Positions 1-64,000 of a stretch of DNA of 64,000 bases are shown here, in pieces. Source of the DNA: Marmoricola sp. (GTDB lineage Bacteria > Actinomycetota > Actinomycetes > Propionibacteriales > Nocardioidaceae); contig JAOPYE010000026.1 of NCBI GenBank assembly GCA_025964775.1, positions 1 to 64,000 on the forward strand, read 5' to 3'. Each line of letters opens with the position of its first letter. The first letter of the stretch is position 1. Both the position numbers and the translations under genes were made by a program. The notes beneath the pieces were generated by a model. The model saw only the letters and a program-made list of their open reading frames with translations. It did not search any database and was not told the DNA's origin.

Positions 1-148
1 ACGTCATCCGGACCTCGTGCGCCAACGCCAGCAGATCGCTCAACGCCGCATCCGAGGTCTGCATCACCCGCAGGATCTGCGCCTCGTCCAACGGCACACC
101 GCGCTCGAGCACCTGCTCACGAGCGATCGCCAGGATGTCTGCATTCAT
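1..148 (-). CDS. bioB: Biotin synthase BioB, N-terminal part (runs off the window)
   Basis: Only the first 49 codons are inside the window. They read [17 protein letters not shown], then a segment ending [10 protein letters not shown], which matches the N-terminal helix region of actinobacterial biotin synthases, just before the radical-SAM cysteine motif. BioB inserts sulfur into dethiobiotin to make biotin in the cytosol. The ATG has GGAG eight bases upstream. It is the third gene in the direction SCP2 protein, dehydrogenase-like protein, bioB, with 78 bases before it. A biotin-dependent carboxylase lies about 22 kb away (22.5-26.1 kb), so a functional link is possible but is inference. The catalytic part is not visible. 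Confidence 0.8.
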
Positions 149-226
149 GAATAGCTCCGGTGAGAGAAGTGCGGCGTGGTGGCCCGAACTGGGAGTGTGG
201 GCGTCGCGGGCCACCACGCACGAGGA
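149..226. other. Short gap between dehydrogenase-like gene and bioB
   Basis: Seventy-eight bases holding the bioB ribosome binding site and no recognisable gene. I see no clear terminator hairpin, so bioB may be read from the upstream gene's transcript. Confidence 0.5.
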
Positions 227-1462
227 TCAGTCGTTCAGTTCCTCCGGCGCCAGCATGAACTCGCCGATGTAGGTACGCGACTGGTCGGAGTTGAGCGGCT
301 GGAACATGGACGCCGCAGAGTCGCGGTACAGGCGCTCGAAGATGGTGCCCCGGCGGAAGGACGACCCACCGACCAGGCTCATCGCGTGCTTGCTCATGTG
401 CATGACGTTCTCGGCGATGAAGGTCTTCGCAAGACCGATGTAGGGGAACCGGAGCTCGAGCGGCCAGTTGTCGTCGTACCCCTCGCTGACCTCGGTACAG
501 GTGCGGTAGAGGACGCGGCGGGACAGTTCGTTGCGGGACGCCATGTCGCCGACCCCGTCGATGATGTGGCCGACGCCGGCAACCTTGACGTCCTCGGCGA
601 CGACTGCGCCGAAGACCGCGCCCAGCGTCTTCTTGGACAGGGTGGCGCGGGCCTCTTCGAGGATGCGGTTCTGCATCCCGAGGTAGATGCTGGCGAACAT
701 GAGCGAGGCCCACTCCAGGACGCCGAACGCGCCCGAGCGCCATTCGCAGATGAAGCCGTCCTCGGCAACGTAGTAGCCGTCGAAGACGATGGTCTGGGTG
801 CCGGTGGCGTGCATGCCGAGCGCGTCCCAGGTCTTGACGATGCTGATGCCGTCGCCCTGGCCGTTCTCATCGACCTTGAACTCGCCGATGAAGAAGGACT
901 CGGCGTTGACGCGGTCCTGGAAGTCCTCAGGCAGGTTGCCGTCAGCATCGGTGATGGTCGCGTTGGTGGTGATGATGTCCGCGGCCTCGCAGAGCGTGCC
1001 CCACGTCTTCTTGCCGTAGAGCTTCCAGCCACCGCCCTCCTGGGGCACGGCCTTCATGTCGGCAAGGCCGCTGAACCCGGCGCGCTGCTCCGAGAACGGG
1101 CCGAACATGATGTCGCCGTCGGCGACACGACCCAGCCAGTACTTGCTCTGGGTGTCGCTCATCAGGCCCATCGTGATGCCGACCATGATGTAGTGCATGT
1201 TGTAGGCCAGCGTGATCGCCGAGTCACCCTTGGACAGCTCGCTGACCACCTTCGAGGTCGCGAGCAGGTCGCCGCCGAGGCCGCCGTACTGCTTCGGCAC
1301 CGGCAGGGCACCGAGGCCACTCTTCTTGAAAGCCTCGATGGAGGGGTACGCGAAGGTGTTCTCGACGTCGTACTTGGGCCCGATCTCGCGGAAGAAGAGC
1401 GAGAGCTCCTCGGCCTTGGCGAAGGCGGCGTCGAACTCCGCCTCGGTAATGGTGTCGTTCAT
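227..1462 (-). CDS. Acyl-CoA dehydrogenase-fold flavoprotein without the usual catalytic glutamate
   Basis: This 411-residue protein has the acyl-CoA dehydrogenase fold: N-terminal helices, the FGPFSEQRAGFSG stretch near residue 120-132 in place of the usual TEPxAGSD motif, LGMHATGTQT near 215, and a C-terminal helical domain with GGSSFRRGTIFERLYRD. At the position of the catalytic Glu of medium-chain enzymes (…TEY.VE) there is Gly372. Glu250 in FGVLEWASL sits about where isovaleryl-CoA dehydrogenase keeps its base, so activity on a branched substrate is possible. Alternatively it may be a reduced-flavin monooxygenase of the same fold (as HsaA and DszC are), which would suit the flavin-supplying fusion at 6.5 kb. 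GCAGGAG precedes the ATG. It follows the SCP2 gene by 35 bases. Confidence 0.75.
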   Translation of the reverse strand: MNDTITEAEFDAAFAKAEELSLFFREIGPKYDVENTFAYPSIEAFKKSGLGALPVPKQYGGLGGDLLATSKVVSELSKGDSAITLAYNMHYIMVGITMGLMSDTQSKYWLGRVADGDIMFGPFSEQRAGFSGLADMKAVPQEGGGWKLYGKKTWGTLCEAADIITTNATITDADGNLPEDFQDRVNAESFFIGEFKVDENGQGDGISIVKTWDALGMHATGTQTIVFDGYYVAEDGFICEWRSGAFGVLEWASLMFASIYLGMQNRILEEARATLSKKTLGAVFGAVVAEDVKVAGVGHIIDGVGDMASRNELSRRVLYRTCTEVSEGYDDNWPLELRFPYIGLAKTFIAENVMHMSKHAMSLVGGSSFRRGTIFERLYRDSAASMFQPLNSDQSRTYIGEFMLAPEELND

Positions 1463-1497
1463 GTTGACTCCTGCATTGTCGTTGGAGGGACTGGTCG

Positions 1498-1911
1498 TCA
1501 GCCGACGAGCAGGTCCGTGCGGCCGGCCTCAGTGAGGATGGCCTTGTACTTGTCGAAGATCGGGCCGGTCAGAGGGAGCAGACCGAGTGCGGTGGTGCGC
1601 TTGCCGTCGAGCTTGACCTTGCGCTGAGCCATCGCCAGGGTGAAGTTGAGCTGGCCCTGCCAGAAGCGGTTGGCGTTGTCGGAGCTCATCCGCAGCTGCA
1701 CGGTCGACGGCGCCGCGGCTGCCGCATCACCGGTGAGCACCTTCTGTCCGGGGAAATCAACCAGGATCGAGGCCGGCGGATCGGTCTGCGTGATCTGAAC
1801 GACCAGGCTCCCGTCCTTGGTGGCCTCGACGAAGGTCGGGTCCTGCACGCAGGCCTCCATGGCCTTGCCGATGTAGGTGTAGACCTCGTCGGCGTCCTTG
1901 AACGTACTCAC
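1498..1911 (-). CDS. SCP2 sterol-carrier-domain protein
   Basis: A 137-residue soluble protein that consists of one SCP2 domain. Diagnostic stretches are ILVDFPGQ, VQLRMSSDNANRFWQGQLN and the late AMAQRKVKLDG segment, all typical of SCP2 family members. SCP2 domains bind hydrophobic ligands such as sterols or acyl-CoAs and hand them to enzymes. I chose the GTG at 1911 because GGAGG lies seven bases upstream and the SCP2 homology starts right after it; the frame stays open further upstream but that stretch is low-complexity and has no homology. It heads the minus-strand group with the dehydrogenase-like gene, and diverges from the NTF2-fold genes. Confidence 0.8.
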   Translation of the reverse strand: MSTFKDADEVYTYIGKAMEACVQDPTFVEATKDGSLVVQITQTDPPASILVDFPGQKVLTGDAAAAAPSTVQLRMSSDNANRFWQGQLNFTLAMAQRKVKLDGKRTTALGLLPLTGPIFDKYKAILTEAGRTDLLVG

Positions 1912-2193
1912 CGTCGTACCTCCTTCTCCGTGACCACCAGGGCCTCTGGCAGCGGTTCGACCGTATGACCGGACAGGTACGGCTGACGTCACCCCGTGGT
2001 GGGTTGTTCCACGTCCGAGGGAGGGTTCTTGGGCGTACGCCGCCCGTACGGGAACTGCTGCGCGCCCCTCCTACGGGCAGTAGGGATCCTCCCGCGGGGG
2101 GAAGTGCCGGCGTCCCACCACTCCTACCGTCGATGGGTGAAGTTCGTCACCGATACGCGCGGCGGACCGAGAAGACCCAGACAAGGAGATCTC
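1912..2193. promoter_or_regulatory. Divergent intergenic region between SCP2 and NTF2-fold genes
   Basis: About 280 bases between divergently read genes, so promoters for both must lie here or close by. It holds a perfect palindrome CCCGTACGGG (2043-2052), the spaced repeat CGTGG/CCACG around 1995-2013, and the words GTCACCCC (1988) and ACGTCCGAGG (2011). The same two words also occur upstream of the acyl-CoA ligase (3262 and 3244). No -10 hexamer can be called with confidence. Confidence 0.4.
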
Positions 2194-2655
2194 ATGAACT
2201 ACCCGTTTGCCGTGAAGTGGCTGAAGGCGTTCCGGGACAGCGCGGAGTCGATCTGCGAGCTGTACGCCGACGACTTCGTCTTCGAGGACCCGATCCTCGA
2301 CCAGTACCAGATCCGGGACAAGGGTGACCTCGGCCGGATCTTCGTGCTGTACGCCAACAAGGACCGCACCAACGGTTACGGCGTCCACAACTTCCGGATC
2401 CGCGGCTACGAGGGTGACCACCGCAGCGGCCTGATCCGCTGGGAGTGGACCCCGGAGGACTGCGGCAACTTCGTCGGCGTGGACGTGGCCGACAAGCCGT
2501 TCTTCACCCAGGGCCACACCTTCCACGTCTACAACGACGAGGGCAAGATCGTCCGCGAATCCTCCTGGTGGGACCTCGGCGCCATTCTCAACGCCGTCGA
2601 CTACCCGGGCGCCGAGAAGGCCCAGTTCGCTTCCAAGACCGCCGCATTCGCCTGA
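2194..2655 (+). CDS. NTF2/SnoaL-fold protein
   Basis: A 153-residue protein of the NTF2-like (SnoaL, ketosteroid-isomerase-type) fold. It begins with MNYPFAVKWLKAFRDSA, followed by ELYADDFVFEDP, the helix-strand entry typical of the fold, and later has SGLIRWEWTPED and HTFHVYNDEGKIVRES. Members bind small hydrophobic molecules and may act as isomerases, cyclases, hydrolases or simple binders, so the reaction cannot be read from sequence. The ATG at 2194 has AAGGAG at the right distance; the frame is open further upstream without homology. It is followed by a second, related protein 11 bases downstream, which suggests the two work together, perhaps as a hetero-oligomer. Confidence 0.75.
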   Translation: MNYPFAVKWLKAFRDSAESICELYADDFVFEDPILDQYQIRDKGDLGRIFVLYANKDRTNGYGVHNFRIRGYEGDHRSGLIRWEWTPEDCGNFVGVDVADKPFFTQGHTFHVYNDEGKIVRESSWWDLGAILNAVDYPGAEKAQFASKTAAFA

Positions 2656-2666
2656 AAGGGACTGAC

Positions 2667-3155
2667 ATGACTAGCACTGCATACGCCGAACGCTGGGCGG
2701 AAACCCGCGTGAACGACCTGGACGCACACCGCACGCTGTACGCCGCCAGTGAAGAGTTCTGCATCGAGAGCCGGATGGTCGACGACCACCTCGGCGACAC
2801 CATCTCGACCGATGCCGAGTTCTTCGAAGGCCTCGCCGACTACGCGAACAAGGACGCCGACAGCGGCCGTGGCATCCAGACGATCACGGTCGCCGAGGTC
2901 TTCTCCGGCAACGACCACGCGATGATCCACTGGGACTGGACCGTCACCGCAGCTGACACCTACCGCGGCTATCCGGTCGACGGCAAGACGCTGACGAGCA
3001 AGGGCTCCACGTTCCTGCAGTTCAACGACGCCGGCGAGATCATCCTCGAGTCGACCTTCCTCAACGAGAGTCCGATCTTCCAGCAGCTGGGGCTGCCGAT
3101 CATCACGCCCCACTACTGGGAAGAAGGCTTCGATCCCGCTTCGCTCACTGCCTGA
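2667..3155 (+). CDS. NTF2/SnoaL-fold protein, partner of the preceding gene
   Basis: A 162-residue NTF2-fold protein. It shares the pattern of the preceding gene: an early helix with AERWAETRVNDLDAHRTLYA, then MIHWDWTVTAAD and STFLQFNDAGEIILEST, which correspond to its RWEW and TFHVYNDEGKI segments. The two probably arose by duplication. AAAGGGA lies ahead of the ATG. A strong hairpin follows 17 bases after the stop, so the pair forms its own transcription unit. SCP2 and ACAD-fold genes on the other side of the shared promoter region suggest a lipid or steroid-like ligand; this is inference. Confidence 0.75.
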   Translation: MTSTAYAERWAETRVNDLDAHRTLYAASEEFCIESRMVDDHLGDTISTDAEFFEGLADYANKDADSGRGIQTITVAEVFSGNDHAMIHWDWTVTAADTYRGYPVDGKTLTSKGSTFLQFNDAGEIILESTFLNESPIFQQLGLPIITPHYWEEGFDPASLTA

Positions 3156-3172
3156 GCGGACCATGCACAACG

Positions 3173-3210
3173 GCGATGGCCGGGGACCTGAACGGGTCCC
3201 CGGCCATCGC
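3173..3210 (+). terminator. Strong perfect hairpin terminator
   Basis: Two perfectly complementary 16-base arms (GCGATGGCCGGGGACC and its complement) enclose a six-base loop, TGAACG. There is no T-run after it, as is common for actinobacterial terminators. It separates the NTF2-fold pair from the ligase transcription unit. Confidence 0.85.
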
Positions 3211-3379
3211 TGCGCTCAAGGAGTGTCGGCGCCCGCGGCCTCAACGTCCGAGGAACCACGTGTCACCCCAAGGGGTAGTCGTGTTCATCCCCTCGGATGT
3301 CGTCCAGGTCACACCCCGGGTTTTACGTTCGTGGCAGACATCACCCGGACCGTTTTCGGTCGGTAGGAAAGCAGGAGCT
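3211..3379 (+). promoter_or_regulatory. Leader and likely promoter of the long operon, with palindrome
   Basis: This is the only sizeable gap before the 29-kb plus-strand gene chain, so its main promoter should be here. It contains the perfect palindrome ACCCCAAGGGGT (3265-3276) and the short inverted repeat GACCG-TTTT-CGGTC (3348-3361) just before the ligase RBS. Either could bind a regulator. No convincing -35/-10 pair is visible. Confidence 0.5.
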
Positions 3380-4939
3380 ATGTGGGGCACTTTGCCGGAC
3401 ACGCTCGACAAGGCGTGCGGGAACTTCCAGGAGCGCATCGCGATCATCGACGACGAGCGCACCCTGACCTACACCGGGCTGCGCGACCTCTCGAACCAGA
3501 TCGGTTCGGCCCTGGTGGCCATCGGCGTCGAGAAGGGCGAGCGGGTCGGGCTCCTGCTGCCCAACTCCCTCGAGTTCATCCCGTCCCAGCACGGCGTCTG
3601 GAAGGCCGGCGCAGTGCTGGTGCAGATGCCGACGCGAGCGTCGGCGTCGGTGCACCAGGCGAACCTGGAGCAGACCGAAGCGACCACGTTGATCTACCAC
3701 GCCAAGTTCGACGACACGGTGGCTCAGCTTCGCGGTGCGCTGCCGCGCCTCATCAACTTCGTGCGGGTCGGCGGCGACCCCGCAGACTCCGCTGACCACG
3801 ATTTCGCCACCCTGGTCGGGAAGCAGCCGACCGATCGGCCCGACGTCGCGATCGACCAGCACGACGAGTGCTACGTGCTCTTCACCTCCGGAAGCACCGG
3901 TGAGCCCAAGGGTGTGCTCCAGTCCCACTTCACCTGGGGCCACTACAGCATCACCGCTGGTCTCGAGATCGGAGACACCCGCTTCGGCGAGGTCTTCGCC
4001 CACGGCGCACCGCTGACCCACTTCAGTCAGATCTTCGTGATGCCGACCTTCCTTCGCGGCGGTACGAACGTGATGCTCCCCGGCCTCGAGGTCGACGCGC
4101 TGCTCAATGCGATCTCGCGTTACGGAGTCACCGCGACCGCAGTCGTGCCGACGATCATCTACCTGCTCCTCGACCACCCGCACCGCGAGGACCACGACCT
4201 CTCCTCCCTGAACACGATGATCTACGCCGGCTCGCCGATCGCACCCGACCGGTTGAAGCAGGCGCTCGAGGTCTTCGGACAGATCTTCATCCAGGCGTAC
4301 GCCGGCACCGAGCCCGGTTACGTCTCCTGCCTTCGCAAGGTCGACCACCGCGTCGACACCGAGGAGGATCTCCGCCGGCTCGCTTCAGGCGGTCGTCCGA
4401 TCCCCTACGTCGACGTCTCGATCCAGGACGACGAGGACAACCACCTGGCGCAGGGCGAGGTCGGGGAGGTCTGCTCGCGACAGCTCGGCCAGATGCTCGG
4501 CTACGTCGACGCCACGCGCAATGCCGAGGCACTGCGAGCCGGGTGGGTGCACACCGGCGACATCGGGAAGATCGGCGACGACGGCTTTCTGTACATCGTC
4601 GACCGGAAGAAGGACCTGGTCGTCAGCGGCGGCTTCAACGTCTTCCCCCGTCAGGTCGAGGACGTTCTGCTGGGCCACCCAGCCGTGGCGCAGTCGGCCG
4701 TGATCGGCGTACCCCACGAGAAGTGGGGCGAGGCCGTGCACGCGTTCGTCGTGACCAAGCCCGGTGCCACGACCACCGTCGAGGAGATCCAGGCACACGT
4801 GAAGGCCGAGCTCGGCGCCATCCCGTCGCCCAAGACCGTGGACTTCATCGCCGAGCTGCCCGTCAACCCGGCCGGCAAGGTCGACAAGAAGGCACTGCGC
4901 CTCCCGTTCTGGGAAGGCCGCGACCGCCAGGTCGGCTGA
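3380..4939 (+). CDS. Acyl-CoA ligase (AMP-forming, FadD family)
   Basis: A 519-residue ANL-superfamily enzyme, which activates a carboxylic acid to its CoA thioester through an acyl-adenylate. Visible core motifs are the P-loop TSGSTGEPKG (169-178), AYAGTEPG, the hinge region WVHTGDIGKIGDDGFLYIVDR, the GGFNVFPRQVED stretch and the C-terminal catalytic Lys500 in NPAGKVDKK. Length is standard. I place the start at the ATG preceded by CAGGAG; the open frame upstream is non-coding leader. It is the first gene of the long operon and presumably activates the imported acid. The chain-length or ring specificity cannot be read from sequence. Confidence 0.9.
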   Translation: MWGTLPDTLDKACGNFQERIAIIDDERTLTYTGLRDLSNQIGSALVAIGVEKGERVGLLLPNSLEFIPSQHGVWKAGAVLVQMPTRASASVHQANLEQTEATTLIYHAKFDDTVAQLRGALPRLINFVRVGGDPADSADHDFATLVGKQPTDRPDVAIDQHDECYVLFTSGSTGEPKGVLQSHFTWGHYSITAGLEIGDTRFGEVFAHGAPLTHFSQIFVMPTFLRGGTNVMLPGLEVDALLNAISRYGVTATAVVPTIIYLLLDHPHREDHDLSSLNTMIYAGSPIAPDRLKQALEVFGQIFIQAYAGTEPGYVSCLRKVDHRVDTEEDLRRLASGGRPIPYVDVSIQDDEDNHLAQGEVGEVCSRQLGQMLGYVDATRNAEALRAGWVHTGDIGKIGDDGFLYIVDRKKDLVVSGGFNVFPRQVEDVLLGHPAVAQSAVIGVPHEKWGEAVHAFVVTKPGATTTVEEIQAHVKAELGAIPSPKTVDFIAELPVNPAGKVDKKALRLPFWEGRDRQVG

Positions 4940-4983
4940 CCCACCCGTTCACCACCACCCAAACCGATTACCAGGAGACAACG

Positions 4984-6489
4984 ATGAGCGTTCCCCACTA
5001 CCCCCTCCACATCAACGGCGAGTGGGTCGACACCGACGAGAAGTACGAGATCCGCAGCCCCGCCACCGGCGAGCTCGTCGCGACCGTCGCCAAGGGTGGT
5101 GTCTCAGAAGTCGACGCCGCTGTCGCCGCCGCGAAGGCAGCCCATGCCGAGGGAACCTGGCGCAACACTCCGCCAGCAGATCGTGCGGCCCTCATCAACA
5201 ACGTCGCCCTGAGCCTCGGTGGCCGCCTCGAGGAGCTCGCCGCGCTGCAGACCCGCGAGAACGGCGTGACCATCAGGGTCACCGGAGCCCTGCACATCGG
5301 ACTGTCCGTGGCGCAGATGCAGTACATCGCGGCCCAGGCCACGACCTACGAGTTCGAGAAGAGCGGCCCGGCGATCGGCCCGGTCCCCGCCGAGGGCATC
5401 CTGCGCCGCGAACCGCTCGGCGTGGTTGCTGCGATCGTGCCGTGGAACATCCCGCTGCTCGTGATCGTCTGGAAGGTTGCGCCCGCGCTGGCCGCCGGCA
5501 ACACCGTCGTCCTCAAGCCCGACGAGCACGCGCCGTTGATCGCGCTCGAGCTGATGAAGGAGTTCGAGAAGGCAGGTCTGCCCAAGGGCGTCCTGAACGT
5601 GGTCGTCGGTGACGGCGAAGACGCAGGAGCTCACCTGAGCAGCCACCCCGACGTACGGAAGGTCGCCTTCACCGGTTCGACCGCGGTCGGCAAGAGCATC
5701 CTGGCCGCGTCGGCGGACACCGTGAAGCAGGTGACCCTCGAGCTCGGCGGCAAGGGCCCGAACATCATCCTCGAGGACGCCGATCTCGACGTCGCCATCG
5801 ATGGCGCGATCTACGCCTGCATGGCGAACAACGGCCAGGCGTGCGAGGCCGGAACCCGGTTGCTCGTACCCGCCTCACGCCGTGACGAGATCGTCGACCG
5901 ACTCGTGGCCCGCGTCAACACCATGACCATCGGTGACCCGATCGAGCTGGCCACCGACATCGGACCGCTGATCACCGCCGAGCAGCGGGACCGCGTTCTC
6001 GAGCACATCGCGTTCGCCGAGTCCGAGGGTGCCAAGGTCGCCACCGGTGGTGGAGCGCCGGTCGGTGAGCAGTTCGCCCACGGCAACTTCGTGGAGCCGA
6101 CCGTGATCGTCGACGTCACCAACGACATGCGGATCGCTCGCGACGAGGTCTTCGGGCCGGTGCTCGCGGTGCTCACCTACGACACCGTCGAGGAAGCCAT
6201 CGCGATCGCCAACGATACCGAGTACGGACTGTCGGCTGGTGTCTGGGGCAGCGACGAGACCAAGACGCTCGACGTAGCCCGTCGCCTCGAAGCCGGGATG
6301 GTCTTCGTCAACGACTGGCACGTGCTGCACCCGGAGTACCCGTTCGGCGGCTACAAGCAGAGCGGCCTCGGTCGCGAGGGCGGTCCGGACGCGCTCGATG
6401 AGTACACCGAGCAGAAGTACATCTCCATCGACCGCTCGGGCGGAGTCGAGAACAAGGCCTACGCCCTGGTGCTCGGCACCCCGGCCTGA
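4984..6489 (+). CDS. NAD(P)-dependent aldehyde dehydrogenase
   Basis: A 501-residue aldehyde dehydrogenase that oxidises an aldehyde to its acid. It has the cofactor segment IVPWNIPL, the Rossmann turn FTGSTAVGK, general base Glu253 in LELGGKGPN and nucleophile Cys287 in NNGQACEAG, and the C-terminal PFGGYKQSGLGREGG motif. All catalytic residues are present and length is normal. CAGGAG precedes the ATG, 44 bases after the ligase gene. In context it would supply an acid to the upstream ligase, for example from a terpenoid or fatty aldehyde. The exact substrate is unknown. Confidence 0.92.
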   Translation: MSVPHYPLHINGEWVDTDEKYEIRSPATGELVATVAKGGVSEVDAAVAAAKAAHAEGTWRNTPPADRAALINNVALSLGGRLEELAALQTRENGVTIRVTGALHIGLSVAQMQYIAAQATTYEFEKSGPAIGPVPAEGILRREPLGVVAAIVPWNIPLLVIVWKVAPALAAGNTVVLKPDEHAPLIALELMKEFEKAGLPKGVLNVVVGDGEDAGAHLSSHPDVRKVAFTGSTAVGKSILAASADTVKQVTLELGGKGPNIILEDADLDVAIDGAIYACMANNGQACEAGTRLLVPASRRDEIVDRLVARVNTMTIGDPIELATDIGPLITAEQRDRVLEHIAFAESEGAKVATGGGAPVGEQFAHGNFVEPTVIVDVTNDMRIARDEVFGPVLAVLTYDTVEEAIAIANDTEYGLSAGVWGSDETKTLDVARRLEAGMVFVNDWHVLHPEYPFGGYKQSGLGREGGPDALDEYTEQKYISIDRSGGVENKAYALVLGTPA

Positions 6490-6539
6490 CCCAGAACCGT
6501 GCACACCAACCCGATGCAGACCAGAACCGAGGAGGAGCA

Positions 6540-8285
6540 ATGAACCTGAACGACAACGCGAGCGCAGTCGACCGCGTGGAAGCAGCTCTCAGCGAACTCC
6601 GTCTCGGCCGCGGCGTGGTCGTCTTCGACGACAACGACCGTGAGAACGAAGGCGACCTCATCTTTGCCGCGGAGTCGATCACTCCCGAGCAGATGGCCTT
6701 CGTGATCCGGCACACCAGCGGACTGGTCTGCGTCGGGATGGAGGGCGACCGCCTCGATGAACTCGGCCTCCCACCGATGATCGAGGCAGCCAACGACCCC
6801 CGTGGCACAGCCTTCACGGTCTCGGTGGACCTCATCGCGGCCACCTCCACCGGCATCTCGGCGGCAGATCGCGCCGTGACCGCCCGGGCCCTCGCAGACC
6901 CGAACACAAACGGGCGCGAGTTCAGCAAGCCCGGCCACCTGTTCCCGTTGCGGGCGCGCCCCGGTGGCGTCCTTCAGCGCACCGGCCACACTGAAGCAGC
7001 TGTGGACCTGTGTCAGCTCGCCGGCCTGCAGCCGGTCGGTGTCCTCGCAGAACTGGTCAACGCCGACGGCACGATGTCAAGGATGCCGGATCTCGTCCGG
7101 TTCGCTCGCAAGCACCACATGGTCCTGCTCTCCGTCGGCGACCTGGTCCGCTACCGGATGGGCCAGGAGTCACTCGTGCAATGCACGGCGACAGCTCGTG
7201 TCCCCACCGTTCACGGCGAGTTCGCAGCGTGCACCTATCGCTCCGAGGTTGACGGCATCGAGCATGTCGCCTTCGTCTGCGGTGATCCCGCGGGTCGCAG
7301 CGACGTGCTCGTCAGGGTCCACTCGGAGTGCCTCACCGGCGACGTCTTCGGCTCCACGCGGTGCGACTGCGGCGAGCAGCTCCAACTGGCCCTCGCCGAG
7401 ATCGGTCGAGCCGGCAGCGGCGTACTCGTCTACCTCAGGGGCCACGAAGGCCGCGGCATCGGTCTGACCCACAAGCTCCGCGCCTACCAGCTCCAGGACG
7501 AGGAAGGGTTGGACACCCTCGACGCGAACCTCGCTCTGGGCCTGCCGATCGACAGCCGGGAGTACGGCGTCGGCGCCCAGATCCTCCGCGACCTCGGCAT
7601 CACCTCGATGCGTCTGATGACCAACAACCCCACCAAGTTCAGCGGCCTCTCGGACTACGGCATCACCATCTCCGAGCGCGTCCCGCTGGTGATCCCGCCG
7701 AACCAGGACAGCGCCCGTTACCTGGCCGCGAAAGCCGAACGCCTTGCCCACGACCTCGCACCCCGAACGGAGCACCCGATGAGCGAGACCCCTCCCGCCC
7801 TGTTCAAAGAAGCGATGGCTGCCTTCCCGAGCGGTGTCACGATCATGACGACGGTGGACAAGGGCGGCGAACCCCGCGGTTTCGCAGCAAGCTCGTTCTG
7901 CTCGGTCTCGGTCGACCCGGCTCTCGTACTCGTCTGCATCGCCAAGACCGCCCAGTGCCACGATGCCTTCTGGGACAACGACGAGTGGGCTGTCCAGGTC
8001 GCCGGCGCCCACCAGCTCGACCTGATCGGTCGCTTCTCCACCAAGGGCGCCGACAAGTTCGCCGGTGGCGAGTTCGTGCCTGACTCCCGTGGAGTCCCGG
8101 TCCTTCCGGACGCGTCGGTGGTGCTCACCTGCACCGCGCACATGCGCTACGACGGCGGCGACCACACCATCCTGATCGCAAGGGTCCGCGAGGTGACCCT
8201 CAAGGAGGCTCCTCCGGTCCTCTACTTCCAGCGCGAGTTCCACGATCTCGACCCGCGCACGCCGGCGAGCGTTGAACCGCGATGA
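6540..8285 (+). CDS. ribBA: RibB-RibA-flavin reductase triple fusion
   Basis: A 581-residue protein with three complete enzymatic units in one frame. Residues about 8-205 are 3,4-dihydroxy-2-butanone 4-phosphate synthase (DDNDRENEGDL at 30-40, and RTGHTEAAVDL). Residues about 215-410 are GTP cyclohydrolase II, with zinc ligands Cys264, Cys275 and Cys277 and the RGHEGRGIGL motif. Residues 414-581 form an HpaC-type flavin reductase (FPSGVTIMTT, GFAASSFCSVS, GADKFAGG). The first two start riboflavin synthesis; the third makes reduced FMN/FAD for a monooxygenase. GAGGAGGAG precedes the ATG. An in-frame ATG at 7779, preceded by GGAG, could also give free reductase. The following permease gene overlaps by four bases. 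Its placement in a catabolic operon suggests dedicated flavin supply. Confidence 0.93.
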   Translation: MNLNDNASAVDRVEAALSELRLGRGVVVFDDNDRENEGDLIFAAESITPEQMAFVIRHTSGLVCVGMEGDRLDELGLPPMIEAANDPRGTAFTVSVDLIAATSTGISAADRAVTARALADPNTNGREFSKPGHLFPLRARPGGVLQRTGHTEAAVDLCQLAGLQPVGVLAELVNADGTMSRMPDLVRFARKHHMVLLSVGDLVRYRMGQESLVQCTATARVPTVHGEFAACTYRSEVDGIEHVAFVCGDPAGRSDVLVRVHSECLTGDVFGSTRCDCGEQLQLALAEIGRAGSGVLVYLRGHEGRGIGLTHKLRAYQLQDEEGLDTLDANLALGLPIDSREYGVGAQILRDLGITSMRLMTNNPTKFSGLSDYGITISERVPLVIPPNQDSARYLAAKAERLAHDLAPRTEHPMSETPPALFKEAMAAFPSGVTIMTTVDKGGEPRGFAASSFCSVSVDPALVLVCIAKTAQCHDAFWDNDEWAVQVAGAHQLDLIGRFSTKGADKFAGGEFVPDSRGVPVLPDASVVLTCTAHMRYDGGDHTILIARVREVTLKEAPPVLYFQREFHDLDPRTPASVEPR

Positions 8286-9145
8286 GCCTCGACATCGCGC
8301 GACCGCCGAGCTACGAGGAGGTCCTGCGCCCGATCACCACCTCGGGCCGGGTGATGCGCGCACTCCCCGGATGGGTGCAAGGACTCGTCGTCGAAGTCGG
8401 CCAGGCCGGTCAGCTGCTCGGCTACCTGGTCAAGACCGCCGTCACGAACCCGCGGGGCTACTGGGGTGCCACGCGGGACGAGATGTACTCGATGCTGAGG
8501 TTCTGCTGGCTTCCGGTCGCGCTGGCGGTGGGTGGCTTCACCTTCCTGATCGCCAACTACGCCTATGACCTGCTGAGCCTGCTCGGCGCCGGCAACCGAC
8601 TCGGGACCTACTTCGTCTTCGCCACCCTTCGGGAGATCTCACCCTTCTGCACCGGCATGGCCGTGGCCGGCGTGATGGGGACCGCGATGACCGCGGACCT
8701 CGGAGCCCGGCGAATCCGGGAGGAGCTGGATGCCCTGACGGTGCTCGGGGTGGATGCGATCCGAACGCTCGTGCTCCCGCGGGTCATCGCGATCACCGTG
8801 ATGATGGTCGCCTTCAACGTGATCGGCAGCGTCCTCGGGATGGGGATGGGACTGATCTCCGCCACGTCACTGGGGACGACCTCCCCAGGCGCGTATCTCG
8901 GCAACATGCTGGGTGCGCTGACGGTCCCCGAACTCGTCGGCACCACGGCCAAGTGCGTCCTGATCGGCCTGTTCATCGGGGTGGTCTCGGCCCAGAAGGG
9001 CCTCACCGCCAAGGGCGGCGCCGAAGGCGTCGGTCGGGCCGTCAACGAGGCCGTCGTGCTGTCCTTCGCTGCCGTCTGGATCCTGAACTTCGTGGTCAAC
9101 GCCACGATGCTCGGCCTGAACCCCGACATGCTCATCAACCGGTGA
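8282..9145 (+). CDS. yrbEA: YrbE/MlaE-type permease, first of mce cluster 1
   Basis: A 287-residue integral membrane permease of the MlaE/YrbE family, the inner-membrane channel of Mce lipid importers. It has about five hydrophobic segments and the conserved cytoplasmic coupling stretch IREELDALTVLG followed by LVLPRVIA, which contacts the ATPase. Family homology covers nearly the whole length. The ATG overlaps the stop of the RibBA fusion (ATGA), giving translational coupling between flavin synthesis and transport genes. It should pair with the next gene to form a heterodimeric permease. Confidence 0.92.
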   Translation: MSLDIARPPSYEEVLRPITTSGRVMRALPGWVQGLVVEVGQAGQLLGYLVKTAVTNPRGYWGATRDEMYSMLRFCWLPVALAVGGFTFLIANYAYDLLSLLGAGNRLGTYFVFATLREISPFCTGMAVAGVMGTAMTADLGARRIREELDALTVLGVDAIRTLVLPRVIAITVMMVAFNVIGSVLGMGMGLISATSLGTTSPGAYLGNMLGALTVPELVGTTAKCVLIGLFIGVVSAQKGLTAKGGAEGVGRAVNEAVVLSFAAVWILNFVVNATMLGLNPDMLINR

Positions 9146-9155
9146 GGACACCATC

Positions 9156-10028
9156 GTGACCACCACACTCGACCCTGACCAGCAAGCCCACGACCTGGAG
9201 GATCCAGACCCCCAGGAAGCGTCGAGCACCGGCGCCGGCGGGTTCGGCGGCTACAGCGACGGACGATCCCTGGTCGAAGACCTGGGCGAGATCACCACCT
9301 TCACGTTCTCGGTGCTCAGAAGCCTTCCCGACGTACGGCACTACGGGTCCGAGGTGCTCCGCCAAGCAGGCATCTTCATCCTGAAGAGCAGTCCGATCAT
9401 CTGGTTCATGATGTGCATGCTCGCCGCCGAGATCTCCCTCGAAGCTCACTACCTGCTTTCCCAGCTGGGCGCCGGTGGCTACACCGCGGTGTTCAACTCG
9501 ACCGCGGACTACACGGTGGCTCCCGAGATGTTCGGCTGGATCGTGTCGGCCAAGGTGGGCTGCGGCCTGGTGGCCGAACTCGGCTCAATGCGCATCAGCG
9601 AAGAGGTCGACGCGGTCGAGGTGATGGGCCTGGACCCACGGGCCTACCTGGTGAGTACGCGCGTCGTGGCCATGCTGTTCGTCGCACCGTTCATGTTCGT
9701 CACCGGTACCGGATTCATGTACATCGTCAACTACCTCCTCAACGTTGACGTCTTCCACAGCGTCTCGGCTGGCGGCTACCTGTCGGTCTTCTGGGCCTTC
9801 ACCACCCAGCAGGACCTGATCCTGTCGCTGATCCAGGGCGTACTCATGGGAACCCTGATCATCCTGGTCGGCTGCTACTACGGCTACAACGCCAGCGGCG
9901 GGCCTGTCGGCGTCGGCAAGGCGACCGCCAAGTCGATGGTCATCAACCTGGTCATCGTCAGCGTCCTCGGCTGCATCTTCCAACAGCTGTTCTTCGGTGC
10001 GTTGAGTCGTGCCCCCATCAACTTCTAA
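9156..10028 (+). CDS. yrbEB: YrbE/MlaE-type permease, second of mce cluster 1
   Basis: A 290-residue MlaE-family permease, starting at a GTG ten bases after the first permease gene. About 50 hydrophilic, acidic residues precede the first membrane segment. The coupling stretch ISEEVDAVEVMGLDP is typical of YrbEB proteins, and the C-terminal half carries GPVGVGKATAKSMVINL, matching the conserved GGPxGVGxA region. With the preceding protein it would form the transmembrane part of the importer in the cytoplasmic membrane. Confidence 0.92.
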   Translation: MTTTLDPDQQAHDLEDPDPQEASSTGAGGFGGYSDGRSLVEDLGEITTFTFSVLRSLPDVRHYGSEVLRQAGIFILKSSPIIWFMMCMLAAEISLEAHYLLSQLGAGGYTAVFNSTADYTVAPEMFGWIVSAKVGCGLVAELGSMRISEEVDAVEVMGLDPRAYLVSTRVVAMLFVAPFMFVTGTGFMYIVNYLLNVDVFHSVSAGGYLSVFWAFTTQQDLILSLIQGVLMGTLIILVGCYYGYNASGGPVGVGKATAKSMVINLVIVSVLGCIFQQLFFGALSRAPINF

Positions 10029-10066
10029 CGCACGTCACCCGTCGCCAGAAGGCCGAAAGGAACACC

Positions 10067-10912
10067 ATGTCATCGCATCTCGCAACACGTCCGGACGAGT
10101 CCGTCGACTACGACGAGATCTACGCCGAAGGCATCATCGTCGAGAAGGACCCGAACCTCACCCACAGCGTCAAGGTTCGTGACCTCAAGAAGTCTTTCGG
10201 TTCCTTCGACGTCCTCACCGGTCTGAACCTCGACTTCGCCGACGACTCGATCACGACGATCCTCGGCCCGTCCGGCACCGGCAAGAGCGTCCTGCTCAAG
10301 CACATCGTCGGACTGCTCGAGCCGGATTCGGGCATCGTCGAGGTCTTCGGCCAGGACCTGTGGCGCATCTCCGAGAAGGAGCGCCAGGAGATCCGCAAGC
10401 GTTTTGGGGTCCTCTTCCAGGACGGCGCCCTGTTCGGCTCGATGAACATCTACGACAACGTCGCCTTCCCACTGCGCAAGCACACCGACAAGCGCGAGTC
10501 CGAGATCCGCGAGATCGTGATGTCGCGCCTCGAGGAGGTCGGACTGACCAAGGCCGTCGGCAAGTTCCCCGGCGAGGTCTCCGGCGGCATGAAGAAGCGC
10601 GCAGGCTTCGCACGCGCACTGGTGCTCAACCCGAGTGTGGTCATGTTCGACGAGCCCGACTCCGGCCTGGACCCCGTACGCACGAGCTTGCTGAACGACC
10701 TGATCCTCAAGGTGCACGCCGAGCACGGCGGGACCTACATCCTGGTCACCCACGACATCCTGACGGCCCGCAAGGTCAGTGACTACGTGGGCGTCGTCTG
10801 GAAGGGCAAGCTCATCCACTACGGCGACACCGAAGAGGCCTTCAACTCGGAGATGCCGTTCGTGCGCCAGTTCCTGTCCGGCAATTCTGTCGGCCCACTC
10901 GGGATGGACTGA
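10067..10912 (+). CDS. mceG: Mce-system ABC ATPase (MceG/MlaF type)
   Basis: A 281-residue ATP-binding protein with Walker A GPSGTGKS (about 67-74), Q-loop VLFQDGALF, signature VSGGMKKRAGFARAL (about 170) and Walker B VVMFDEPDSGLD (about 190). The MKKR form of the signature is characteristic of MlaF/MceG ATPases. It energises lipid movement through the YrbE pair. It is linked here to the permeases and Mce proteins, whereas in mycobacteria mceG lies away from the mce operons. It is shorter than mycobacterial MceG. AAAGGAA precedes the ATG. The second mce operon in this window has no ATPase gene, so this one may serve both. Confidence 0.93.
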   Translation: MSSHLATRPDESVDYDEIYAEGIIVEKDPNLTHSVKVRDLKKSFGSFDVLTGLNLDFADDSITTILGPSGTGKSVLLKHIVGLLEPDSGIVEVFGQDLWRISEKERQEIRKRFGVLFQDGALFGSMNIYDNVAFPLRKHTDKRESEIREIVMSRLEEVGLTKAVGKFPGEVSGGMKKRAGFARALVLNPSVVMFDEPDSGLDPVRTSLLNDLILKVHAEHGGTYILVTHDILTARKVSDYVGVVWKGKLIHYGDTEEAFNSEMPFVRQFLSGNSVGPLGMD

Positions 10913-10913
10913 C

Positions 10914-12140
10914 GTGACCAAGCGCAAACTCCTCATGGCCGCGGCGGCTGCTCTGGCAGTCGTGGTGGTCGGACTCCACGTCACCGGAGGCCCGGGCTAC
11001 CAGGTCAAGCTGGTGATGCCCTCGGCCGCGATGCTGTCGAAGCGCACTCCGGTCTGGATCAACGGCCAGAAGGCCGGCGAGGTCACCTCGCTCGCGGTCC
11101 AGAACGGGATGGCGGTTGCCACCGTCTCGATCAACGGCTCGTGGGGCCCGCTGCACACCGGCACCAGCTCGCGGGTCGACTGGGTCTCGGTCGTCGGCGA
11201 GCGGGTGCTCACCCTCTATCCCGGCCCGAAGTCCAATCCCGTGATCCCCGACGGTTCGATGTTCCAGGGGCCCTCGGCCCAGATCGAGGTCGACCAGCTC
11301 CTGGCAACCCTGGACGCACCGACGCGGGCCCACCTCACCTTGCTGCTCGGTGGCCTCAACCAGACCGTCGCCGGACACGAGGACCAGCTCCGCCAGGCCA
11401 TCGTGACGGCGTCCGGAACCGTCAGGGGTCTGGGCGAGATCATGCAGGCCGTCGGAAGCGACGGCCCGGCGATCCACGCACTGGTCTCGCAGCTGAGCCA
11501 GATGACCACGGTTGCTGCCCAGCGGCAGGACAAGATCGCGCACACCGTCGCGAACCTCAACACGGTCACCTCCGCCGTTGCGGCGCAGCAGACCCAGCTG
11601 ACCAGCACGCTCCAGGAACTTCCCTCAACCCTCGCGGCAGCTCGGACGACCCTGGGCAAGGTCCCAGGAGCTGTCGACGCCACGGTCGGTCTGCTCAACG
11701 CCCTGCAGCCCGCGACCAGCAAGCTGCCGGCCATCAGCGCCGACCTTGCACCCACCCTGGTCGACCTGCGTCCCGCGATCGGGGACCTTCGGCCGTTGAT
11801 GACCGCAGCCCAGACCTTGCTCGGAGAGACGCCCCGGCTGCTGGACACCAGCCACCAGGTGGTGCCGAGCGCGTCCGTTCTCCTCAACGGGATCGAGCCA
11901 GCCATTTCATTCCTGCGCCCGTACACCCCTGAGGCAGTCGGCGGCCTCGACAACTGGGGCCAGGCCTTCGCGCCGTACGACGGTGCCGGTCACACCTGGG
12001 CCGGTCTCCTCGCCCCCGGCGTGAACGCATTCAACGAATCACCGGTGCCCCTCCCCTCGACCCGGCTGGATCCGACCCCGGCTCCCGGGTCCGTGGTGGG
12101 ACAGCCCTGGACCGACGCGACTGGAAGTGGGATCCGATGA
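10914..12140 (+). CDS. Mce protein 1 of cluster 1 (MlaD domain)
   Basis: A 408-residue Mce-family protein. One N-terminal membrane anchor (residues about 5-23) is followed by the MlaD/Mce beta-barrel domain (about 30-110, with WINGQKAGEV) and a long alpha-helical region that in Mce complexes forms the lipid-conducting tube. The last 60 or so residues are Pro-rich and disordered. I use the GTG just after the ATPase stop, because the hydrophobic anchor starts there. It is the first of six Mce genes in a row, consistent with a hetero-hexamer. No lipobox cysteine is present. Confidence 0.88.
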   Translation: MTKRKLLMAAAAALAVVVVGLHVTGGPGYQVKLVMPSAAMLSKRTPVWINGQKAGEVTSLAVQNGMAVATVSINGSWGPLHTGTSSRVDWVSVVGERVLTLYPGPKSNPVIPDGSMFQGPSAQIEVDQLLATLDAPTRAHLTLLLGGLNQTVAGHEDQLRQAIVTASGTVRGLGEIMQAVGSDGPAIHALVSQLSQMTTVAAQRQDKIAHTVANLNTVTSAVAAQQTQLTSTLQELPSTLAAARTTLGKVPGAVDATVGLLNALQPATSKLPAISADLAPTLVDLRPAIGDLRPLMTAAQTLLGETPRLLDTSHQVVPSASVLLNGIEPAISFLRPYTPEAVGGLDNWGQAFAPYDGAGHTWAGLLAPGVNAFNESPVPLPSTRLDPTPAPGSVVGQPWTDATGSGIR

Positions 12141-13480
12141 GCATCAAGCTCAAGACCGCCGCGTGGGCAGGTGCCGGCCTGCTCGCTGCCGGGCTGCTCG
12201 GCCATTCCCTGCTGAGCAACGGGCCCAACAGCCACCAGGTCGAGGTCGTCGCGACGTTCGCCGACTCGAGCCCGCTCATCGCCGGCAACGTGGTGAAGGC
12301 ATCCGGCGTGAACGTCGGCAGGATCACCAACATCCAGCTGAAGGACGGGAAGTCCCAGGTCACGATGGTGATCGACAAGTCCGTCCTGCCGCTGCACCAG
12401 GACGTGCAGGCGATCATCACCACGCAGGACCTCCTCGGGGAGCGGTTCGTCAAGCTCGAACGGGGAACCGACAGCTCTCCCGCTCTCTCGGCTCCCTACG
12501 TGATCAACGCGTCCCGCACGTCGCGCGTCGTCGACCTCCAGGACGTCCTGAACTCCGTGGACACGCCGACCGCAACGGCACTGAGCGCGCTGCTCACCGA
12601 GTCAGGCGAAGGCGTTCGGGGACAAGGCGCGAAGGTCGATGCGACCGTCGCGGGCCTGAAGCCGGCCATGACCCAGGTCAAGGCGCTCGCGTCGATCCTG
12701 TCGACGCAGAACGCCCTCCTCACACGTCTGGTCGACAGCACCCAGCCTGTCGCCGCAGCCCTGGCCACCAGCGAGGGCAAGCCCCTCGACCAGCTGGTCA
12801 CCTCGGCAACCCAGTCGTTGAGCGCGGTGGCGGACGAGCGCGAAGCCTTGCGGGCCTCGTTGCAGCAGCTTCCGCAGACCATCGCCAACTCGCGGGCCGC
12901 GCTCGCAGAGCTCGCGGGAGTCGCTGACCCGGCAACCCGCACCCTGGCGTCGCTTCGCCCGGTCACCAACGACCTGACGGACATCAGCGGCGAGCTCCAG
13001 CGGTTCGCGAACGCCGCCGACCCGGCGCTCGCGTCGCTCCCTCCGGTGCTCAACCAGGCAGACAAGCTGCTGGCGCAAGCAGCCCCGGTCGTCCAGGCAC
13101 TCCGACCGGCGTCGAACAGCCTGGTTCCGATCGGATCATCGGCCAAGCACCTGTCCGACGTGGCGCTCAGCGGCCAGAACCTGACGAACCTGATGGAGTT
13201 CGTCAAGGGCTGGTCGATGGCGACGAGCGACTACGACTCGATCAGCCACTACTTCAAGGCGATCGTTCCGCTCTCGCCGAACGCGCTCGGCGACACGGCT
13301 GCCGGGCTACTGCCCGGATTGCCGGACAACATCCTGCACGGGCTTCCGGTTCCGACGTCGCCCACCCTGCCGCTGCCTCCGCGGACCAGCGGTCCTTCGC
13401 TGACCAGCCCCAATGCGACCGGTCTGTCGCAAACGCAGGAGACCAACCTGCTCAGCCAACTTCTCGGAGGCCTGCTATGA
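12137..13480 (+). CDS. Mce protein 2 of cluster 1 (MlaD domain)
   Basis: A 447-residue Mce-family protein with an N-terminal anchor (about 8-27), an MlaD domain containing VVKASGVNVGRI and LLGERFVKLERG, and a long helical region rich in Ala, Leu and Gln. The C-terminus is Pro/Ser/Thr-rich. The ATG overlaps the previous stop (ATGA), indicating translational coupling and probably equal stoichiometry in the hexamer. No cysteine is seen in the anchor region, so it is not a lipoprotein. Confidence 0.88.
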   Translation: MSIKLKTAAWAGAGLLAAGLLGHSLLSNGPNSHQVEVVATFADSSPLIAGNVVKASGVNVGRITNIQLKDGKSQVTMVIDKSVLPLHQDVQAIITTQDLLGERFVKLERGTDSSPALSAPYVINASRTSRVVDLQDVLNSVDTPTATALSALLTESGEGVRGQGAKVDATVAGLKPAMTQVKALASILSTQNALLTRLVDSTQPVAAALATSEGKPLDQLVTSATQSLSAVADEREALRASLQQLPQTIANSRAALAELAGVADPATRTLASLRPVTNDLTDISGELQRFANAADPALASLPPVLNQADKLLAQAAPVVQALRPASNSLVPIGSSAKHLSDVALSGQNLTNLMEFVKGWSMATSDYDSISHYFKAIVPLSPNALGDTAAGLLPGLPDNILHGLPVPTSPTLPLPPRTSGPSLTSPNATGLSQTQETNLLSQLLGGLL

Positions 13481-14772
13481 CCGACAGCGTCACACCCGAC
13501 TTCAAGGCCCGCTCGCTGTCCTTCCGGGCTGGTCTCATCGTCCTGGTCGTCATCGGAGCCATGATGTACCTCACCTTCAAGGCACAGACCGGCATGCCGT
13601 TCGCGAAGACCACCCAGGTCCAGGCGTACGTCAACAACATCCACTCGCTGAAGGTCAACGACCTGGTCCGCCAGAACAGTAAGCGGATCGGCCGGGTGAG
13701 CGCCATCGACTACTCCCACGGTGCTGCGCTCGTCACGATGTCGATCGACGGCGACGCCCACGTCTACAAGAACGCCACCACCACCATCGGCGACGTGTCG
13801 GCACTGGCGACCAAGTTCATCGACCTGAACCCCGGTACGCCGAGCGCCGGCGTGCTCACGGCGCCGATCCCTACGTCGCAGACCTCGGACTCGGTGGACC
13901 TGTACCAGTTGCTCGACGTTCTTGACCCCACCACCCGTGATGCCGCGACCTCGACGCTGCGCAACGTCGGTGGCGGGCTTGCCGGACACGGTGACGACCT
14001 GCATGCCTTCCTGGCTTCAGCACCCGACTCGCTCAAGGCCCTGGGCACGATCTCCGGCGCACTGGCCTCGGACAAGGCGAATCTCCCCCAGCTCCTGAGC
14101 GAGGTCAACACGCTCTCGAACCACCTCGTCGGCCGTCAGCAGCAACTCGCAACGCTGATCAAGCAGAGCGACGCGACTTTCCAGGCTGTCGGCGTTGGCT
14201 CCGGAGCACCACTTCGCAAGACGCTGTTCGAGCTCCCGAACGCGTTGGCGCACGTCAACCACGCGATGAGCAACCTCCAGCAGCCTCTCCACCAGACTGG
14301 TCTGGCTCTTCGAGCGCTCGAACCGGGCGCCCAGGCCCTCGGACGTTCGGATCAGAATCTGCGCGGATTCCTTCGCGATGCAGTTCCGGTCGCGGCCCAG
14401 ATCCCCGCCGTGGCCGCCCAGTCGATTCCTGCCGTCGAAGACATCACCAAGACCTTCGCCGACGCCCAGCCGCTGGCCGACCAGGTGGAGCAGGCGCTGG
14501 CAGATCTGCTTCCGCCGCTGCAGTACCTGGCCCCGTATGCGATCGACATGCAGGAGCTGTTCCTCCGCGGCCGCAGCTTCGTGTCCGAAGGCCCGAGGCC
14601 CGGCGTGCGTTACGCCCGGCTGGGGGTCACGCCCGGCGTCAACACCCTCACCGGCGCGATCTTCCCGTCCAGCAACCTGCCCCAGGACAACTACCCGGCT
14701 CCCGGGGTCGCCCAGTTCGACCGCGCCAAGGGCCTGCTGCCGACCGGTCTCCTTCCCGGAGGGAAGAAATGA
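13477..14772 (+). CDS. Mce protein 3 of cluster 1 (MlaD domain)
   Basis: A 431-residue Mce-family protein. The membrane anchor is at about residues 16-34 after a short charged tail. The MlaD domain shows VNDLVRQNSKRIGRV and ATKFIDLNPG. The helical section spans most of the rest. Close to the C-terminus is GVRYARLGVTPGVNTLTGA, a short folded-looking tail. The start overlaps the previous stop (ATGA). Role: one subunit of the periplasm-spanning lipid tunnel of importer 1. Confidence 0.87.
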   Translation: MTDSVTPDFKARSLSFRAGLIVLVVIGAMMYLTFKAQTGMPFAKTTQVQAYVNNIHSLKVNDLVRQNSKRIGRVSAIDYSHGAALVTMSIDGDAHVYKNATTTIGDVSALATKFIDLNPGTPSAGVLTAPIPTSQTSDSVDLYQLLDVLDPTTRDAATSTLRNVGGGLAGHGDDLHAFLASAPDSLKALGTISGALASDKANLPQLLSEVNTLSNHLVGRQQQLATLIKQSDATFQAVGVGSGAPLRKTLFELPNALAHVNHAMSNLQQPLHQTGLALRALEPGAQALGRSDQNLRGFLRDAVPVAAQIPAVAAQSIPAVEDITKTFADAQPLADQVEQALADLLPPLQYLAPYAIDMQELFLRGRSFVSEGPRPGVRYARLGVTPGVNTLTGAIFPSSNLPQDNYPAPGVAQFDRAKGLLPTGLLPGGKK

Positions 14773-16232
14773 TGACGAACCGAAGCAAGCCCCTGCTCTC
14801 AGCGCTGCGGCCGAGGACGCCGAAGGCGATGGGGATGGTGGTGCTCGCAGCGCTCGCGCTGTTCGCCATCTTCTCCTTCGACCACCCGCGCATCCTGACG
14901 ACCCTGTCTCCGGGCCAGCACCTGAATGCTGCGTTCACGACCGGTTACAAACTGTCGCCGTACGACAGCAACGTGAAGATCGCCGGCGTCAAGGTCGGCG
15001 TCGTCACGGGACTCACGCGCAGTGCCACCGATGGCCAGATCGTCTCGATGAAGCTCGACGAGGGCACCCGCGAGAAGCTCGGGAGCGCACCGAGTGCCAA
15101 CATCCGGCCCACGCTGCTCCTCGGGGGTACCTACTACGTCGAGCTGGTTCCCGGTGGCTCGAAGCGAGCCGTGGCCGACGGCAGCACGATCCCGGTCAGC
15201 CGGACCACTGTTCCGGTCGAACTGGACAAGGTGATCAGCACCGTGACGCCGACGGCGTCCGAGTCGGTCAAGGGCACGGTCGCCAAGCTGGACGAGACGC
15301 TCCAGAACGGCGGCACCAGCCAGGTCCAGAAGTTGATCGACTCCGGACCGCGCACGCTCGGCCCTGCGTCGCAGGTCCTCGCAGGTCTTGAAGGAACGAG
15401 GCCCGACCAGGACCTGGCTGCACTGGTGGGAAGCACTCAGAACCTTGCCGCCGCACTCACCCGGAAGCAAGGCCGTCTGGGGTCGATCATCGACAACCTC
15501 GACACGGCTTCCGCGACCTTGGCCAGCACCAGTGCTGCCCTGGCCGCAACGATTTCCTCGGGTCCTTCGACGCTCAACGTCACTCGCGTCGGGCTGACCA
15601 ATCTGAACGCGACGCTCGACCAGCTCCGCGTCACGGCGACGACGTTCCGACCCGCGGCCAACGAGATGAACGGCGTGCTGACCACCCTCGGGCCGGTCCT
15701 GAAGCGGGCCCGGCCCGTGATCGCCAACACCAGGACCGTCGCCCAGGACGCTCGTCCGCTGGTGCAGGACCTGGTGCCGACAGCCACCCTCGCCACCGGC
15801 GTCCTCGACGACTTCAAGGGCCCGGTGCTCGACAGACTCAACGGCCCGATCACCGCCGCCGTGATGTCGCCCTGGCACGGGACGGGCATCTACAACGGCG
15901 GCGGCAACGACCAGCCGCTCTACAAGGAGACCGGCTACCTGCTCGCCAAGACCGCCGATGTCTTCCAGTTCCACGACAACAACGGCGCGAGCGGACGTCT
16001 GATGGCCGGTGTCGGTCTCAGTACCGCAGGCGGGATCGTCGACCACTCGCTCGAGGAGTACCTCCAGTCGCTCGGGTTCGGCCTGCCCCTGGGGCCGCAC
16101 GAGGGGTCCAACGCCAACGAACCCGGCGGACTGTCGCTGCCCAACAAATCAGGAGCGCCCACGAAGGCCAACGGCCTCTCGGTGATCGCGCAACTGCTTC
16201 AGCTGCCATGGCTCACAGGGAGTGCGAAATGA
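14769..16232 (+). CDS. Mce protein 4 of cluster 1 (MlaD domain)
   Basis: A 487-residue Mce-family protein, the longest of the six. The anchor is at about 17-37, with the MlaD domain following (VKIAGVKVGVVTGL, LLGGTYYVELVPGG). The long helical region is followed by a C-terminal domain of about 100 residues with GTGIYNGGGNDQPLYKETG and HDNNGASGRLMAGVG, which appears folded and may cap the tunnel. ATGATG gives two possible starts; the first overlaps the previous stop (ATGA) and is preferred. Confidence 0.87.
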   Translation: MMTNRSKPLLSALRPRTPKAMGMVVLAALALFAIFSFDHPRILTTLSPGQHLNAAFTTGYKLSPYDSNVKIAGVKVGVVTGLTRSATDGQIVSMKLDEGTREKLGSAPSANIRPTLLLGGTYYVELVPGGSKRAVADGSTIPVSRTTVPVELDKVISTVTPTASESVKGTVAKLDETLQNGGTSQVQKLIDSGPRTLGPASQVLAGLEGTRPDQDLAALVGSTQNLAAALTRKQGRLGSIIDNLDTASATLASTSAALAATISSGPSTLNVTRVGLTNLNATLDQLRVTATTFRPAANEMNGVLTTLGPVLKRARPVIANTRTVAQDARPLVQDLVPTATLATGVLDDFKGPVLDRLNGPITAAVMSPWHGTGIYNGGGNDQPLYKETGYLLAKTADVFQFHDNNGASGRLMAGVGLSTAGGIVDHSLEEYLQSLGFGLPLGPHEGSNANEPGGLSLPNKSGAPTKANGLSVIAQLLQLPWLTGSAK

Positions 16233-17482
16233 CTGGTCAGACAAGGACGTCGCAGTGGAAGGAAAAGCTGGCGACCGTGCCCGGCCTCAGCCGGGACGTG
16301 ACCGCAGTGGTCCTGATGCTGGTGGTCGGCCTGATCACCACGGTGGCGATCAAATCCAACCTGGGCGGCACCTACCCGTGGAACGCGAGCACGATCGTCC
16401 GGGCCGAGTTCTCGCAGGTTCCCGGCCTCAACCCGCAGAGCAAGACCGCGGTGACCATCGCCGGCGTCACGGTCGGGACCGTCACTCACACCGAGGCGAC
16501 CGACCACAACACCGCGATCATCACGATGAAGCTGGACGGCAGCTACACGTTCTACGGCAACGCGCGCGCCGTCCTGCGACCGAAGAACCCGCTCGACGAA
16601 ATGCAGATCGAGCTCAACCAGGGCTCGCCGGCAGCGGCGCCACTCGCCTCATCGACCCCGATTCCGGTGTCCCAGACTGAGCGACCGGTCCAGGCCGACG
16701 ACATCCTCGACCACCTCGACGCGCGATCACAGCAAGCCATGACCGACCTCATGGTCGAGTCCGACGCGGCCCTGACACATGCCCCGACCCAGCTCGCCGG
16801 CGGCCTGAGCGAGACGTCGGCCACCCTGGATGCCCTGGAGCCGGTCGTCACGGCACTGCAGACCAGGCGGACCAAGATCGCCCAGCTCGTGACGGCACTG
16901 TCCGAGATCTCGGCTGCGGTCGGCCAGAACGACCAGCGCGTCACGCGACTGGCCGGCGCCACCGAGCAAACCCTGTCGGTTCTCGCCGAGAACGACGGTG
17001 CCTTGCGGCAGAGCATCGAGGCGTTGCCCGGCCTGTCCGCCCAGCTCCGGGACACCCTCACCAGCACCCAGGCACTGACCACCCAGCTCAACCCGACGCT
17101 GGTCAGCCTCAACAACGCCTCGGGTGCCCTTCCGCCCGCCCTCGAGCGCTTCCGCTCGACCTTGGTCAACCTGGGCAAGACGGTCGACGCAGCCAGGCCC
17201 GTGCTCGACAAGGCCGTCCCCGTGATCGCCGACCTGCGCCCGACGGTCGCCAATGCACGAGCGGCGCTCGGCACCTTGTCGTCGGTGACCGGGGCACTCA
17301 ACGCGGACACCCAGACGGTGATGTCCTACCTGACCGACATCAAGGCCTTCGTCTACAACACCACGTCGGTGTTCGGCGCCGGTGACGCCAACGGGAGCAT
17401 CATCCGCGGCCACCTGATGGTGCCGCTCCCCGGTGGAGGCGTCCTGCCCAATCCGCTCAACAACGTTCCGGGAGGCAAGTGA
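16229..17482 (+). CDS. Mce protein 5 of cluster 1 (MlaD domain)
   Basis: A 417-residue Mce-family protein with an N-terminal anchor (about 21-42) and an MlaD domain containing TVTIAGVTVGTV-like sequence (VTIAGVTVGTVTHTEA) and MQIELNQG. I chose the ATG at 16229 because it forms the ATGA overlap seen throughout this operon; an ATG seven codons earlier is in frame but lies inside the previous gene. In classical mce operons the fifth gene is a lipoprotein, yet here no lipobox cysteine follows the hydrophobic segment. Confidence 0.86.
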   Translation: MTGQTRTSQWKEKLATVPGLSRDVTAVVLMLVVGLITTVAIKSNLGGTYPWNASTIVRAEFSQVPGLNPQSKTAVTIAGVTVGTVTHTEATDHNTAIITMKLDGSYTFYGNARAVLRPKNPLDEMQIELNQGSPAAAPLASSTPIPVSQTERPVQADDILDHLDARSQQAMTDLMVESDAALTHAPTQLAGGLSETSATLDALEPVVTALQTRRTKIAQLVTALSEISAAVGQNDQRVTRLAGATEQTLSVLAENDGALRQSIEALPGLSAQLRDTLTSTQALTTQLNPTLVSLNNASGALPPALERFRSTLVNLGKTVDAARPVLDKAVPVIADLRPTVANARAALGTLSSVTGALNADTQTVMSYLTDIKAFVYNTTSVFGAGDANGSIIRGHLMVPLPGGGVLPNPLNNVPGGK

Positions 17483-18780
17483 TGAAGCGCATCTTCGGCG
17501 GCGCCACCGGCAGGGTGATCACCCTGGGCATCTTCTTCGCGACCTGCGCGGTGATCATGGGCGTGCTGTACACCGGTACCGGCGAGCCGCTGCCGTTCAT
17601 CAGCCAGAAGAAGTACACCGTGAGCGTCGACTTCAAGGACGTCGACAACCTGGTCAAGGCTGCCCAGGTCCAGGAGGCCGGCATCCTCGTCGGAGAGGTC
17701 CGCAGCATCACCCGCGTCGACTCCAGCACGCTGCGGGTCACGTTGACGCTGAACAAGGACGCGGCGCCGCTTCACCAGGGTGCCCGGTTCCGCCTGGGGT
17801 CGCGCACGTTGGTCGGCGAGTCCTACCTCGCCCTGACCGACGGCAAGGGTCCCGTGGTGCCGGACAACAACCACCTACCCGCCAGCGCCGCCGAGCCGAG
17901 TGTCCAGCTCGACGACGTGCTCGCCAGCGTCGATGCCAACACGCGTGGCCAACTGCGCAGCCTGCTGCGCGGCCTCGGTCAGGGCACGGCAGGGACCGGC
18001 ACGGACGTCTCGTCCTTGATGACCGGGTTGGGCGACCTCGGGCGGGGTGGCCACACCGCCCTCGCCGCGATCTCGGCCCAGTCGCAGGACCTCGAGTCGC
18101 TGGCGCGTGAGACCTCCACGGTTCTGCGGGCCCTCGACACCGGACAGGGCGAGATTGCCGACCTGGTGACCGGCGCCAACACCGTCACCAGAGCCACGGC
18201 CGGTCAACGGGCCGCCATCGAGCAGACCCTGCGACTGGCGCCCGATGTGCTGACCAACGCCACGACGGCATCGGACTCGCTCACCACGCTGTCGGGCGCT
18301 TTGGCGCCGGTGGCCACGGACCTGCGGGCAGCCGCGCCGAACCTGACCCTGGCGCTGAACGAACTACCGGGGACGACCACGGACCTGCGCGGCATGATGG
18401 CTCCGCTCTCACGAGTCCTCGACGAGGTTCCGGCCACCCTGACGCGTATCCCGCAGAACGGTGTCGACCTTCGAGCGTTCATCCCGCAGGCTCACGCCAC
18501 CCTCAACGACGTCAACCCGATGCTCGCGTACGTCCGCCCCTACGGCCCGGAGCTGTCGGCGTACTTCGCGAACTTCAACGCAGTCCTGAACTACCGCGAC
18601 GAGAACGGCGCCTACTACCTGCGGCTGACCCCGCTGCTGAACACGAACTCGCCGCAGCTGCCGGTCAAGGTTCCGAATCTGCTCGGCAACTACACCAACG
18701 CGTTCCCGGCTCCTGGCTCCGGGGCCCGCCCCGGTCCGTTCACGGGGACCTATCCGAGAGTGCAGCGCGAGAGCCCATGA
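17482..18780 (+). CDS. Mce protein 6 of cluster 1 (MlaD domain)
   Basis: A 432-residue Mce-family protein with an anchor at about 9-29 and an MlaD domain containing VQEAGILVGEVRSI and LVGESYLALTDG. The helical tube region and a short C-terminal tail with VKVPNLLGNYTNAF follow. GGAGG sits seven bases before the ATG, which favours it over the GTG one codon upstream. It completes the set of six. The RND transporter gene overlaps its stop by four bases. Confidence 0.87.
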   Translation: MKRIFGGATGRVITLGIFFATCAVIMGVLYTGTGEPLPFISQKKYTVSVDFKDVDNLVKAAQVQEAGILVGEVRSITRVDSSTLRVTLTLNKDAAPLHQGARFRLGSRTLVGESYLALTDGKGPVVPDNNHLPASAAEPSVQLDDVLASVDANTRGQLRSLLRGLGQGTAGTGTDVSSLMTGLGDLGRGGHTALAAISAQSQDLESLARETSTVLRALDTGQGEIADLVTGANTVTRATAGQRAAIEQTLRLAPDVLTNATTASDSLTTLSGALAPVATDLRAAAPNLTLALNELPGTTTDLRGMMAPLSRVLDEVPATLTRIPQNGVDLRAFIPQAHATLNDVNPMLAYVRPYGPELSAYFANFNAVLNYRDENGAYYLRLTPLLNTNSPQLPVKVPNLLGNYTNAFPAPGSGARPGPFTGTYPRVQRESP

Positions 18781-21047
18781 GGTTCTTGACGGGGCGTTTC
18801 CTGGTCGGGCTCATGCTCACCGCCGCTGCTGCGGCGGTGGTGGGCATCGGGCTGACCCAGGTGCGTACCGACACGACGACGGCTTCGTTCCTGCCGCTCA
18901 ACGACCCGACCCAGAAGGCCACGATCGAGGCCGCGCGCTCCTTCGGCGGCGACCCGATCGTCGTACTCGCCGAGTCGAGCAAACCGGCGGCGCTGCTCGA
19001 AGGCGACCAGATCACCAAGCTGGTCGGACTCGAGGGCGCTCTCTCCCGGCTACCCGACGTAGCGGTCGTCTACGGGCCCGGCACCGTGCTCAACCAGGTC
19101 GCCTCGTCGGCCCAGGACATGCTCGCCACGATCTCCGGCCGGCGCGACGGGATCCAGGCAGCGGCCCGGATCAAGGCACAAGCAGCCGGCAAGAGCCCTG
19201 CGGCAGTGGCGGCAGCAGTGGCCCGGTCCGTCCAGGCCTTCGACGTCCGGTACGGCGCACTCCTCGTCAAGGGCCTACCCGCCGGACTCCCCACGCTTCA
19301 CAACTCCAGGTTCGTGCAGTCCGTCGTCTTCGACCAGGACGGACAGCCTCGCGTGCAGTGGCGGTTCGTCGTGCCGCGTCCCGATGCCGTCGCCATCGTC
19401 GTGCGACCGCGCGACCAACTCGATCAGGCAGCTACCGAGCGGCTCGTCGAGGCCACGAAGGCGGTGGTGAACGGCGCCGGGCTCCACACCACCAGGATCA
19501 CCGTGACCGGCATGCCCGTGGTTGCCGCCGGTCTGGGTGGCCTGTTGCGCCACGAGATCCCGGTCGTCGGTGCCTGTGCGCTCGCCTTGATCGGAGGCTG
19601 CTACCTGTTCCTGCCGTGGCTTTCCCGTAAGCGCCATCGCCTGTTGCCACTCGCAGCCACACTGGCGGCGACCGCCGTGACGCTTGCAGCATTCGGCTGG
19701 CTCCACCACCCGGTCTCGCTGGGGGTCGTCGCCTTCCTGCCGATCCTGTTGGGAACAGGGAGCGACTTCCCGGCCTACCTCGTCCGCGGCGCCGACCGGC
19801 GTCGTGTGATCGTCACCGCCACCGCGGCAGCCGCCGGATTTGCGACCCTCGGGCTTTCCCCGGTGCCGTTCGTCCGCGACCTCGGGTTGTCCCTGGGTGC
19901 CGGCGTTCTGCTGGCAATCGGGTTCGGGCTGTGGGCAAGCCGACTGGTGGACGGATCCGCCACAGCCATCCGGCCGCGCGACGACGTCAGGACGACCGTG
20001 TCCAAGCCGGCTCTCGGCTGGGCAGCTCGCGCTGCGCTTCTCGCCGTCGCCGCAGGGATCTCCGTGACCGGCTGGATCGCGCTCCCCCACCTTCGGATCG
20101 AAGGTCAGCCGGAACGCCTGGCCGCGGGCGCACCTGAACTGACCGACGCACATCACGCCCAGAGCGTGCTCGGGTCAGCCGGTGAGGTCGACATCCTGGT
20201 CCGCGGGAACAACGTCATCACCCCGGCCTCGCTGGCCTGGATGACCGATGTCCAGGACCTGACCCTCCAGGACTTCGGCGATCAGCTGCACCCAGTGGTC
20301 AGCCCGCCCACCTTGCTTGCCTTCCTCGGACCCAATCCGACGGCCGAACAGCTTCAGGCCGGCTTGAACCAGCTGCCCCCCTACCTGCTGAGCTCCGTGA
20401 TCCGTCAAGACGGCAAGGAAGCAGTGCTCAGCTTCGGCATCAAGCTCGGCGACGTCGGCAGCCAGCAGACGCTGCTGAACGATCTCCGCAGAGCCATCCC
20501 GACGCCGCCTCGAGGTTTGCGCGTCGACCTCGCCGGCCTGCCGGTCGTGACGGCCCGCGGCTACCAGTTGATCTCCAGCAACAGATACGTCACCGGGCTT
20601 GTCGGGATCGCGGCCGCCGGGCTGGTCCTGCTGATCGGCCTGCGCCGCAAGTCGGACGCGCTTCGCGGCATCCTGGCAGCAGGGCTCGCGACGGGGTGGG
20701 GCCTCTCCGTCGCGCTGGCCCTGGGCATCTCGTTGACCCCGCTGACCGTCGCCCTCGGATCGCTCGCCACTGCCACGGCCTGTGAATTCAGCGTCCTGCT
20801 CGGCGGTCCGCACGACGCGCGGGTACGTCGTTCGGTGCTCGTCGCCGCTGCGGCCGCGACCTGTGGCTATCTCGCCCTGACGGTCTCCGGGCTGACCGTG
20901 ATCCAGAACTTCGGGCTGTTCCTCGCCGCCACCGTGCTGTTGTCGCTCGTGGCAGCGCAGGTTGTCCGCCTGCTGATGCCCGAACGAGCGGTGGCGCCCG
21001 AGGTGGCTGCCCTGCCCGTCGACTCACGAGAAGAGGTATTGGTATGA
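18777..21047 (+). CDS. RND-superfamily (MmpL/HpnN-like) membrane transporter
   Basis: A 756-residue protein with two RND repeats. TM1 (about 5-27) is followed by a soluble loop, then a bundle of five helices starting near 260 containing GTGSDFPAYL (about 325); the second repeat begins near 415 and ends with another bundle that carries TATACEFSVLLGG. The acidic residues in these two motifs sit where proton-relay residues occur in MmpL and HpnN proteins. Such proteins move lipids to or from the cell envelope. It is shorter than typical MmpL proteins. The ATGA overlap with the last mce gene puts it in the same translation unit, so it likely cooperates with the importer, perhaps in periplasmic lipid transfer. 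Confidence 0.85.
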   Translation: MRFLTGRFLVGLMLTAAAAAVVGIGLTQVRTDTTTASFLPLNDPTQKATIEAARSFGGDPIVVLAESSKPAALLEGDQITKLVGLEGALSRLPDVAVVYGPGTVLNQVASSAQDMLATISGRRDGIQAAARIKAQAAGKSPAAVAAAVARSVQAFDVRYGALLVKGLPAGLPTLHNSRFVQSVVFDQDGQPRVQWRFVVPRPDAVAIVVRPRDQLDQAATERLVEATKAVVNGAGLHTTRITVTGMPVVAAGLGGLLRHEIPVVGACALALIGGCYLFLPWLSRKRHRLLPLAATLAATAVTLAAFGWLHHPVSLGVVAFLPILLGTGSDFPAYLVRGADRRRVIVTATAAAAGFATLGLSPVPFVRDLGLSLGAGVLLAIGFGLWASRLVDGSATAIRPRDDVRTTVSKPALGWAARAALLAVAAGISVTGWIALPHLRIEGQPERLAAGAPELTDAHHAQSVLGSAGEVDILVRGNNVITPASLAWMTDVQDLTLQDFGDQLHPVVSPPTLLAFLGPNPTAEQLQAGLNQLPPYLLSSVIRQDGKEAVLSFGIKLGDVGSQQTLLNDLRRAIPTPPRGLRVDLAGLPVVTARGYQLISSNRYVTGLVGIAAAGLVLLIGLRRKSDALRGILAAGLATGWGLSVALALGISLTPLTVALGSLATATACEFSVLLGGPHDARVRRSVLVAAAAATCGYLALTVSGLTVIQNFGLFLAATVLLSLVAAQVVRLLMPERAVAPEVAALPVDSREEVLV

Positions 21048-22102
21048 ACGTCCTGAGCCAGATCCGCTTGCCGAAGAGGCCACTGATGCGTGCGGTGCTC
21101 GCCGTCCTGGTCCTGGCCGTCGTAGCCGGTGGAGTGATCGGCGGCATCAAGAGGTTCACCGGCCTCCCCGGTGATGCGGCCTTCAAGTACGGCAATGCCG
21201 TCGTGACCCAGAGCGCACTCAACAGCCGCATCGAGCTGCTCGGAGCGCTCTACGGCATCAAGGCGCCGACAGGCACGAAGGCGAAGGCGACGTTCGAGCG
21301 CGACTCGGCGAAGGCCGTCGCGGTGAGCATGATCCTCGATCACGCTGCCGCCGCCCACGACATCGTCATCGCCGACAAGGCGGCGCGGGACACGCTCGCG
21401 GGAATGATCACCACCCAGCTGGGTTCCAACGCCGCTTTCATCAAGATCCTCGCGGAATTCGGGGTGAACGAGCAGAACGTCCTGGACGAGATCAAGCGCC
21501 AGCAGGCGACTGCCCGGCTGTTCCAGGTGGTGACCAAGGGCGCCGTCGCTTCGGTCACGGATGCGCAGGCCCAGGCCTTCTTCGCCAAGAACCCCTCCGC
21601 GTTCTCCGTGCCGGAGACTCGCCATCTCGCCAACATCGTGGTGGCCACCCAACAGGAAGCTGATGCGATCCTGGCCCAGCTCAGGGCCGGCAAGAACTTC
21701 GCAGCGCTCGCACAGAAGACCTCGCTCGACGACAGCACCCGCAGCTCTGGTGGCGACCTCGGCACTGTCGACGCCGCCAAGCTCGAGAACACCTACGCCG
21801 CGGCGGCATTCTCGACACCGGTCGGCGGCGACTTCGGGCCGGTACAGACCAAGTTCGGCTGGAACGTGGGCACAGTCCTGGCGATCAAGCCAGGTACGAC
21901 CGCCACCTACGCGACTGCCAAGGCCCAGGTCGTGGCGACGTTGCAGTCACAGGTCGCGATGAAGGTGTGGGACGCCTTCCTCGCCGATCAGATCAAGCAG
22001 GCGAACGTTGACTACGCCTCCGCGTACCGACCTGCACATCCGGACGCCCTGCCTGCTGCCCAGCCCGGCGTGCCCAGCGCGTCTGCATCGGTAGCGCCGT
22101 GA
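21044..22102 (+). CDS. Membrane-anchored parvulin-type peptidyl-prolyl isomerase (SurA/PrsA-like)
   Basis: A 352-residue extracytoplasmic foldase. One N-terminal anchor (about 14-36) precedes a SurA/PrsA-type helical chaperone part (about 45-180, including AVVTQSALNSRIELL) and a parvulin domain (about 185-285: VPETRHLANIVV, LRAGKNFAALAQKTS, SSGGDLGTV). Such proteins help exported proteins fold. The gene overlaps the RND gene (ATGA) and is followed by a coupled small membrane protein. A foldase built into an mce operon suggests that it serves the Mce or RND subunits specifically, which is inference. Confidence 0.85.
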   Translation: MNVLSQIRLPKRPLMRAVLAVLVLAVVAGGVIGGIKRFTGLPGDAAFKYGNAVVTQSALNSRIELLGALYGIKAPTGTKAKATFERDSAKAVAVSMILDHAAAAHDIVIADKAARDTLAGMITTQLGSNAAFIKILAEFGVNEQNVLDEIKRQQATARLFQVVTKGAVASVTDAQAQAFFAKNPSAFSVPETRHLANIVVATQQEADAILAQLRAGKNFAALAQKTSLDDSTRSSGGDLGTVDAAKLENTYAAAAFSTPVGGDFGPVQTKFGWNVGTVLAIKPGTTATYATAKAQVVATLQSQVAMKVWDAFLADQIKQANVDYASAYRPAHPDALPAAQPGVPSASASVAP

Positions 22103-22329
22103 TCGTCGCGGCGGTCTCCTTTGCCTGTGCCTTTGCCTGTCTGGGCATTGGCAGGTGGGGGCGCCACAACTCCGCCGATCTTGTACCGCAGACCCTCACC
22201 GCCGACAGCCGGGCAAAGAACGAACGCTCACTGCGACGAGGCGCCTGGTCGATGACCATCTTCGGCGGTCTTTTCGTCGTGAGCGGGTTGATCGCCGGGG
22301 TCAGCGCCGCGATGGGAGTCGGGAGTTGA
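22099..22329 (+). CDS. Small two-helix membrane protein
   Basis: A 76-residue protein with two hydrophobic helices (about 2-19 and 51-71) joined by a charged loop, DSRAKNERSLRRGAW. Its GTG overlaps the foldase stop (GTGA), in line with every junction upstream, which is the main support for it being real. I do not recognise a family. It may be an accessory of the importer, comparable in position, not in sequence, to Mce-associated membrane proteins. Confidence 0.65.
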   Translation: MIVAAVSFACAFACLGIGRWGRHNSADLVPQTLTADSRAKNERSLRRGAWSMTIFGGLFVVSGLIAGVSAAMGVGS

Positions 22330-22482
22330 AACCACCCGGTAGGAGGGGAAAGCCACCCCCGTACGGCGACGACCTGCGGCCACCCGCCCCGCGAGCATGG
22401 AGACACGGTCCCGGAGGCGGCACCGCGATCGTCCGACCCGGCGTACACGTCCGACGCGCTCCACACTGAAGGAGGAAGACCG
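22330..22482 (+). promoter_or_regulatory. Gap between transporter and carboxylase genes
   Basis: This 153-base gap is the largest break inside the long plus-strand chain. It carries the carboxylase RBS (GAAGGAGG) and a repeat of CGTCCGAC (twice around 22430-22455). It could contain an internal promoter for the catabolic genes; I cannot identify a clear hexamer pair or a hairpin. Confidence 0.35.
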
Positions 22483-24081
22483 TTGACCACGCTGAGATCG
22501 ACCCTGGACCTCGAGGGCGAGGTGTACCTGGGGAACAGGGCTGCCCAGGAGGCCGCGCTGGCCGACCTCGAAGAGCAGCTCGACCTGGTCCGCGCCGGCG
22601 GCGGCGCGAAATATGCGGCTCGCCATCGTGAGCGCGGCAAGATGCTCGCCCGCGAACGCATCGAGCTCCTGCTGGACCGGGATGCACCGTTCCTGGAGTT
22701 CTCCTCGCTGGCCGCCTGGGGGACCCAGTTCACCGTCGGCGCCAGCATCGTCACCGGACTCGGGGTCGTCTCGGGAGTCGAGTGCGTGATCATCGCCCAC
22801 GACCCGACGGTCCGCGGCGGCACGATGAACCCCTACACGCTGCGCAAGAACCTGCGCGCCCTCGACATCGCCAAGCGCAACCGGCTTCCGGTGATCAACC
22901 TGGTCGAGTCCGGCGGCGCAGACCTGCCCACCCAGTCCGAGCTGTTCGTGCAGGCCGGCAAGATCTTCCAGGGTCTCTCCGAGCTCTCCGGCCTGGGAAT
23001 CCCCACCGTGGCCCTGGTCTTCGGCAACTCGACCGCCGGCGGCGCTTACGTACCGGGCATGTGCGACTACGCCGTGCTCGTGGACAAGGCCGCCAAGGTG
23101 TTCCTCGGCGGCCCGCCCCTGGTGAAGATGGCCACCGGTGAGGAGTCCGACGACGAGGAGCTCGGCGGCGCCGAGATGCACGCCCGGGTCTCCGGACTCG
23201 CCGATCATTTCGCCGTCGACGAACGCGACGCCCTGCGCATCGGGCGCCAGATCATGTCGGAGATCAACTGGCGCAAGCACGGCCCCGGGCCGAGCCTGGA
23301 CGCCGATGCTCCGCTCTACGACGAGGACGAGCTGCTGGGCATCGCCGCCGCCGACTTCCGGGTCCCGGTGGATCCTCGAGACGTGCTGGCACGTGTGGTC
23401 GATGGCTCGCGCTTCGGGGAGTACAAGCCGCAGTACGGCAGCAGCCTCGTCACCGGCTGGGCGTCGATCCACGGCTACCCGGTCGGCATCCTCGCCAATG
23501 CGCGCGGTGTGCTGTTCAGCGAGGAGGCCCAGAAGGGCACCGAGTTCATCATGCTGGCCAACCAGCTCGACGTCCCGTTGATCTTCTTGCAGAACTGCAC
23601 CGGCTTCATGGTCGGCAGGACCTACGAGCAGGGCGGCATCATCAAGGACGGCGCGAAGATGATCAACGCCGTCACCAACAGCACCGTTCCGCACCTGACG
23701 ATCAACATAGGCGCATCGTTCGGAGCCGGCAACTACGGGATGTCCGGCCGCGCCTTCGACCCCCGGTTCATGTTCACCTGGGTCAACGCAAAGCTTGCCG
23801 TCATGGGTGGGTCGCAGCTGGCCGGTGTGCTGTCGATCGTCGGCAGGCAGGGCGCGGAGGCAGCCGGGCGCGAGTTCGATCTCGAGGCCGACGCCATCAA
23901 GACCAAGCAGATCGAGGAACAGATCACCGCCGAATCGCACTCGTTCTTCACCAGTGCGCGGCTGTACGACGACGGCGTGATCGACCCGCGCGACACCAGG
24001 ACCGTGCTGGGCATGGCCCTGTCCGCGGTGCACTCCCAGGTCATCGATGGCAGGCGCGGCTACGGCGTCTTCCGGATGTGA
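22483..24081 (+). CDS. Acyl-CoA carboxylase beta (carboxyltransferase) subunit, AtuC/MCC-like
   Basis: A 532-residue carboxyltransferase that moves CO2 from carboxybiotin to an acyl-CoA. It has the crotonase-like double fold: the acyl-CoA half with VRGGTMNPYTLRKNLRAL and NLVESGGADLPTQSE, and the biotin half with NCTGFMVGRTYEQGGIIK and NIGASFGAGNYGMSGRAFDP. The latter motifs are typical of 3-methylcrotonyl-CoA and geranyl-CoA carboxylases rather than acetyl/propionyl-CoA carboxylases. The TTG start is supported by GAAGGAGG seven bases upstream. With the next gene (alpha) it makes the holoenzyme; the AtuA-like gene nearby favours an isoprenoid-type substrate over leucine breakdown. Confidence 0.9.
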   Translation: MTTLRSTLDLEGEVYLGNRAAQEAALADLEEQLDLVRAGGGAKYAARHRERGKMLARERIELLLDRDAPFLEFSSLAAWGTQFTVGASIVTGLGVVSGVECVIIAHDPTVRGGTMNPYTLRKNLRALDIAKRNRLPVINLVESGGADLPTQSELFVQAGKIFQGLSELSGLGIPTVALVFGNSTAGGAYVPGMCDYAVLVDKAAKVFLGGPPLVKMATGEESDDEELGGAEMHARVSGLADHFAVDERDALRIGRQIMSEINWRKHGPGPSLDADAPLYDEDELLGIAAADFRVPVDPRDVLARVVDGSRFGEYKPQYGSSLVTGWASIHGYPVGILANARGVLFSEEAQKGTEFIMLANQLDVPLIFLQNCTGFMVGRTYEQGGIIKDGAKMINAVTNSTVPHLTINIGASFGAGNYGMSGRAFDPRFMFTWVNAKLAVMGGSQLAGVLSIVGRQGAEAAGREFDLEADAIKTKQIEEQITAESHSFFTSARLYDDGVIDPRDTRTVLGMALSAVHSQVIDGRRGYGVFRM

Positions 24082-24092
24082 GAACGGAACCC

Positions 24093-26087
24093 ATGGCAAT
24101 CATCAACAAGCTCCTCATCGCGAACCGGGGCGAGATCGCGTCGCGCATCATTCGCACGGCCCGCACGATGGATATCGCGTGTGTTGCGGTCTATTCCGAT
24201 GCCGACGCTCATGCGCCATGGGTGCGCGAGGCTGACGAGTCCGTCCACCTGCCTGGCAACGCTCCCGCTGACACCTACCTCCGTGGCGACCTCATCCTCG
24301 CTGCCGCCAAGCTGACGGGCGCAGACGCCGTTCACCCGGGGTACGGGTTCCTGTCCGAGAACGCCGGGTTCGCGCGCGACTGCGCTGCCGCCGGAGTGAT
24401 CTTCGTCGGGCCGCCGCCTGAGGCAATCGATTCGATGGGCTCGAAGATCGAGGCCAAGAAGATCATGGCCGCGGCAGGGGTGCCGGTGCTTCCGCAGGTC
24501 ACGGTCTCTGACGACGCGACGATCGATGCAGCTGCGCTGATCGGAAGGGTGGCAGCGGATATCGGATACCCGGTGCTCGTGAAGGCGGCGTACGGCGGCG
24601 GAGGTCGCGGCATGCGCATCGTCCACGACGCTGACGGACTCCTTGAAGCCGTCGAAGGTGCCCGCCGCGAAGCCGTCACAGCCTTCGGGAACGGCACCGT
24701 CTTCCTCGAGCGGTTCCTCGACTCTCCGCGTCACATCGAGGTGCAGATCTTCGCTGACACCCAGGGCAACGTCATCCATCTCTTCGAGCGCGAGTGCTCG
24801 ATCCAGCGCCGGTACCAGAAGATCATCGAGGAGTCGCCGTCACCGGTCGTCGACGACGCGCTCCGCGAGGAGCTGGGAACCGCAGCCGTCGCGGCGGGCA
24901 AGGCGATCGGGTATGTCGGAGCCGGCACGGCAGAGTTCGTGATGGGCTCCGACGGCCGCTTCTACTTCCTCGAGGTCAACACCCGGCTTCAGGTCGAACA
25001 CCCGGTTACCGAGATGGTCACCGGCCTCGATCTGGTGCGACTGCAACTGCGCGTCGCCGAGGGACATCCCCTTCCGGAGGAAGCCCTCACAGCGACTGTC
25101 ACAGGTCACGCCATGGAAGTGCGGCTGTACGCCGAAGACGTCGCCGCCGGATTCCTGCCGGCGACCGGCACCGTGCACGGGTTCTCCGTGCCTGACCTGC
25201 CGGGCATCCGGGTCGATGCCGGAGTCACCGTCGGATCCCAGGTCGGGGTGCACTACGACGCGATGCTCGCGAAGGTGATCGCCCACGGCGCCACTCGCGA
25301 CGACGCTCGCCGCACGCTGGCACGGGCCCTGGCGGAGAGTCAGCTGCACGGTGTCGTCACCAACCGTGAGCTCCTCGTCGGGATCCTCCGGGAGCCGGAG
25401 TTCGCGGCGGGCACCATCGACACGGGCTATCTCAGCCGCCACGACCCCCTTGCCCTGAGCCGGTCCTGGCACTCGCCCGTCGCGGTCGCCGTCCACGCAG
25501 TTGCCGCCGCACTGGCAGCCCAGGCGGATCGCCGCACGGGTGCCAAGGTTCTGCCCGGACTGCCCTCTGGCTGGCGCAACGTGCCCAGCTCGTACCAGCA
25601 GGCCACATTCCTCGCCGACGGTGAGGAGATCGACGTCCGGTATCGCCTGGCCGACCCCAGCATCGAGGTGCAGGTGAACGGCGAACCGTTGGCCGCAGTG
25701 TTGCTGCTCGCCGCCACCGATCGGCAGGTCGACCTCGAAGTGGCCGGTGTCCGACGCCTCTGCACGGTTCGTCGCGTAGGTGAGGTCTCGTACGTCGACA
25801 GCGTGCTCGGCAGCACCACGTTGGTCGAGGAGCCTCGTTTCCCGGAGCCCGGGTCGCGAAACGCTCCCGGATCGCTTCTCGCCCCGATGCCCGGGACCGT
25901 GGTGCGGGTAGCAGTGCAGCCCGGCGACCAGGTCACCGCCGGCACCGTGGTCCTTGTCCTCGAGGCGATGAAGATGGAGCACAGCGTCGTCGCGCCGGTC
26001 GACGGCGTCGTCACCGAGATCGGCGTCAGCGTGTCGCAAGCCGTTGACCTCGGAACCGTGCTGGCTGTCGTCGAGGAGCAGGCATGA
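24093..26087 (+). CDS. Acyl-CoA carboxylase alpha subunit (biotin carboxylase + BCCP), AtuF/MCC-like
   Basis: A 664-residue biotinylated subunit. Residues about 1-445 form the biotin carboxylase with the ATP-grasp loop GGGGRGMRIV and FERECSIQRRYQKIIEE; the C-terminal biotin carrier has EAMKMEHS with biotinyl Lys627. It carboxylates biotin using ATP and bicarbonate. The ATG at 24093 gives the standard INKLLIANRGEIA N-terminus; a GTG at 24078 would overlap the beta-subunit stop (GTGA) and cannot be excluded. The enoyl-CoA hydratase gene overlaps its end (ATGA). Confidence 0.92.
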   Translation: MAIINKLLIANRGEIASRIIRTARTMDIACVAVYSDADAHAPWVREADESVHLPGNAPADTYLRGDLILAAAKLTGADAVHPGYGFLSENAGFARDCAAAGVIFVGPPPEAIDSMGSKIEAKKIMAAAGVPVLPQVTVSDDATIDAAALIGRVAADIGYPVLVKAAYGGGGRGMRIVHDADGLLEAVEGARREAVTAFGNGTVFLERFLDSPRHIEVQIFADTQGNVIHLFERECSIQRRYQKIIEESPSPVVDDALREELGTAAVAAGKAIGYVGAGTAEFVMGSDGRFYFLEVNTRLQVEHPVTEMVTGLDLVRLQLRVAEGHPLPEEALTATVTGHAMEVRLYAEDVAAGFLPATGTVHGFSVPDLPGIRVDAGVTVGSQVGVHYDAMLAKVIAHGATRDDARRTLARALAESQLHGVVTNRELLVGILREPEFAAGTIDTGYLSRHDPLALSRSWHSPVAVAVHAVAAALAAQADRRTGAKVLPGLPSGWRNVPSSYQQATFLADGEEIDVRYRLADPSIEVQVNGEPLAAVLLLAATDRQVDLEVAGVRRLCTVRRVGEVSYVDSVLGSTTLVEEPRFPEPGSRNAPGSLLAPMPGTVVRVAVQPGDQVTAGTVVLVLEAMKMEHSVVAPVDGVVTEIGVSVSQAVDLGTVLAVVEEQA

Positions 26088-26872
26088 CCACGGACACGCG
26101 CCCCACCGAGACCCAGAGCGTCACCTACGAGGTCCGCAACGGCGTCGCATGGCTGACGATCAATCGCCCCGAGGCACGCAATGCCCTCAATCGCGAGGTC
26201 CGGGACGGTCTGTTCGCCGGGGTCCGCCGGTTCAACGAAGATGACTCGGCCCTCGTGCTCGTACTCACCGGAACCGGCGACCGTGCCTTCTGCGCGGGCG
26301 GTGATCTGAAGGAGATGGCCGACACCGGCCTGCAGGTGCCGCCCGCCGACTTCGTGCCACAGTTCGGGCGCAACATCGAGGTCAGCAAGCCGACGATCGC
26401 TGCCGTCAACGGCGTGGCGTTCGCCGGAGGATTCCTGCTGGCCCAGACGTGTGACCTCGTCATTGCCTCCGACAACGCGCGCTTCGCCGTGACCGAGGTC
26501 AAGGTGGGCCGCGGAGCCCCGTGGGCTGCACCGCTGTCCTGGTTGCTGCCCCCACGGGTGGCGATGGAGATGCTGCTCACCGGTGATCCGATCAACGCCC
26601 GCCGTGCCCACGAGCTCGGTTTCGTGAACAAGGTCGTGACCTCCGAACGACTCGTGGAGGAGACCCAAGCGCTGGCCGAGCGGATCGCCGCGAACGCGCC
26701 TCTGTCGGTGCGCGCGGCGAAGCAGACCGTACGGCTCGCCGCCGAACATCCTTTGCGGCAGGCCTTCGACGAGGCGGAACGGATCTGGGAGCCGGTCTAT
26801 CTGAGCGCCGATGCCCAGGAAGGGCCGGCAGCATTCCGCGACAAGCGTCCGCCGCAGTGGGTCGGCCGATGA
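26084..26872 (+). CDS. Enoyl-CoA hydratase/crotonase family protein (AtuE-like position)
   Basis: A 262-residue crotonase. The CoA-binding and oxyanion segments FCAGGDLKEM and VNGVAFAGGFLL are present. Of the two catalytic glutamates of rat crotonase, the equivalent of Glu164 is kept (Glu138 in VTEVKVG) whereas the Glu144 position is Leu118. Hydratases acting on glutaconyl-CoA-type products follow carboxylases of this kind in the leucine (Liu) and acyclic terpene (Atu) pathways, so hydration of a carboxylated enoyl-CoA is the likely job. It is coupled to neighbours on both sides by ATGA overlaps. Confidence 0.85.
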   Translation: MTTDTRPTETQSVTYEVRNGVAWLTINRPEARNALNREVRDGLFAGVRRFNEDDSALVLVLTGTGDRAFCAGGDLKEMADTGLQVPPADFVPQFGRNIEVSKPTIAAVNGVAFAGGFLLAQTCDLVIASDNARFAVTEVKVGRGAPWAAPLSWLLPPRVAMEMLLTGDPINARRAHELGFVNKVVTSERLVEETQALAERIAANAPLSVRAAKQTVRLAAEHPLRQAFDEAERIWEPVYLSADAQEGPAAFRDKRPPQWVGR

Positions 26873-27678
26873 GCGCCGCCCTGCAGGCCCTGCTCGGAGA
26901 CCTTGCTGCCGAGACTGAGGTCCTCTCCGAAGTCCTCACCGGACTCGACCCGGACCGGTGGGAGTACGCCACCCCCGCGGACGGGTGGTCGGTCCGCGAC
27001 CAGGTCAGTCACCTCGCATTCTTCGACCAGGCCGCCGTCACCGCAGCCACCGATCCTGACGTGTTCTGCGTCGACGCTGCTGCCCTCGTCGAGCTCGGCC
27101 CGCAGTTTCCGGACGTGGTTGCCGAGCGCTTCCGCACGATGCCCGTCCCCGAGCTTTACACCTGGTTCGCCGCCGCCAGGGCTGACCTCCTCAGCACCTT
27201 CGCCGCCTTCGACGGCAACGAGCGGGTCCCATGGTTCGGCCCGAGCATGAGTGTGATGAGCTCGGCGACGGCCCGGTTGATGGAGACCTGGGCGCACGGC
27301 CAGGACGTGTACGACACATTCGGGCTGTCCCGTCCGCCGACCGCGCGCCTCAAGCACATCGCCCACCTCGGCGTACGGACTCTTGGCTTCAGCTTCCTCC
27401 TCAATGAGCGCGAGCTGCCCGAGCTGCCGGTCCGCGTCGAGCTCCTGGCTCCGGACGGGAGCACCTGGACATGGGGCGAGCCTGAAGCAGGTGATGTCGT
27501 CCGTGGATCTGCCGAGGACTTCTGCCTGGTCGTCACCCAACGACGTCACCCGCTCGATACCGATCTCGTCGTGACCGGCTCGACGGCAGCGGCCTGGATC
27601 TCCATTGCGCAGTCGTTCGCCGGCGCGCCAGGTCGAGGTCGCGACGCCATCGGCCCCTATCTGAAGGAAAGCTCGTGA
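26869..27678 (+). CDS. TIGR03084-type DinB/maleylpyruvate-isomerase-fold protein
   Basis: A 269-residue protein whose N-terminal half has the four-helix DinB/mycothiol-dependent maleylpyruvate isomerase fold: GWSVRDQVSHLAFFDQ (His in the putative metal site) and ETWAHGQDVYD (a second His). This matches the TIGR03084 family, which co-occurs with AtuA-like and crotonase genes in actinobacteria. Family members probably bind metal and may use mycothiol, but no reaction is established. The ATG overlaps the crotonase stop (ATGA); the GTG of the next gene overlaps its own stop. Confidence 0.75.
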   Translation: MSAALQALLGDLAAETEVLSEVLTGLDPDRWEYATPADGWSVRDQVSHLAFFDQAAVTAATDPDVFCVDAAALVELGPQFPDVVAERFRTMPVPELYTWFAAARADLLSTFAAFDGNERVPWFGPSMSVMSSATARLMETWAHGQDVYDTFGLSRPPTARLKHIAHLGVRTLGFSFLLNERELPELPVRVELLAPDGSTWTWGEPEAGDVVRGSAEDFCLVVTQRRHPLDTDLVVTGSTAAAWISIAQSFAGAPGRGRDAIGPYLKESS

Positions 27679-29447
27679 ACCCGCGCCGTCCGCTCCGAAT
27701 CGCCAACTGCTCGGGCTTCTACGGCGACCGGATCGCCGCAGCACGCGACATGGTCGACGGCGGAACGATCGACGTCCTGACCGGCGACTACCTGGCCGAA
27801 CTCACGATGCTCATCCTGTGGAAGGCCAAGCAGAGGGACCCGAGCGCCGGCTACGCGAAGACCTTCCTGACCCAGATGGAACAGGTCCTCGGGACCTGTC
27901 TCGACCAGGGAATCCGGGTGGTCGCGAATGCTGGCGGACTGAATCCTGCCGGCCTCGCGACCGAGCTGGGCGACCTGGCCCAGCGGTTGGGACTCGCTCC
28001 CAACATCGCCTACGTCCACGGTGACGACCTCGCCGAACGGATCCCCGGTCTGGTGGCTGACGGCCACCTGCTCGCCAACCTCGACACCGGACAGTCCCTG
28101 GCGGACTCCGGCGCGAAGCCGGTGACCGCCAACGCGTACCTGGGCGCCTGGGGAATCGTCGAGGCGCTCGACGCCGACGCCGACATCGTGATCTGCCCGC
28201 GGGTCACTGATGCGTCGCTGGTCGTCGGGCCCGCCGCCTGGTGGCACGGCTGGACCCCTGCAGATCACGACGCCCTAGCGGGTGCCGTTGCTGCCGGCCA
28301 CGTCATCGAGTGCGGCCCGCAGGCCACCGGCGGGAACTACTCGTACCTCTCCGAGGTGACAGACCGCCGTGCTCCCGGCTACCCGATCGCTGAGGTTGCC
28401 CACGACGGCAGCACGGTGATCACCAAGCACGAGGGCACCGGCGGCCTGGTCTCGCCCGGAACCGTGACCGCACAGCTGCTCTACGAGATCGACTCCCCAG
28501 CGTATGCGAACCCCGACGTCGTGGCTCACTTCGACTCCATCCGGCTCAGCCAGGAGGGCGCGGACCGCGTGCTGATGTCAGGCGCGACAGGCAGTCCCCC
28601 GACCCCCGACCTCAAGGTCGCGGTGAACTTCCTCGGCGGGTACCGCAACACCATGACCCTGGTCCTGACCGGCCTCGACATCGAGGAGAAGGCGGACTGG
28701 GCCAGGGCTCAGCTGTTCGACATCCTCGGTGGCGAGGAGTCGTTCGAGCAGGTCGACGTACGGCTGCTCCGGTTCGACCAGCCGGATGCACCGACGAATG
28801 AACAGGCCACGGCTCACCTGAGGGTCACCGTCATGGACCCTGACGCCAGCAAGGTCGGCCGGCGGTTCTCCAACGCGACGATGGAACTCGCGCTCGGTGG
28901 GTACGCCGGCTTCCACACGACCACACCGCCCACCAGCGAAAGCGCGTACGGCGTGTACTGGCCGACGTTGGTGCCAGCCGAGACAGTGACGCACAAGGTA
29001 GTCCTCCCGGACGGCAGCGAGCACGTGGTACCGCCTGCAGTCGGCGTAGTCACGACCACCATGGTCACGGAGCCCGAACCTGCGCCGGACCATCTCCTGG
29101 CCGGCCCGACTCGTCGGGTGCCACTGGGAACGATCTGTGCCACCCGGTCGGGTGACAAGGGCGGCAACGCGAACGTGGGCGTGTGGACCCGTGATGAGCA
29201 GTCCTTCCTGTGGCTGTGGAGCTACCTCACCCCGGACCGCGTGCGCGAGCTGCTGCCGGAAGCGAAGGACCTCGCCATCCGTCGCTGGCCGCTGGCCAAC
29301 CTGAATGCACTCAACCTGGTTGTCGTCGGACTCCTCGGCACAGGCGTCGCCGGGTCCCCACGGCCGGACCCCCAGGCCAAGGGCCTCGGCGAGTACTTGC
29401 GCTCCCGACACGTCGACATCCCCCGTGCACTGCTCGACCCGAGGTAA
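27675..29447 (+). CDS. atuA: AtuA-family protein (acyclic terpene utilisation)
   Basis: A 590-residue protein of the AtuA (DUF1446) family. Characteristic stretches are RIANCSGFYGDR at the start, DVLTGDYLAELTM, VICPRVTDASLVVGP, and EGTGGLVSPGTVTAQLLYEI. The C-terminal part with CATRSGDKGGNANVG is the appended AtuA-type domain. AtuA is needed for citronellol/geraniol growth in Pseudomonas and sits beside geranyl-CoA carboxylase; its chemical step is not settled. Here it is embedded between a carboxylase-crotonase block and a dehydrogenase, reproducing the Atu gene content. The GTG start overlaps the previous stop. Confidence 0.88.
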   Translation: MNPRRPLRIANCSGFYGDRIAAARDMVDGGTIDVLTGDYLAELTMLILWKAKQRDPSAGYAKTFLTQMEQVLGTCLDQGIRVVANAGGLNPAGLATELGDLAQRLGLAPNIAYVHGDDLAERIPGLVADGHLLANLDTGQSLADSGAKPVTANAYLGAWGIVEALDADADIVICPRVTDASLVVGPAAWWHGWTPADHDALAGAVAAGHVIECGPQATGGNYSYLSEVTDRRAPGYPIAEVAHDGSTVITKHEGTGGLVSPGTVTAQLLYEIDSPAYANPDVVAHFDSIRLSQEGADRVLMSGATGSPPTPDLKVAVNFLGGYRNTMTLVLTGLDIEEKADWARAQLFDILGGEESFEQVDVRLLRFDQPDAPTNEQATAHLRVTVMDPDASKVGRRFSNATMELALGGYAGFHTTTPPTSESAYGVYWPTLVPAETVTHKVVLPDGSEHVVPPAVGVVTTTMVTEPEPAPDHLLAGPTRRVPLGTICATRSGDKGGNANVGVWTRDEQSFLWLWSYLTPDRVRELLPEAKDLAIRRWPLANLNALNLVVVGLLGTGVAGSPRPDPQAKGLGEYLRSRHVDIPRALLDPR

Positions 29448-29458
29448 AGGCGAACGAC

Positions 29459-30226
29459 ATGGACACTGCGATCGAAGTCACCAACGACGGACCGGTCCGC
29501 ACCTTGACCCTGTCCGGCCTGCACCGCCTCAACTCGCTGGCTGCCTCGACCGCCGACTCGCTGCACGACGAGATCGTCGCGGCCGAACGAGATCACAAGG
29601 TGCATGCCGTCGTCCTCACCGGGGCAGGTGAGAACTTCTCCGCGGGCGGCGACGCTGATGGAGTGCTGAACGTCGTCGCGGAGGCCGACGACGACGCGCC
29701 GATCAGGTTCATGCGCTCCTACCAGCGAGCGGCTACCGCGGTCTGGAACAGCCCCCTCCCGATCGTCGCTGCCGTCTCCGGGATCGCGTACGGCGGCGCC
29801 TTCAACCTCGCGATGGCGTGCGATTTCGTCGTGGCGTCGCGCAACACCCGCTTCTGCCAGGTGTTCCTCCGACGCGGCGTGGTGCCCGACTTCGGGGGCG
29901 CCTACGTCCTCCCCCGACTCGTCGGTCTGCGTCGAGCCAAGGAGCTGATGCTCCTGGCCGATGAGATCGATGCTGCAACAGCCCTGGAGATGGGGTTGAT
30001 CAACACCCTCACCGATACGCCGTCCGAGGCGCTGGAGCACGCCACCAGCCTGGCGCACCGACTTTCCGCACAGTCGCGCATGGCCGTGGGCATGACCAAG
30101 AAGCTTCTGCACTCCAGCGCGGGTGGAACCCTGCAGTCCTCCCTCGAGATGGAAGCGCTGAGCCAGGCCTCTGTCCTGGCGTCGTCCGAGGCGCAGCAGG
30201 CGTTCGAGCGCTTCCGAGACCACTGA
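29459..30226 (+). CDS. Crotonase-family protein, probably an enoyl-CoA isomerase
   Basis: A 255-residue crotonase. CoA and oxyanion-hole segments FSAGGDADG and GIAYGGAFNLA are intact, but both hydratase glutamates are replaced (Asn116 and a Phe). Instead it has VVPDFGGAYVLPRLVG with Asp144, the pattern of PaaG/enoyl-CoA delta-isomerase-type crotonases. Double-bond shifting is therefore more likely than hydration. I start it at the ATG after AAAGG; the frame runs open far upstream only as a shadow of the AtuA gene. Its stop is eight bases before the dehydrogenase start. Confidence 0.82.
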   Translation: MDTAIEVTNDGPVRTLTLSGLHRLNSLAASTADSLHDEIVAAERDHKVHAVVLTGAGENFSAGGDADGVLNVVAEADDDAPIRFMRSYQRAATAVWNSPLPIVAAVSGIAYGGAFNLAMACDFVVASRNTRFCQVFLRRGVVPDFGGAYVLPRLVGLRRAKELMLLADEIDAATALEMGLINTLTDTPSEALEHATSLAHRLSAQSRMAVGMTKKLLHSSAGGTLQSSLEMEALSQASVLASSEAQQAFERFRDH

Positions 30227-30234
30227 GACGCGCC

Positions 30235-31371
30235 ATGGATTTCACGCCCTCGTCGGAGCACACCGACCTTCGTGCCGCGGTCGCAGCGATCACGGCGAAG
30301 TTCGGCAACTCCTACTACACGGCCCACGCCGAAGAACGCGAGTTCACCAGCGAGCTCTGGACGGCGCTCGGGGACCAGGGCTTCATCGGGGTCAACCTGC
30401 CCGAGAGCTACGGCGGCGGTGGAGCCGGTCTTGCCGAGCTGGCGATCGTCACCGAAGAGACTGCGGCCCAGGGTTGCCCGCTCCTCTTGCTGCTGGTCTC
30501 GAGCGCCATCTCAGGAGAAGTTCTGACGCGCTACGGGTCCGCGGATCAAAAGGCCCGCTGGCTGCCCGGACTGGCCGACGGCAGCGAACGGATGGTCTTT
30601 GCGATCACCGAGCCGGACGCCGGCACGAACACCCAGGAGATCACGACACAGGCCACCTGGGACGGCAACGACTTCATTCTCCGCGGGCAGAAGCACTACA
30701 TCTCCGGGATCGATGTCGCTGGCCACATCCTCGTGGTCGCGAGGACAAGTGAGTCCGGCCTGTCGTTGTTCGTCGTGGACAGCGACGCCCCCGGGCTCGA
30801 GCTGCACCTGATACCGGTGTCCGTCGAGATCCCCGAACGCCAGTACACCGTGTTCTTCGACGACGTGCGGGTACCGGCCGACAGGCTCATCGGCAGCGAG
30901 GGTGACGGATTCCGCCAGGTGTTCCACGGCCTCAACCCGGAGCGGGTGACCGGTGCGGCACTCTGCATCGGCGTGGGGCGCTACGTGCTCGACGAGGCAG
31001 CCGGGTACGCGCGCACCCGGTCGGTCTGGGGGCAGCCGATCGGCACCCATCAGGGCGTCTCGCACGCCCTCGCCAAGGCCCGGATCGAGGTCGAGCTCGC
31101 CGCGCTGATGACGGCCAAGGCCGCCTTTCTCCACGACCAGGGCCTTCCGGCCGGCGAAGCTGCCAACATGGCGAAGTACGCAGCTGCCGAGGCTGCGCTT
31201 GCGGCAGTCGATGCCGCGATCCAGACCCACGGCGGACACGGGGTGTCCCGCGATGTCGGCCTCATCCCGCTCTGGGGCCTTGCTCGCCTCCTGCGGATCG
31301 CCCCTGTCAGCCGGGAGATGATCCTCAACCACGTCGCCCAGCACACCCTCGACCTTCCCCGGTCCTACTGA
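30235..31371 (+). CDS. Acyl-CoA dehydrogenase with isovaleryl-type catalytic Glu
   Basis: A 378-residue FAD-dependent dehydrogenase that would form the first double bond of an acyl-CoA. It shows FAITEPDAGTNT and the flavin/substrate segments. At the usual base position there is Asp340 (GGHGVSRDVG), while Glu236 in NPERVTGAA matches the alternative base site used by isovaleryl-CoA dehydrogenase, which accepts branched chains. This agrees with the carboxylase/AtuA neighbourhood (AtuD and citronellyl-CoA dehydrogenase are of this kind). It is separated from the crotonase by eight bases and from the F420-type gene by 18. Confidence 0.85.
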   Translation: MDFTPSSEHTDLRAAVAAITAKFGNSYYTAHAEEREFTSELWTALGDQGFIGVNLPESYGGGGAGLAELAIVTEETAAQGCPLLLLLVSSAISGEVLTRYGSADQKARWLPGLADGSERMVFAITEPDAGTNTQEITTQATWDGNDFILRGQKHYISGIDVAGHILVVARTSESGLSLFVVDSDAPGLELHLIPVSVEIPERQYTVFFDDVRVPADRLIGSEGDGFRQVFHGLNPERVTGAALCIGVGRYVLDEAAGYARTRSVWGQPIGTHQGVSHALAKARIEVELAALMTAKAAFLHDQGLPAGEAANMAKYAAAEAALAAVDAAIQTHGGHGVSRDVGLIPLWGLARLLRIAPVSREMILNHVAQHTLDLPRSY

Positions 31372-31389
31372 GCGACGACAAGGGAAGCC

Positions 31390-32424
31390 ATGCTCGTCGA
31401 CGGCAACATCGGCGGATCGATCGACGGCACCGCTGGCGGTGATCTGGAAGCACTGGAGCACCAGATCGCGAGCGCGGAACGCACTGGTTTCGATGGCGTC
31501 TGGACCACCGAGGTGGGACGAGACCCGTTCCTTCCGCTTGCGCTTGCCGCGCGCCAGTCGCCGTCCCTGACGCTCGGCACCGCTATCGCGGTCGCTTTCG
31601 CTCGCAACCCGATGACCGTTGCTGCGACCGCGAACGACCTGCAGGGTCTCAGCTCGGGACGCTTCATCCTGGGCTTGGGTTCACAGGTCAAGGCACACAT
31701 CACGCGCCGGTTCGGAATGCCCTGGTCGGAACCGACGGAACGTATGGCCGAGTTCGTCGAGGCCGTCCGGGCGATCTGGACCTGTTGGCAGGACGGGAGC
31801 GACCTCTCGTTCGAAGGGCGTTTCTACCGGCACACCCTGATGACCCCGATGTTCCGACCCCCTGCTCATCAGTGGGGCGCACCACCGATCGTGCTAGCCG
31901 CGGTCGGCCCCCGCATGAACGCCGTCGCCGGCAGAACCGCGGACGGGGTGATCGTGCACAGCTTCATGACCGAACGGCATCTGCGTGACGTGACCCTTCC
32001 GCAGATCTCGGCCGGGCTGAGGGAGTCGCCGAGGGATCGGGCCGACTTCACCGTGTGCCTGCCCGGTCTGGTCGCCACCGGAGCGCATGATGCCGAGCTC
32101 GGCGAGGCGATGGAGGCGGTGCGGTCACAGATCGCGTTCTACGGCGCGACTCCGGCGTACCGCTCCGTCCTGGATCTGCATGGCTGGGGAGGCCTGCACG
32201 AGGAGCTCCACCGACTTTCGGTCGCGAAGCGATGGGACGAGATGACGGCTCTGGTCGATGACGACGTGCTCGGTGAGTTCGCCGCTGTCGGTTCCCCCGA
32301 CGATGTCGGCGCCACCGTGCGCAGGCGCTACGCCGACATCGTCGACCGGTTCACCCTGTATGCGCCGTACCCGATGTCAGAGGCGGTTCGGAACGCTGTC
32401 GTGGCAGCGGCGAGGGAGAGCTGA
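31390..32424 (+). CDS. LLM-class F420-dependent oxidoreductase (TIGR03617-like)
   Basis: A 344-residue TIM-barrel protein of the luciferase-like (LLM) family: GFDGVWTTEVGRDPF, LGTAIAVAFARNPM, LSSGRFILGLGSQVKAH and a C-terminal SPDDVGATVRRRYA. These fit the F420-dependent TIGR03617 group. Substrate unknown; such enzymes reduce or oxidise alcohols, ketones or enones. It is the last gene of the long operon. Its 3' end overlaps the 3' end of the convergent TetR gene by 74 bases, so the tails encode protein on both strands. Confidence 0.83.
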   Translation: MLVDGNIGGSIDGTAGGDLEALEHQIASAERTGFDGVWTTEVGRDPFLPLALAARQSPSLTLGTAIAVAFARNPMTVAATANDLQGLSSGRFILGLGSQVKAHITRRFGMPWSEPTERMAEFVEAVRAIWTCWQDGSDLSFEGRFYRHTLMTPMFRPPAHQWGAPPIVLAAVGPRMNAVAGRTADGVIVHSFMTERHLRDVTLPQISAGLRESPRDRADFTVCLPGLVATGAHDAELGEAMEAVRSQIAFYGATPAYRSVLDLHGWGGLHEELHRLSVAKRWDEMTALVDDDVLGEFAAVGSPDDVGATVRRRYADIVDRFTLYAPYPMSEAVRNAVVAAARES

Positions 32425-33613
32425 GGTCGACAGCCAGGATCCGCTGGGAGATGAGGCGCAGGTCCTCGCCCAGACCGGGTCGGCGCATCAGCTCAGCAGT
32501 TCGGACAGCGTCGTTGACGACGGTCAAAGTCGCGTGCACGACGAAGCGCGCCTGGACCTCTGCCAGGTCGGGTCGGGCTCCGGTGAGCAAGCGAACCCAT
32601 TCCTCGACGTAGTCGTGCTGCGATCGACGAACACTGTGCCTCTGGTCGTCGGGAAGGTTGGTCACCTCGGACACCAGGATGCCGACCAGGTCGTGGTGCA
32701 CCAGCGCGAAGTCGATGTAGGCGTCGAGTGCGTTGGCGAGGCCTTCTGCAGGAGTGCTGGCCGACGCCAGGGCACGCGTCAGCCCGAGCTGAAGTGGCTC
32801 GGAGGCGCGAGCAATCGTGGCGGCGAGAAGTTCGGCCTTGCTGTCGAAGTACTTGTAGATCCCAGCATTGGTCATCCCGACCGCGGCTCCGATGTCATCC
32901 ATGCTCACCGCCTGGTATCCACGGATGTAGAACAGCCTTGTCGTCGCGGCGAGGATCGATTCCCGTCGTGAGCTCGGGGCGAGACCGGTCTCCCCCGCCG
33001 GCGTTGCGTCGGACGCTGTCATCTGTTCGGGAAGTGGCGTCGTGCACACGGCGAACGTGATCCGGTTCAGCAGGTCGACGATGCCATCGCGCGACAGCTC
33101 GGTGCGGTGGTACGACGGGCTCGTGAGCACCGCGAGGGCACACCACGACAGCAGGGCGGCGTCTCCGGGTCCTAGCTCAGGTCGCGCGACGTCGAGGTTC
33201 GCCTGGAACTCCCTCACGAACCCGAAGAACCGCTCGCGCATCCGTCCTCGACGTTCGTCATCGAGATGCCGCGCCTCACGATTCCAGAGCACCCCGAGGT
33301 GCCGTCGCGGACCAGCAGTGGCTGCCAGACCGTCAATCAGGGTTGCCAAGTCGGCCGGTGATTCCTGGTCGACGAGATCCAGGGCGTGGTCGAACGCATC
33401 GATCAGCGCCTCAGCCAGCATGTCCTGCTTGCTCGCGAAGTGACGGTAGAGCGCCCCGGCTGTGATCCCCACGCTGCTTGCGATCTCGCCCGTACCGACG
33501 TTGTGGTACCCCCGCCGGTAGAACAAGTCACCAGCGGCATTCACGATCTGCGCCTTGCGATCTCGCGGCCGACGGGCGCGCACGATGGGTTCGGACCGGG
33601 CCTCCTGGACCAT
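32351..33613 (-). CDS. Double TetR regulator (two complete TetR units in one chain)
   Basis: A 420-residue protein with two TetR/AcrR repressor units. The first DNA-binding domain (about 17-63) has QIVNAAGDLFYRRGY and VGITAGALYRHFASK; the second (about 215-262) has SILAATTRLFYIRGY and VGMTNAGIYKYFDSK, each followed by its own helical ligand domain. TetR proteins normally dimerise; here the dimer is covalent, which allows two different half-sites or ligands. I prefer the ATG at 33613 with AGGGGGAG just upstream; a GTG at 33649 is also possible. It is divergent from the nitronate-monooxygenase-like gene and convergent with the long operon, and is the obvious candidate to control either or both. 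Confidence 0.85.
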   Translation of the reverse strand: MVQEARSEPIVRARRPRDRKAQIVNAAGDLFYRRGYHNVGTGEIASSVGITAGALYRHFASKQDMLAEALIDAFDHALDLVDQESPADLATLIDGLAATAGPRRHLGVLWNREARHLDDERRGRMRERFFGFVREFQANLDVARPELGPGDAALLSWCALAVLTSPSYHRTELSRDGIVDLLNRITFAVCTTPLPEQMTASDATPAGETGLAPSSRRESILAATTRLFYIRGYQAVSMDDIGAAVGMTNAGIYKYFDSKAELLAATIARASEPLQLGLTRALASASTPAEGLANALDAYIDFALVHHDLVGILVSEVTNLPDDQRHSVRRSQHDYVEEWVRLLTGARPDLAEVQARFVVHATLTVVNDAVRTAELMRRPGLGEDLRLISQRILAVDLSSPSPLPRQRSEPPLTSGTAHTG

Positions 33614-33663
33614 GGGCTCCCCCTGCGCAGCTGTGCTCCTGTTGTTCACGCTGGTTACTCGTG

Positions 33664-33743
33664 ATTTACTTATTCAGCAGATCGCTCTACTAGAATGGTA
33701 GCTGACGCTCCCCCTATCCACCCTCACTATTTACTTGTCGAGG
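33664..33743. promoter_or_regulatory. Repeated ATTTACTT elements in the TetR/NMO divergent promoter
   Basis: Two copies of ATTTACTT (33664-33671 and 33729-33736) lie 65 bases apart in an AT-rich island between the divergent genes. A third copy, inverted, and a variant (AATAACTTATCG) lie right after the NMO-like gene. The two longest share ATTTACTTGTCGAGG / AATAACTTATCGAGA. They are candidate operators for the double TetR protein. Confidence 0.5.
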
Positions 33744-33768
33744 CCCCGAGACCGAACGAGAGGCTCCC

Positions 33769-34695
33769 ATGACGATCGACGACCCTCTCGCGTCCCGGCT
33801 GTCGCTACCCCTGATCGCCGCACCGATGACCGGAGTGTCAGGACCGGATCTGATGATCGCTGCCTGCCGCAACGGCGTGATCGGCTCGTTTCCGACGCAC
33901 AACGCGACCTCGGTCGGCGAGCTCGACGACTGGCTGGACCGCATCAGCAACGAACTAGCGGTCGTGGGTGGCGACGTGCCGGTGGCGCCGATCGCGCCGA
34001 ACCTCGTCGTACACCCGAGCAACGCCCGGCTCGACGCAGACCTCGATCGCCTGATCGCCCACGACGTCGAACTGGTGATCACCAGCGTTGGTTCGCCAGC
34101 ACCGGTCGTACCCCGACTCCACGCATCGCGATGCCGGGTCCTGGCCGATGTGGCGACATTGCGGCAGGCCGAGAAGGCCATCGCCGCCGGTGTCGACGGT
34201 CTGGTCCTCCTCTCCGCCGGAGCAGGCGGCCAGACAGGGCAGGCCAATCCCTTCGCCTTCGTTCGCGCCGTGCGCGAGATCTTTGCGGGAACGATCGTGC
34301 TCGCCGGGGGGATCGCTGACGGTGTCGCGCTGTACGCCGCCCAGGTGCTCGGGGCAGATCTCGCCTACATGGGCACGCCCTTCATCGCGACTGCCGAGAG
34401 TCTGGCGTCGCCCGACTACCGCGATGCGCTCGTCGAGGCGACGATGGACGACGTCCGACTCAGCGACGAGGTCGGCGGCCTGCCCGCCAGCCTGCTGGCC
34501 GGCTGGCTGGATACCCGTGCGTTGAGCACGAGCCCTGTCAACGCGGGCGACTTCCAACAGGAGCGCCTCGTTGCCGACCCGTCCGTGTGGAGCGCAGGGC
34601 ACGGCGTGACGCTGGTCAGAGACGTCACGACCGTGGATGCTCTGGTCGAACGGGTCCGTGAACAGTACGACTCGGCGCGGTCCTACCTTCGCTAA
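33769..34695 (+). CDS. Nitronate monooxygenase-like FMN enzyme
   Basis: A 308-residue TIM-barrel FMN protein of the nitronate monooxygenase / 2-nitropropane dioxygenase family: LPLIAAPMTGVSGPDL at the start, VLADVATLRQAEKAIAAGVDG, SAGAGGQTGQ and VLAGGIADG. In characterised family members the third motif carries the catalytic His (AGGHxG); here it is Gln, so the standard reaction is doubtful. Possible roles are nitronate detoxification or an enoyl/keto-acyl flavin step linked to the lipid genes. It is flanked on both sides by the ATTTACTT-type repeats. Confidence 0.78.
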   Translation: MTIDDPLASRLSLPLIAAPMTGVSGPDLMIAACRNGVIGSFPTHNATSVGELDDWLDRISNELAVVGGDVPVAPIAPNLVVHPSNARLDADLDRLIAHDVELVITSVGSPAPVVPRLHASRCRVLADVATLRQAEKAIAAGVDGLVLLSAGAGGQTGQANPFAFVRAVREIFAGTIVLAGGIADGVALYAAQVLGADLAYMGTPFIATAESLASPDYRDALVEATMDDVRLSDEVGGLPASLLAGWLDTRALSTSPVNAGDFQQERLVADPSVWSAGHGVTLVRDVTTVDALVERVREQYDSARSYLR

Positions 34696-34714
34696 GTAAA
34701 TCGCCAATAACTTA
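34693..34714. promoter_or_regulatory. Imperfect inverted repeat overlapping the NMO stop codon
   Basis: Arms TAAGTAAAT and AATAACTTA (the latter reading TAAGTTATT on the other strand, seven of nine matching) surround a short spacer. The TAA of the NMO-like gene is inside the left arm. Sequence similarity to the sites at 33664 and 33729 suggests an operator for the downstream GAF-LuxR genes or for the TetR protein rather than a terminator. Confidence 0.45.
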
Positions 34715-34774
34715 TCGAGACGCCCCGGTACATCGGCGAACTGTCCGTATTTGCGCGTTTTGCCGCGCAAAAGT

Positions 34775-34824
34775 ATGTTGATTTGTGTTGACACTGTGTC
34801 GCCCGTCACTCAACATGTAAATTG
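34775..34824 (+). promoter_or_regulatory. Promoter with nested palindromes, probably leaderless
   Basis: TTGACA (34788-34793) is a perfect -35 box; CAACAT 17 bases later can serve as -10, which puts transcription start at or next to the GTG of the GAF-LuxR gene at 34824. No Shine-Dalgarno is present, in keeping with leaderless translation. GACACTGTGTC (34790-34800) is a perfect palindrome over the -35, and ATGTTGA (34775) / TCAACAT (34810) form an outer inverted repeat. Confidence 0.5.
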
Positions 34825-35993
34825 TGGGTAAACAAGAGGTGCGAGACACTGCACGCGCGACGGGACGTGGGACCATTCCAGCTCAACGGACCGTCGCTGC
34901 AGCCGAATGGCAGGCCGATGTCGCTGAGCGGCAGCAGCGGCTGGCCCGGACCTTGCGGTCGTTCGCCGAGTCCGCCCCGAGCGACGACCCGATCCGCGGT
35001 CTGACCGAGGTTGCCGACCGTTGGCAGTCCACCCCGGTCGGCACCGCAGACGTCGCTGACCTCATCGCCGCGATGGAAGCCGCACGTGGAGAGCTCGTGC
35101 GCAAGCCCGGGTCACGGCCACTGCTTGCCTCGCGTCGTGTCAGTGCCGCTCTGGACCGCATCCGCACCGGAAGCACCTACCAGGACGTGGTGCGAGCCGC
35201 ACCCGCCGAACTCTGCTGGGCCGGCGACTTCGATCGGGTCCTGCTGTCACGGGTCGAAGGCTCGACCTGGCGGCCCGAGGCCTGGCATGCAGCTGGCGAG
35301 CAGTTCAGCGCTCAGACAATGGCCTTCGGGGTGTTCGTCAGCGGGGCCGAGATCGCCCTGGGGAGCGGGATGATCGAGGCAGAGGTGATCCGCCGGCGCA
35401 AGACCGTGCTGGTCGGGAACGCCTCGGACGAATCACGAACACTGCCTGCCCTGGTCGACGTCGCCGGTTGCACGTCGTACGTCGTGGCCCCGATCGTTGC
35501 AGGCGACCAGGTCGTTGGCCTGCTCCACGCAGATGCCCAGCCGTCGGGTCGCGTGCTCGACGAATGCGACCGCGTGACGTTGCGCTCGTTCGCCGACGGG
35601 CTCGGACTCGTGCTCGAGCGGCTGGCACTCATGGACACCATCGGGGCACGACGGGATCAGATCAGTGCCGCACTCGCAGCGGCCGAGAAAGCTGTTGAGG
35701 AGCTCTCGACAGCCCCGGTCACCCTCGACGTCGTGTCCAAGCACGCCGAGACAGCCCAGACCTCCGTCGAGGTCGTGCCGCTCGACAGGCTGCTGACCGC
35801 CCGTGAGCGCGAAGTGTTCGCCGTGCTTGTCAGCGGAGCGACCAACGCCCAGATCGCTGACCGCCTGACAGTGTCCGAGACGACGGTGAAGTCGCACGTG
35901 AAGCACATCCTGCGCAAGATGCGCGCGGCGAACCGGGCAGAGGCCATCGCGCGCTACCTCACCATGTCAGCCAACCAGATCAGGGGGTCGTGA
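34824..35993 (+). CDS. GAF-LuxR transcription regulator 1
   Basis: A 389-residue regulator. The middle part (about 130-275) is GAF-like (FDRVLLSRVEGSTW, TSYVVAPIVAGDQVVGLLHAD), probably sensing a small molecule. The C-terminus (about 325-385) is a LuxR-type HTH: LTAREREVFAVLVSGATNAQIA and VSETTVKSHVKHILRKM. It starts with GTG, without RBS, 12-13 bases from a plausible -10. The next gene encodes a protein of the same architecture, overlapping by one base. They likely activate or tune nearby lipid-catabolism genes; target unknown. Confidence 0.82.
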   Translation: MGKQEVRDTARATGRGTIPAQRTVAAAEWQADVAERQQRLARTLRSFAESAPSDDPIRGLTEVADRWQSTPVGTADVADLIAAMEAARGELVRKPGSRPLLASRRVSAALDRIRTGSTYQDVVRAAPAELCWAGDFDRVLLSRVEGSTWRPEAWHAAGEQFSAQTMAFGVFVSGAEIALGSGMIEAEVIRRRKTVLVGNASDESRTLPALVDVAGCTSYVVAPIVAGDQVVGLLHADAQPSGRVLDECDRVTLRSFADGLGLVLERLALMDTIGARRDQISAALAAAEKAVEELSTAPVTLDVVSKHAETAQTSVEVVPLDRLLTAREREVFAVLVSGATNAQIADRLTVSETTVKSHVKHILRKMRAANRAEAIARYLTMSANQIRGS

Positions 35994-37141
35994 TGATCAC
36001 CGGACGACCTACATCCACTGCCTTCGCCACCCGACGCCGGGAGGACCACAACCACTCCAGCATGGCGTTGAAGTCGCGCGTTCGGGAACTGCGCGCCGAC
36101 CTGTCCGACCTGCTGGACAGTTCTGCCGAGATCTTCAGCCCCGCCGATCCCGCTCTCGAGTTCGCCCCCGACACCATCGCCGACCTCGCCCGCGTGTGTC
36201 TCGGTCGTGCGGAACTGGTCGTAGGCTCGGACGACACGTCAGCTCACGCTCTCTATCTCCTTGCACTCGACTTCCAACAGCTCGCGCTCGAGATGCACCA
36301 GGCTGACCTGACGTCGTCGACCCGGCGGCTGACCGAATGCGCGGACGGCTTGAACAGGTTGAGAACCCTTCCGAACTCGGAGGATCTCGTCCAGGCAGCC
36401 TGCGCCGAATTCGCCAATCGCTGCGACTTCAGCCGCGCCGTGTTGTCCCGGGTGGACTCAGGGAGCTGGATCCCGGCCTCTGGGTACTTCGCGGAGGGCG
36501 ACGGTTCGTGGTTCGACGACTGGGTCGATGCAGCGATCCCCCTGCACGGCTCGACTCCCGAAGCCCGTTTGCTGACTGAACGGATGCCGGCGGTCGTTCG
36601 GGACACCGGTGCCGGCGAGATCCACCGCGACATCATCGTCGAGGCGGGACAGTCCACCTCGTATGCCGTTGCGCCCCTGATCTCGGGTGGTGTGGTGGTG
36701 GGCTTCCTGCACGCCGACCACTTCGGCTCCAACCGGCAGACGGACGAAGTCGACCGTGACGTCCTGTGGGCCTTCGCTGAGGGCTTCAGCCGGATCCACG
36801 AACGTCGTGTGCTGATGGAGCGCGTCCAGGGCCAGGTCAACCACGTCGAGCGGGTCCTGGCCGCGGCGCTGCACGGCATCAACGACCAGCCACGAGCGGC
36901 CATGGCGTGCGGCCCCGGGATGCTCATCGCCACCCGTATCGACTCGCTGGCCGAACTCACCGCCCGCGAGCTGGAGGTGCTTCAGCTGATCGTCGCCGGC
37001 GCGAGCAACCGGGACATCGCAGCCCGGTTGGTGATTGCGCTCGACACGGTCAAGTCCCACGTCAAGCAGATCCTCCGCAAGCTCGGAGTCACCAACCGCG
37101 CTCAGGCGATCGCCTGTGCGGCTGGCACCGCGGTCGCCTGA
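35993..37141 (+). CDS. GAF-LuxR transcription regulator 2
   Basis: A 382-residue paralogue of the preceding regulator: GAF region around 130-260 (CDFSRAVLSRVDSGSW, TSYAVAPLISGGVVVGFLHADH) and a LuxR HTH at the end (LTARELEVLQLIVAGASNRDIA, VKSHVKQILRKLGV). The ATG sits in TGATG, overlapping the upstream stop by one base, with AGGGGG five bases before it; a GTG one codon upstream is possible. The shared plan but divergent N-termini suggest an old duplication and perhaps a heteromeric pair. Confidence 0.82.
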   Translation: MITGRPTSTAFATRRREDHNHSSMALKSRVRELRADLSDLLDSSAEIFSPADPALEFAPDTIADLARVCLGRAELVVGSDDTSAHALYLLALDFQQLALEMHQADLTSSTRRLTECADGLNRLRTLPNSEDLVQAACAEFANRCDFSRAVLSRVDSGSWIPASGYFAEGDGSWFDDWVDAAIPLHGSTPEARLLTERMPAVVRDTGAGEIHRDIIVEAGQSTSYAVAPLISGGVVVGFLHADHFGSNRQTDEVDRDVLWAFAEGFSRIHERRVLMERVQGQVNHVERVLAAALHGINDQPRAAMACGPGMLIATRIDSLAELTARELEVLQLIVAGASNRDIAARLVIALDTVKSHVKQILRKLGVTNRAQAIACAAGTAVA

Positions 37142-37190
37142 CCCCGGGCACTGGCACGTCTGAACTCATCCCCAACGAAAGGGCACCTGC

Positions 37191-38255
37191 GTGCGCCTGG
37201 GACTCAACCTCGGCTACTGGATGGCACAGCCGCCGACCGGGATCGACGAGCTTCTGGCGGCCGCCGAAGACAGCGGCTTCGACGCCGTGTTCGCAGCCGA
37301 GTCGTGGGGCTCTGATGCCTTCACCCCGTTGGCGTGGTGGGGCTCAGCCACGGATCGGATCAGGTTGGGGACCGCAATCGCCCAGATGTCTGCCCGGTCG
37401 CCGGCATCGACGGCGATGCAGGTGCTGACTCTGGACCATCTGACCGGCGGACGAGTCATTCTCGGACTCGGCGTGAGTGGCCCTCAGGTGGTGGAGGGCT
37501 GGTACGGACAGCCGTTCTCGCGTCCGCTGGCGCGCACGCGGGAGTACATCGGCATCGTGCGGCAGATACTCGCCCGCGAAGCACCGGTGGCGAACGACGG
37601 CCTCCACTACCCACTGCCCTTCTCCGGTCACGGAGCAACCGGGCTCGGCGAACCACTGAAGTCGATCGTTCATCCGCTCAGAACGGACGTTCCGATCTGG
37701 ATGGGCGCAGAGGGCCCGAAGAATGTTGCCCTCGCAGCCGAGATCGCCGACGGCTGGCTTCCGATCTACTTCACGCCGAGCATGGCACCGGTCTACCACG
37801 AATGGCTCGACGAAGGATTCGCGCGCTCCGGAGCACGAAACACCCGGGAGACCTTCGAGATCGCGGCAACGTGCACCGTGGTCGTCACCGACTCAGCTGC
37901 CGAGACCGCAGCCGCGCGTGACGCCATGCGTCCGTACCTCGCGCTCTACATGGGCGGCATGGGCGCCAAGGACCAGCACTTTCACCAGCAACTCTTTGCG
38001 CGGATGGGCTACGCCGATCTAGCCCAGGAGATCCTGGACCTGTACCTGGCCGGGAGGAAGGATGACGCGGCTGCTCTGGTCCCGGACGTCCTTGTCGAGG
38101 AGATCAGCATCATTGGATCTCCGGACGAGGTGCGTGCTGGGGTGACCCGGTGGGCCGACGCCGGCGTCACGATGCTGCTGGTGACGCGCCCGACGATCGA
38201 CGGGATCCGGCGGGTGGCGGGGGTCGTACTCGGAGATGCGCAGGTCACGGTCTAG
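37191..38255 (+). CDS. LLM-class F420-dependent oxidoreductase (TIGR03559-like)
   Basis: A 354-residue luciferase-like TIM-barrel protein: LNLGYWMAQPP, FDAVFAAESWGSDAFTPL, TAIAQMSARSPASTAMQ, LDHLTGGRVILGLGVSGPQVVEGWYG, and IWMGAEGPKNVALAAEIADGW. These match F420-dependent LLM enzymes of the TIGR03559 group. It starts with GTG and follows the second regulator by 49 bases, so it may be their target or lie in the same transcript. It is a different subgroup from the one at 31.4 kb. Substrate unknown. Confidence 0.82.
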   Translation: MRLGLNLGYWMAQPPTGIDELLAAAEDSGFDAVFAAESWGSDAFTPLAWWGSATDRIRLGTAIAQMSARSPASTAMQVLTLDHLTGGRVILGLGVSGPQVVEGWYGQPFSRPLARTREYIGIVRQILAREAPVANDGLHYPLPFSGHGATGLGEPLKSIVHPLRTDVPIWMGAEGPKNVALAAEIADGWLPIYFTPSMAPVYHEWLDEGFARSGARNTRETFEIAATCTVVVTDSAAETAAARDAMRPYLALYMGGMGAKDQHFHQQLFARMGYADLAQEILDLYLAGRKDDAAALVPDVLVEEISIIGSPDEVRAGVTRWADAGVTMLLVTRPTIDGIRRVAGVVLGDAQVTV

Positions 38256-38314
38256 GTCGATCGCCACAGTCGGTCCTCCTGTGGGTTTGGTCCGTACGAG
38301 GAACGAGCACACTG

Positions 38315-38506
38315 ATGGGGATGGCTGACTCTCAGAGCGAACCACAGGAGTACCCGGAGATTGTCGACTTGCCGGCACCTGGGCCCGTGCGCCGTCGCGT
38401 GTTGCGACAGGCTGGCATCAATCTCCACCTCACGGACTTCACGGATCAGGAGCGCGCAATCAGAGGGTTCCGAAGGGACCCGGAGCAAGCGCAGGACAGC
38501 GACTGA
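38315..38506 (+). CDS. Small hypothetical protein
   Basis: A possible 63-residue acidic/basic protein (MGMADSQSEPQEYPEIVD…, with RRRVLRQAGINLHL in the middle). No family is recognised. GAGGAACGAG lies somewhat far upstream of the ATG. Support is codon-like GC pattern and position only; it could be spurious. Confidence 0.4.
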   Translation: MGMADSQSEPQEYPEIVDLPAPGPVRRRVLRQAGINLHLTDFTDQERAIRGFRRDPEQAQDSD

Positions 38507-38575
38507 GTGTGTGCTCACGGAGTGCCGCCAGTATGCGAGTGGAGGACGAACGGCTCACCCGTAGGTCGGCGGTCG

Positions 38576-38731
38576 TCAGTACCAGTGAGCAATGCCGCCT
38601 ACTCGATGTCCTGCACGGCTCGCAACGGTGAGTACCGCGCCGACGACGATCGCGATGAATCCCAATGTCCACAGCATCGGGACCTGGGTGACAAGGCCGA
38701 TCAGCATCAAGATGACACCCGAAACAACCAC
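38576..38731 (-). CDS. Small two-helix membrane protein (DUF6131-like)
   Basis: A 51-residue protein: hydrophobic helix VVVSGVILMLIGLVTQVP, a short turn, then LWTLGFIAIVVGAVLTVAS and a tail GHRVGGIAHWY. This layout, including the GHxVGGxxHxY ending, matches the small DUF6131 membrane proteins of actinobacteria. AAAGGAG lies just ahead of the GTG start. Function unknown. It lies between stress-type regulator genes. Confidence 0.7.
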   Translation of the reverse strand: MVVSGVILMLIGLVTQVPMLWTLGFIAIVVGAVLTVASRAGHRVGGIAHWY

Positions 38732-38997
38732 GGCCAGCTCCTTTCGATTGTTCGACTGAACTGATCCGGACCTGGCGGTGCTTCCGATTTCGAGGACCTG
38801 CGGTAGAAGGCACGAGTTGCAGGCAGCATCTCGTCGAACGTTGGCAGGTGTGATTCTGGTGCCTCGTCGATTCCGTGGCCTATCTCCGGGTACCCGAACT
38901 CCTGAGGTGTCGATTCGTCACCGCGGTCGAGGCAGGAATCCTGGAGGCTGCCGATCGAGGCATCGCGATCTGCTGCGTGTTGGGTGGGCGCGGTCAC
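38707..38997 (-). CDS. Hypothetical protein coupled to the STAS gene
   Basis: A possible 96-residue polar protein whose GTG overlaps the stop of the STAS gene (GTGA), with GGAAGGG upstream. No family recognised and composition is low-complexity (rich in Ser, Pro, Glu). Its 3' end overlaps the RBS and start of the small membrane protein gene. The overlap geometry is the only support. Confidence 0.35.
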   Translation of the reverse strand: MTAPTQHAADRDASIGSLQDSCLDRGDESTPQEFGYPEIGHGIDEAPESHLPTFDEMLPATRAFYRRSSKSEAPPGPDQFSRTIERSWPWLFRVSS

Positions 38998-39506
38998 CGG
39001 ACGGCCCTTCCTCCGGAGGTCGTGACATGGAACAGATCACGGGTTGCGGCGGCAGCCGTGAGCGTGTCGGAACGGGACACGACCGCCAGCCGTTGGTTCG
39101 GAACACGGTGCGGGGAAGCATGCGCCACCAGGATGCCTCCGAGCGGGTCCTTGTCAGCAGCAACGATGAACAAGGTCTCCTCCAGGCCCGTGACCCTGAG
39201 GATCCGCGCGACGGCATCGTCGACGCCGCTGAGAACCAGGAGGCCGTGGAGTTCGAGGAAGCGGCGATGCGACGCGAGGAGGACGCCGAGACACGAGCAG
39301 TCGAGGAACGTCACCTGCGACAGGTCGAGTCGGACGAAGCGGCGCCCGGCTACGTCCTGCTGGTGGAGAACATCGGCTAGATCCTGCCGCGCGGCGATGT
39401 CGAGCTCGCCGACCGCACAAATTGCGGCACGCAGCGGATCAAGATCGACAACGGTCAGCTCGAACCCGGAATCGGATTCGGCAACGAGGATCGGGACACC
39501 AGACAT
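38994..39506 (-). CDS. STAS-domain anti-sigma factor antagonist
   Basis: A 170-residue protein with a STAS domain (about 25-125): LRAAICAVGELDIAARQDLADVL and the phosphoacceptor loop LDLSQVTFLDCSCLGVLL, in which a Ser is kept at the phosphorylation position although the usual DSSG reads DCSC. Such proteins bind anti-sigma kinases and free a stress sigma factor. About 45 extra residues follow the domain. I use the ATG at 39506 with AGGAG upstream. It is divergent from two GAF-ANTAR genes, a common stress-response grouping in actinobacteria. Confidence 0.78.
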   Translation of the reverse strand: MSGVPILVAESDSGFELTVVDLDPLRAAICAVGELDIAARQDLADVLHQQDVAGRRFVRLDLSQVTFLDCSCLGVLLASHRRFLELHGLLVLSGVDDAVARILRVTGLEETLFIVAADKDPLGGILVAHASPHRVPNQRLAVVSRSDTLTAAAATRDLFHVTTSGGRAVR

Positions 39507-39716
39507 GATGACGCTCCTAGACAGGAACACGCGTCACCCAGGGTCCGAGGGTGCTCCCACAACTATGGCACAGATGCGTGTGCTCGGACGCTGTGGGCTT
39601 CTCCCCGCCTTCGGGCCCGCGCAGCGCTGCCACTGGTTTCGTATCGGTGTACGTTGAGGTTGTCCTGCCGCCCCAGACCCCGGTCGCGCCGTCTCGATCG
39701 AACCGGAGTCATCGTG
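39507..39716. promoter_or_regulatory. Divergent intergenic region between STAS and GAF-ANTAR genes
   Basis: About 210 bases that must contain both divergent promoters. I looked for a SigB/SigF-type GTTT…GGGTA promoter and did not find a convincing one. Confidence 0.35.
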
Positions 39717-39782
39717 ATGTCCGACAAGGCTGTCTTTTCGACGGCCGAAGCAGGTCCTGTGCTGACCCTGCCAGTCTCGTGA
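39717..39782 (+). CDS. Possible 21-codon leader peptide coupled to GAF-ANTAR gene
   Basis: MSDKAVFSTAEAGPVLTLPV plus one serine, ending in a TGA that overlaps the GTG of the next frame (GTGA). CGGAG precedes the ATG, whereas the GTG itself has no RBS. This arrangement would make translation of the regulator depend on the leader. It could also simply mark a mis-assigned start of the regulator. Confidence 0.4.
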   Translation: MSDKAVFSTAEAGPVLTLPVS

Positions 39783-40495
39783 AGACAGCGAGCGCCATCC
39801 TCAGTGCGATCCTCGCCCATGATCTTGATCCGGAAAGCCTGGTGCAGCGTCTGTGTCAGGACTGCGCAGACACATTGCCCATCACCGGGGTCGGCCTGGC
39901 CTTGATGAACGATGCGGGCCACCAGGGCGTCCTTGCGGCGACCGATGGTCCCGCGAGGGTGATGGAGGAGTTGCAGTTTGCCCTCGGCGAAGGCCCGTGC
40001 CTCGATGCCTCACGGGCTCGCAGTCCGGTCCTCCAGCCGGACCTCTCCAAGACCGCGACCGGTCGATGGCCAGGCTTTGGCCGAGGGGCACTTGAGGCAG
40101 GCATCGCGGCGATCTTCGCCTTCCCGCTCCACGTCGGTGCCATCCGGATCGGAATTCTGGATCTCTATCGGGACACACCGGGCAGTCTCGACGCTCCGGC
40201 CCTTGCCGAAGCACTCGCCTATGCGGACGCGGCGGTTCTGGTCCTGATGCACCTTCAGGCTCAGATGCCTGCCGAAGGAGGTCTGCATCCCCAGCTCGCG
40301 GATCCGATCGAGAACCGTGCCGAAGTCCACCAGGCAACTGGGGTCGCCTCGGTGACGGCATCGGTCAGCCTCGGCGATGCCCTGCTGCTGCTTCGCGCGC
40401 ACGCGTACGCCGCCGGGACCCCGATCCTGGAGGTCGCACGAGAAGTGATCGCGGGAACCCTTCGCATCGACCCGTCCAGGAACGATCATGAGTAG
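39779..40495 (+). CDS. GAF-ANTAR protein 1
   Basis: A 238-residue protein with a GAF domain (about 5-150: VGLALMNDAGHQGVLAATDG, LGEGPCLDASRARSPVLQPDL, FPLHVGAIRIGILDLYRD) and a C-terminal ANTAR RNA-binding domain (about 170-230). ANTAR proteins bind nascent RNA hairpins and prevent termination. The open frame extends upstream without homology; the GTG at 39779, coupled to a short leader peptide, starts the recognisable GAF sequence. It overlaps the next, similar gene by eight bases. Confidence 0.75.
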   Translation: MKTASAILSAILAHDLDPESLVQRLCQDCADTLPITGVGLALMNDAGHQGVLAATDGPARVMEELQFALGEGPCLDASRARSPVLQPDLSKTATGRWPGFGRGALEAGIAAIFAFPLHVGAIRIGILDLYRDTPGSLDAPALAEALAYADAAVLVLMHLQAQMPAEGGLHPQLADPIENRAEVHQATGVASVTASVSLGDALLLLRAHAYAAGTPILEVAREVIAGTLRIDPSRNDHE

Positions 40496-41267
40496 ACAAC
40501 AGCCACCCGACCCGACAAACGGTCGGTCAGACAGGACAAGAACCGTGAAGACCGAACAGCGACTCACCCAGATCTTCGTCGAGCTCGCCGACACCTTGGT
40601 CGACGAGTTCGACGCCTTGGACTTCCTGCACACTCTGACCGAACGAAGTGTCGAGTTGCTCCACGTCGACGCAGCCGGAGTCATCCTCAGCGATCAGCAC
40701 GGCCGACTGCACGTCGTCGCCTCGACCAGCAGCCGTGCCCAGGACCTGGAACTCTTCGAGCTCCAGAGCGAAGAGGGACCGTGCCTCGACTGCTTCAACA
40801 CCGCCCGGGTGGTCGCCAATGTCGACGCCTCGGCAGCACGCGAACGCTGGCCAAGTTTCAGCGCTGCGTTCAACCAGGCCGGGTACCGATCAGCCCATGC
40901 CGTGCCGCTACGACTTCGTAACCAGGTCATCGGAGCCATGAACCTGTTCTGTACCGACCGGATGACCCTGGATGACGATGACCTCGCCCTTGCGCAGGCA
41001 CTTGCCGATGTCGCCACGATCGGCCTCCTGCAGGAACGTGCGGTCCACGAGTCCGACCTGCTGGCCGAGCAACTGCAGTCGGCCCTGAACAGTCGCATCC
41101 TCATCGAGCAGGCCAAGGGAGTCCTGCACGGACGGACAAGTGTCAGCGTCGATGATGCGTTTCGCGTCCTGCGGGAACACAGCAGACGCCACCAAACGCC
41201 CCTACGAGACGTCTCCGCTCAGGTCATCGCGGGAACCATCACCCCAGAAGAACTCTTCCACGTGTAG
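40488..41267 (+). CDS. GAF-ANTAR protein 2
   Basis: A 259-residue protein. Residues about 25-185 form a GAF domain (FVELADTLVDEFDALDFLHTL, SEEGPCLDCFNTARVV, AVPLRLRNQVIGAMNLF); the C-terminus is an ANTAR domain (SRILIEQAKGVLHGRTSVSVDDAFRVLREHSR). The IEQAKG motif is diagnostic. It overlaps GAF-ANTAR 1 by eight bases. The pair probably responds to the same signal and acts on RNA antitermination; targets are not visible here. Confidence 0.85.
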   Translation: MSRQQPPDPTNGRSDRTRTVKTEQRLTQIFVELADTLVDEFDALDFLHTLTERSVELLHVDAAGVILSDQHGRLHVVASTSSRAQDLELFELQSEEGPCLDCFNTARVVANVDASAARERWPSFSAAFNQAGYRSAHAVPLRLRNQVIGAMNLFCTDRMTLDDDDLALAQALADVATIGLLQERAVHESDLLAEQLQSALNSRILIEQAKGVLHGRTSVSVDDAFRVLREHSRRHQTPLRDVSAQVIAGTITPEELFHV

Positions 41268-41327
41268 GCCTAGAGTCTCGGCACCACGCATACAGACCGG
41301 CACGCCTGCCCTCGATCGAGGTCATGG

Positions 41328-42311
41328 CTACCGGCTCAGGTCGTCATCGAAGTCGACGTGGACCCGCTGGAAGCCCTTGTGTCTCTGTGCCTGGGCGTAC
41401 TCGGTGTAGACGCGACGATCGGCATCAGTGAGCTGGACGGCGTCTGTGAACGGGGTCAGCAAGGCTCGAGGGTAGAGCCGGTTGGCCACAACGACGTTGA
41501 TCTCCAGTCCGAGCACTGCCATCGTCGCAGCAAGGTAGACGAGTGCGAGCAGACCGAGCACCAACGCGAAGACCGAGTTCATCGAACCGGCCTTCGTCAG
41601 CACATGGTCCACGTAGACGCCACCGAGAGCCTGGAGTAGTTGCCACAGGGTCGCGACCGCCAATGCCCCAGGAATCGCCTGGCCGACGCTCTGACGTTTG
41701 GACGAAGAGAACGTCAGCATGAGTGCGAGAACGCCCGCGGTCGCGGCCACTGAGCCCAGACGCAACGCCCACTGCAAGGTGCCGCCGATGTCGAGACCGA
41801 ACATCTCCGTGTGGCTGGCAAGGATCGTCAGTACGGCGAGCGCCAGGACCGTGAGACCTGCGACAAGAAGCAGGAGCAGGCTGCGCAGGCGACTCACGAT
41901 CGGGTTGAGTCGGCTGTTGCGAGGGATGGCCAGCGTGACGCTGACAGCGTTCTGGGCCGCCTGGCCCAGGCCGAGCGTGCCGTACAGCGCGGTAAGAGTG
42001 CCTACGACGATCGCCGACGTGCTGCCCTTGATGCCCTCTGGTTGCCCGAGTTGGGTGCCAACAATCGGGAATTGGCGAAGGGCCGAGTTGAGGACCTCCT
42101 TCTCCAGGCCGTGGTTTCCCTGGAGGACGAAGCCGAGTACCGAGGATGCGATCAGGAGCATCGGGAAGATCGCGATGAACGCGTAGTAGGTGATGATCGC
42201 TGCCAGGTAGTTCCCCTGGTCGTCGAAGAACTTGTACATCACACCGAGCGGGAGTCCGACGACCCGATGCCGCCGTTGGAAGGCGTCCGAACGATCAAGG
42301 ACCTTGCCCAT
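41328..42311 (-). CDS. YihY/RbnBN-family membrane protein
   Basis: A 327-residue inner-membrane protein of the YihY/virulence factor BrkB family, with about six hydrophobic segments: YLAAIITYYAFIAIFPMLL is the hallmark, followed by AIVVGTLTALYGTLGLGQAAQNAV and the WQLLQALGGVYVDHVL segment. Despite the old RNase BN name, members are now regarded as membrane proteins of unclear function. A hydrophilic C-terminal tail follows. It is convergent with the GAF-ANTAR genes and 23 bases downstream of the next gene, likely in one operon. Confidence 0.85.
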   Translation of the reverse strand: MGKVLDRSDAFQRRHRVVGLPLGVMYKFFDDQGNYLAAIITYYAFIAIFPMLLIASSVLGFVLQGNHGLEKEVLNSALRQFPIVGTQLGQPEGIKGSTSAIVVGTLTALYGTLGLGQAAQNAVSVTLAIPRNSRLNPIVSRLRSLLLLLVAGLTVLALAVLTILASHTEMFGLDIGGTLQWALRLGSVAATAGVLALMLTFSSSKRQSVGQAIPGALAVATLWQLLQALGGVYVDHVLTKAGSMNSVFALVLGLLALVYLAATMAVLGLEINVVVANRLYPRALLTPFTDAVQLTDADRRVYTEYAQAQRHKGFQRVHVDFDDDLSR

Positions 42312-42334
42312 GGATCAACCGTAGGGGGCTCGGG

Positions 42335-42697
42335 TCAATCGATCGGTTCGCGGAGCTTTCGTGGCTCGTTCGAATTTCGCGTGGACCCGGGGGGCGGCGT
42401 CGGTCGCCATTCAGCTCGATAGGCCGGATGGCGGGCGTAGACAGCGGCAAGGAGTCGCAAGGCGGTGCACGGGTGGGCCTGGTCGTCGGGGCAGGTGGCA
42501 CATCGTGAGGTCCCATGGGTGCCCTGATCCGACCCGACCACCCGGGGTAGGTCGTGGTGCCGCTCGATCTCGGCGCGGAGGTCCAGCACGGACTGCGGCT
42601 CCGCGGAGCCGGACAAGCCCTGGGATCCGCCGTGAACCTCAGCGCTCAGGACAAAGCCGAGCAGGAACTCGTGGATGTCCAACTCATGCTCGCCCAT
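42335..42697 (-). CDS. DUF6221-like small protein
   Basis: A 120-residue protein. The C-terminal stretch PCTALRLLAAVYARHPAYRAEWRP strongly resembles the ending of DUF6221 proteins (LRLLALPYADHPGYxxEW). Before it are Cys/His residues in CATCPDDQAHPC, which could bind metal. Function unknown. It precedes the YihY-type gene on the same strand. Confidence 0.6.
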   Translation of the reverse strand: MGEHELDIHEFLLGFVLSAEVHGGSQGLSGSAEPQSVLDLRAEIERHHDLPRVVGSDQGTHGTSRCATCPDDQAHPCTALRLLAAVYARHPAYRAEWRPTPPPGSTRNSNEPRKLREPID

Positions 42698-42886
42698 TGC
42701 CGTAGCGACGCTCCTCTGAAGGATGTTGCGTCACCCGGGGTCTGGGGGTTCGTGCCTCGGTTCAGCATACGTCCATGCAGTCATCCGCTGCTGGCGCAGA
42801 TGAGACTTGCCGTATGGACAGCCGAGGTATTAGTTGTGGTGGGTTGCGCGCCGTAATCCTCGGACTGAAGGGAGGGGATCGATTCC
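42698..42886. promoter_or_regulatory. Divergent intergenic region before the glutamate-synthase-domain gene
   Basis: About 190 bases between divergent genes. TTGCCG and TATTAG occur in the plus orientation (about 42808-42834), but their spacing of 15 bases is short. AGGGAGGGG, the RBS of the downstream gene, is clear. Confidence 0.35.
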
Positions 42887-44467
42887 GTGCGATTCTTCGT
42901 GCTGGGAGCGCTCGCGGCTCTGGGGGCACTCACCACTCTTGCTGCCGTCATCGGTGGTCCGGGCTGGTGGGCGCTCCTTGTCGTACTCGCGCTGCTCGCG
43001 GTTGTCGGTGTCTACGACCTGGTCCAGAAACGGCACTCGGTCCTGCGCAACTATCCGGTGCTGGGGCACATCCGGTTCCTCCTCGAGGACATCCGACCCG
43101 AGATCCAGCAGTACTTCATCGAACGCAACTACGACGGTCGGCCCTTTGATCGCGATACCCGTGCGGCGATCTACCAACGAGCGAAGAACCTCATGGAGGA
43201 GCAGCCGTTCGGCACCGAGTTGGATGTCGACGCGCCCGGCTATGAGTTCCTCGTCCATTCGACCAGGCCGGTCGATGCCGCCACGGTCGAGCCGCGGGTC
43301 CTGATCGGTGGCCCGGACTGTTCTGCGCCCTATGGGATGTCGTTGCTGAACGTCTCCGCGATGAGTTTCGGTGCCTTGTCGGCGAATGCGATCACTGCGC
43401 TGAACGCAGGTGCGGCCAAGGGCGGATTCGCCCACGACACGGGTGAAGGTGGACTAAGTCGCTATCACCGCCAGGGCGGCGACCTGGTCTGGGAGATCGG
43501 TAGCGGCTATTTCGGTGCCCGAACCAAGGACGGTGGCTTCGACGAGGCCAAATTCGCCGAGACCGCCTCGGACGATCAGGTCAAGATGGTCTCGCTCAAG
43601 CTCAGCCAGGGCGCGAAGCCCGGCATCGGCGGGGTCCTGCCGGGCGCCAAGGTCACTCCCGAGATCGCGGAAGCGCGCGGGGTTCCTGTCGGCGAGAAGT
43701 GCGTCTCCCCGGCCTACCATCGGGTGTTCACGACACCGCGCGAACTGGTCCTCTTCATTGCCCGCATGCGTGAGCTGGCCCAGGGCAAACCCGCAGGCTT
43801 CAAACTCTGTGTCGGCAGCCGGGCGGACGTGCTCGCGATCTGCAAGGCGATGGTCGCTGAGGGTGTCGTCCCGGACTTCATCGTGGTCGACGGCGGCGAA
43901 GGAGGCACCGGGGCAGCGCCGCTGGAGTACGAGGACCACGTCGGTACTCCGCTGACCGAGGGCCTCATGACCGTGCACAACGCCCTGGTCGGCGCCGGGC
44001 TGCGCGACCAGATCAAGATCGGAGCCAGCGGGAAGGTCACCAGCGGGATCGACGTCGTCAAACGCCTCATCCAGGGCGCCGACTACACCAACTCAGCCCG
44101 AGCCATGATGATGGCCGTCGGCTGTATCCAGGCGCAAACCTGTCATACGAACACCTGCCCAGTCGGTGTCGCCACCCAGGATCCGAAGCGGCAACGGGCC
44201 TTGGACGTGGGCGACAAGACCGAGCGGGTCTACCACTACCACCAACAGGTGATCGAACAAGCCATGCAGGTCATGGCCTCACTCGGAGTCAGCAACCCCG
44301 ACGGGCTCCAGTTACGGATGCTTAAGCGCCGTATCGACCACGAACGCACCCGTTCCTACGAAGACCTGTTCGACCACCTTGCGCCCGGGGAGCTGATCGA
44401 AGGGCCACGTGATGCCGGCTGGGCCCGGGACTGGGCCGCAGCCGACCCGGACCGCTTCACGCCGTGA
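42887..44467 (+). CDS. Membrane-anchored glutamate-synthase-domain FMN/Fe-S protein
   Basis: A 526-residue protein with two N-terminal membrane helices (about 3-23 and 27-46) and then the FMN/3Fe-4S domain of glutamate synthase: SAMSFGALSANAITALN, DLVWEIGSGYFGART, DGGEGGTGAAP, IKIGASGKVTSG and the cluster-binding CIQAQTCHTNTCPVG. The glutaminase domain is missing, so it is one of the stand-alone GltB-domain proteins whose electron partner and substrate are unknown. It starts with GTG after GGGAGGGG and is followed 36 bases later by a PoxB-type gene, suggesting that the two share a redox role. Confidence 0.85.
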   Translation: MRFFVLGALAALGALTTLAAVIGGPGWWALLVVLALLAVVGVYDLVQKRHSVLRNYPVLGHIRFLLEDIRPEIQQYFIERNYDGRPFDRDTRAAIYQRAKNLMEEQPFGTELDVDAPGYEFLVHSTRPVDAATVEPRVLIGGPDCSAPYGMSLLNVSAMSFGALSANAITALNAGAAKGGFAHDTGEGGLSRYHRQGGDLVWEIGSGYFGARTKDGGFDEAKFAETASDDQVKMVSLKLSQGAKPGIGGVLPGAKVTPEIAEARGVPVGEKCVSPAYHRVFTTPRELVLFIARMRELAQGKPAGFKLCVGSRADVLAICKAMVAEGVVPDFIVVDGGEGGTGAAPLEYEDHVGTPLTEGLMTVHNALVGAGLRDQIKIGASGKVTSGIDVVKRLIQGADYTNSARAMMMAVGCIQAQTCHTNTCPVGVATQDPKRQRALDVGDKTERVYHYHQQVIEQAMQVMASLGVSNPDGLQLRMLKRRIDHERTRSYEDLFDHLAPGELIEGPRDAGWARDWAAADPDRFTP

Positions 44468-44503
44468 CCCACGTACGCGACCACCATCGAGCAAGGAGTT
44501 CGG

Positions 44504-46228
44504 ATGACCACGGTGGCTGACATGATCATTGACGCTCTCGCCGAGCACGGCGTCCGGAGCGTCTGGGGTGTGGTGGGTGACGCGTTGAATCCGGTCACCG
44601 ACGCGATCCGGCGTGAGGACCGCATCGAGTGGGTCGGCGTCCGCCACGAGGAGGCCGGCGCGTTCGCGGCGAGTGCGCAGGCCCAGCTGACCGACGACCT
44701 CGCGGTCTGCATGGGTACGGTCGGTCCGGGAGCGATCCACCTTCTGAACGGCCTCTACGACGCGAAGAAGTCCAAGGCTCCGGTCCTGGCAATCATCGGA
44801 CAGGTTCCCCGCGAGGACATGGGCAGCGACTTCTTCCAAGAGGTCGACAACGACGTCCTGTTCGCCGACGTAGCGGTGTTCTGTGCCACGCTCACGAGCG
44901 CAGACCAGATGCCAGAGTTGCTCGAACGAGCCGTGAATTCGGCTCTGGCTGAGCGGGGGGTCGCGGTGCTGTCGATCCCCGGCGACGTCGGTGGGCTCGA
45001 GCTCGACAAGAGCGTCCGTACGCCGAGGTTCGTAGGCCCCTCCGGGCCGGCCGCCGCACCGCTCGAGGACGTCACCGCTGTCGCGGAGGTCCTCAACGCA
45101 GCCCACAGGGTCACCCTGCTGGTAGGACACGGTGCCCGTCAGGCCCGCGACGAAGTCCTGAGAGTCGCCGATCTTCTGGCCGCGCCCATGGTCCTCACGC
45201 TCAAGGCCAAGGAGGGGTTCGATGAGGACAACCCGTTCGAGATCGGCCAGTCCGGGTTGATCGGCAACCCCGCCACCGCCGAAGCTTTCGCTACCTGCGA
45301 CGTCCTGCTCATGATCGGCACCGACTTTCCCTACAAGAACTTCTACCCGTCGGGGAAGACCGTCATCCAGATCGACCGCGACGGCAGCCACATAGGTCGC
45401 CGTACCGCCGTAGACCATGCCGTCGTCGCCGACGCAAAGCTCACACTCGAGGCGTTGGCGCCGTTGCTCACGCCGAAGATCCACGGCGCGCACCTGAAAA
45501 TCGCCCGCACGGCGTATGAGACCTGGTCGAAACTCCAGGCCAGACTGACCAGCCCTGACTACGAGAGCAAACCGATAGGCCTGCTCCGCCGCAAGGTCGA
45601 CAACCCCGATCACCGAATCCGGCCCGAACTACTGGCGGCTGCCATCGAGCGCCACGCCGCGCACGACGCCATCTTCACCACCGACACGGGAATGTCGACC
45701 GTCTGGCTGTCCCGCTTCATCCGGATGACCGGCGGCCGGAGACTGATCGGGTCCTACAACCTCGGGTCCATGGCCAACGCCATGCCCCAGGCGCTCGGGG
45801 CCGCCATGCTCGACCGGTCGCGGCAGGTCATCTCGCTGAGTGGTGACGGCGGGCTGTCAATGCTGATGGGAGACCTGATCACCGCAGTCACGCACGACCT
45901 GCCGATCAAGATCGTGGTCTTCAACAACGGCCGTCTCGGGATGGTGAAGCTGGAGATGGAGCAGGTCGGGCTTCCGGAGTTCGGAACCGTGCTGGACAAC
46001 CCCGACTTCGCTGCGGTCGCTCAAGCGATCGGACTCACAGCGATTCGGGTGGTCTACGCAGACCGGGTCGACCTTGCCGTCCAGGAAGCGCTCGCCATGC
46101 CCGGGCCGGTGTTGCTCGATGTCGTCACCAACCCCGACGAGATCGCGATCCCTCCCCGGCCCACGCTCGAGCAGGGCTGGGGCTTCGCGATCGCCAAGAC
46201 AAAGGAACACCTCATCAGCCCTGAATGA
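44504..46228 (+). CDS. poxB: Pyruvate oxidase / ThDP-dependent pyruvate dehydrogenase (PoxB type)
   Basis: A 574-residue ThDP/FAD enzyme close in length to E. coli PoxB. The N-terminal ThDP-activating Glu is in VRHEEAGAFAAS, followed by VGPGAIHLLNGLYDAKKSK. The C-terminal ThDP motif starts with GDGGLSMLMGDL and ends with VVFNNGRLGMVK. PoxB converts pyruvate to acetate and CO2 and passes electrons to quinone at the membrane. AAGGAG precedes the ATG. Other decarboxylases of the family cannot be fully excluded, but the motif spacing favours PoxB. Confidence 0.85.
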   Translation: MTTVADMIIDALAEHGVRSVWGVVGDALNPVTDAIRREDRIEWVGVRHEEAGAFAASAQAQLTDDLAVCMGTVGPGAIHLLNGLYDAKKSKAPVLAIIGQVPREDMGSDFFQEVDNDVLFADVAVFCATLTSADQMPELLERAVNSALAERGVAVLSIPGDVGGLELDKSVRTPRFVGPSGPAAAPLEDVTAVAEVLNAAHRVTLLVGHGARQARDEVLRVADLLAAPMVLTLKAKEGFDEDNPFEIGQSGLIGNPATAEAFATCDVLLMIGTDFPYKNFYPSGKTVIQIDRDGSHIGRRTAVDHAVVADAKLTLEALAPLLTPKIHGAHLKIARTAYETWSKLQARLTSPDYESKPIGLLRRKVDNPDHRIRPELLAAAIERHAAHDAIFTTDTGMSTVWLSRFIRMTGGRRLIGSYNLGSMANAMPQALGAAMLDRSRQVISLSGDGGLSMLMGDLITAVTHDLPIKIVVFNNGRLGMVKLEMEQVGLPEFGTVLDNPDFAAVAQAIGLTAIRVVYADRVDLAVQEALAMPGPVLLDVVTNPDEIAIPPRPTLEQGWGFAIAKTKEHLISPE

Positions 46229-46291
46229 CCGAAGGAAGCTGCAGGTGCAGCCGCTGGCAACGAGCCGCTGAAGGCTGAGGAATCGAACCCC

Positions 46292-46309
46292 GGGGCATAG
46301 CGATGCCTC
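46292..46309. terminator. Short stem-loop between convergent genes
   Basis: Arms GGGGCAT and ATGCCTC (one G-T pair) with loop AGCG, midway between the convergent poxB and transglutaminase-like genes. A smaller repeat, GCTGCA/TGCAGC, lies at 46238-46251. Either could end transcription from one or both sides. Confidence 0.4.
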
Positions 46310-46348
46310 CGACCCGCAGACCGCCCTCGGCAGGTTCTCAAGCCGGTG

Positions 46349-47149
46349 TCATTGAACAGCGACCAGCAGGTCAAGATCGTCCTGAGGCAGTCCGTGATCG
46401 GCGACGGCGGTTACGTGGCACCAATCGAGATCCGACCGGCCGAGGACCGTCGTCATGAACGCCGTGTCAGCCGCGTCGCGCCCGGTGGCAATTCGTACCA
46501 GCGAGGATCGCGGCGCGAGCGCGGTCGCGTCGACGACGTACCAGCCGTCAGAGACGAACGCCTCGACGACCGCATGAAAGTCCATCGGATCGCAGCCGGG
46601 CGCGTACACGGCGGTCAGACGAGCCGGGACCCGGAGAGCGCGAAGCAGAGCGATCACCAGGTGGGCGTAGTCGCGACAAACGCCAGCACCTCGCAGCAAC
46701 GTGTCGGTTGCGCCGTCCGCTGGCCCACTGCTCCCCGGCACATACATGAGACGCGATCCCACCCACGAGGAGACAGCCCCGAGGAGTTCCGGACCATTCA
46801 ACCCGGCAAACTCCGACGAGGCGAAGCCGCCGAAGGTATCTGACTCGACGTATCGGCTGGGCCGCCGATAGATCGACTGGTCGGTCAATGACGGCGGCGG
46901 GCTGATCGCGGTCCCGCGAATCTGCGCGTGGTAGGTGACACGTGACAGGCCAGGCGGCAGTGAGACAAGGTGAATGCGACCTCCCTCGGGAGCGATCAGC
47001 TCCGTGAGCACGAGTTCGCCGTCTTCGTGAATGACCGAAATCTGCTCGGTGACGTCAAGCCCCGCTGAGAGTGCGACAGCGATCTGCAGTTCCACCTGGC
47101 ACTCTCCGTCAGCGGTGATCCCCAGCTCAGCACCCACGGTTCGGTTCAT
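46349..47149 (-). CDS. Transglutaminase-like (cysteine protease fold) protein
   Basis: A 266-residue protein with an N-terminal beta-sandwich (about 1-100) and a transglutaminase core: nucleophile Cys in GVCRDYAHLVIALLRAL, His in MDFHAVVEAF and Asp in WYVVDAT make a full triad. Bacterial members are peptidases or amidases on peptides or cell-wall-like substrates. I choose the ATG at 47149 because the family N-terminus (ELGITADGECQVELQ) starts there; upstream frame is non-coding. It is convergent with poxB. Confidence 0.8.
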   Translation of the reverse strand: MNRTVGAELGITADGECQVELQIAVALSAGLDVTEQISVIHEDGELVLTELIAPEGGRIHLVSLPPGLSRVTYHAQIRGTAISPPPSLTDQSIYRRPSRYVESDTFGGFASSEFAGLNGPELLGAVSSWVGSRLMYVPGSSGPADGATDTLLRGAGVCRDYAHLVIALLRALRVPARLTAVYAPGCDPMDFHAVVEAFVSDGWYVVDATALAPRSSLVRIATGRDAADTAFMTTVLGRSDLDWCHVTAVADHGLPQDDLDLLVAVQ

Positions 47150-47186
47150 GCTCGGATCCTCACACGTGGCCAGCAGCAACGTCACC

Positions 47187-47232
47187 CCAGAGCCGATGAC
47201 AGGAGTCGAACCCGCGACATCCTCTTGACAAG
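47187..47232 (-). other. tRNA 3'-end fragment, possible attachment-site remnant
   Basis: Read on the minus strand the segment has a TTGTCAA loop-like stretch, then GCGGG-TTCGACT-CCTGT, a T-arm that pairs with two wobbles, and CATCGGC, the 3' half of a tRNA acceptor stem. No matching 5' half (GCCGATG) or D-arm is present, so it is not a functional tRNA. Such 3' fragments are typical of att sites left by integrative elements that insert into tRNA genes. Confidence 0.6.
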
Positions 47233-47309
47233 ATCGATCGGGGCCTCTGGACGGCGGCCAGCTCACTCTGTTCTAAGCGTGAATCGGGTTGGCGAGTGGT
47301 GACTGTTAA

Positions 47310-47347
47310 GGGGCACGGTTGCACGACCGGGGGCACCTGAGGGGCAC
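47310..47347. repeat. Three GGGGCAC direct repeats
   Basis: GGGGCAC occurs at 47310, 47330 and 47341, all in the same orientation, in a stretch with no gene and about 80 bases from the tRNA 3' fragment. The arrangement resembles arm-type integrase sites beside an att core. No integrase gene is in the window. Confidence 0.5.
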
Positions 47348-47398
47348 GGCTTGCCGCCCACCCGTCGAAGGCGCTGGGTCTCCGGCGTTGCCGGCGAG

Positions 47399-48004
47399 CT
47401 ACGTACCTGCGCGGAGCGATGCCGCAAAACCATGTGCCCACTCCCCGATGGCGAGCGCCTCCGCGTGTGCAGCCTGAGCATCATCCCCCGGGATGTTGAG
47501 CACCATCGCGAGCCGACCTTCTCCGCTGTACACGCGCTCGAGCAGATCGGCGTACTCCTCGGGAGTTGCCTGCGCCATCCCCAACCGTTGTATGAGCAGT
47601 CGGATGTCAGGACGGTCCTTGCGGCGCAATGCGACGAGTTTCATCGCCAGTACGTGATCGGGTGGCGCGATGTGAACCGTGAGGCCTGGCGCAGTTGGTC
47701 GCCGCAAGGCGGCCTTGGGCCGTGGAGGCACCCAAGGCGTCGCACCGTCATTGAGCCAGTGTTCCGCGAGACCGTGCGCCGCGGCGATCGCTCGGGCCTC
47801 CTCAGCGACCGCGCGATGACTGGCGATTGCGTCGATGTCTGGCGTCGCGCCGTCGCGGCCGTAGGCGAGTGCCATGGCAGCCCCGCCCACCACGTATACG
47901 CTCGCCGCGATCTAGCGGTCCCGCAAGCGCACATCGAGTTCAGCGAGCAGCGCCCGCATGGTCTCGGCATCGAGTTCGAGCGGTCCACGGGCGCCGGTCG
48001 TCAC
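47399..48004 (-). pseudogene. Nucleotidyltransferase-like (AbiEii/DUF6036-type) gene with in-frame amber stop
   Basis: The GTG at 48004 (GTGA overlap with the HTH gene) opens a frame reading VTTGARGPLELDAETMRALL and ending LRDR before TAG (47912-47914), then continues in the same frame as IAASVYVVGGAAMALAYGRDG and DIDAIASHR. VVGGAAMALAY plus the PDID motif is the nucleotidyltransferase signature of AbiEii/DUF6036 proteins, and homology runs across the stop. So the gene was one about 200-residue protein, now broken by a single codon (or read through). Together with the upstream HTH protein it forms a type IV toxin-antitoxin-like pair. Confidence 0.75.
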
Positions 48005-48591
48005 AGCGTGACCAGGTCCTTCTCGGCGATGAAGATGTTGCGCTCGGCCAGCCAATCCGGCGTCTGTCGCTTGATCTCGTCCTCACTCAGACGTGGCGTG
48101 TCCAGGACCCACTCGGTGCTCAGCTTCGGGCCGTCCGTCCATCGTGGGGCGGGCAGACCAGCCTGGTCGAACTCGTGGCCGGTGAACGCCGCGACCAGGG
48201 TCGTCCACCGGTCCTCACCGTCAGCCCTTGGCTGGGCTTCCCAGGCGGGTGCGAGCGAGGTGTGACGCCGGAGGATGTCGCGCAATCGGTCACGAGCCTC
48301 GAGCGCGAGTGCGTAGGTCCGATCATCATCGCCTGCTTCAGCAGTCCGTCGGATCGACTCGATCGCCTCGATAGCCGTCGGAACGTTGTCTCGTCGAGCC
48401 TGTCTCAGCGCGTTCGCAATCCGCTCCGCCCTGAAGACGAATGCCGCCGACGGTGCGACCCTTCCCGACCCATAGGACGAGAAGCGCGATGGAGAGGTAC
48501 CGAGAGCATGCGCGAACTGCCTCATGGACAGGCCGCTGCTCGCGACCGCTGCATGGAGGCGTTCGCTGACTTCCTGGGTGTCCTGGTCCAT
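48001..48591 (-). CDS. HTH (XRE-type) protein, partner of the nucleotidyltransferase
   Basis: A 196-residue protein with an N-terminal XRE helix-turn-helix (about 3-60: VSERLHAAVASSGLSMRQFAHALGTSPSRFSSY) and a helical C-terminal part ending SEDEIKRQTPDWLAERNIFI. Its stop overlaps the GTG of the nucleotidyltransferase gene. In such pairs the HTH protein acts as antitoxin and represses the operon. The ATG at 48591 has TTGGAG upstream, and a near-perfect palindrome lies 21 bases before it. Confidence 0.75.
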   Translation of the reverse strand: MDQDTQEVSERLHAAVASSGLSMRQFAHALGTSPSRFSSYGSGRVAPSAAFVFRAERIANALRQARRDNVPTAIEAIESIRRTAEAGDDDRTYALALEARDRLRDILRRHTSLAPAWEAQPRADGEDRWTTLVAAFTGHEFDQAGLPAPRWTDGPKLSTEWVLDTPRLSEDEIKRQTPDWLAERNIFIAEKDLVTL

Positions 48592-48611
48592 CACGACTCC
48601 AACCTGAGACT

Positions 48612-48633
48612 GTGTTATCTGATCAGACAACAC
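48612..48633 (-). promoter_or_regulatory. Palindromic operator of the HTH/nucleotidyltransferase pair
   Basis: Arms GTGTTATCTGA and TCAGACAACAC differ at one position. A second perfect palindrome, CACTTAAGTG (48631-48640), overlaps its end. Placed just upstream of the HTH gene, it suits autoregulation by that protein. Confidence 0.65.
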
Positions 48634-48657
48634 TTAAGTGCCCGAAACCACTGTAGA

Positions 48658-49182
48658 TCAGCCGAATTCGGCGCCACCCAGCACCTGGGAACGTTCCTCC
48701 TGCGACAACAGGCCGCCCATGGGCGAGACCTCGCGCATCTCGACGGAGTCTTTGTCGAGCCCGGTCATCACGCGGCGCAGCCCTGGTGCGTCACGGTCCT
48801 GGACCAGCCGCTGCCAGCGATCGAGATTCCTCATGTGCGGCTGACCCTGCACACTGCCTCGCAGCCGCTTGAGGTTGCGCAGCATCGTCGGTCGCCACCC
48901 CTCCAACGTCTCGGAGTCCAGGTGGGTCGAGAGCCGGCGGTGAAGCTGCCACGAGCGCTCCGAAGAGCGGTTCAGCTCGCGCTGTACCGGGCGCCGGACC
49001 ACTTCCAGCCGGAACCCCATGCACGACAACAGACGATCGAGCATGTCGTCGCTCAACTCCACCCGACCAGACAGGAACTGGCTGATGCTGGGCTGCCTCA
49101 CGCCACTGAGGCGAGACAGCTCTGACTGAGTGGTACAGGTCTCCAGCATCACCTCACGAAGCACCTCGCCCTTGTTAGTCAT
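48658..49182 (-). CDS. XRE-type HTH regulator
   Basis: A 174-residue protein. The N-terminal 60 residues are a lambda-repressor-like HTH (TQSELSRLSGVRQPSISQFL, then ELSDDMLDRLLSCMGF). The rest (about 70-174) is helical and charged with no recognised domain, for example LEGWRPTMLRNLKRL. It resembles the antitoxin-like regulators of actinobacterial mobile regions. A perfect inverted repeat 8 bases upstream of its start probably is its own operator. Confidence 0.75.
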   Translation of the reverse strand: MTNKGEVLREVMLETCTTQSELSRLSGVRQPSISQFLSGRVELSDDMLDRLLSCMGFRLEVVRRPVQRELNRSSERSWQLHRRLSTHLDSETLEGWRPTMLRNLKRLRGSVQGQPHMRNLDRWQRLVQDRDAPGLRRVMTGLDKDSVEMREVSPMGGLLSQEERSQVLGGAEFG

Positions 49183-49189
49183 GGAATGA

Positions 49190-49210
49190 GTATAGCAAAT
49201 ATTGCTATAC
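49190..49210 (-). promoter_or_regulatory. Perfect inverted-repeat operator of the XRE gene
   Basis: Perfect nine-base arms GTATAGCAA and TTGCTATAC with the spacer ATA, 8 bases upstream of the XRE start codon. It is strongly AT-rich against the surroundings and overlaps where a -10 box (TATACT) would lie. Confidence 0.7.
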
Positions 49211-49248
49211 CAATACCTGTCTCGGGGCCGGGCCCCCGACGCAGGCTC

Positions 49249-50021
49249 CTACAGCGGAGCCACGGCGTGGCGGCGAGGCGTGACGGTCTGCATCGCCTTG
49301 CGTCGCGGCAGTTGGCCCAGCAACCGGATGAGAGCGGGTCGGGTCTCGCTCGGCCGGATGACCGCATCGACGCCGAAACCCTCAGCGGCTCGCAGCGCCC
49401 CCAACTGCCGACGAAAAGTTGACGTCAACTCCGTGCGCCTGCCCGACGGGTGGGCCGAGTTTTCGATGTCCCTGCGGTAGGTCATCTCGACCGCGGACTC
49501 GACAGCCATGACGGCAGTCTCGGCATAGGGCCAGGCCAGCACCAACTCCGGATGGAACGTTCGCCCGCCCGACATGACGACGTACCCGCCTCCGTAACCC
49601 TTGCGTACGACGACTGTGAACGTCGGCACCGGATCCTATGGCCACCGCCGTCAAAGAGCATGACCACCGGGATTCCGCGCGTAGCGGCAATCTCCCAGCC
49701 GCGCCGCTGCTTCTCGTTGCCGAGTTCGCCGTTGCTGCCCCCGGCGACCGTGAAGTCGGTCGCCATCAGCACGACCGGCTGCCCTTCGACCTCCGCGGTC
49801 CCGACGACGATCCCGTCCGCAACCAGCCCGGGCGCGGACTCAGGATGAGCCAGCGCCCCGATCTCGAACCAGGTCCCCTTGTCGGCGAGCGCGGCAACTC
49901 GCTCGCGGGCAGTCCGCTTGCCCCGCGCGCGTTGGCTGGCGACGTGCTCACGTCGCGCAGCGTCGTCGATCGCCGCGAGTGCGGTCTCGTGCGGGTAGTC
50001 GGCTGGACGAGCCTTGCTCAT
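49249..50021 (-). pseudogene. Acyl-CoA carboxylase carboxyltransferase gene with large internal deletion
   Basis: The 5' part (from ATG 50021, about 130 codons: AREHVASQRARGKRTARERVAALAD-like start, then FTVAGGSNGELGNEK and GIPVVMLFDGGGHRI) is the N-terminus of a carboxyltransferase. At about 49630 the homology jumps, with a frame change, to the C-terminal part (VVVRKGYGGGYVVMSGG, HPELVLAWPYAETAVMAVE). Roughly half of the usual 500-residue length is missing. The start overlaps the hydrolase stop (ATGA), so the gene was once a working member of that operon. Confidence 0.8.
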
Positions 50022-50887
50022 GCTGACTCTCCTGACTGTCTGGCGGGGCGGGTGCGAGCGATGAACTCGAGGATCGTCGACGCGACGAGTTCCGGGGAGT
50101 CGGACATCGGTACGTGACCGACGCCGGGGAGCCGGACGACCTCCGGAGCCCCGATCTGCTTTTCGAGCCGGCGTCCGGCCGCCCGCGAGAGCAGGACCCG
50201 GTCGTTGTCGGACCATGCGATGAGGACCGGGCAATCAAGCCTCGGCACCCAGGACACGTCTCTGGCCACCGGACGGTGGATCGAATGCCGCAGAGCCTCG
50301 CAGCCGGCGATGTCCTCGATCATCGACAGATAGGCAGCGTCAGTCACCTGCTCCGGTCGTGCAACCGTGCCGGCCAGGAGTGCGCGTCGCATCGACGGGT
50401 GCCCCAGGAACCTGTGCCGGCCCGGAGACGTCAGCCGGACGCAAGCTCGGTACGCAGCAGCGAACTGTGCTGCGAGGAATCGATCGAATGCCTTCCCAGG
50501 TGCCCAGCCCCCGGCTGGAGCCAAGCACACCACGGACAACGCCCTTCCCCTTCCGGCCAGTTGAAGGGCAGCCCAGCCGCCGAGTGAATTTCCGACCAGA
50601 TCCGCCTGCGCGATACCCAGAAGGTCCAGCTCCTCCTCGAGCGCGTCCACATAGTCGATGCTGCGGAGCGACGAGGGATCAATGAGCGGCCGACCTCCCC
50701 GGTGGCCGGGAAGGGTCACGACGTGTACCCGCCGCGACTCCAGGAGAAGCGGCAGCACGGGATCCCAGGCAGACGGTCCGGACGACATCCCGTGGATCAG
50801 GACCAGTGGCCGCGATTCGGAAATCACCGGGTCGACTCGCCTGAGTCTCCGAAACGAGAACGGGGTGAGCCGGCGCGACGACGCCAT
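50018..50887 (-). CDS. Alpha/beta hydrolase
   Basis: A 289-residue alpha/beta hydrolase: oxyanion region LVLIHGMSSGPSAWDPV, nucleophile elbow GNSLGGWAALQLAG (Ser), an acid in IAWSDNDRVL and His in GVGHVPMSDSPE complete a triad. It would cleave an ester, thioester or C-C bond; substrate unknown. It lies between an acyl-CoA dehydrogenase (one-base overlap, TGATG) and the broken carboxyltransferase gene, so it belongs to a lipid-acid pathway. Confidence 0.82.
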   Translation of the reverse strand: MASSRRLTPFSFRRLRRVDPVISESRPLVLIHGMSSGPSAWDPVLPLLLESRRVHVVTLPGHRGGRPLIDPSSLRSIDYVDALEEELDLLGIAQADLVGNSLGGWAALQLAGRGRALSVVCLAPAGGWAPGKAFDRFLAAQFAAAYRACVRLTSPGRHRFLGHPSMRRALLAGTVARPEQVTDAAYLSMIEDIAGCEALRHSIHRPVARDVSWVPRLDCPVLIAWSDNDRVLLSRAAGRRLEKQIGAPEVVRLPGVGHVPMSDSPELVASTILEFIARTRPARQSGESA

Positions 50888-52041
50888 CAGTAGGTCAGCC
50901 CACCGCGTTCGACGAGTTGTGCCGCAATCACGTTCTTCTGGATCTCGTTGGTGCCCTCGCCCACGATCATCAGCGGAGCGTCACGGAAGTACCGTTCGAC
51001 GTCGTACTCGGTGGAATAGCCGTAGCCACCGTGGATCCGGACGGCGTTGAGAGCTACCTCCATCGCCACCTCGCTGGCGAAATACTTCGCCATTCCAGCT
51101 TCCATGTCGCACCGCGCGCCTGTCTCGTACTGCTCTGCGGCGTGCAACGTGAGCTGCCTGGCGGCGGTGAGCTTCGTGGCCATCTCGGCCAGGTAGTTGC
51201 CGATCGACTGGTGCTTCCAGATCTGCTTGCCGAACGACTCCCGTTCCTGGGCGTAGGCGAGGGCGTCGTCGAACGCTGCTTGCGCGACACCGAGCGCACG
51301 CGAGGCGACCTGGATCCTCCCGGTCTCGAGCCCCTTCATCATCTGGGCGAACCCCTTGCCCTCGACGCCTCCGAGGAGTGCGTCGGCGGGCGCCACGTAG
51401 CCGTCGAAGGAAAGCTCGCAGCTCTCGACGCCCTTGTAGCCGAGCTTGGGAAGATCGCGCGACACCGTGAGACCCGGACCGTGCTCGACCAGCAGGATGC
51501 TGATGCCCTGGTGCTTGGGCTCGGCCTTCGGATCGGTCTTGCACAGCAGCGCGATCAGCTGGGACCGGCGGGCGTTGGAGATCCAGGTCTTCGAGCCCTT
51601 GATCAGGTACCCATCGTCGGTGCGGGTCGCCACCGTGCCCATGGCCTGGAGGTCGGAGCCGCCGCTGGGCTCGGTCAGTGCCATGGTCGCCCGGATCTCT
51701 CCGGTGGCCATCCGAGGCAGGTAGCGGTCCTTCTGCTCCTGGGTACCGAAGGCGAGGATCAGCTTGGCGACGACCGTGTGGCCCCCCATAGCCCCAGCCA
51801 GACTCATCCAGCCGCGTGCAAGTTGCTCAGTGACGCCCACGTAGCACGGCATCGAGACGGGAACGTCGCCCCACGGCTCAGGGATCGCGAGGCCATAGAT
51901 CCCAAGCTCCTTCATCTGCTCGATGAGCTTCTCGGGGTATTCGTTCGCGTGCTCGAGCTCCTGCACCTGGGGTTTGACCTCGCGGTCCACCCAGTCGCGT
52001 ACGGCGCGCACGATCGCCTTCTCGTCGTCCGACAGCGGCAT
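50887..52041 (-). CDS. Acyl-CoA dehydrogenase
   Basis: A 384-residue FAD-dependent acyl-CoA dehydrogenase with the full canonical set: MALTEPSGGSDLQ, KTWISNARR, LGYKGVESCELSFDGY, and the C-terminal IHGGYGYSTEYDVERYFRDA, where the Glu in TEY is the catalytic base. Length is standard. GGAGG precedes the ATG. It is the first gene of a three-gene unit with the hydrolase and broken carboxyltransferase. A 35-base inverted repeat directly upstream probably is its operator. Confidence 0.9.
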   Translation of the reverse strand: MPLSDDEKAIVRAVRDWVDREVKPQVQELEHANEYPEKLIEQMKELGIYGLAIPEPWGDVPVSMPCYVGVTEQLARGWMSLAGAMGGHTVVAKLILAFGTQEQKDRYLPRMATGEIRATMALTEPSGGSDLQAMGTVATRTDDGYLIKGSKTWISNARRSQLIALLCKTDPKAEPKHQGISILLVEHGPGLTVSRDLPKLGYKGVESCELSFDGYVAPADALLGGVEGKGFAQMMKGLETGRIQVASRALGVAQAAFDDALAYAQERESFGKQIWKHQSIGNYLAEMATKLTAARQLTLHAAEQYETGARCDMEAGMAKYFASEVAMEVALNAVRIHGGYGYSTEYDVERYFRDAPLMIVGEGTNEIQKNVIAAQLVERGGLTY

Positions 52042-52053
52042 CTGTTTCCTCCT

Positions 52054-52088
52054 GAATCAACGTCTGTTTTTTATTTTAACATTGATTC
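52054..52088 (-). promoter_or_regulatory. Inverted-repeat operator and AT-rich promoter of the dehydrogenase
   Basis: GAATCAACGT (52054-52063) and ACATTGATTC (52079-52088) face each other over a T-rich core, 13 bases upstream of the ATG. The half-site recurs as ACGTTAATCC before the second mce operon (62944-62953, minus strand) and ACTTTGATTA before the CoA-ester lyase (63037-63046). A TetR-type repressor is the likely reader. Confidence 0.6.
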
Positions 52089-52105
52089 GATGGATCGCGA
52101 AGGCG

Positions 52106-52885
52106 TCAGGCCCGGGCTCCGATCTCCTCGATCTCCACGCGTTTCACGGCCATGTGGACGTAGTACGTCATGGTGTAGATGAACACGAAGAACGCCCCCA
52201 GGGCGATCCAGTAGTTGAACAGCCCGTGCCACGCGAACGGGCCAGTCTGGAAGAACGGCATCACGACAAGCGGGACGAACGTGAATGCCATCAGGTAGCA
52301 GAACCAGCCGAGCCACTTCGGGAAGTACGGCTTCGCCCGGCCGTCAACCACGATCGCCGTGCCGAGGGCGACCATCTGGATCAGCGTGACGACGAAGGTC
52401 ATGTCGAAGATGAACCACCCCGCGTCGCTGAGCAGCTGGATGTCTTGCGGTGAGCGCCCGGTGGTGCGGAAGCTCGCCGTCAGCCACATGACCCCCGAGA
52501 ACAAGGTCGTGAACACCGTCGCAATGCCACCGAAGAACTCGATGCGGTTCAACAACCCGTGCGGGCCCTCAATGCGCTGCATCAGCTGAGCGATCACGAC
52601 GCTCCACGGCAGGTAGAGCGTCGCGATGAACATGTACCCGACCATGCCGATCCTGATCCTGGTCTCGTGTGCGAGGAAGAAGTCCTTGATCTCGTTCGCG
52701 TTCAGCGACTCATGGGGGGCGGGTAGGAACCCCGCGATGACCGCCCAGAAAATGAGCCCTATCGTCGCGTAGATGGCCCCGGACCACGCCGACATCTTCC
52801 AGATCCTGAAGGCGAAACGATCCCGCCTCTCACGATCCGCGTCGCTGATGCCTGCGGACTCGGCCAGGTCGGTGGTCATGGTCAT
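52106..52885 (-). CDS. Multi-pass membrane protein, paralogue A
   Basis: A 259-residue membrane protein with about six hydrophobic segments. I recognise no family. It is clearly related to the protein at 53801-54589: both have RIGMV, QRIEGPxG/GRIEGPMG, WLTAS, SLIQ/TLIQ and VPLV(V/L)(M/V)PFF.TGPFAW at corresponding places. Charged His/Glu residues in FLAHETRIRIGMV might bind metal. It is the last gene of the chain that starts with the second mce operon. AGGAGCATCCG precedes the ATG. Confidence 0.75.
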   Translation of the reverse strand: MTMTTDLAESAGISDADRERRDRFAFRIWKMSAWSGAIYATIGLIFWAVIAGFLPAPHESLNANEIKDFFLAHETRIRIGMVGYMFIATLYLPWSVVIAQLMQRIEGPHGLLNRIEFFGGIATVFTTLFSGVMWLTASFRTTGRSPQDIQLLSDAGWFIFDMTFVVTLIQMVALGTAIVVDGRAKPYFPKWLGWFCYLMAFTFVPLVVMPFFQTGPFAWHGLFNYWIALGAFFVFIYTMTYYVHMAVKRVEIEEIGARA

Positions 52886-52915
52886 CGGATGCTCCTCCGT
52901 GGATCGTTGGATGTG

Positions 52916-53206
52916 TCAGGTGGCCAGGTAGAAGCCGAAGATGATCGCTGGAACGATCGCCGACCACGCCTCGAAGACGAGGCGCAGCTGCCATGGAGCG
53001 TGGCGTAGCTCCATGAAGTCGAGAATGATCAGCCGGACCTTCCAGCCAACTAGCGCGAACGTCGCTCCGGTCCCGGTCGTCGCGCCGACTGCGTCCTTGG
53101 ACAGGAGCCAGGTGGTCGTGACCGTTGCCGCCATCAGGAGTACCCAAACGACAGTTGGCTGCTGACGGCGCCGGAACGGTACGGAGACGGTCGACATCGC
53201 GCTCAC
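52916..53206 (-). CDS. Cytochrome c oxidase subunit IV-like small membrane protein
   Basis: A 96-residue protein with three hydrophobic helices: TVVWVLLMAATVTTTWLL, TFALVGWKVRLIILDFMELR and SAIVPAIIFGFYLA. The K.R.I..DFMELRHAP segment is the mark of prokaryotic subunit IV/NorF-like proteins. It starts with a GTG overlapping the stop of the subunit III-like gene (GTGA). No subunit I or II gene is in the window, so this is a stand-alone III/IV pair. Confidence 0.75.
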   Translation of the reverse strand: MSAMSTVSVPFRRRQQPTVVWVLLMAATVTTTWLLSKDAVGATTGTGATFALVGWKVRLIILDFMELRHAPWQLRLVFEAWSAIVPAIIFGFYLAT

Positions 53207-53799
53207 CGGACCAGGTACAGCAACGGGAACAGGACAACCCAGAGCAGGTCGACCATGTGCCAGAACACGGCCGCGCTTTCGAACCCCGCGAGACTGCGCT
53301 GCTCCGTGGGACGCCGCAGTCGGAACCAGAAGACCGAGAGGACCAGTGTCCCGACGATGACGTGGGCGAGGTGAATCCCCGTCATCATGAAGTAGTACAT
53401 GAAGAAGTCGCCGCTGGCAGGAGTGTGTCCGGAGTGCACTTCGGCGACGTACTCAAGGACCTTTGAGACGGCAAACGCGACGCCCCCGAGGATCCCGAAC
53501 CCCAGCCATCGCAGGGCGGCACGGTCGCGATCGGTGCGCAGCGCCTTCAGCGTCATGGCGACGCACCAGGAACTGGTGAGCAGCAGGAGCGTGTTGATTC
53601 CGCCGCGGTGGAAATCGAGGGCGTGCCGCCCGGTCTCGAAAACTTCTGGGTGCTTCATGCGCGCGCTCATGAACGAACCGAAGAGCAACGAGAAGATCAC
53701 CATGTCTCCGGCGATCAGGACCCACATGCCTTCGATCCCGGGAATCCGTCTTCCTGCTGCCGGTGCTCTGGTCACCATTGGCTCGGTCGTGACAGACAT
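53203..53799 (-). CDS. Cytochrome c oxidase subunit III-like (NorE-type) membrane protein
   Basis: A 198-residue protein with five hydrophobic helices: EGMWVLIAGDMVIFSLLFGSF, TLLLLTSSWCVAMTLKAL, GILGGVAFAVSKVLEY, MMTGIHLAHVIVGTLVLSVF and AVFWHMVDLLWVVLFPLLYL. The HxxHVxxG and WHxVDxxW motifs are conserved in heme-copper oxidase subunit III/NorE proteins. Without catalytic subunits here its role is unknown; it may associate with a distant oxidase or serve the membrane proteins around it. One base separates its ATG from the upstream stop. Confidence 0.82.
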   Translation of the reverse strand: MSVTTEPMVTRAPAAGRRIPGIEGMWVLIAGDMVIFSLLFGSFMSARMKHPEVFETGRHALDFHRGGINTLLLLTSSWCVAMTLKALRTDRDRAALRWLGFGILGGVAFAVSKVLEYVAEVHSGHTPASGDFFMYYFMMTGIHLAHVIVGTLVLSVFWFRLRRPTEQRSLAGFESAAVFWHMVDLLWVVLFPLLYLVR

Positions 53800-53800
53800 G

Positions 53801-54589
53801 TCAACCAACCGCTGCCAGGTCCTCGGCCTCAAGGCGGCGCAGCGCCTTCCAGGCGTACGGCGTGACCACGGCGATGAGCACGAAGAACATCACGAAGACG
53901 GCCCAGAAGCTGATCAGTCCCTGCCAGGCGAAGGGTCCCGTCTTGAAGAACGGCACCAGAACGAGCGGAACGTACGTGGCAGCAGTCAGGAAGCTGACCC
54001 AGGCCACCCAGTGCGGGATCAGAGGAGCGGTCCGCCGGTCACGCAGGATGGCGAAGCCCAACCCGAGGTTCTGGATCAGCGAACAAGCGAAGGTCAGATC
54101 GAAGAAGATCCAGCCGAGGTCGTACAGGGTCTGGACCGTCTCGGGCGATCGCACACCCGGACGCATGCTCGCGGTGAGCCAGATGATCGCCGGCATGACC
54201 GTGACCCAGGCCGTCAGCAAGCCGCCGAGGAGCTCGACAGTGGAAAGCACACCCATCGGTCCTTCGATCCGACCGATGATCTTCGACAGCACCGCGCTCC
54301 ACACGTAGTAGAAGGGAGCGCCGAACGCCATCATCACCATCCCGATCCGCAGGCCGTTGCCCTGGCTGTGGAAGTACGCCGTGATTCCGGCCGCGTCGAG
54401 ATGTTCGGACGGCGGCGGCCAGAAGCCTGCCAGCACCGCGAAGCCCGTCAGCCCGAAGCCGACATAGATGAGGCACGACAGGAGCGAGACGCGCAGCACC
54501 AGGTAGTCGCCCCTGGTGCGGTTACTGACGTCGAGCTCGTCGATGACCGCGGTGGAGCCGCTGTGCTCGGTGTTCATCAGAATGGACAT
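53801..54589 (-). CDS. Multi-pass membrane protein, paralogue B
   Basis: A 262-residue membrane protein with about six hydrophobic helices (for example LLSCLIYVGFGLTGFAVLAG and FWAVFVMFFVLIAVVTPYAW), paralogous to the one at 52106-52885. Family not recognised. I place the start at the ATG at 54589 with AAGGAAG upstream; only seven bases separate it from the mceF stop, so it is almost certainly co-transcribed with the second mce operon. The two paralogues bracket the subunit III/IV-like genes, suggesting a membrane complex of four proteins. Confidence 0.75.
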   Translation of the reverse strand: MSILMNTEHSGSTAVIDELDVSNRTRGDYLVLRVSLLSCLIYVGFGLTGFAVLAGFWPPPSEHLDAAGITAYFHSQGNGLRIGMVMMAFGAPFYYVWSAVLSKIIGRIEGPMGVLSTVELLGGLLTAWVTVMPAIIWLTASMRPGVRSPETVQTLYDLGWIFFDLTFACSLIQNLGLGFAILRDRRTAPLIPHWVAWVSFLTAATYVPLVLVPFFKTGPFAWQGLISFWAVFVMFFVLIAVVTPYAWKALRRLEAEDLAAVG

Positions 54590-54596
54590 CGGTCTC

Positions 54597-55763
54597 TCAC
54601 TTCCTTTGACAATCGGCGGCGGTGGGTTCGCGGCGGGCGGGATCACCAGGGCACGGCACGTTGCGGGCGCCGCGGACGGCACGAGGATCACTCTTCGCTG
54701 CGGCGCAGTAGTAGAGCGGGGTGTAGGCAGGCCCGTTGTCGTCGGGAAGGCGCCACTGCGCGACCGGCAGGAAGCCCTCGGTGCACTCGGACGGCTTGTT
54801 CGCCTGCGAAAGCGTCAACCGGACGGCATCGAGGCCGCCACGTTCGGGGAGGGTGACCGACTGGACCATCGACAGTGCGGTCGGGTAGTCGGACAGCAGC
54901 TGGGCCAGGTAGCTCTGATAGGTCGCCAGGACCGTCGCCACCGTCTTCAACGGTGCGAGGAAGCCCGGGATCGACGGGCCGACGTCCTGGAGGAAGCTGG
55001 TCGTCTCGGACGTGAAGGTCGGGCCCGTCGCCAGGAGTGCCTGGAGGTTCTTGTCGCCGGCGCGCAGCTGATCCGAGACCTGCGCGAGCTTGCTCGTCAG
55101 TCCCTCGAAATGACTGCCCGCCGCGTTGACGGTCGAGAGCAGCGGCTCCGTGTCCTGGAGCAGGGCCTGGGTCTGCGGGTACGCCGCGTCCGCCTGCTGT
55201 AAGAAGGCCCGCGACCCGTCAAGGATCTGCTGCAGGTCGCTGCCACGGCCTTCGAGCGCGGTCGAGGTCTGTGTGAGCAGGCGGGACAGCTGCACCTGGG
55301 GAACGCTGGCGACCAGCTTCGCCACGTTGTCGAGCACCGGACCGATCCCGACCGGAACCGACGTACGACTGACGGGAATGACGTCACCGCCGTGCAGGTC
55401 CGCGGCCGACGGATTCTGCGACGGAACCAGTTCGACGTACTGCTCGCCGACCGCTGAGGTGCTGTGGATCTCCGCCCGGGTGTCCCGAGGGATCTCGATG
55501 CTGTTGCGGATCGAGAGATCGACCTGGATACCGGAGCCGGTGAGCTTCAACGACCGGACCTTGCCGACCGGCGTTCCGCGGTAGTTCACCTGGGCACCGG
55601 TGTAGAGGCCTGCCGCCTCAGTGAAGTCCGCCGACACGGTGTAGCGCCCGATCCCGAGGGCCTCGGGGATGCGCAGGAACACGACGCCCAGAACCAGGAT
55701 GCCGATGATCGAAGCGATCGTGAACGCAATGAGCTGCTTGCGGATCAGGCCGGAGATGATCAT
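54597..55763 (-). CDS. mceF: Mce protein F of cluster 2
   Basis: A 388-residue Mce protein with anchor (about 10-30), MlaD domain (YTGAQVNYRGTPVGKV, AVGEQYVELVP), a helical region and a Cys-rich tail (about 325-388). Sixth in the classical order. Its ATG overlaps the mceE stop (ATGA). One of six subunits of the second importer's lipid tunnel. Downstream it runs directly into the membrane-protein quartet. Confidence 0.88.
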   Translation of the reverse strand: MIISGLIRKQLIAFTIASIIGILVLGVVFLRIPEALGIGRYTVSADFTEAAGLYTGAQVNYRGTPVGKVRSLKLTGSGIQVDLSIRNSIEIPRDTRAEIHSTSAVGEQYVELVPSQNPSAADLHGGDVIPVSRTSVPVGIGPVLDNVAKLVASVPQVQLSRLLTQTSTALEGRGSDLQQILDGSRAFLQQADAAYPQTQALLQDTEPLLSTVNAAGSHFEGLTSKLAQVSDQLRAGDKNLQALLATGPTFTSETTSFLQDVGPSIPGFLAPLKTVATVLATYQSYLAQLLSDYPTALSMVQSVTLPERGGLDAVRLTLSQANKPSECTEGFLPVAQWRLPDDNGPAYTPLYYCAAAKSDPRAVRGARNVPCPGDPARREPTAADCQRK

Positions 55764-57055
55764 GAGCGCGCCCCCTTCGAGCCGCCGCCACCGGAGAGTA
55801 GGCCCCCGAGTAGTCCGGCGAGCCCGCCGGAGGCCGACCCTGGCCTGGTGGCCACCGTCGGGGTTACCGGGCGGGACGCCGAGCTGGATGCCTGCGTGGT
55901 CGCCGGCCTGCCCGTCAGGCCCGACGTCAGTCCCCCGAGCAGACCGCCGAGACCTGAAACGACTCCGCCGAGCCCGAAGCCGCCCAGCAGGCTGACCAGC
56001 TGCGGCACCGTCGGCATTCCTGGGAAGCCGGGGATGCTCGGCAGCCCGTCCTGGGTGGTGAAGCCGTGGACCAGGGAGTTGTTGGTCAGATCGAGGACCA
56101 GATCGAGATTGCAGTAGTCACCCCGGCAGGCGTTGCGCATGGTCTCCGGAGCGAACGGGAAGGTGACGGCGAAACCGAGGCCACGGACGAGCGAGGCACC
56201 GGCCTGGTGGATGGCTGCCAGCGCCGGGGCGAGGTTGCGGAGGTTCGCGACGAGATCCGCGCGCGTGGACTCGACCAGTGGCGTGGCGACCGAACCGAGG
56301 TTCTTCAGGGAGGCGAGCGCCGCGGTCAGCCTGGGACGCTCACGGCTCAGGGTCGCCAGCGCAGGCCCGAGCTCGTCGATGCTGCGGGTCAGCGTGTCCT
56401 TGTTGTGGGCGAACCGGGCCGAGAGCTGGTCAACGCTGTCGATCGCGCTGTAGATCTGCTCCTTCTGGGCGTCCAGCGCCGTGACAAAGGTGTTGATCCG
56501 GGGCAGAAGGTCCCGGACCGCGAGGTTGTTGGGGTTGAAGGCCTTGCCGAGCTCGCTGGTGATCGTGCCGAGCTGGGCGAGACCGCCGCCGTTGAGGACG
56601 ACCGATGCCGCCGACAGCACCTGCTCTGTGGCCGGGTACGCCGATCCCCGCGACAACGGGATCGTTGAACCGGAGGCGAGCTGGCCCTCGGCGGCTTCGT
56701 CGGTCGGCGCCGCGAGCTCGAGGTAGCTCGCGCCGAGCAGGCTGTTGACCCCGACCGTCGCCACGGCGTTGGCCGGAAGACGGGTCTTGCCGTCGATGCT
56801 GATCACCGCGACCGCATGCCAGTCGACAGCGGTGATCTTCGTGACGGTGCCCACCGCGATGTCGCCGACCTTGACCTGGGCGTTCGGGGTGAGCGTGCCC
56901 ACGTCAGGAAGGTCCACGGTGATCTTGAGCGAACCCGCACCCGTGCCCACGCCGCCTGGCAGCTGCATGTTCTCGATGCCGTTGAAGCTGCACCCGCCGA
57001 GGAAGACCGCTGACGCGATCAGCACGGCCGGGATCCGGAGTCGCCGCAGGTCCAT
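55760..57055 (-). CDS. mceE: Mce lipoprotein E of cluster 2
   Basis: A 431-residue Mce-family lipoprotein. The lipobox FLGGC puts the lipidated Cys at residue 22, as in mycobacterial MceE/LprK proteins. MlaD domain follows (VKVGDIAVGTV, LLGASYLELAAP), then the helical region and a Gly/Leu/Ser-rich tail (LGGLLGGL-type repeats, about 365-431). The ATG lies in TGATG, overlapping mceD by one base; an upstream GTG would overlap by four. Confidence 0.9.
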   Translation of the reverse strand: MDLRRLRIPAVLIASAVFLGGCSFNGIENMQLPGGVGTGAGSLKITVDLPDVGTLTPNAQVKVGDIAVGTVTKITAVDWHAVAVISIDGKTRLPANAVATVGVNSLLGASYLELAAPTDEAAEGQLASGSTIPLSRGSAYPATEQVLSAASVVLNGGGLAQLGTITSELGKAFNPNNLAVRDLLPRINTFVTALDAQKEQIYSAIDSVDQLSARFAHNKDTLTRSIDELGPALATLSRERPRLTAALASLKNLGSVATPLVESTRADLVANLRNLAPALAAIHQAGASLVRGLGFAVTFPFAPETMRNACRGDYCNLDLVLDLTNNSLVHGFTTQDGLPSIPGFPGMPTVPQLVSLLGGFGLGGVVSGLGGLLGGLTSGLTGRPATTQASSSASRPVTPTVATRPGSASGGLAGLLGGLLSGGGGSKGARS

Positions 57056-58164
57056 CACTGGATCCCCAGGATCTTCTCGAGCAGGCCGATGAACGACGTG
57101 GTTTGCGGGTTGCCTGCGGCCTGGTCGAGGACGTTGCCCAGGACGCTCTGACAGAGCTTGCCCAGCTGGGCCCCCGAGGTCTCGGAGGCACCGCCGATGG
57201 CGCCGCACACCAGCTGTCCGGGCGAATGGATGTTGGCCATGTGCAGATCGACGCCGACCGCGTTCTGCCGCTGGTGGACGGCTTCGATCAGGTTGGCCAG
57301 CGCGTTCGGGGCCACCTGCAAGGTCTGCGCGAGCGACTCCTGTTCGTTCGCAACGACCTTGGTCACATCGGTCAGTCCCAGGATGTTGCTCTTCAGAGCC
57401 GCCCGGTTCGTCGTGACGAACTTCGCAACCTTCTGCACCGCGTCGGCCAGGTTCGTCAGGCTGGTCCGGATCGACTGCTTGTCGTCGACGAGGAGCCCCG
57501 AGACCGCGTCGAGGCGGGACGTGAACTCCGAGATCTGCTGATCGCTCTCGGCGAGGGCGCCCACGAACACCTGCAGGTTCCTGACCGTCGAGAACGCGTC
57601 CCCCGATCCCGCCTGGAGGGCCTGGATCGCGCGGGACATCGAGGCGATCGTGGAGTTGATCGTGCCGCCCTCGCCCTCCAGCGCCACCGAGGCCGAACTG
57701 ACGACGCGGGACAGCGCTCCGGTCTGGTTGGCCCCGTGCGGGCCGAGGGCGACCGCCAGCGAGTTGAGCTCGTCCTTGATCTGGTCCCACTCGACGGGAA
57801 CGGCGGTCCTCGATTCGGGGATCACCGCTCCGTCCTGCAGTACCGGGCCCGCCGTGTACTGGGGCGCCAGCTGGAGGTAGCGGCCACTCACCAGTGACGG
57901 CGCCACGATCACCGCCCCGGCGTCGGCGGGCACCTTCACGCCGTGGTCGATGTCGAAGACCACCTTGACCCGGTCGCGCTCTGGCGTGATGCTCTTGATC
58001 TTTCCGACCGGTACGCCGAGGATCCGCACCTCGTCGCCGGCATAGATCCCGTTGGTGGTGCCGAAGTACGCCGTCGCCTCGGTCGAGCGGGCTCCTGGAG
58101 CCCAGACCAAGACGACGGCCAGCACGAGGACGCCGAGGACGGCGGCCAGCAGCCGGCGCATCAT
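57055..58164 (-). CDS. mceD: Mce protein D of cluster 2
   Basis: A 369-residue Mce protein with an anchor (about 4-22), MlaD domain (YAGDEVRILGVPVGKI, VSGRYLQLAPQ) and helical region, ending in a short tail. The first of two Met codons overlaps the mceC stop (ATGA). Fourth gene in the classical order. Confidence 0.89.
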   Translation of the reverse strand: MMRRLLAAVLGVLVLAVVLVWAPGARSTEATAYFGTTNGIYAGDEVRILGVPVGKIKSITPERDRVKVVFDIDHGVKVPADAGAVIVAPSLVSGRYLQLAPQYTAGPVLQDGAVIPESRTAVPVEWDQIKDELNSLAVALGPHGANQTGALSRVVSSASVALEGEGGTINSTIASMSRAIQALQAGSGDAFSTVRNLQVFVGALAESDQQISEFTSRLDAVSGLLVDDKQSIRTSLTNLADAVQKVAKFVTTNRAALKSNILGLTDVTKVVANEQESLAQTLQVAPNALANLIEAVHQRQNAVGVDLHMANIHSPGQLVCGAIGGASETSGAQLGKLCQSVLGNVLDQAAGNPQTTSFIGLLEKILGIQ

Positions 58165-59162
58165 CGGCCCGCCCCTGCCGCAGACGCCCGGGGCAGCGTG
58201 ATCACCGGCGGGATCAGGTTGCCGGGCAGCAGGTTCTGCAGGTACGCCGTGAAGAACGGCCCGCTCGCCACCACTTCGCCGAGTCCGGTCGCGTAGACCG
58301 ACAGACCCTTGAGCGACTTGTCGAGATTCGACTTGTTAGCCTGCAAGGTGGCTACGACTCCGTGCAGCTGCGCCAGGGCCGGACCGACGATGCCCTGGTT
58401 CTGGTCGACCAGTGCGCTCAGCTGCGCGGACATCGAGGAGACGTTGCTGAGCAACGTGCTGATGTCCTGACGACGTTTCAGCAGCTCGGCGAAGAGCAGG
58501 TTGCCGTCCTTGACGAGGGCGGTCATGTCGCCACTGCGGTCCGCGAGGACCTGGGAGAACGTGTTGGCGTGCGCCAGCAGGGCCTCAAGGGTGGCGTCGC
58601 GAGACCCGAGCGTCTCGGACAGCCGACCGATGCCGGTGATGGCCGAACGCAGTTCCGGCGTCGCCCCGTCGAGGGTCGAGGAGACCACATTGAGGGCGCT
58701 CGCGACCTGATTGACGTCGATCTTGCCGGTCTCCGTCGTCAGCTGCGAGAGCGCATCGGTCACGTCGTACGGCGAGGTGGTGCGCGACAGCGGGATCTGC
58801 CCGTGAAGAGTTCCACCGCCTGCCGACTTCAGGACCAAGGCCTTCGCACCGAGGACCGTGACCACCTCGATCGAGGCGGTGGTCTGGTCTCCCAGCTTGA
58901 TCGAGCCGTTGGTGATCGAGAAGTCCACCACCACGCCGCGACCACCGAGCTTGACCGAGGAGATCCGCCCGACCTTCAGCCCACTGACCTCGACGGGGTC
59001 GCCCTGTTTGAGTCCTGCCGCTTCGGAGATCACGGCCGAGTAGTGGCGACCGAAGACCGCGATCACGGTGTTGATGTTGAGTACCAGCGTGACCACCAGC
59101 ACAACGATCACGATCGCTCCGATCCCCAGCGGCATCGGATCGCGCTCACGGAACATCTTCAT
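58161..59162 (-). CDS. mceC: Mce protein C of cluster 2
   Basis: A 333-residue Mce protein with an anchor (about 11-33), MlaD domain (QGDPVEVSGLKVGRI, VLGAKALVLKS) and helical region. I use the ATG at 59162, one base after the mceB stop, because the hydrophobic anchor follows MKMFRERDPMPLG directly; upstream frame is a shadow of mceB. Confidence 0.88.
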   Translation of the reverse strand: MKMFRERDPMPLGIGAIVIVVLVVTLVLNINTVIAVFGRHYSAVISEAAGLKQGDPVEVSGLKVGRISSVKLGGRGVVVDFSITNGSIKLGDQTTASIEVVTVLGAKALVLKSAGGGTLHGQIPLSRTTSPYDVTDALSQLTTETGKIDVNQVASALNVVSSTLDGATPELRSAITGIGRLSETLGSRDATLEALLAHANTFSQVLADRSGDMTALVKDGNLLFAELLKRRQDISTLLSNVSSMSAQLSALVDQNQGIVGPALAQLHGVVATLQANKSNLDKSLKGLSVYATGLGEVVASGPFFTAYLQNLLPGNLIPPVITLPRASAAGAGR

Positions 59163-59163
59163 G

Positions 59164-60177
59164 TCAGTTGCACCTCTTGACCGGTGACTGGACCTTGGGC
59201 GACGTGATCGGGTTCCGTTCGTCACCGACGAGGACGACGACCGAGCACAGGTAGAAGTTGAAGAACGATCCGTGCGACGCCACCCGGTCGAGCCGGTTGT
59301 AGACGTCCGGCAGCAGTGCCAGCGTCTGGTTCAGCCGGGTCGAGTTGGCATTGAGCGTCGACGAGACCGCGTCCAGGCCCGCCAGTGTCGCGGCCAGCGG
59401 CGTCCGGACCTGGCCGAACAGGGTGGCCAGGACGCCGGCCAGCTGACTGATGTCGCCGAGCGCCGAGCCGATCGGGTTTCGATCGGCCGCAAGCCCGGAG
59501 ACCAGGTTGCGCGCTTGGGTCACGGCCTGGCGAAGCTGGGTGTCGTGGGCATCGAGGCTGCCCAGGACGGTGTTCAGATTGGTGATGACGGCGCCGATCG
59601 CCTGATCGCGATCAGCGAGGCCGTTGGTCAGGGACGCCGTCTTCGCCAGGAGCGAGGTGATGTCGCCGCCGCGGCCCTGCAGGGTGTCGACCAGTCCCGT
59701 CGCGAGCGCGTTGATCTGCTGCGGAGCCAGTCCCTGGAACAGCGGCCGGAATCCGTTGAGCAGTACGTCGAGGCTGAGCGCAGGCGCCGTACGGGACGCC
59801 GGGATCGTGGATCCGGGCGCCAGCGGCGTACCGACGTCCGGGGGCTGGGTGAGCTCGAGGTACCGGTCGCCCAGGAGGTTCTGGTACCGGACGACGACGT
59901 GGGTCGCGGTGGACAAGTGCTGATCGGTCGCCACGTGGAACTTGACGATGATCTGGTTGCCGGCGCCGACATCGAGCCCGTCGACCTGTCCGACGCGCAC
60001 ACCGGCTACCCGGACGATGTCTCCGGTCTTGAGCCCGCTGACGTCGGTCATGACCGCTTGATAGGCGTTGGACGGCCCGAGGGTCACTTGCGCAAGCGTC
60101 AGGTACAGCAGCACTGCCACCACGAGCCCTACGACGGCGAAGATGGCGAGCTTCGTCGCCTCGGCACGGATCCTCAC
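59164..60177 (-). CDS. mceB: Mce protein B of cluster 2
   Basis: A 337-residue Mce protein. The GTG at 60177 overlaps the mceA stop (GTGA) and is followed at once by the anchor (KLAIFAVVGLVVAVLLYLTL). The MlaD domain shows KTGDIVRVAGVRVGQV and LLGDRYLELTQ. The helical region and a short basic tail follow. Confidence 0.88.
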   Translation of the reverse strand: MRIRAEATKLAIFAVVGLVVAVLLYLTLAQVTLGPSNAYQAVMTDVSGLKTGDIVRVAGVRVGQVDGLDVGAGNQIIVKFHVATDQHLSTATHVVVRYQNLLGDRYLELTQPPDVGTPLAPGSTIPASRTAPALSLDVLLNGFRPLFQGLAPQQINALATGLVDTLQGRGGDITSLLAKTASLTNGLADRDQAIGAVITNLNTVLGSLDAHDTQLRQAVTQARNLVSGLAADRNPIGSALGDISQLAGVLATLFGQVRTPLAATLAGLDAVSSTLNANSTRLNQTLALLPDVYNRLDRVASHGSFFNFYLCSVVVLVGDERNPITSPKVQSPVKRCN

Positions 60178-61256
60178 TGCGGCGTCCCCCTCTCCGGGTA
60201 GGGGATCTGGCTCTTCGACAGCATCGGCAGGCCGGCGCACGTCGGCCCGCGACCCTGCGGATAGCTCGGCAGGTCCTGCGGGTACGTGTACGGCGGGAGG
60301 GCGCCGCGGATCGAGACCTTGCCGATCAGCGCGTTCGCCTTGCCGCCGATGACATCGGCCATGATGTCGCGGGTCTTGTCGAGACCCTCGAGGAAGCACG
60401 GCAACTCGCTCGAGTACGCAGCCAGGGTGCTGGTCGTCGGTCGAAGCTCGCGAAGGACCTCGGCGAGTGCGGTCGAGTTGACGCCCAGCACCTTGACTCC
60501 CTCGCCCCCGAGCAGGCTCAGGCCGACCAGAAGTCGATCGAGCGCTTGCTGCTGGGTGACGACGGTCTTGCCGGTGACCGTCGCGTTCTCCAGGATCTGA
60601 AGGAGGTCAGGAGAGATTCGCAGCCCGAGCTGGCCGAACGCGGCCACCTGCAGAAGGTCGCGCCGTAGTTGCGGCAGGTCGGGTTCGAGCTTGGTGAGGT
60701 AGGCGTCGGCCTGAGTCGCGATGTCGGCGATGGTCGTGCCACGGCCGCGCACTGCATCGGCGAGCGATGTCAGCGTGACGTTCAGATCGGCGACGTTCAC
60801 GCTGTTGAGCACACCTTCCAGGCTCTTGAACACCGTGTTGACCTCGGTGGTGACGCCGGCGTTGTCGATGACCGCTCCGGCCGAGATGCGGGCGGCGCTC
60901 GGCGTTGCGGGCAGGCTGAGGGCGACGAATTTGGCTCCGAAGATCGTCGGTGCCTCGATCTGTGCCACGACGTTGGCCGGGATCATGGCGACCTGCGACC
61001 GGTCGAGATCCAGGGTGAGCACAGCTGACCCGTCCGGCATCGCCTTGATCGATCCGACGCGACCGACCTCGATCCCGCGCATCTTCACGACGTTGCCGGT
61101 ATCCATCACCAGGCCCGTGCGACTCGTGACCAGCGTGACCTCGAGCGGGTGCGAGAAGGCATGGGTGTAGAACGCCGCAGTCAGCCCGAACGCCGCCAGG
61201 ACAGCGAGGACCATCCCGGCCCCCGCCAGCCTCACGAACGACTTCGACTCGGTCAT
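60174..61256 (-). CDS. mceA: Mce protein A of cluster 2
   Basis: A 360-residue Mce protein with an anchor (about 10-30), MlaD domain (TGNVVKMRGIEVGRV, IFGAKFVALSLP) and helical region; the tail PYTYPQDLPSYPQGRGPTC is typical of MceA proteins. It begins four bases after the yrbEB stop. Confidence 0.89.
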   Translation of the reverse strand: MTESKSFVRLAGAGMVLAVLAAFGLTAAFYTHAFSHPLEVTLVTSRTGLVMDTGNVVKMRGIEVGRVGSIKAMPDGSAVLTLDLDRSQVAMIPANVVAQIEAPTIFGAKFVALSLPATPSAARISAGAVIDNAGVTTEVNTVFKSLEGVLNSVNVADLNVTLTSLADAVRGRGTTIADIATQADAYLTKLEPDLPQLRRDLLQVAAFGQLGLRISPDLLQILENATVTGKTVVTQQQALDRLLVGLSLLGGEGVKVLGVNSTALAEVLRELRPTTSTLAAYSSELPCFLEGLDKTRDIMADVIGGKANALIGKVSIRGALPPYTYPQDLPSYPQGRGPTCAGLPMLSKSQIPYPERGTPQ

Positions 61257-61260
61257 CGCC

Positions 61261-62100
61261 TCAGCCCGCCAGGTGGAACGTGTTGAAGTTGGCGTAGATC
61301 GACATGCCGATCAGGAGGTTGACGATCATCACTCCGGACAGGGACGCCCGCACCGAGCGACCGACTGCCTCGCCCACACCGGCCGGTCCGCCCTTGGCCG
61401 TGTACCCGAAGAAGGTGTGGATCAGCATCACCACGACCACCATCCCGAGCACCTGGATGTAGGAGAAGAAGATGTCCAGGGGTGAGAGGTAGGAGAAGAA
61501 GTAGTGCTGGAAGTTGCCTGCTCCGGTGTTGTAGAAGAACACCAGCAACAGGTAGTCCGCCAGGAAGCCCGCGAGGGTGGCGAAGACGTAGAGCGGCGTG
61601 ATGACGATCATCCCGGCGATGACTCGCGTGGTGGCCAGGTACGGCAGCGACGGGATCGACATGACCTCGATCGCATCGATCTCTTCAGAGATCCGCATGG
61701 CGCCCAGTTGTGAGGTCGTGGCTGCTCCGAGGGTGACCGCGAGCGCGACCCCAGCCAGGAGCGGAGTCGAGAGGCGGGCTGTGAAGAAGGCAGCGAGGAT
61801 CGGGCTCAGCGATCCCACGCCGATGTTCGACGAGGACTCGAACCCCTGAGCGGCAGCGACGGCGCCGGCGAAGAACGTGATGGAGGCGACGATCACAACA
61901 GAACCACCGATGAGGGCCAACGCACCCGTTCCTGTGCCCAGCTCGGCAATCAGCCTGATGACCTCGCGACGGTGACGACGCAGCGCACGAGGAATGGAGA
62001 CGAAGACACGCGCATAGAACAGCCCCTGCTCTCCGATGGAATCCAATGCGGCTGCGGGCTTGCCGGCCACTGCTCTGAGGCGGTCACTCACGACAGACAT
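61261..62100 (-). CDS. yrbEB: YrbE/MlaE permease B of cluster 2
   Basis: A 279-residue MlaE-family permease with about five hydrophobic helices and the coupling segment ISEEIDAIEVMSIPS, then GYTAKGGPAGVGEAVGRS near the C-terminus. With YrbEA it forms the permease of the second importer. The ATPase gene is absent from this operon, so it must use one encoded elsewhere, possibly the one at 10.1 kb. Confidence 0.92.
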   Translation of the reverse strand: MSVVSDRLRAVAGKPAAALDSIGEQGLFYARVFVSIPRALRRHRREVIRLIAELGTGTGALALIGGSVVIVASITFFAGAVAAAQGFESSSNIGVGSLSPILAAFFTARLSTPLLAGVALAVTLGAATTSQLGAMRISEEIDAIEVMSIPSLPYLATTRVIAGMIVITPLYVFATLAGFLADYLLLVFFYNTGAGNFQHYFFSYLSPLDIFFSYIQVLGMVVVVMLIHTFFGYTAKGGPAGVGEAVGRSVRASLSGVMIVNLLIGMSIYANFNTFHLAG

Positions 62101-62116
62101 TGATTGCTCCTGGCCC

Positions 62117-62884
62117 TCAGAGGATCGCGAACTGGATCAGGCTGATGGTCAGACTGATGGGGACCAGGACAGCGACGGTGATGACCACGGCCTGATTGAC
62201 AGCATCGCCGACGCCTTTGGAGCCGCCCTTGACGTTCAGCCCCATGTAGCAGGCGATGACGGCCGCCACGAGGCCGAACACGAACGCCTTGATCATGCTG
62301 ACGGCCAGCTCAGGCGCACCGGTGAACAACGAAACGCTGTCGACGTAGGCGCCTGGAGTCGCTCCCTGCAGGTAGACCGAGAAGAAGTAGCCGCCGACCA
62401 GGCCGCCAGCCGAGATGAGGATGTTCAGGATCATCGAGACACCGACGCAGGCCACGATCCGCGGAACGACCAGTCGCTGGATCGGGTCGATGCCGAGAAC
62501 GCGCATCGCATCGATCTCCTCACGGATGGACCGGGCACCGAGATCCGCGCAGATCGCAGTTCCGCCGGCGCCTGCGACGACGACGACGGTGACGAACGGT
62601 CCGATCTGCTGGACGGAGGCGATCCCGGCAATCCCACCGGCAAGATCCAGTGCGCCGAGGTCCTTGAGAAGCAGGTTCACCTCGAAGATCACCAGAAGGG
62701 TGAATCCCAGCATCACGAGAAGTGTCGGGATCAGCGAGACCCGCGTGATGAACCAGGCCTGCTGGACGCACTCGCGCCAGGAGAAGGGCTTGGTGAACAG
62801 CGTCACGACCGAGTCGAGGAACATCGCGATCACGTCCCCGAAGGCGCGCATCGGCTTGGCCACAGCAGAAATCGCAGTGCTCAA
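62117..62884 (-). CDS. yrbEA: YrbE/MlaE permease A of cluster 2
   Basis: A 255-residue MlaE-family permease, first gene of the second mce operon. Coupling segment IREEIDAMRVLGIDP and the NVKGGSKGVGDAVNQAV motif are clear. I select the TTG at 62884, since GGAGG lies six bases upstream; the longer frame upstream has no RBS and runs into the promoter region. Confidence 0.9.
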   Translation of the reverse strand: MSTAISAVAKPMRAFGDVIAMFLDSVVTLFTKPFSWRECVQQAWFITRVSLIPTLLVMLGFTLLVIFEVNLLLKDLGALDLAGGIAGIASVQQIGPFVTVVVVAGAGGTAICADLGARSIREEIDAMRVLGIDPIQRLVVPRIVACVGVSMILNILISAGGLVGGYFFSVYLQGATPGAYVDSVSLFTGAPELAVSMIKAFVFGLVAAVIACYMGLNVKGGSKGVGDAVNQAVVITVAVLVPISLTISLIQFAIL

Positions 62885-63056
62885 GGGACGCCTCCAGGCC
62901 GGTGAGAGGAGTGAAAGTACAAGCAGCGAAGCTTTTTGAATGTGGATTAACGTAACTCGACTTATGGCAGGTGTCAAGGATCACGCCGAACCCGTACCGG
63001 CGGCTGTACGGACAGAAGGCGATCGCATATAATTGAACTTTGATTAAGGAGTCCGA
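62885..63056. promoter_or_regulatory. Divergent promoter region of mce cluster 2 and the CoA-ester lyase
   Basis: An AT-rich island in a GC-rich setting. On the plus strand TATAAT (63028-63033) is a perfect -10 box for the lyase gene, followed by the half-site ACTTTGATTA (63037-63046). On the minus side, GGATTAACGT (62944-62953) is the matching half-site before mce cluster 2. Both resemble the inverted repeat before the dehydrogenase at 52.0 kb. Confidence 0.6.
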
Positions 63057-63926
63057 ATGACCGCCTCCCCTGCTGCGCCGAGGAGCTGCCTGAGCGTTCC
63101 CGGGTCGTCGGCCCGGATGCTCGCGAAAGCGTCCGCCTCTGATGCCGACGAGATCGTGATCGACCTCGAGGACGCGGTCGCCACCGGCGCCAAGGACGAC
63201 GCCCGCGCCGAGGTGGTGGCCTTCCTGGCCGCCGCGAAACCAGGTCGCCGCATCGCGGTCCGCGTCAACGTGGTCGGATCGCGCTGGTGCCATCAGGACC
63301 TGATCGCCCTCGGAAGCCTTGCCCAGCCGCCCGCGTCGCTGGTGGTACCGAAGGTCGAGTCCGTCGGTGATATCGCCTTCGTCGAGCGTCTGCTCACCGG
63401 CGTGACCGGCCAGCGGCCTGGCACGGGGATCCGGCTCCAGGCGCTGATCGAGTCGGCAACGGGACTGGTCGCCGTCGACGAGATCGCCGGATCGGGAGCC
63501 AGCCTCGAGGCACTCGTCCTCGGGTACGCCGACCTGTCGGCCAGTCTCGGCCGCGCCCCGGATCTCGGGGGGTGGGAACCAGCCCGTGAGCGACTGCTCT
63601 GGGCCGCCCGCGCGCACGGGCTCCGCGCCGTTGACGGCCCGCACCTGGGCATCGCGGTGGACGAGGACTTCGAGTCCGGCGTTCGCGCTGCGACCAGCAG
63701 CGGCTTCGACGGCAAGTGGATAATCCACCCGGCTCAGATCGCTGCCGTCAACACGGCGTTCTCTCCCGACGCCACGCAGATCGCGTGGGCCGAGCAGGTA
63801 TTGGCGGCGCTCGTCGCCGCCGAGCGGGACGGTCTCGGCGCGGTCGCGCTCGACGGCGACATGCTCGACGAGGCGGTGGCCGTCCGAGCTCGCCGGGTAC
63901 TGGCCCGCAGCGGAGGCACAGGGTGA
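63057..63926 (+). CDS. HpcH/HpaI-family CoA-ester lyase (citrate lyase beta-like)
   Basis: A 289-residue TIM-barrel lyase: CLSVPGSSARMLAKA, EIVIDLEDAV, RIAVRVNVVGSRW, LVVPKVESV and LQALIESATGL include the Mg-binding Glu/Asp and CoA-handling residues of the CitE/malyl-CoA lyase group. It would split or form a beta-hydroxyacyl-CoA. AAGGAG precedes the ATG. The next gene, a MaoC-type dehydratase, overlaps by four bases, so the two probably act on consecutive intermediates. Confidence 0.87.
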   Translation: MTASPAAPRSCLSVPGSSARMLAKASASDADEIVIDLEDAVATGAKDDARAEVVAFLAAAKPGRRIAVRVNVVGSRWCHQDLIALGSLAQPPASLVVPKVESVGDIAFVERLLTGVTGQRPGTGIRLQALIESATGLVAVDEIAGSGASLEALVLGYADLSASLGRAPDLGGWEPARERLLWAARAHGLRAVDGPHLGIAVDEDFESGVRAATSSGFDGKWIIHPAQIAAVNTAFSPDATQIAWAEQVLAALVAAERDGLGAVALDGDMLDEAVAVRARRVLARSGGTG

Positions 63927-64000
63927 GCGCCGCCCGCGGCCCGTACTTCGACGAATTGGACGTCGGGCGAACGTTCCGCGACGCCCCGGGGATCACGCTG
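63923..64000 (+). CDS. MaoC-family dehydratase, N-terminal part (runs off the window)
   Basis: Twenty-six codons from a GTG (GTGA overlap with the lyase stop) read as far as GPYFDELDVGRTFRDAPGIT, the start of MaoC-like enoyl-CoA hydratases. The catalytic part lies outside the window. Confidence 0.7.
   Translation, partial: MSAARGPYFDELDVGRTFRDAPGITL

Follow-up and report, generated by a model that had tools for sequence, protein, structure and literature searches.

An oxidase subunit III/IV-like gene pair and an unnamed membrane family form a recurrent module that follows an mce operon in Marmoricola

Oxidase subunit III and IV genes found without an oxidase are easily dismissed as respiratory leftovers. 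What might such a pair be doing behind the operon of a lipid importer? The question is raised by a 64,000-nucleotide stretch of DNA from the actinobacterium Marmoricola sp., hereafter the window, in which an mce operon runs on into a COX3-like and a COX4-like gene enclosed by two members of an unnamed membrane family, PAR (Table 1). The first-pass annotation had placed this quartet seven nucleotides behind mceF and had reported it to be devoid of oxidase subunits I and II: span, order and junction agree with the coordinates found here, and no relative of COX1 or COX2 is encoded within the window. From yrbEA through paralogue A the genes are tightly spaced on one strand, and on these grounds they would be co-transcribed. 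The transcription unit may extend past paralogue A into the acyl-CoA dehydrogenase and alpha/beta hydrolase genes. An operator-like motif, AATCAANGTT, present in two intergenic gaps, is not more frequent than expected by chance, and terminator and promoter scans of the locus added nothing.

Table 1. Genes of the locus in minus-strand order, with positions in the window.
Feature	Position	Strand	Length (aa)	Remarks
yrbEA, MlaE-type permease	62117..62884	-	255	TTG start with GGAGG; Pfam MlaE 4.2e-58 (longer frame scanned)
yrbEB, MlaE-type permease	61261..62100	-	279	Pfam MlaE 3.5e-48
mceA-mceF, six MCE genes	54597..61256	-		PF02470 match at each; intergenic gaps -4 to 1 nt; mceF matches TIGR00996, 9.3e-73
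Paralogue B (PAR family)	53801..54589	-	262	Gap to mceF 7 nt
Stand-alone COX3 homologue	53203..53799	-	198	1-nt gap to paralogue B; PF00510 2.9e-17, 63.8 bits (cut-off 23.8)
COX4_pro homologue	52916..53206	-	96	4-nt overlap with COX3-like gene; PF03626 1.4e-11, 45.1 bits (cut-off 28.9); start at a GTG that overlaps the COX3 stop codon, alternatively ATG at 53197
Paralogue A (PAR family)	52106..52885	-	259	30-nt gap to COX4-like gene, with GGAGG
Acyl-CoA dehydrogenase	50887..52041	-		Pfam Acyl-CoA_dh domains; 64-nt gap to paralogue A; AGGAGG before start
Alpha/beta hydrolase	50018..50887	-		Pfam Abhydrolase_6 2.9e-24

The search for a partner oxidase was extended from the window, where homologue queries likewise returned no NorB, NorD or NorQ relative, to the genome, which is 94% complete. 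PF00115 gives a single match there, the COX1 of an aa3 oxidase on contig C27 with a second COX3 located near it; neither norCB/norQD linkage nor a genomic NorB was found. A wide scan of 79 stand-alone COX3 loci revealed an aa3 or bo3 COX1 at none of them, COX4 at all 79 and, at 67, PAR on the same strand no more than 3.5 kb from COX3. Genes for nitric oxide reductase, located with a second query set that included positive controls, occur as full clusters at two of the 79 (L143 and L161), both lacking PAR. The notion that the quartet itself is an oxidase was ruled out: COX1 and COX2 are not nearby, and 69 PAR sequences contain no conserved His or Cys.

PAR, COX3 and COX4 together constitute a recurrent module, and the first-pass description of this one locus, stand-alone subunits next to two copies of a membrane family without a name, is supported. 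PAR is contiguous with COX3 at 88 of 101 gene-called loci, and the PAR-COX3-COX4 order is kept across phyla, in which COX3 is 40-55% identical to that of the window. PAR and COX3 distances are correlated over 81 dereplicated loci (r 0.72, a value reached in 0 of 2000 permutations), which shows shared inheritance, not contact. Its recurrence in many bacteria without an adjacent oxidase gene suggests a membrane module in its own right, one that probably has to do with the use of hydrophobic compounds. Plasmids of Sphingobium amiense, Mycobacterium paragordonae, Azoarcus and Diaphorobacter carry the triad near genes for acyl-CoA dehydrogenase, thiolase or enoyl-CoA hydratase, and on two Rhodococcus plasmids it lies near MCE genes. 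The neighbours of PAR-COX3 in Novosphingobium pentaromativorans are rhamnose genes and a gene for a TonB receptor rather than lipid catabolism genes. Neighbouring families were recorded as raw counts without a genomic background, and no enrichment is claimed because the counts had no such control. No description of the triad was found in the literature searched.

The PAR paralogues A and B are 43% identical across 254 residues, and PAR sequences contain several hydrophobic segments; the AlphaFold2 model of paralogue A is all-helical (pLDDT 93.7), and comparison with the PDB gave nothing significant by sequence or by fold. The likeness to DUF4386 (PF14329) is weak: paralogue A scores 17.4 bits, under the gathering cut-off of 27.6, paralogue B has no match at E <= 1, and 6 of 69 PAR members match at E <= 0.01, the best at 3.2e-7. 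The term DUF4386 was not found in the literature searched. PAR copies multiply in some genomes, with ten matches in G028 and seven loci in G112, COX3 being present at one of the seven. An MMPL transporter adjoins one PAR gene, and two of the 69 members match the nickel transporter family NicO weakly (best E 0.0012).

The COX3-like protein is predicted to keep the COX3 fold. Its model (pLDDT 93.7) superimposes on COX3 chains of actinobacterial supercomplexes with TM scores of 0.77-0.85, the highest to 7q21_E, and seven residues that CtaE and CyoC also have (E116, H143, H146, W180, H181, D184 and W187) vary little or not at all across 105 PAR-linked COX3 rows. Pfam families, predicted fold and canonical residues ally the pair with the haem-copper oxidase subunits III and IV (CtaE, CyoC/CyoD, QoxC), from which it differs in the lack of COX1/COX2 in the window operon, in its linkage to PAR, in forming a separate clade (support 100/99 against CtaE/CyoC, with two canonical rows in the tree) and in Lys113, invariant in the stand-alone clade where the canonical sequences compared have Gln or Glu. 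Glu174 was discarded as a hallmark of the stand-alone proteins, because Paracoccus COX3 has it.

A close described counterpart is NorE-NorF, encoded in the norEFCBQD operons of cytochrome c nitric oxide reductase, also a COX3-like protein with a small COX4-like partner and no subunit I of its own. NorE acts beside a haem-copper-type reductase. It shares Lys113 and is nested in the stand-alone COX3 clade: in a tree with long branches, four nor-cluster rows fall inside an eight-row branch (98/97), which belongs to a larger one of 43 rows (99/90), 36 of them PAR-linked. Two NorF rows have Lys56 in common with the COX4-like proteins. The difference lies in PAR, which had no match in the stretches examined of four nor clusters (L143, L161, L178 and L179), whereas it accompanies 67 of the 77 wide-scan loci that remain when nor clusters are left out. 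The function of NorEF is called not well defined in PMC8139620; as NorEF lies inside the same COX3 radiation, a function shared by NorEF and the PAR modules becomes testable.

This kinship also lends itself to another account, in which the cell's aa3 oxidase uses the COX3- and COX4-like proteins as isoforms for particular conditions or as assembly factors. They would then be NorEF-like accessories, helped by PAR, to a haem-copper enzyme whose genes lie elsewhere, and would tune respiration while imported lipid is burned. The retained fold and canonical residues and the position of NorE fit such a role, but the absence of aa3/bo3 COX1 from all 79 loci of the wide scan, the separate clade, the invariant Lys113 and the COX3 already near the genome's only COX1 speak against it; it is rated only slightly less probable than the reading preferred below. 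For a tie to the respiratory chain, raised as a possibility at first pass, the evidence is divided: there is no aa3/bo3 COX1 at the 79 loci and there are no conserved ligands in PAR, yet COX3 keeps its fold and canonical residues.

How closely the module is bound to mce operons depends on the breadth of the survey. Mce genes occur at 3 of the 79 stand-alone COX3 loci, the flanks examined at the other 76 containing none, and at 3 of the 39 actinobacterial loci, where 1.8 were expected (P 0.28). These counts rule out the idea that the module serves everywhere as a set of mce subunits. Judged as the first-pass annotation proposed, by whether the quartet lies mostly away from mce genes, the link fails globally, since outside the Nocardioidaceae the module is mostly found apart from them. 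Within this family the association does hold: mce or yrbE genes lie within 10 kb at 11 of 21 assessable COX3 loci, where about one was expected. Chance alone is an unlikely explanation for the Nocardioidaceae and is not rejected for actinobacteria at large.

Orthologues of the window's yrbEB, 82-84% identical, occur in eight other Nocardioidaceae genomes. In seven of nine assessable orthologues of the mce operon PAR comes directly after mceF and COX3-COX4 lies no more than 3.6 kb away; of the other two, G738 lacks both PAR and COX3 in the stretch read and G582 (contig C6) has PAR, with COX3/COX4 not in that stretch. Relatives of paralogue B (58-60% identity) stand directly behind mceF in six other genomes, the mceF-PAR order being kept in seven. 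Eight Nocardioidaceae genomes have mceF, PAR, COX3 and COX4 in this order on one strand, and in four of them (G028, G644, G646 and G668) a hydrolase gene on the opposite strand separates PAR from COX3. Because of this split, transcription as a single operon is plausible in just four cases: the window, G557, G701 and G728. In G644, G646 and G668 the COX3-COX4 pair has another PAR copy with it and leads on to another mce operon, to which it may therefore belong. The downstream enzymes have counterparts too: in G028 an acyl-CoA dehydrogenase gene, its product 83% identical to that of the window, lies several kb upstream of the mce orthologue, and alpha/beta hydrolase relatives (40-45%) are found in seven orthologous loci.

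Catabolic islands might simply carry the module by chance, leaving the mce link functionally meaningless. Its scattered yet clustered occurrence (in 18 of 341 Nocardioidaceae genomes), an actinobacterial mce frequency not clearly over the estimated base rate and the split in four orthologous loci would suit such hitch-hiking, yet a gene order conserved across phyla at the COX3 divergence given above, and the mceF-PAR order conserved in seven genomes, render it very improbable.

Two further readings look to neighbouring genes. The module could be the membrane part of an oxygenase system, in which PAR with COX3/COX4 anchors a neighbouring P450, F420-dependent (luciferase-like) or other monooxygenase, or supplies it with oxygen and substrate. 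In raw counts, a P450 cluster lies within 9 kb at 17 of 109 loci and a luciferase-like cluster at 14, and a luciferase-like gene (Pfam) with 77-90% identical relatives sits beside PAR in G028, G646, G728 and G582; however, most loci have neither cluster, no monooxygenase is among the genes read at 50018-62884, and conserved His and Cys are missing from PAR, so this role seems quite unlikely. Alternatively, PAR may be a transporter or exporter of pathway intermediates that COX3/COX4 merely stabilise, its proximity to mce reflecting shared regulation without contact. Divergent TetR-cluster genes directly upstream at 13 of 101 loci, the MMPL neighbour and the NicO likeness point this way, but PAR lacks a significant PDB fold match and the window members match no Pfam transporter family above cut-off, and the proposal is rated unlikely.

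The reading preferred here, tentatively and at a probability of roughly 0.35, is that PAR and the COX3- and COX4-like proteins form a cofactor-free, NorEF-related integral-membrane module serving hydrophobic-compound import and catabolism in the window operon. The COX3/COX4 pair of oxidases is itself cofactor-free and binds lipid. The three proteins would constitute one membrane module that has no redox cofactors itself and is related to NorE-NorF, with PAR as an added partner. The Mce/YrbE importer would bring a hydrophobic compound as far as the inner membrane. PAR would be the compound-specific subunit, in keeping with the multiplication of its paralogues in catabolic islands; the COX3/COX4 pair would keep both PAR and the lipid or substrate within the membrane; and the product would pass to the encoded hydrolase and acyl-CoA dehydrogenase. 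The complex, its contact with substrate and the direction of transfer are all inferred. A wider and still more speculative proposal is that PAR-COX3-COX4 represents an undescribed class of cofactor-free complex in Actinomycetota, Pseudomonadota and others, in which the subunit III/IV pair acts as a lipid-handling scaffold for uptake or channelling of hydrophobic substrates; it would have become coupled to Mce importers in Nocardioidaceae, NorEF of denitrifiers being a specialised offshoot that lost PAR.

Whatever their role, the subunit III/IV genes seen here are part of a unit of three genes that recurs, with the unnamed PAR family as third member, near lipid importers and catabolic genes, and the module supplies candidate accessory proteins for actinobacterial Mce transport. 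Mce-associated (Mas) proteins, encoded downstream of actinobacterial mce operons, are described in PMC1810536 as conserved over some 160 C-terminal residues that lie outside the membrane. PAR resembles them in directly following mceF on the same strand and, on that description, is set apart by being a modelled all-helical membrane protein with several hydrophobic segments. Two genes, for proteins of 162 and 181 aa, lie between mceF and PAR in G557; from size and place, one might guess that these encode Mas proteins.

The yrbEA, yrbEB and mceA–F genes of the window operon, to which Pfam assigns MlaE and MlaD/Mce4 domains, are consecutive on the minus strand with intergenic gaps of −4 to 16 nucleotides. 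As the first-pass annotation had described, the operon runs on the same strand into a membrane quartet. Seven nucleotides separate mceF from paralogue B, a member of the membrane-protein family termed here PAR; a gap of 1 nucleotide leads to the COX3-like gene (Pfam COX3, 63.8 bits against a cut-off of 23.8), which overlaps the COX4-like gene by 4 nucleotides (COX4_pro, 45.1 bits against 28.9; matched by 31 of 31 members of the COX4 alignment, the window protein included), and paralogue A, 43% identical to B, follows after 30. An acyl-CoA dehydrogenase gene lies 64 nucleotides further and an alpha/beta hydrolase gene comes next, with a 1-nucleotide overlap. The motif of AATCAATGTT and AATCAAAGTT, which lie in the gaps preceding the acyl-CoA dehydrogenase gene and yrbEA, is no more frequent than chance within the window.

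Coordinates of the window operon and of related sites in the same genome (G000; C, contig; L, locus)
Feature	Location	Strand	Remark
yrbEA-yrbEB-mceA-F	54597-62884	-	
Paralogue B (PAR)	53801-54589	-	
COX3-like gene	53203-53799	-	
COX4-like gene	52916-53206	-	
Paralogue A (PAR)	52106-52885	-	
AATCAATGTT	52078-52087		in gap before acyl-CoA dehydrogenase
AATCAAAGTT	63036-63045		before yrbEA
Window's other mce operon	8282-18780	+	six MlaD matches at 10992-17844
Second PAR-COX3-COX4 set	G000:C33:124397-126017 (L022:4397-6017)		outside window
Lone PAR gene	G000:C33:130396-131133 (L022:10396-11133)		between FAD amine-oxidase-like gene and DUF7065 + phosphotransferase pair

PAR, COX3 and COX4 constitute a real, conserved three-gene membrane module, or triad. 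A wide scan of genome_contigs with a COX3 alignment ordered its 587 confirmed stretches by similarity to the window protein; the best 80 of 587 supplied 79 loci, a sample in which near kin are over-represented. By record title 39 are Actinomycetota and the remainder mostly Pseudomonadota, with single rows from one cyanobacterium and from bins of Acidobacteria and Deltaproteobacteria. Within this sample COX4 adjoins COX3 in all 79 loci, and PAR is found within 3.5 kb of COX3 and in the same orientation in 67, and anywhere in the locus in 70; two of the 12 loci lacking a nearby PAR are nitric oxide reductase (nor) clusters and one (L099) reaches a contig end just upstream of COX3. Other searches raised the set to 106 loci, reduced to 101 by removing five in which COX3 was not called (one locus is present twice, L028 = L155). 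The block at the first COX3 reads PAR-COX3-COX4 in 55, PAR-PAR-COX3-COX4 in 17, COX3-COX4-PAR in seven, PAR-COX3 in seven and other PAR orders in two, 13 having no contiguous PAR; the window order PAR-COX3-COX4-PAR recurs once, in Mycobacterium triplex (L153). The three proteins travel together, since their pairwise distances are correlated across 81 dereplicated loci (r = 0.72 for PAR-COX3, 0.78 for COX3-COX4 and 0.63 for PAR-COX4; 0 of 2000 permutations as high). L102 holds two divergent triads; those of L123 and L171 come from metagenome bins whose titles, Klebsiella pneumoniae and Coriobacteriales (goat ileum), look doubtful as taxon labels.

PAR is named by no library searched: DUF4386 matches paralogue A only below its threshold and B not at all at E ≤ 1, and six of 69 aligned members match DUF4386 and two the nickel-transport family NicO at E ≤ 0.01. 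A profile built from A and B, used to find further members, detected PAR in 25 of 396 genomes drawn from the phylum (E ≤ 1e-8) and 18 of 341 Nocardioidaceae genomes (E ≤ 1e-12), only seven or eight candidates being scored per genome, so that copy numbers are lower bounds; a separate search counted 10 matches in G028. The AlphaFold2 model of paralogue A (69 sequences) is all-helical (pLDDT 93.7, pTM 0.89). Foldseek returned no PDB structure for it at E ≤ 0.001 (best 0.047; TM to query 0.13–0.36 among the 50 rows listed), and hmmsearch no PDB sequence for PAR at E ≤ 1. Conservation falls mainly on Pro, Gly, Trp, Ala, Arg, Asp and Glu residues and, among the aligned members, on no His or Cys, which argues against PAR holding a haem or metal. 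Seven PAR matches lie within 20 kb in Mycobacterium pinniadriaticum (L139) and five genes within 9 kb in G028 (L024). A PAR in two frames on a Rhodococcus koreensis plasmid (L183:9928-10697) may be a broken gene or an assembly fault.

The strongest rival explanation makes the module an accessory of the aa3 oxidase, and the predicted window COX3-like model does match, at TM 0.77–0.85, the COX3 chains of actinobacterial supercomplexes. The earlier observation that the quartet lacks oxidase subunit I extends to its kin: queries with the genome's own aa3 COX1, CyoA and CyoB detected no relative in any of the 79 wide-scan loci (best 80 of 587). The genome's sole COX1 is on C27, some kb from one of three COX3 genes, the others being those of the window and of the second triad. 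All 105 PAR-linked rows have Lys113 in the COX3-like protein, as do 13 rows lacking PAR and three NorE-type rows (for one of these, from Azospirillum, the stretch read shows no nor genes); this position is Gln in CtaE and aligned aa3 sequences, and Glu in CyoC and aa3-600 quinol oxidase. Lys56 of the COX4-like protein also occurs in the NorF-type rows; CyoD has Gln there.

NorE/NorF, accessory proteins of nor operons, are the nearest known pair to these stand-alone genes. In a COX3 tree of 123 rows, with long branches and only two canonical rows, CtaE and CyoC fall outside the stand-alone clade (support 100/99). Four nor-cluster rows (two labelled NorE, plus L143 and L161) share an eight-row branch (98/97) with one PAR-linked row, nested in a 43-row branch (99/90) of which 36 rows are PAR-linked. 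NorB, NorD and NorQ queries, run with positive controls, identified L143 and L161 as the two nor clusters among the 79; PAR is absent from both, and from nor clusters on Roseibium and Chelatococcus plasmids, and is present in 67 of the other 77 loci (best 80 of 587). The module is a variant of the stand-alone pair known as NorEF, plus a third partner without a family name. A passage of PMC8139620 calls NorE/NorF function "not well defined". Two PAR-bearing stretches (L191:4703-9049, L203:16933-19598) encode NorQ-like AAA proteins and weakly NorD-like ones, with no NorB; those of the former adjoin PAR and the gene of an AveC-like protein.

As gene proximity, the proposed coupling to lipid import holds up in Nocardioidaceae and is not general beyond that family. 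In a neighbourhood survey set beforehand as its test, the triad lies mostly away from mce genes, which appear in the flanks read of three of the 79 wide-scan loci (L099, L155, L157; best 80 of 587). No general association is shown, because 1.8 are expected among the 39 actinobacterial loci (P of three or more, 0.28), 4.7% of the window's own genome lying within 10 kb of MCE genes. A separate actinobacterial set has mce genes near the triad in four of 17 loci, three of them alike; the same holds for two Rhodococcus plasmids, and in Rhodococcus sp. ZPP a yrbE-mce operon lies downstream of the triad in the same orientation. Nocardioidaceae show the link frequently: mce or yrbE genes lie within 10 kb of COX3 in 11 of 21 loci against about one expected from the own-genome base rate (22 were read, one contig being too short; L210 has a small flank on one side), and the binomial value of 5e-10 overstates independence, as loci are partly orthologous. 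The module is frequent beside mce operons in this family and elsewhere not bound to them, and no description of it was found in the literature searched. A 2007 survey of actinobacterial mce operons reports Mas genes behind mceF, and its main text has no occurrence of 'cytochrome' (PMC1810536).

An orthologous mce operon (yrbEB 82–84% identical) occurs in ten copies in nine of 341 genomes, at most seven candidates being scored per genome. At seven such loci, the window included, PAR B directly follows mceF (7-nucleotide overlap to 27-nucleotide gap; PAR 58–60% identical to the window's), with COX3-COX4 within 3.6 kb. The order mceF, PAR, COX3, COX4 on one strand is seen in eight genomes, an opposite-strand hydrolase gene splitting PAR from COX3 in G028, G644, G646 and G668 and no opposite-strand gene intervening in G557, G701, G728 and the window. 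On C6 of G582 the operon is followed by a luciferase-like gene, 77% identical to one that Pfam identifies in G028, and then by PAR, with no COX3 in the stretch read; C46 of G582 ends after mceF, and the stretch read of G738 has neither PAR nor COX3. The mceE of the C6 operon is called as two genes (L214:7489-8738), and may be broken or misassembled.

By sequence identity, the COX3-COX4 pair at this site is of more than one lineage: that of the window has its nearest relatives in G728 (50%) and Patulibacter (55%), and that of five genomes is of the second-triad type of the window's genome (55–62%). This genome has 41 MlaD matches, grouped by us into seven mce operons, and its second triad (C33:124.4-126.0 kb) lies about 4.5 kb from yrbE genes of another one, being followed by an AMP-ligase gene, an opposite-strand gene for a 772-residue LuxR/AAA regulator (Pfam) and the yrbE-mce operon. 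G582, G644, G646 and G668 show a similar order, with regulators 57–59% identical. In three of the five genomes (G644, G646 and G668) a second mce operon, its regulator homologous to that of the second triad (57–59%), comes next after the orthologous site, and the COX3-COX4 pair of these three may therefore be part of it; no such operon was found in the stretch read of G028 or G701.

COX3 and COX4 are a lipid-binding scaffold in oxidases. The three proteins would form one complex in which COX3/COX4 may keep that role, and PAR, as the component present in multiple copies, would give specificity; in the window operon the module might take or guard a compound delivered by Mce/YrbE. The analysis itself establishes gene order, conservation, co-inheritance, a predicted COX3 fold, the lack of a nearby subunit I and a PAR without conserved His or Cys. 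The general setting looks like hydrophobic-compound catabolism. Within 9 kb of COX3 at 109 loci, raw occurrences, which are minima as families split over several clusters (each named from one Pfam-scanned representative), include short-chain dehydrogenase (34), enoyl-CoA hydratase (26), acyl-CoA dehydrogenase (23), acyl-CoA ligase (20), P450 (17), luciferase-like monooxygenase (14) and aldehyde dehydrogenase (13), with an MCE cluster, whose name derives from how its representative is annotated on a plasmid, in nine. Some settings are misfits, as in Novosphingobium pentaromativorans, where rhamnose genes and a TonB receptor neighbour PAR-COX3. Divergent TetR-cluster genes lie upstream in 13 of 101 loci.
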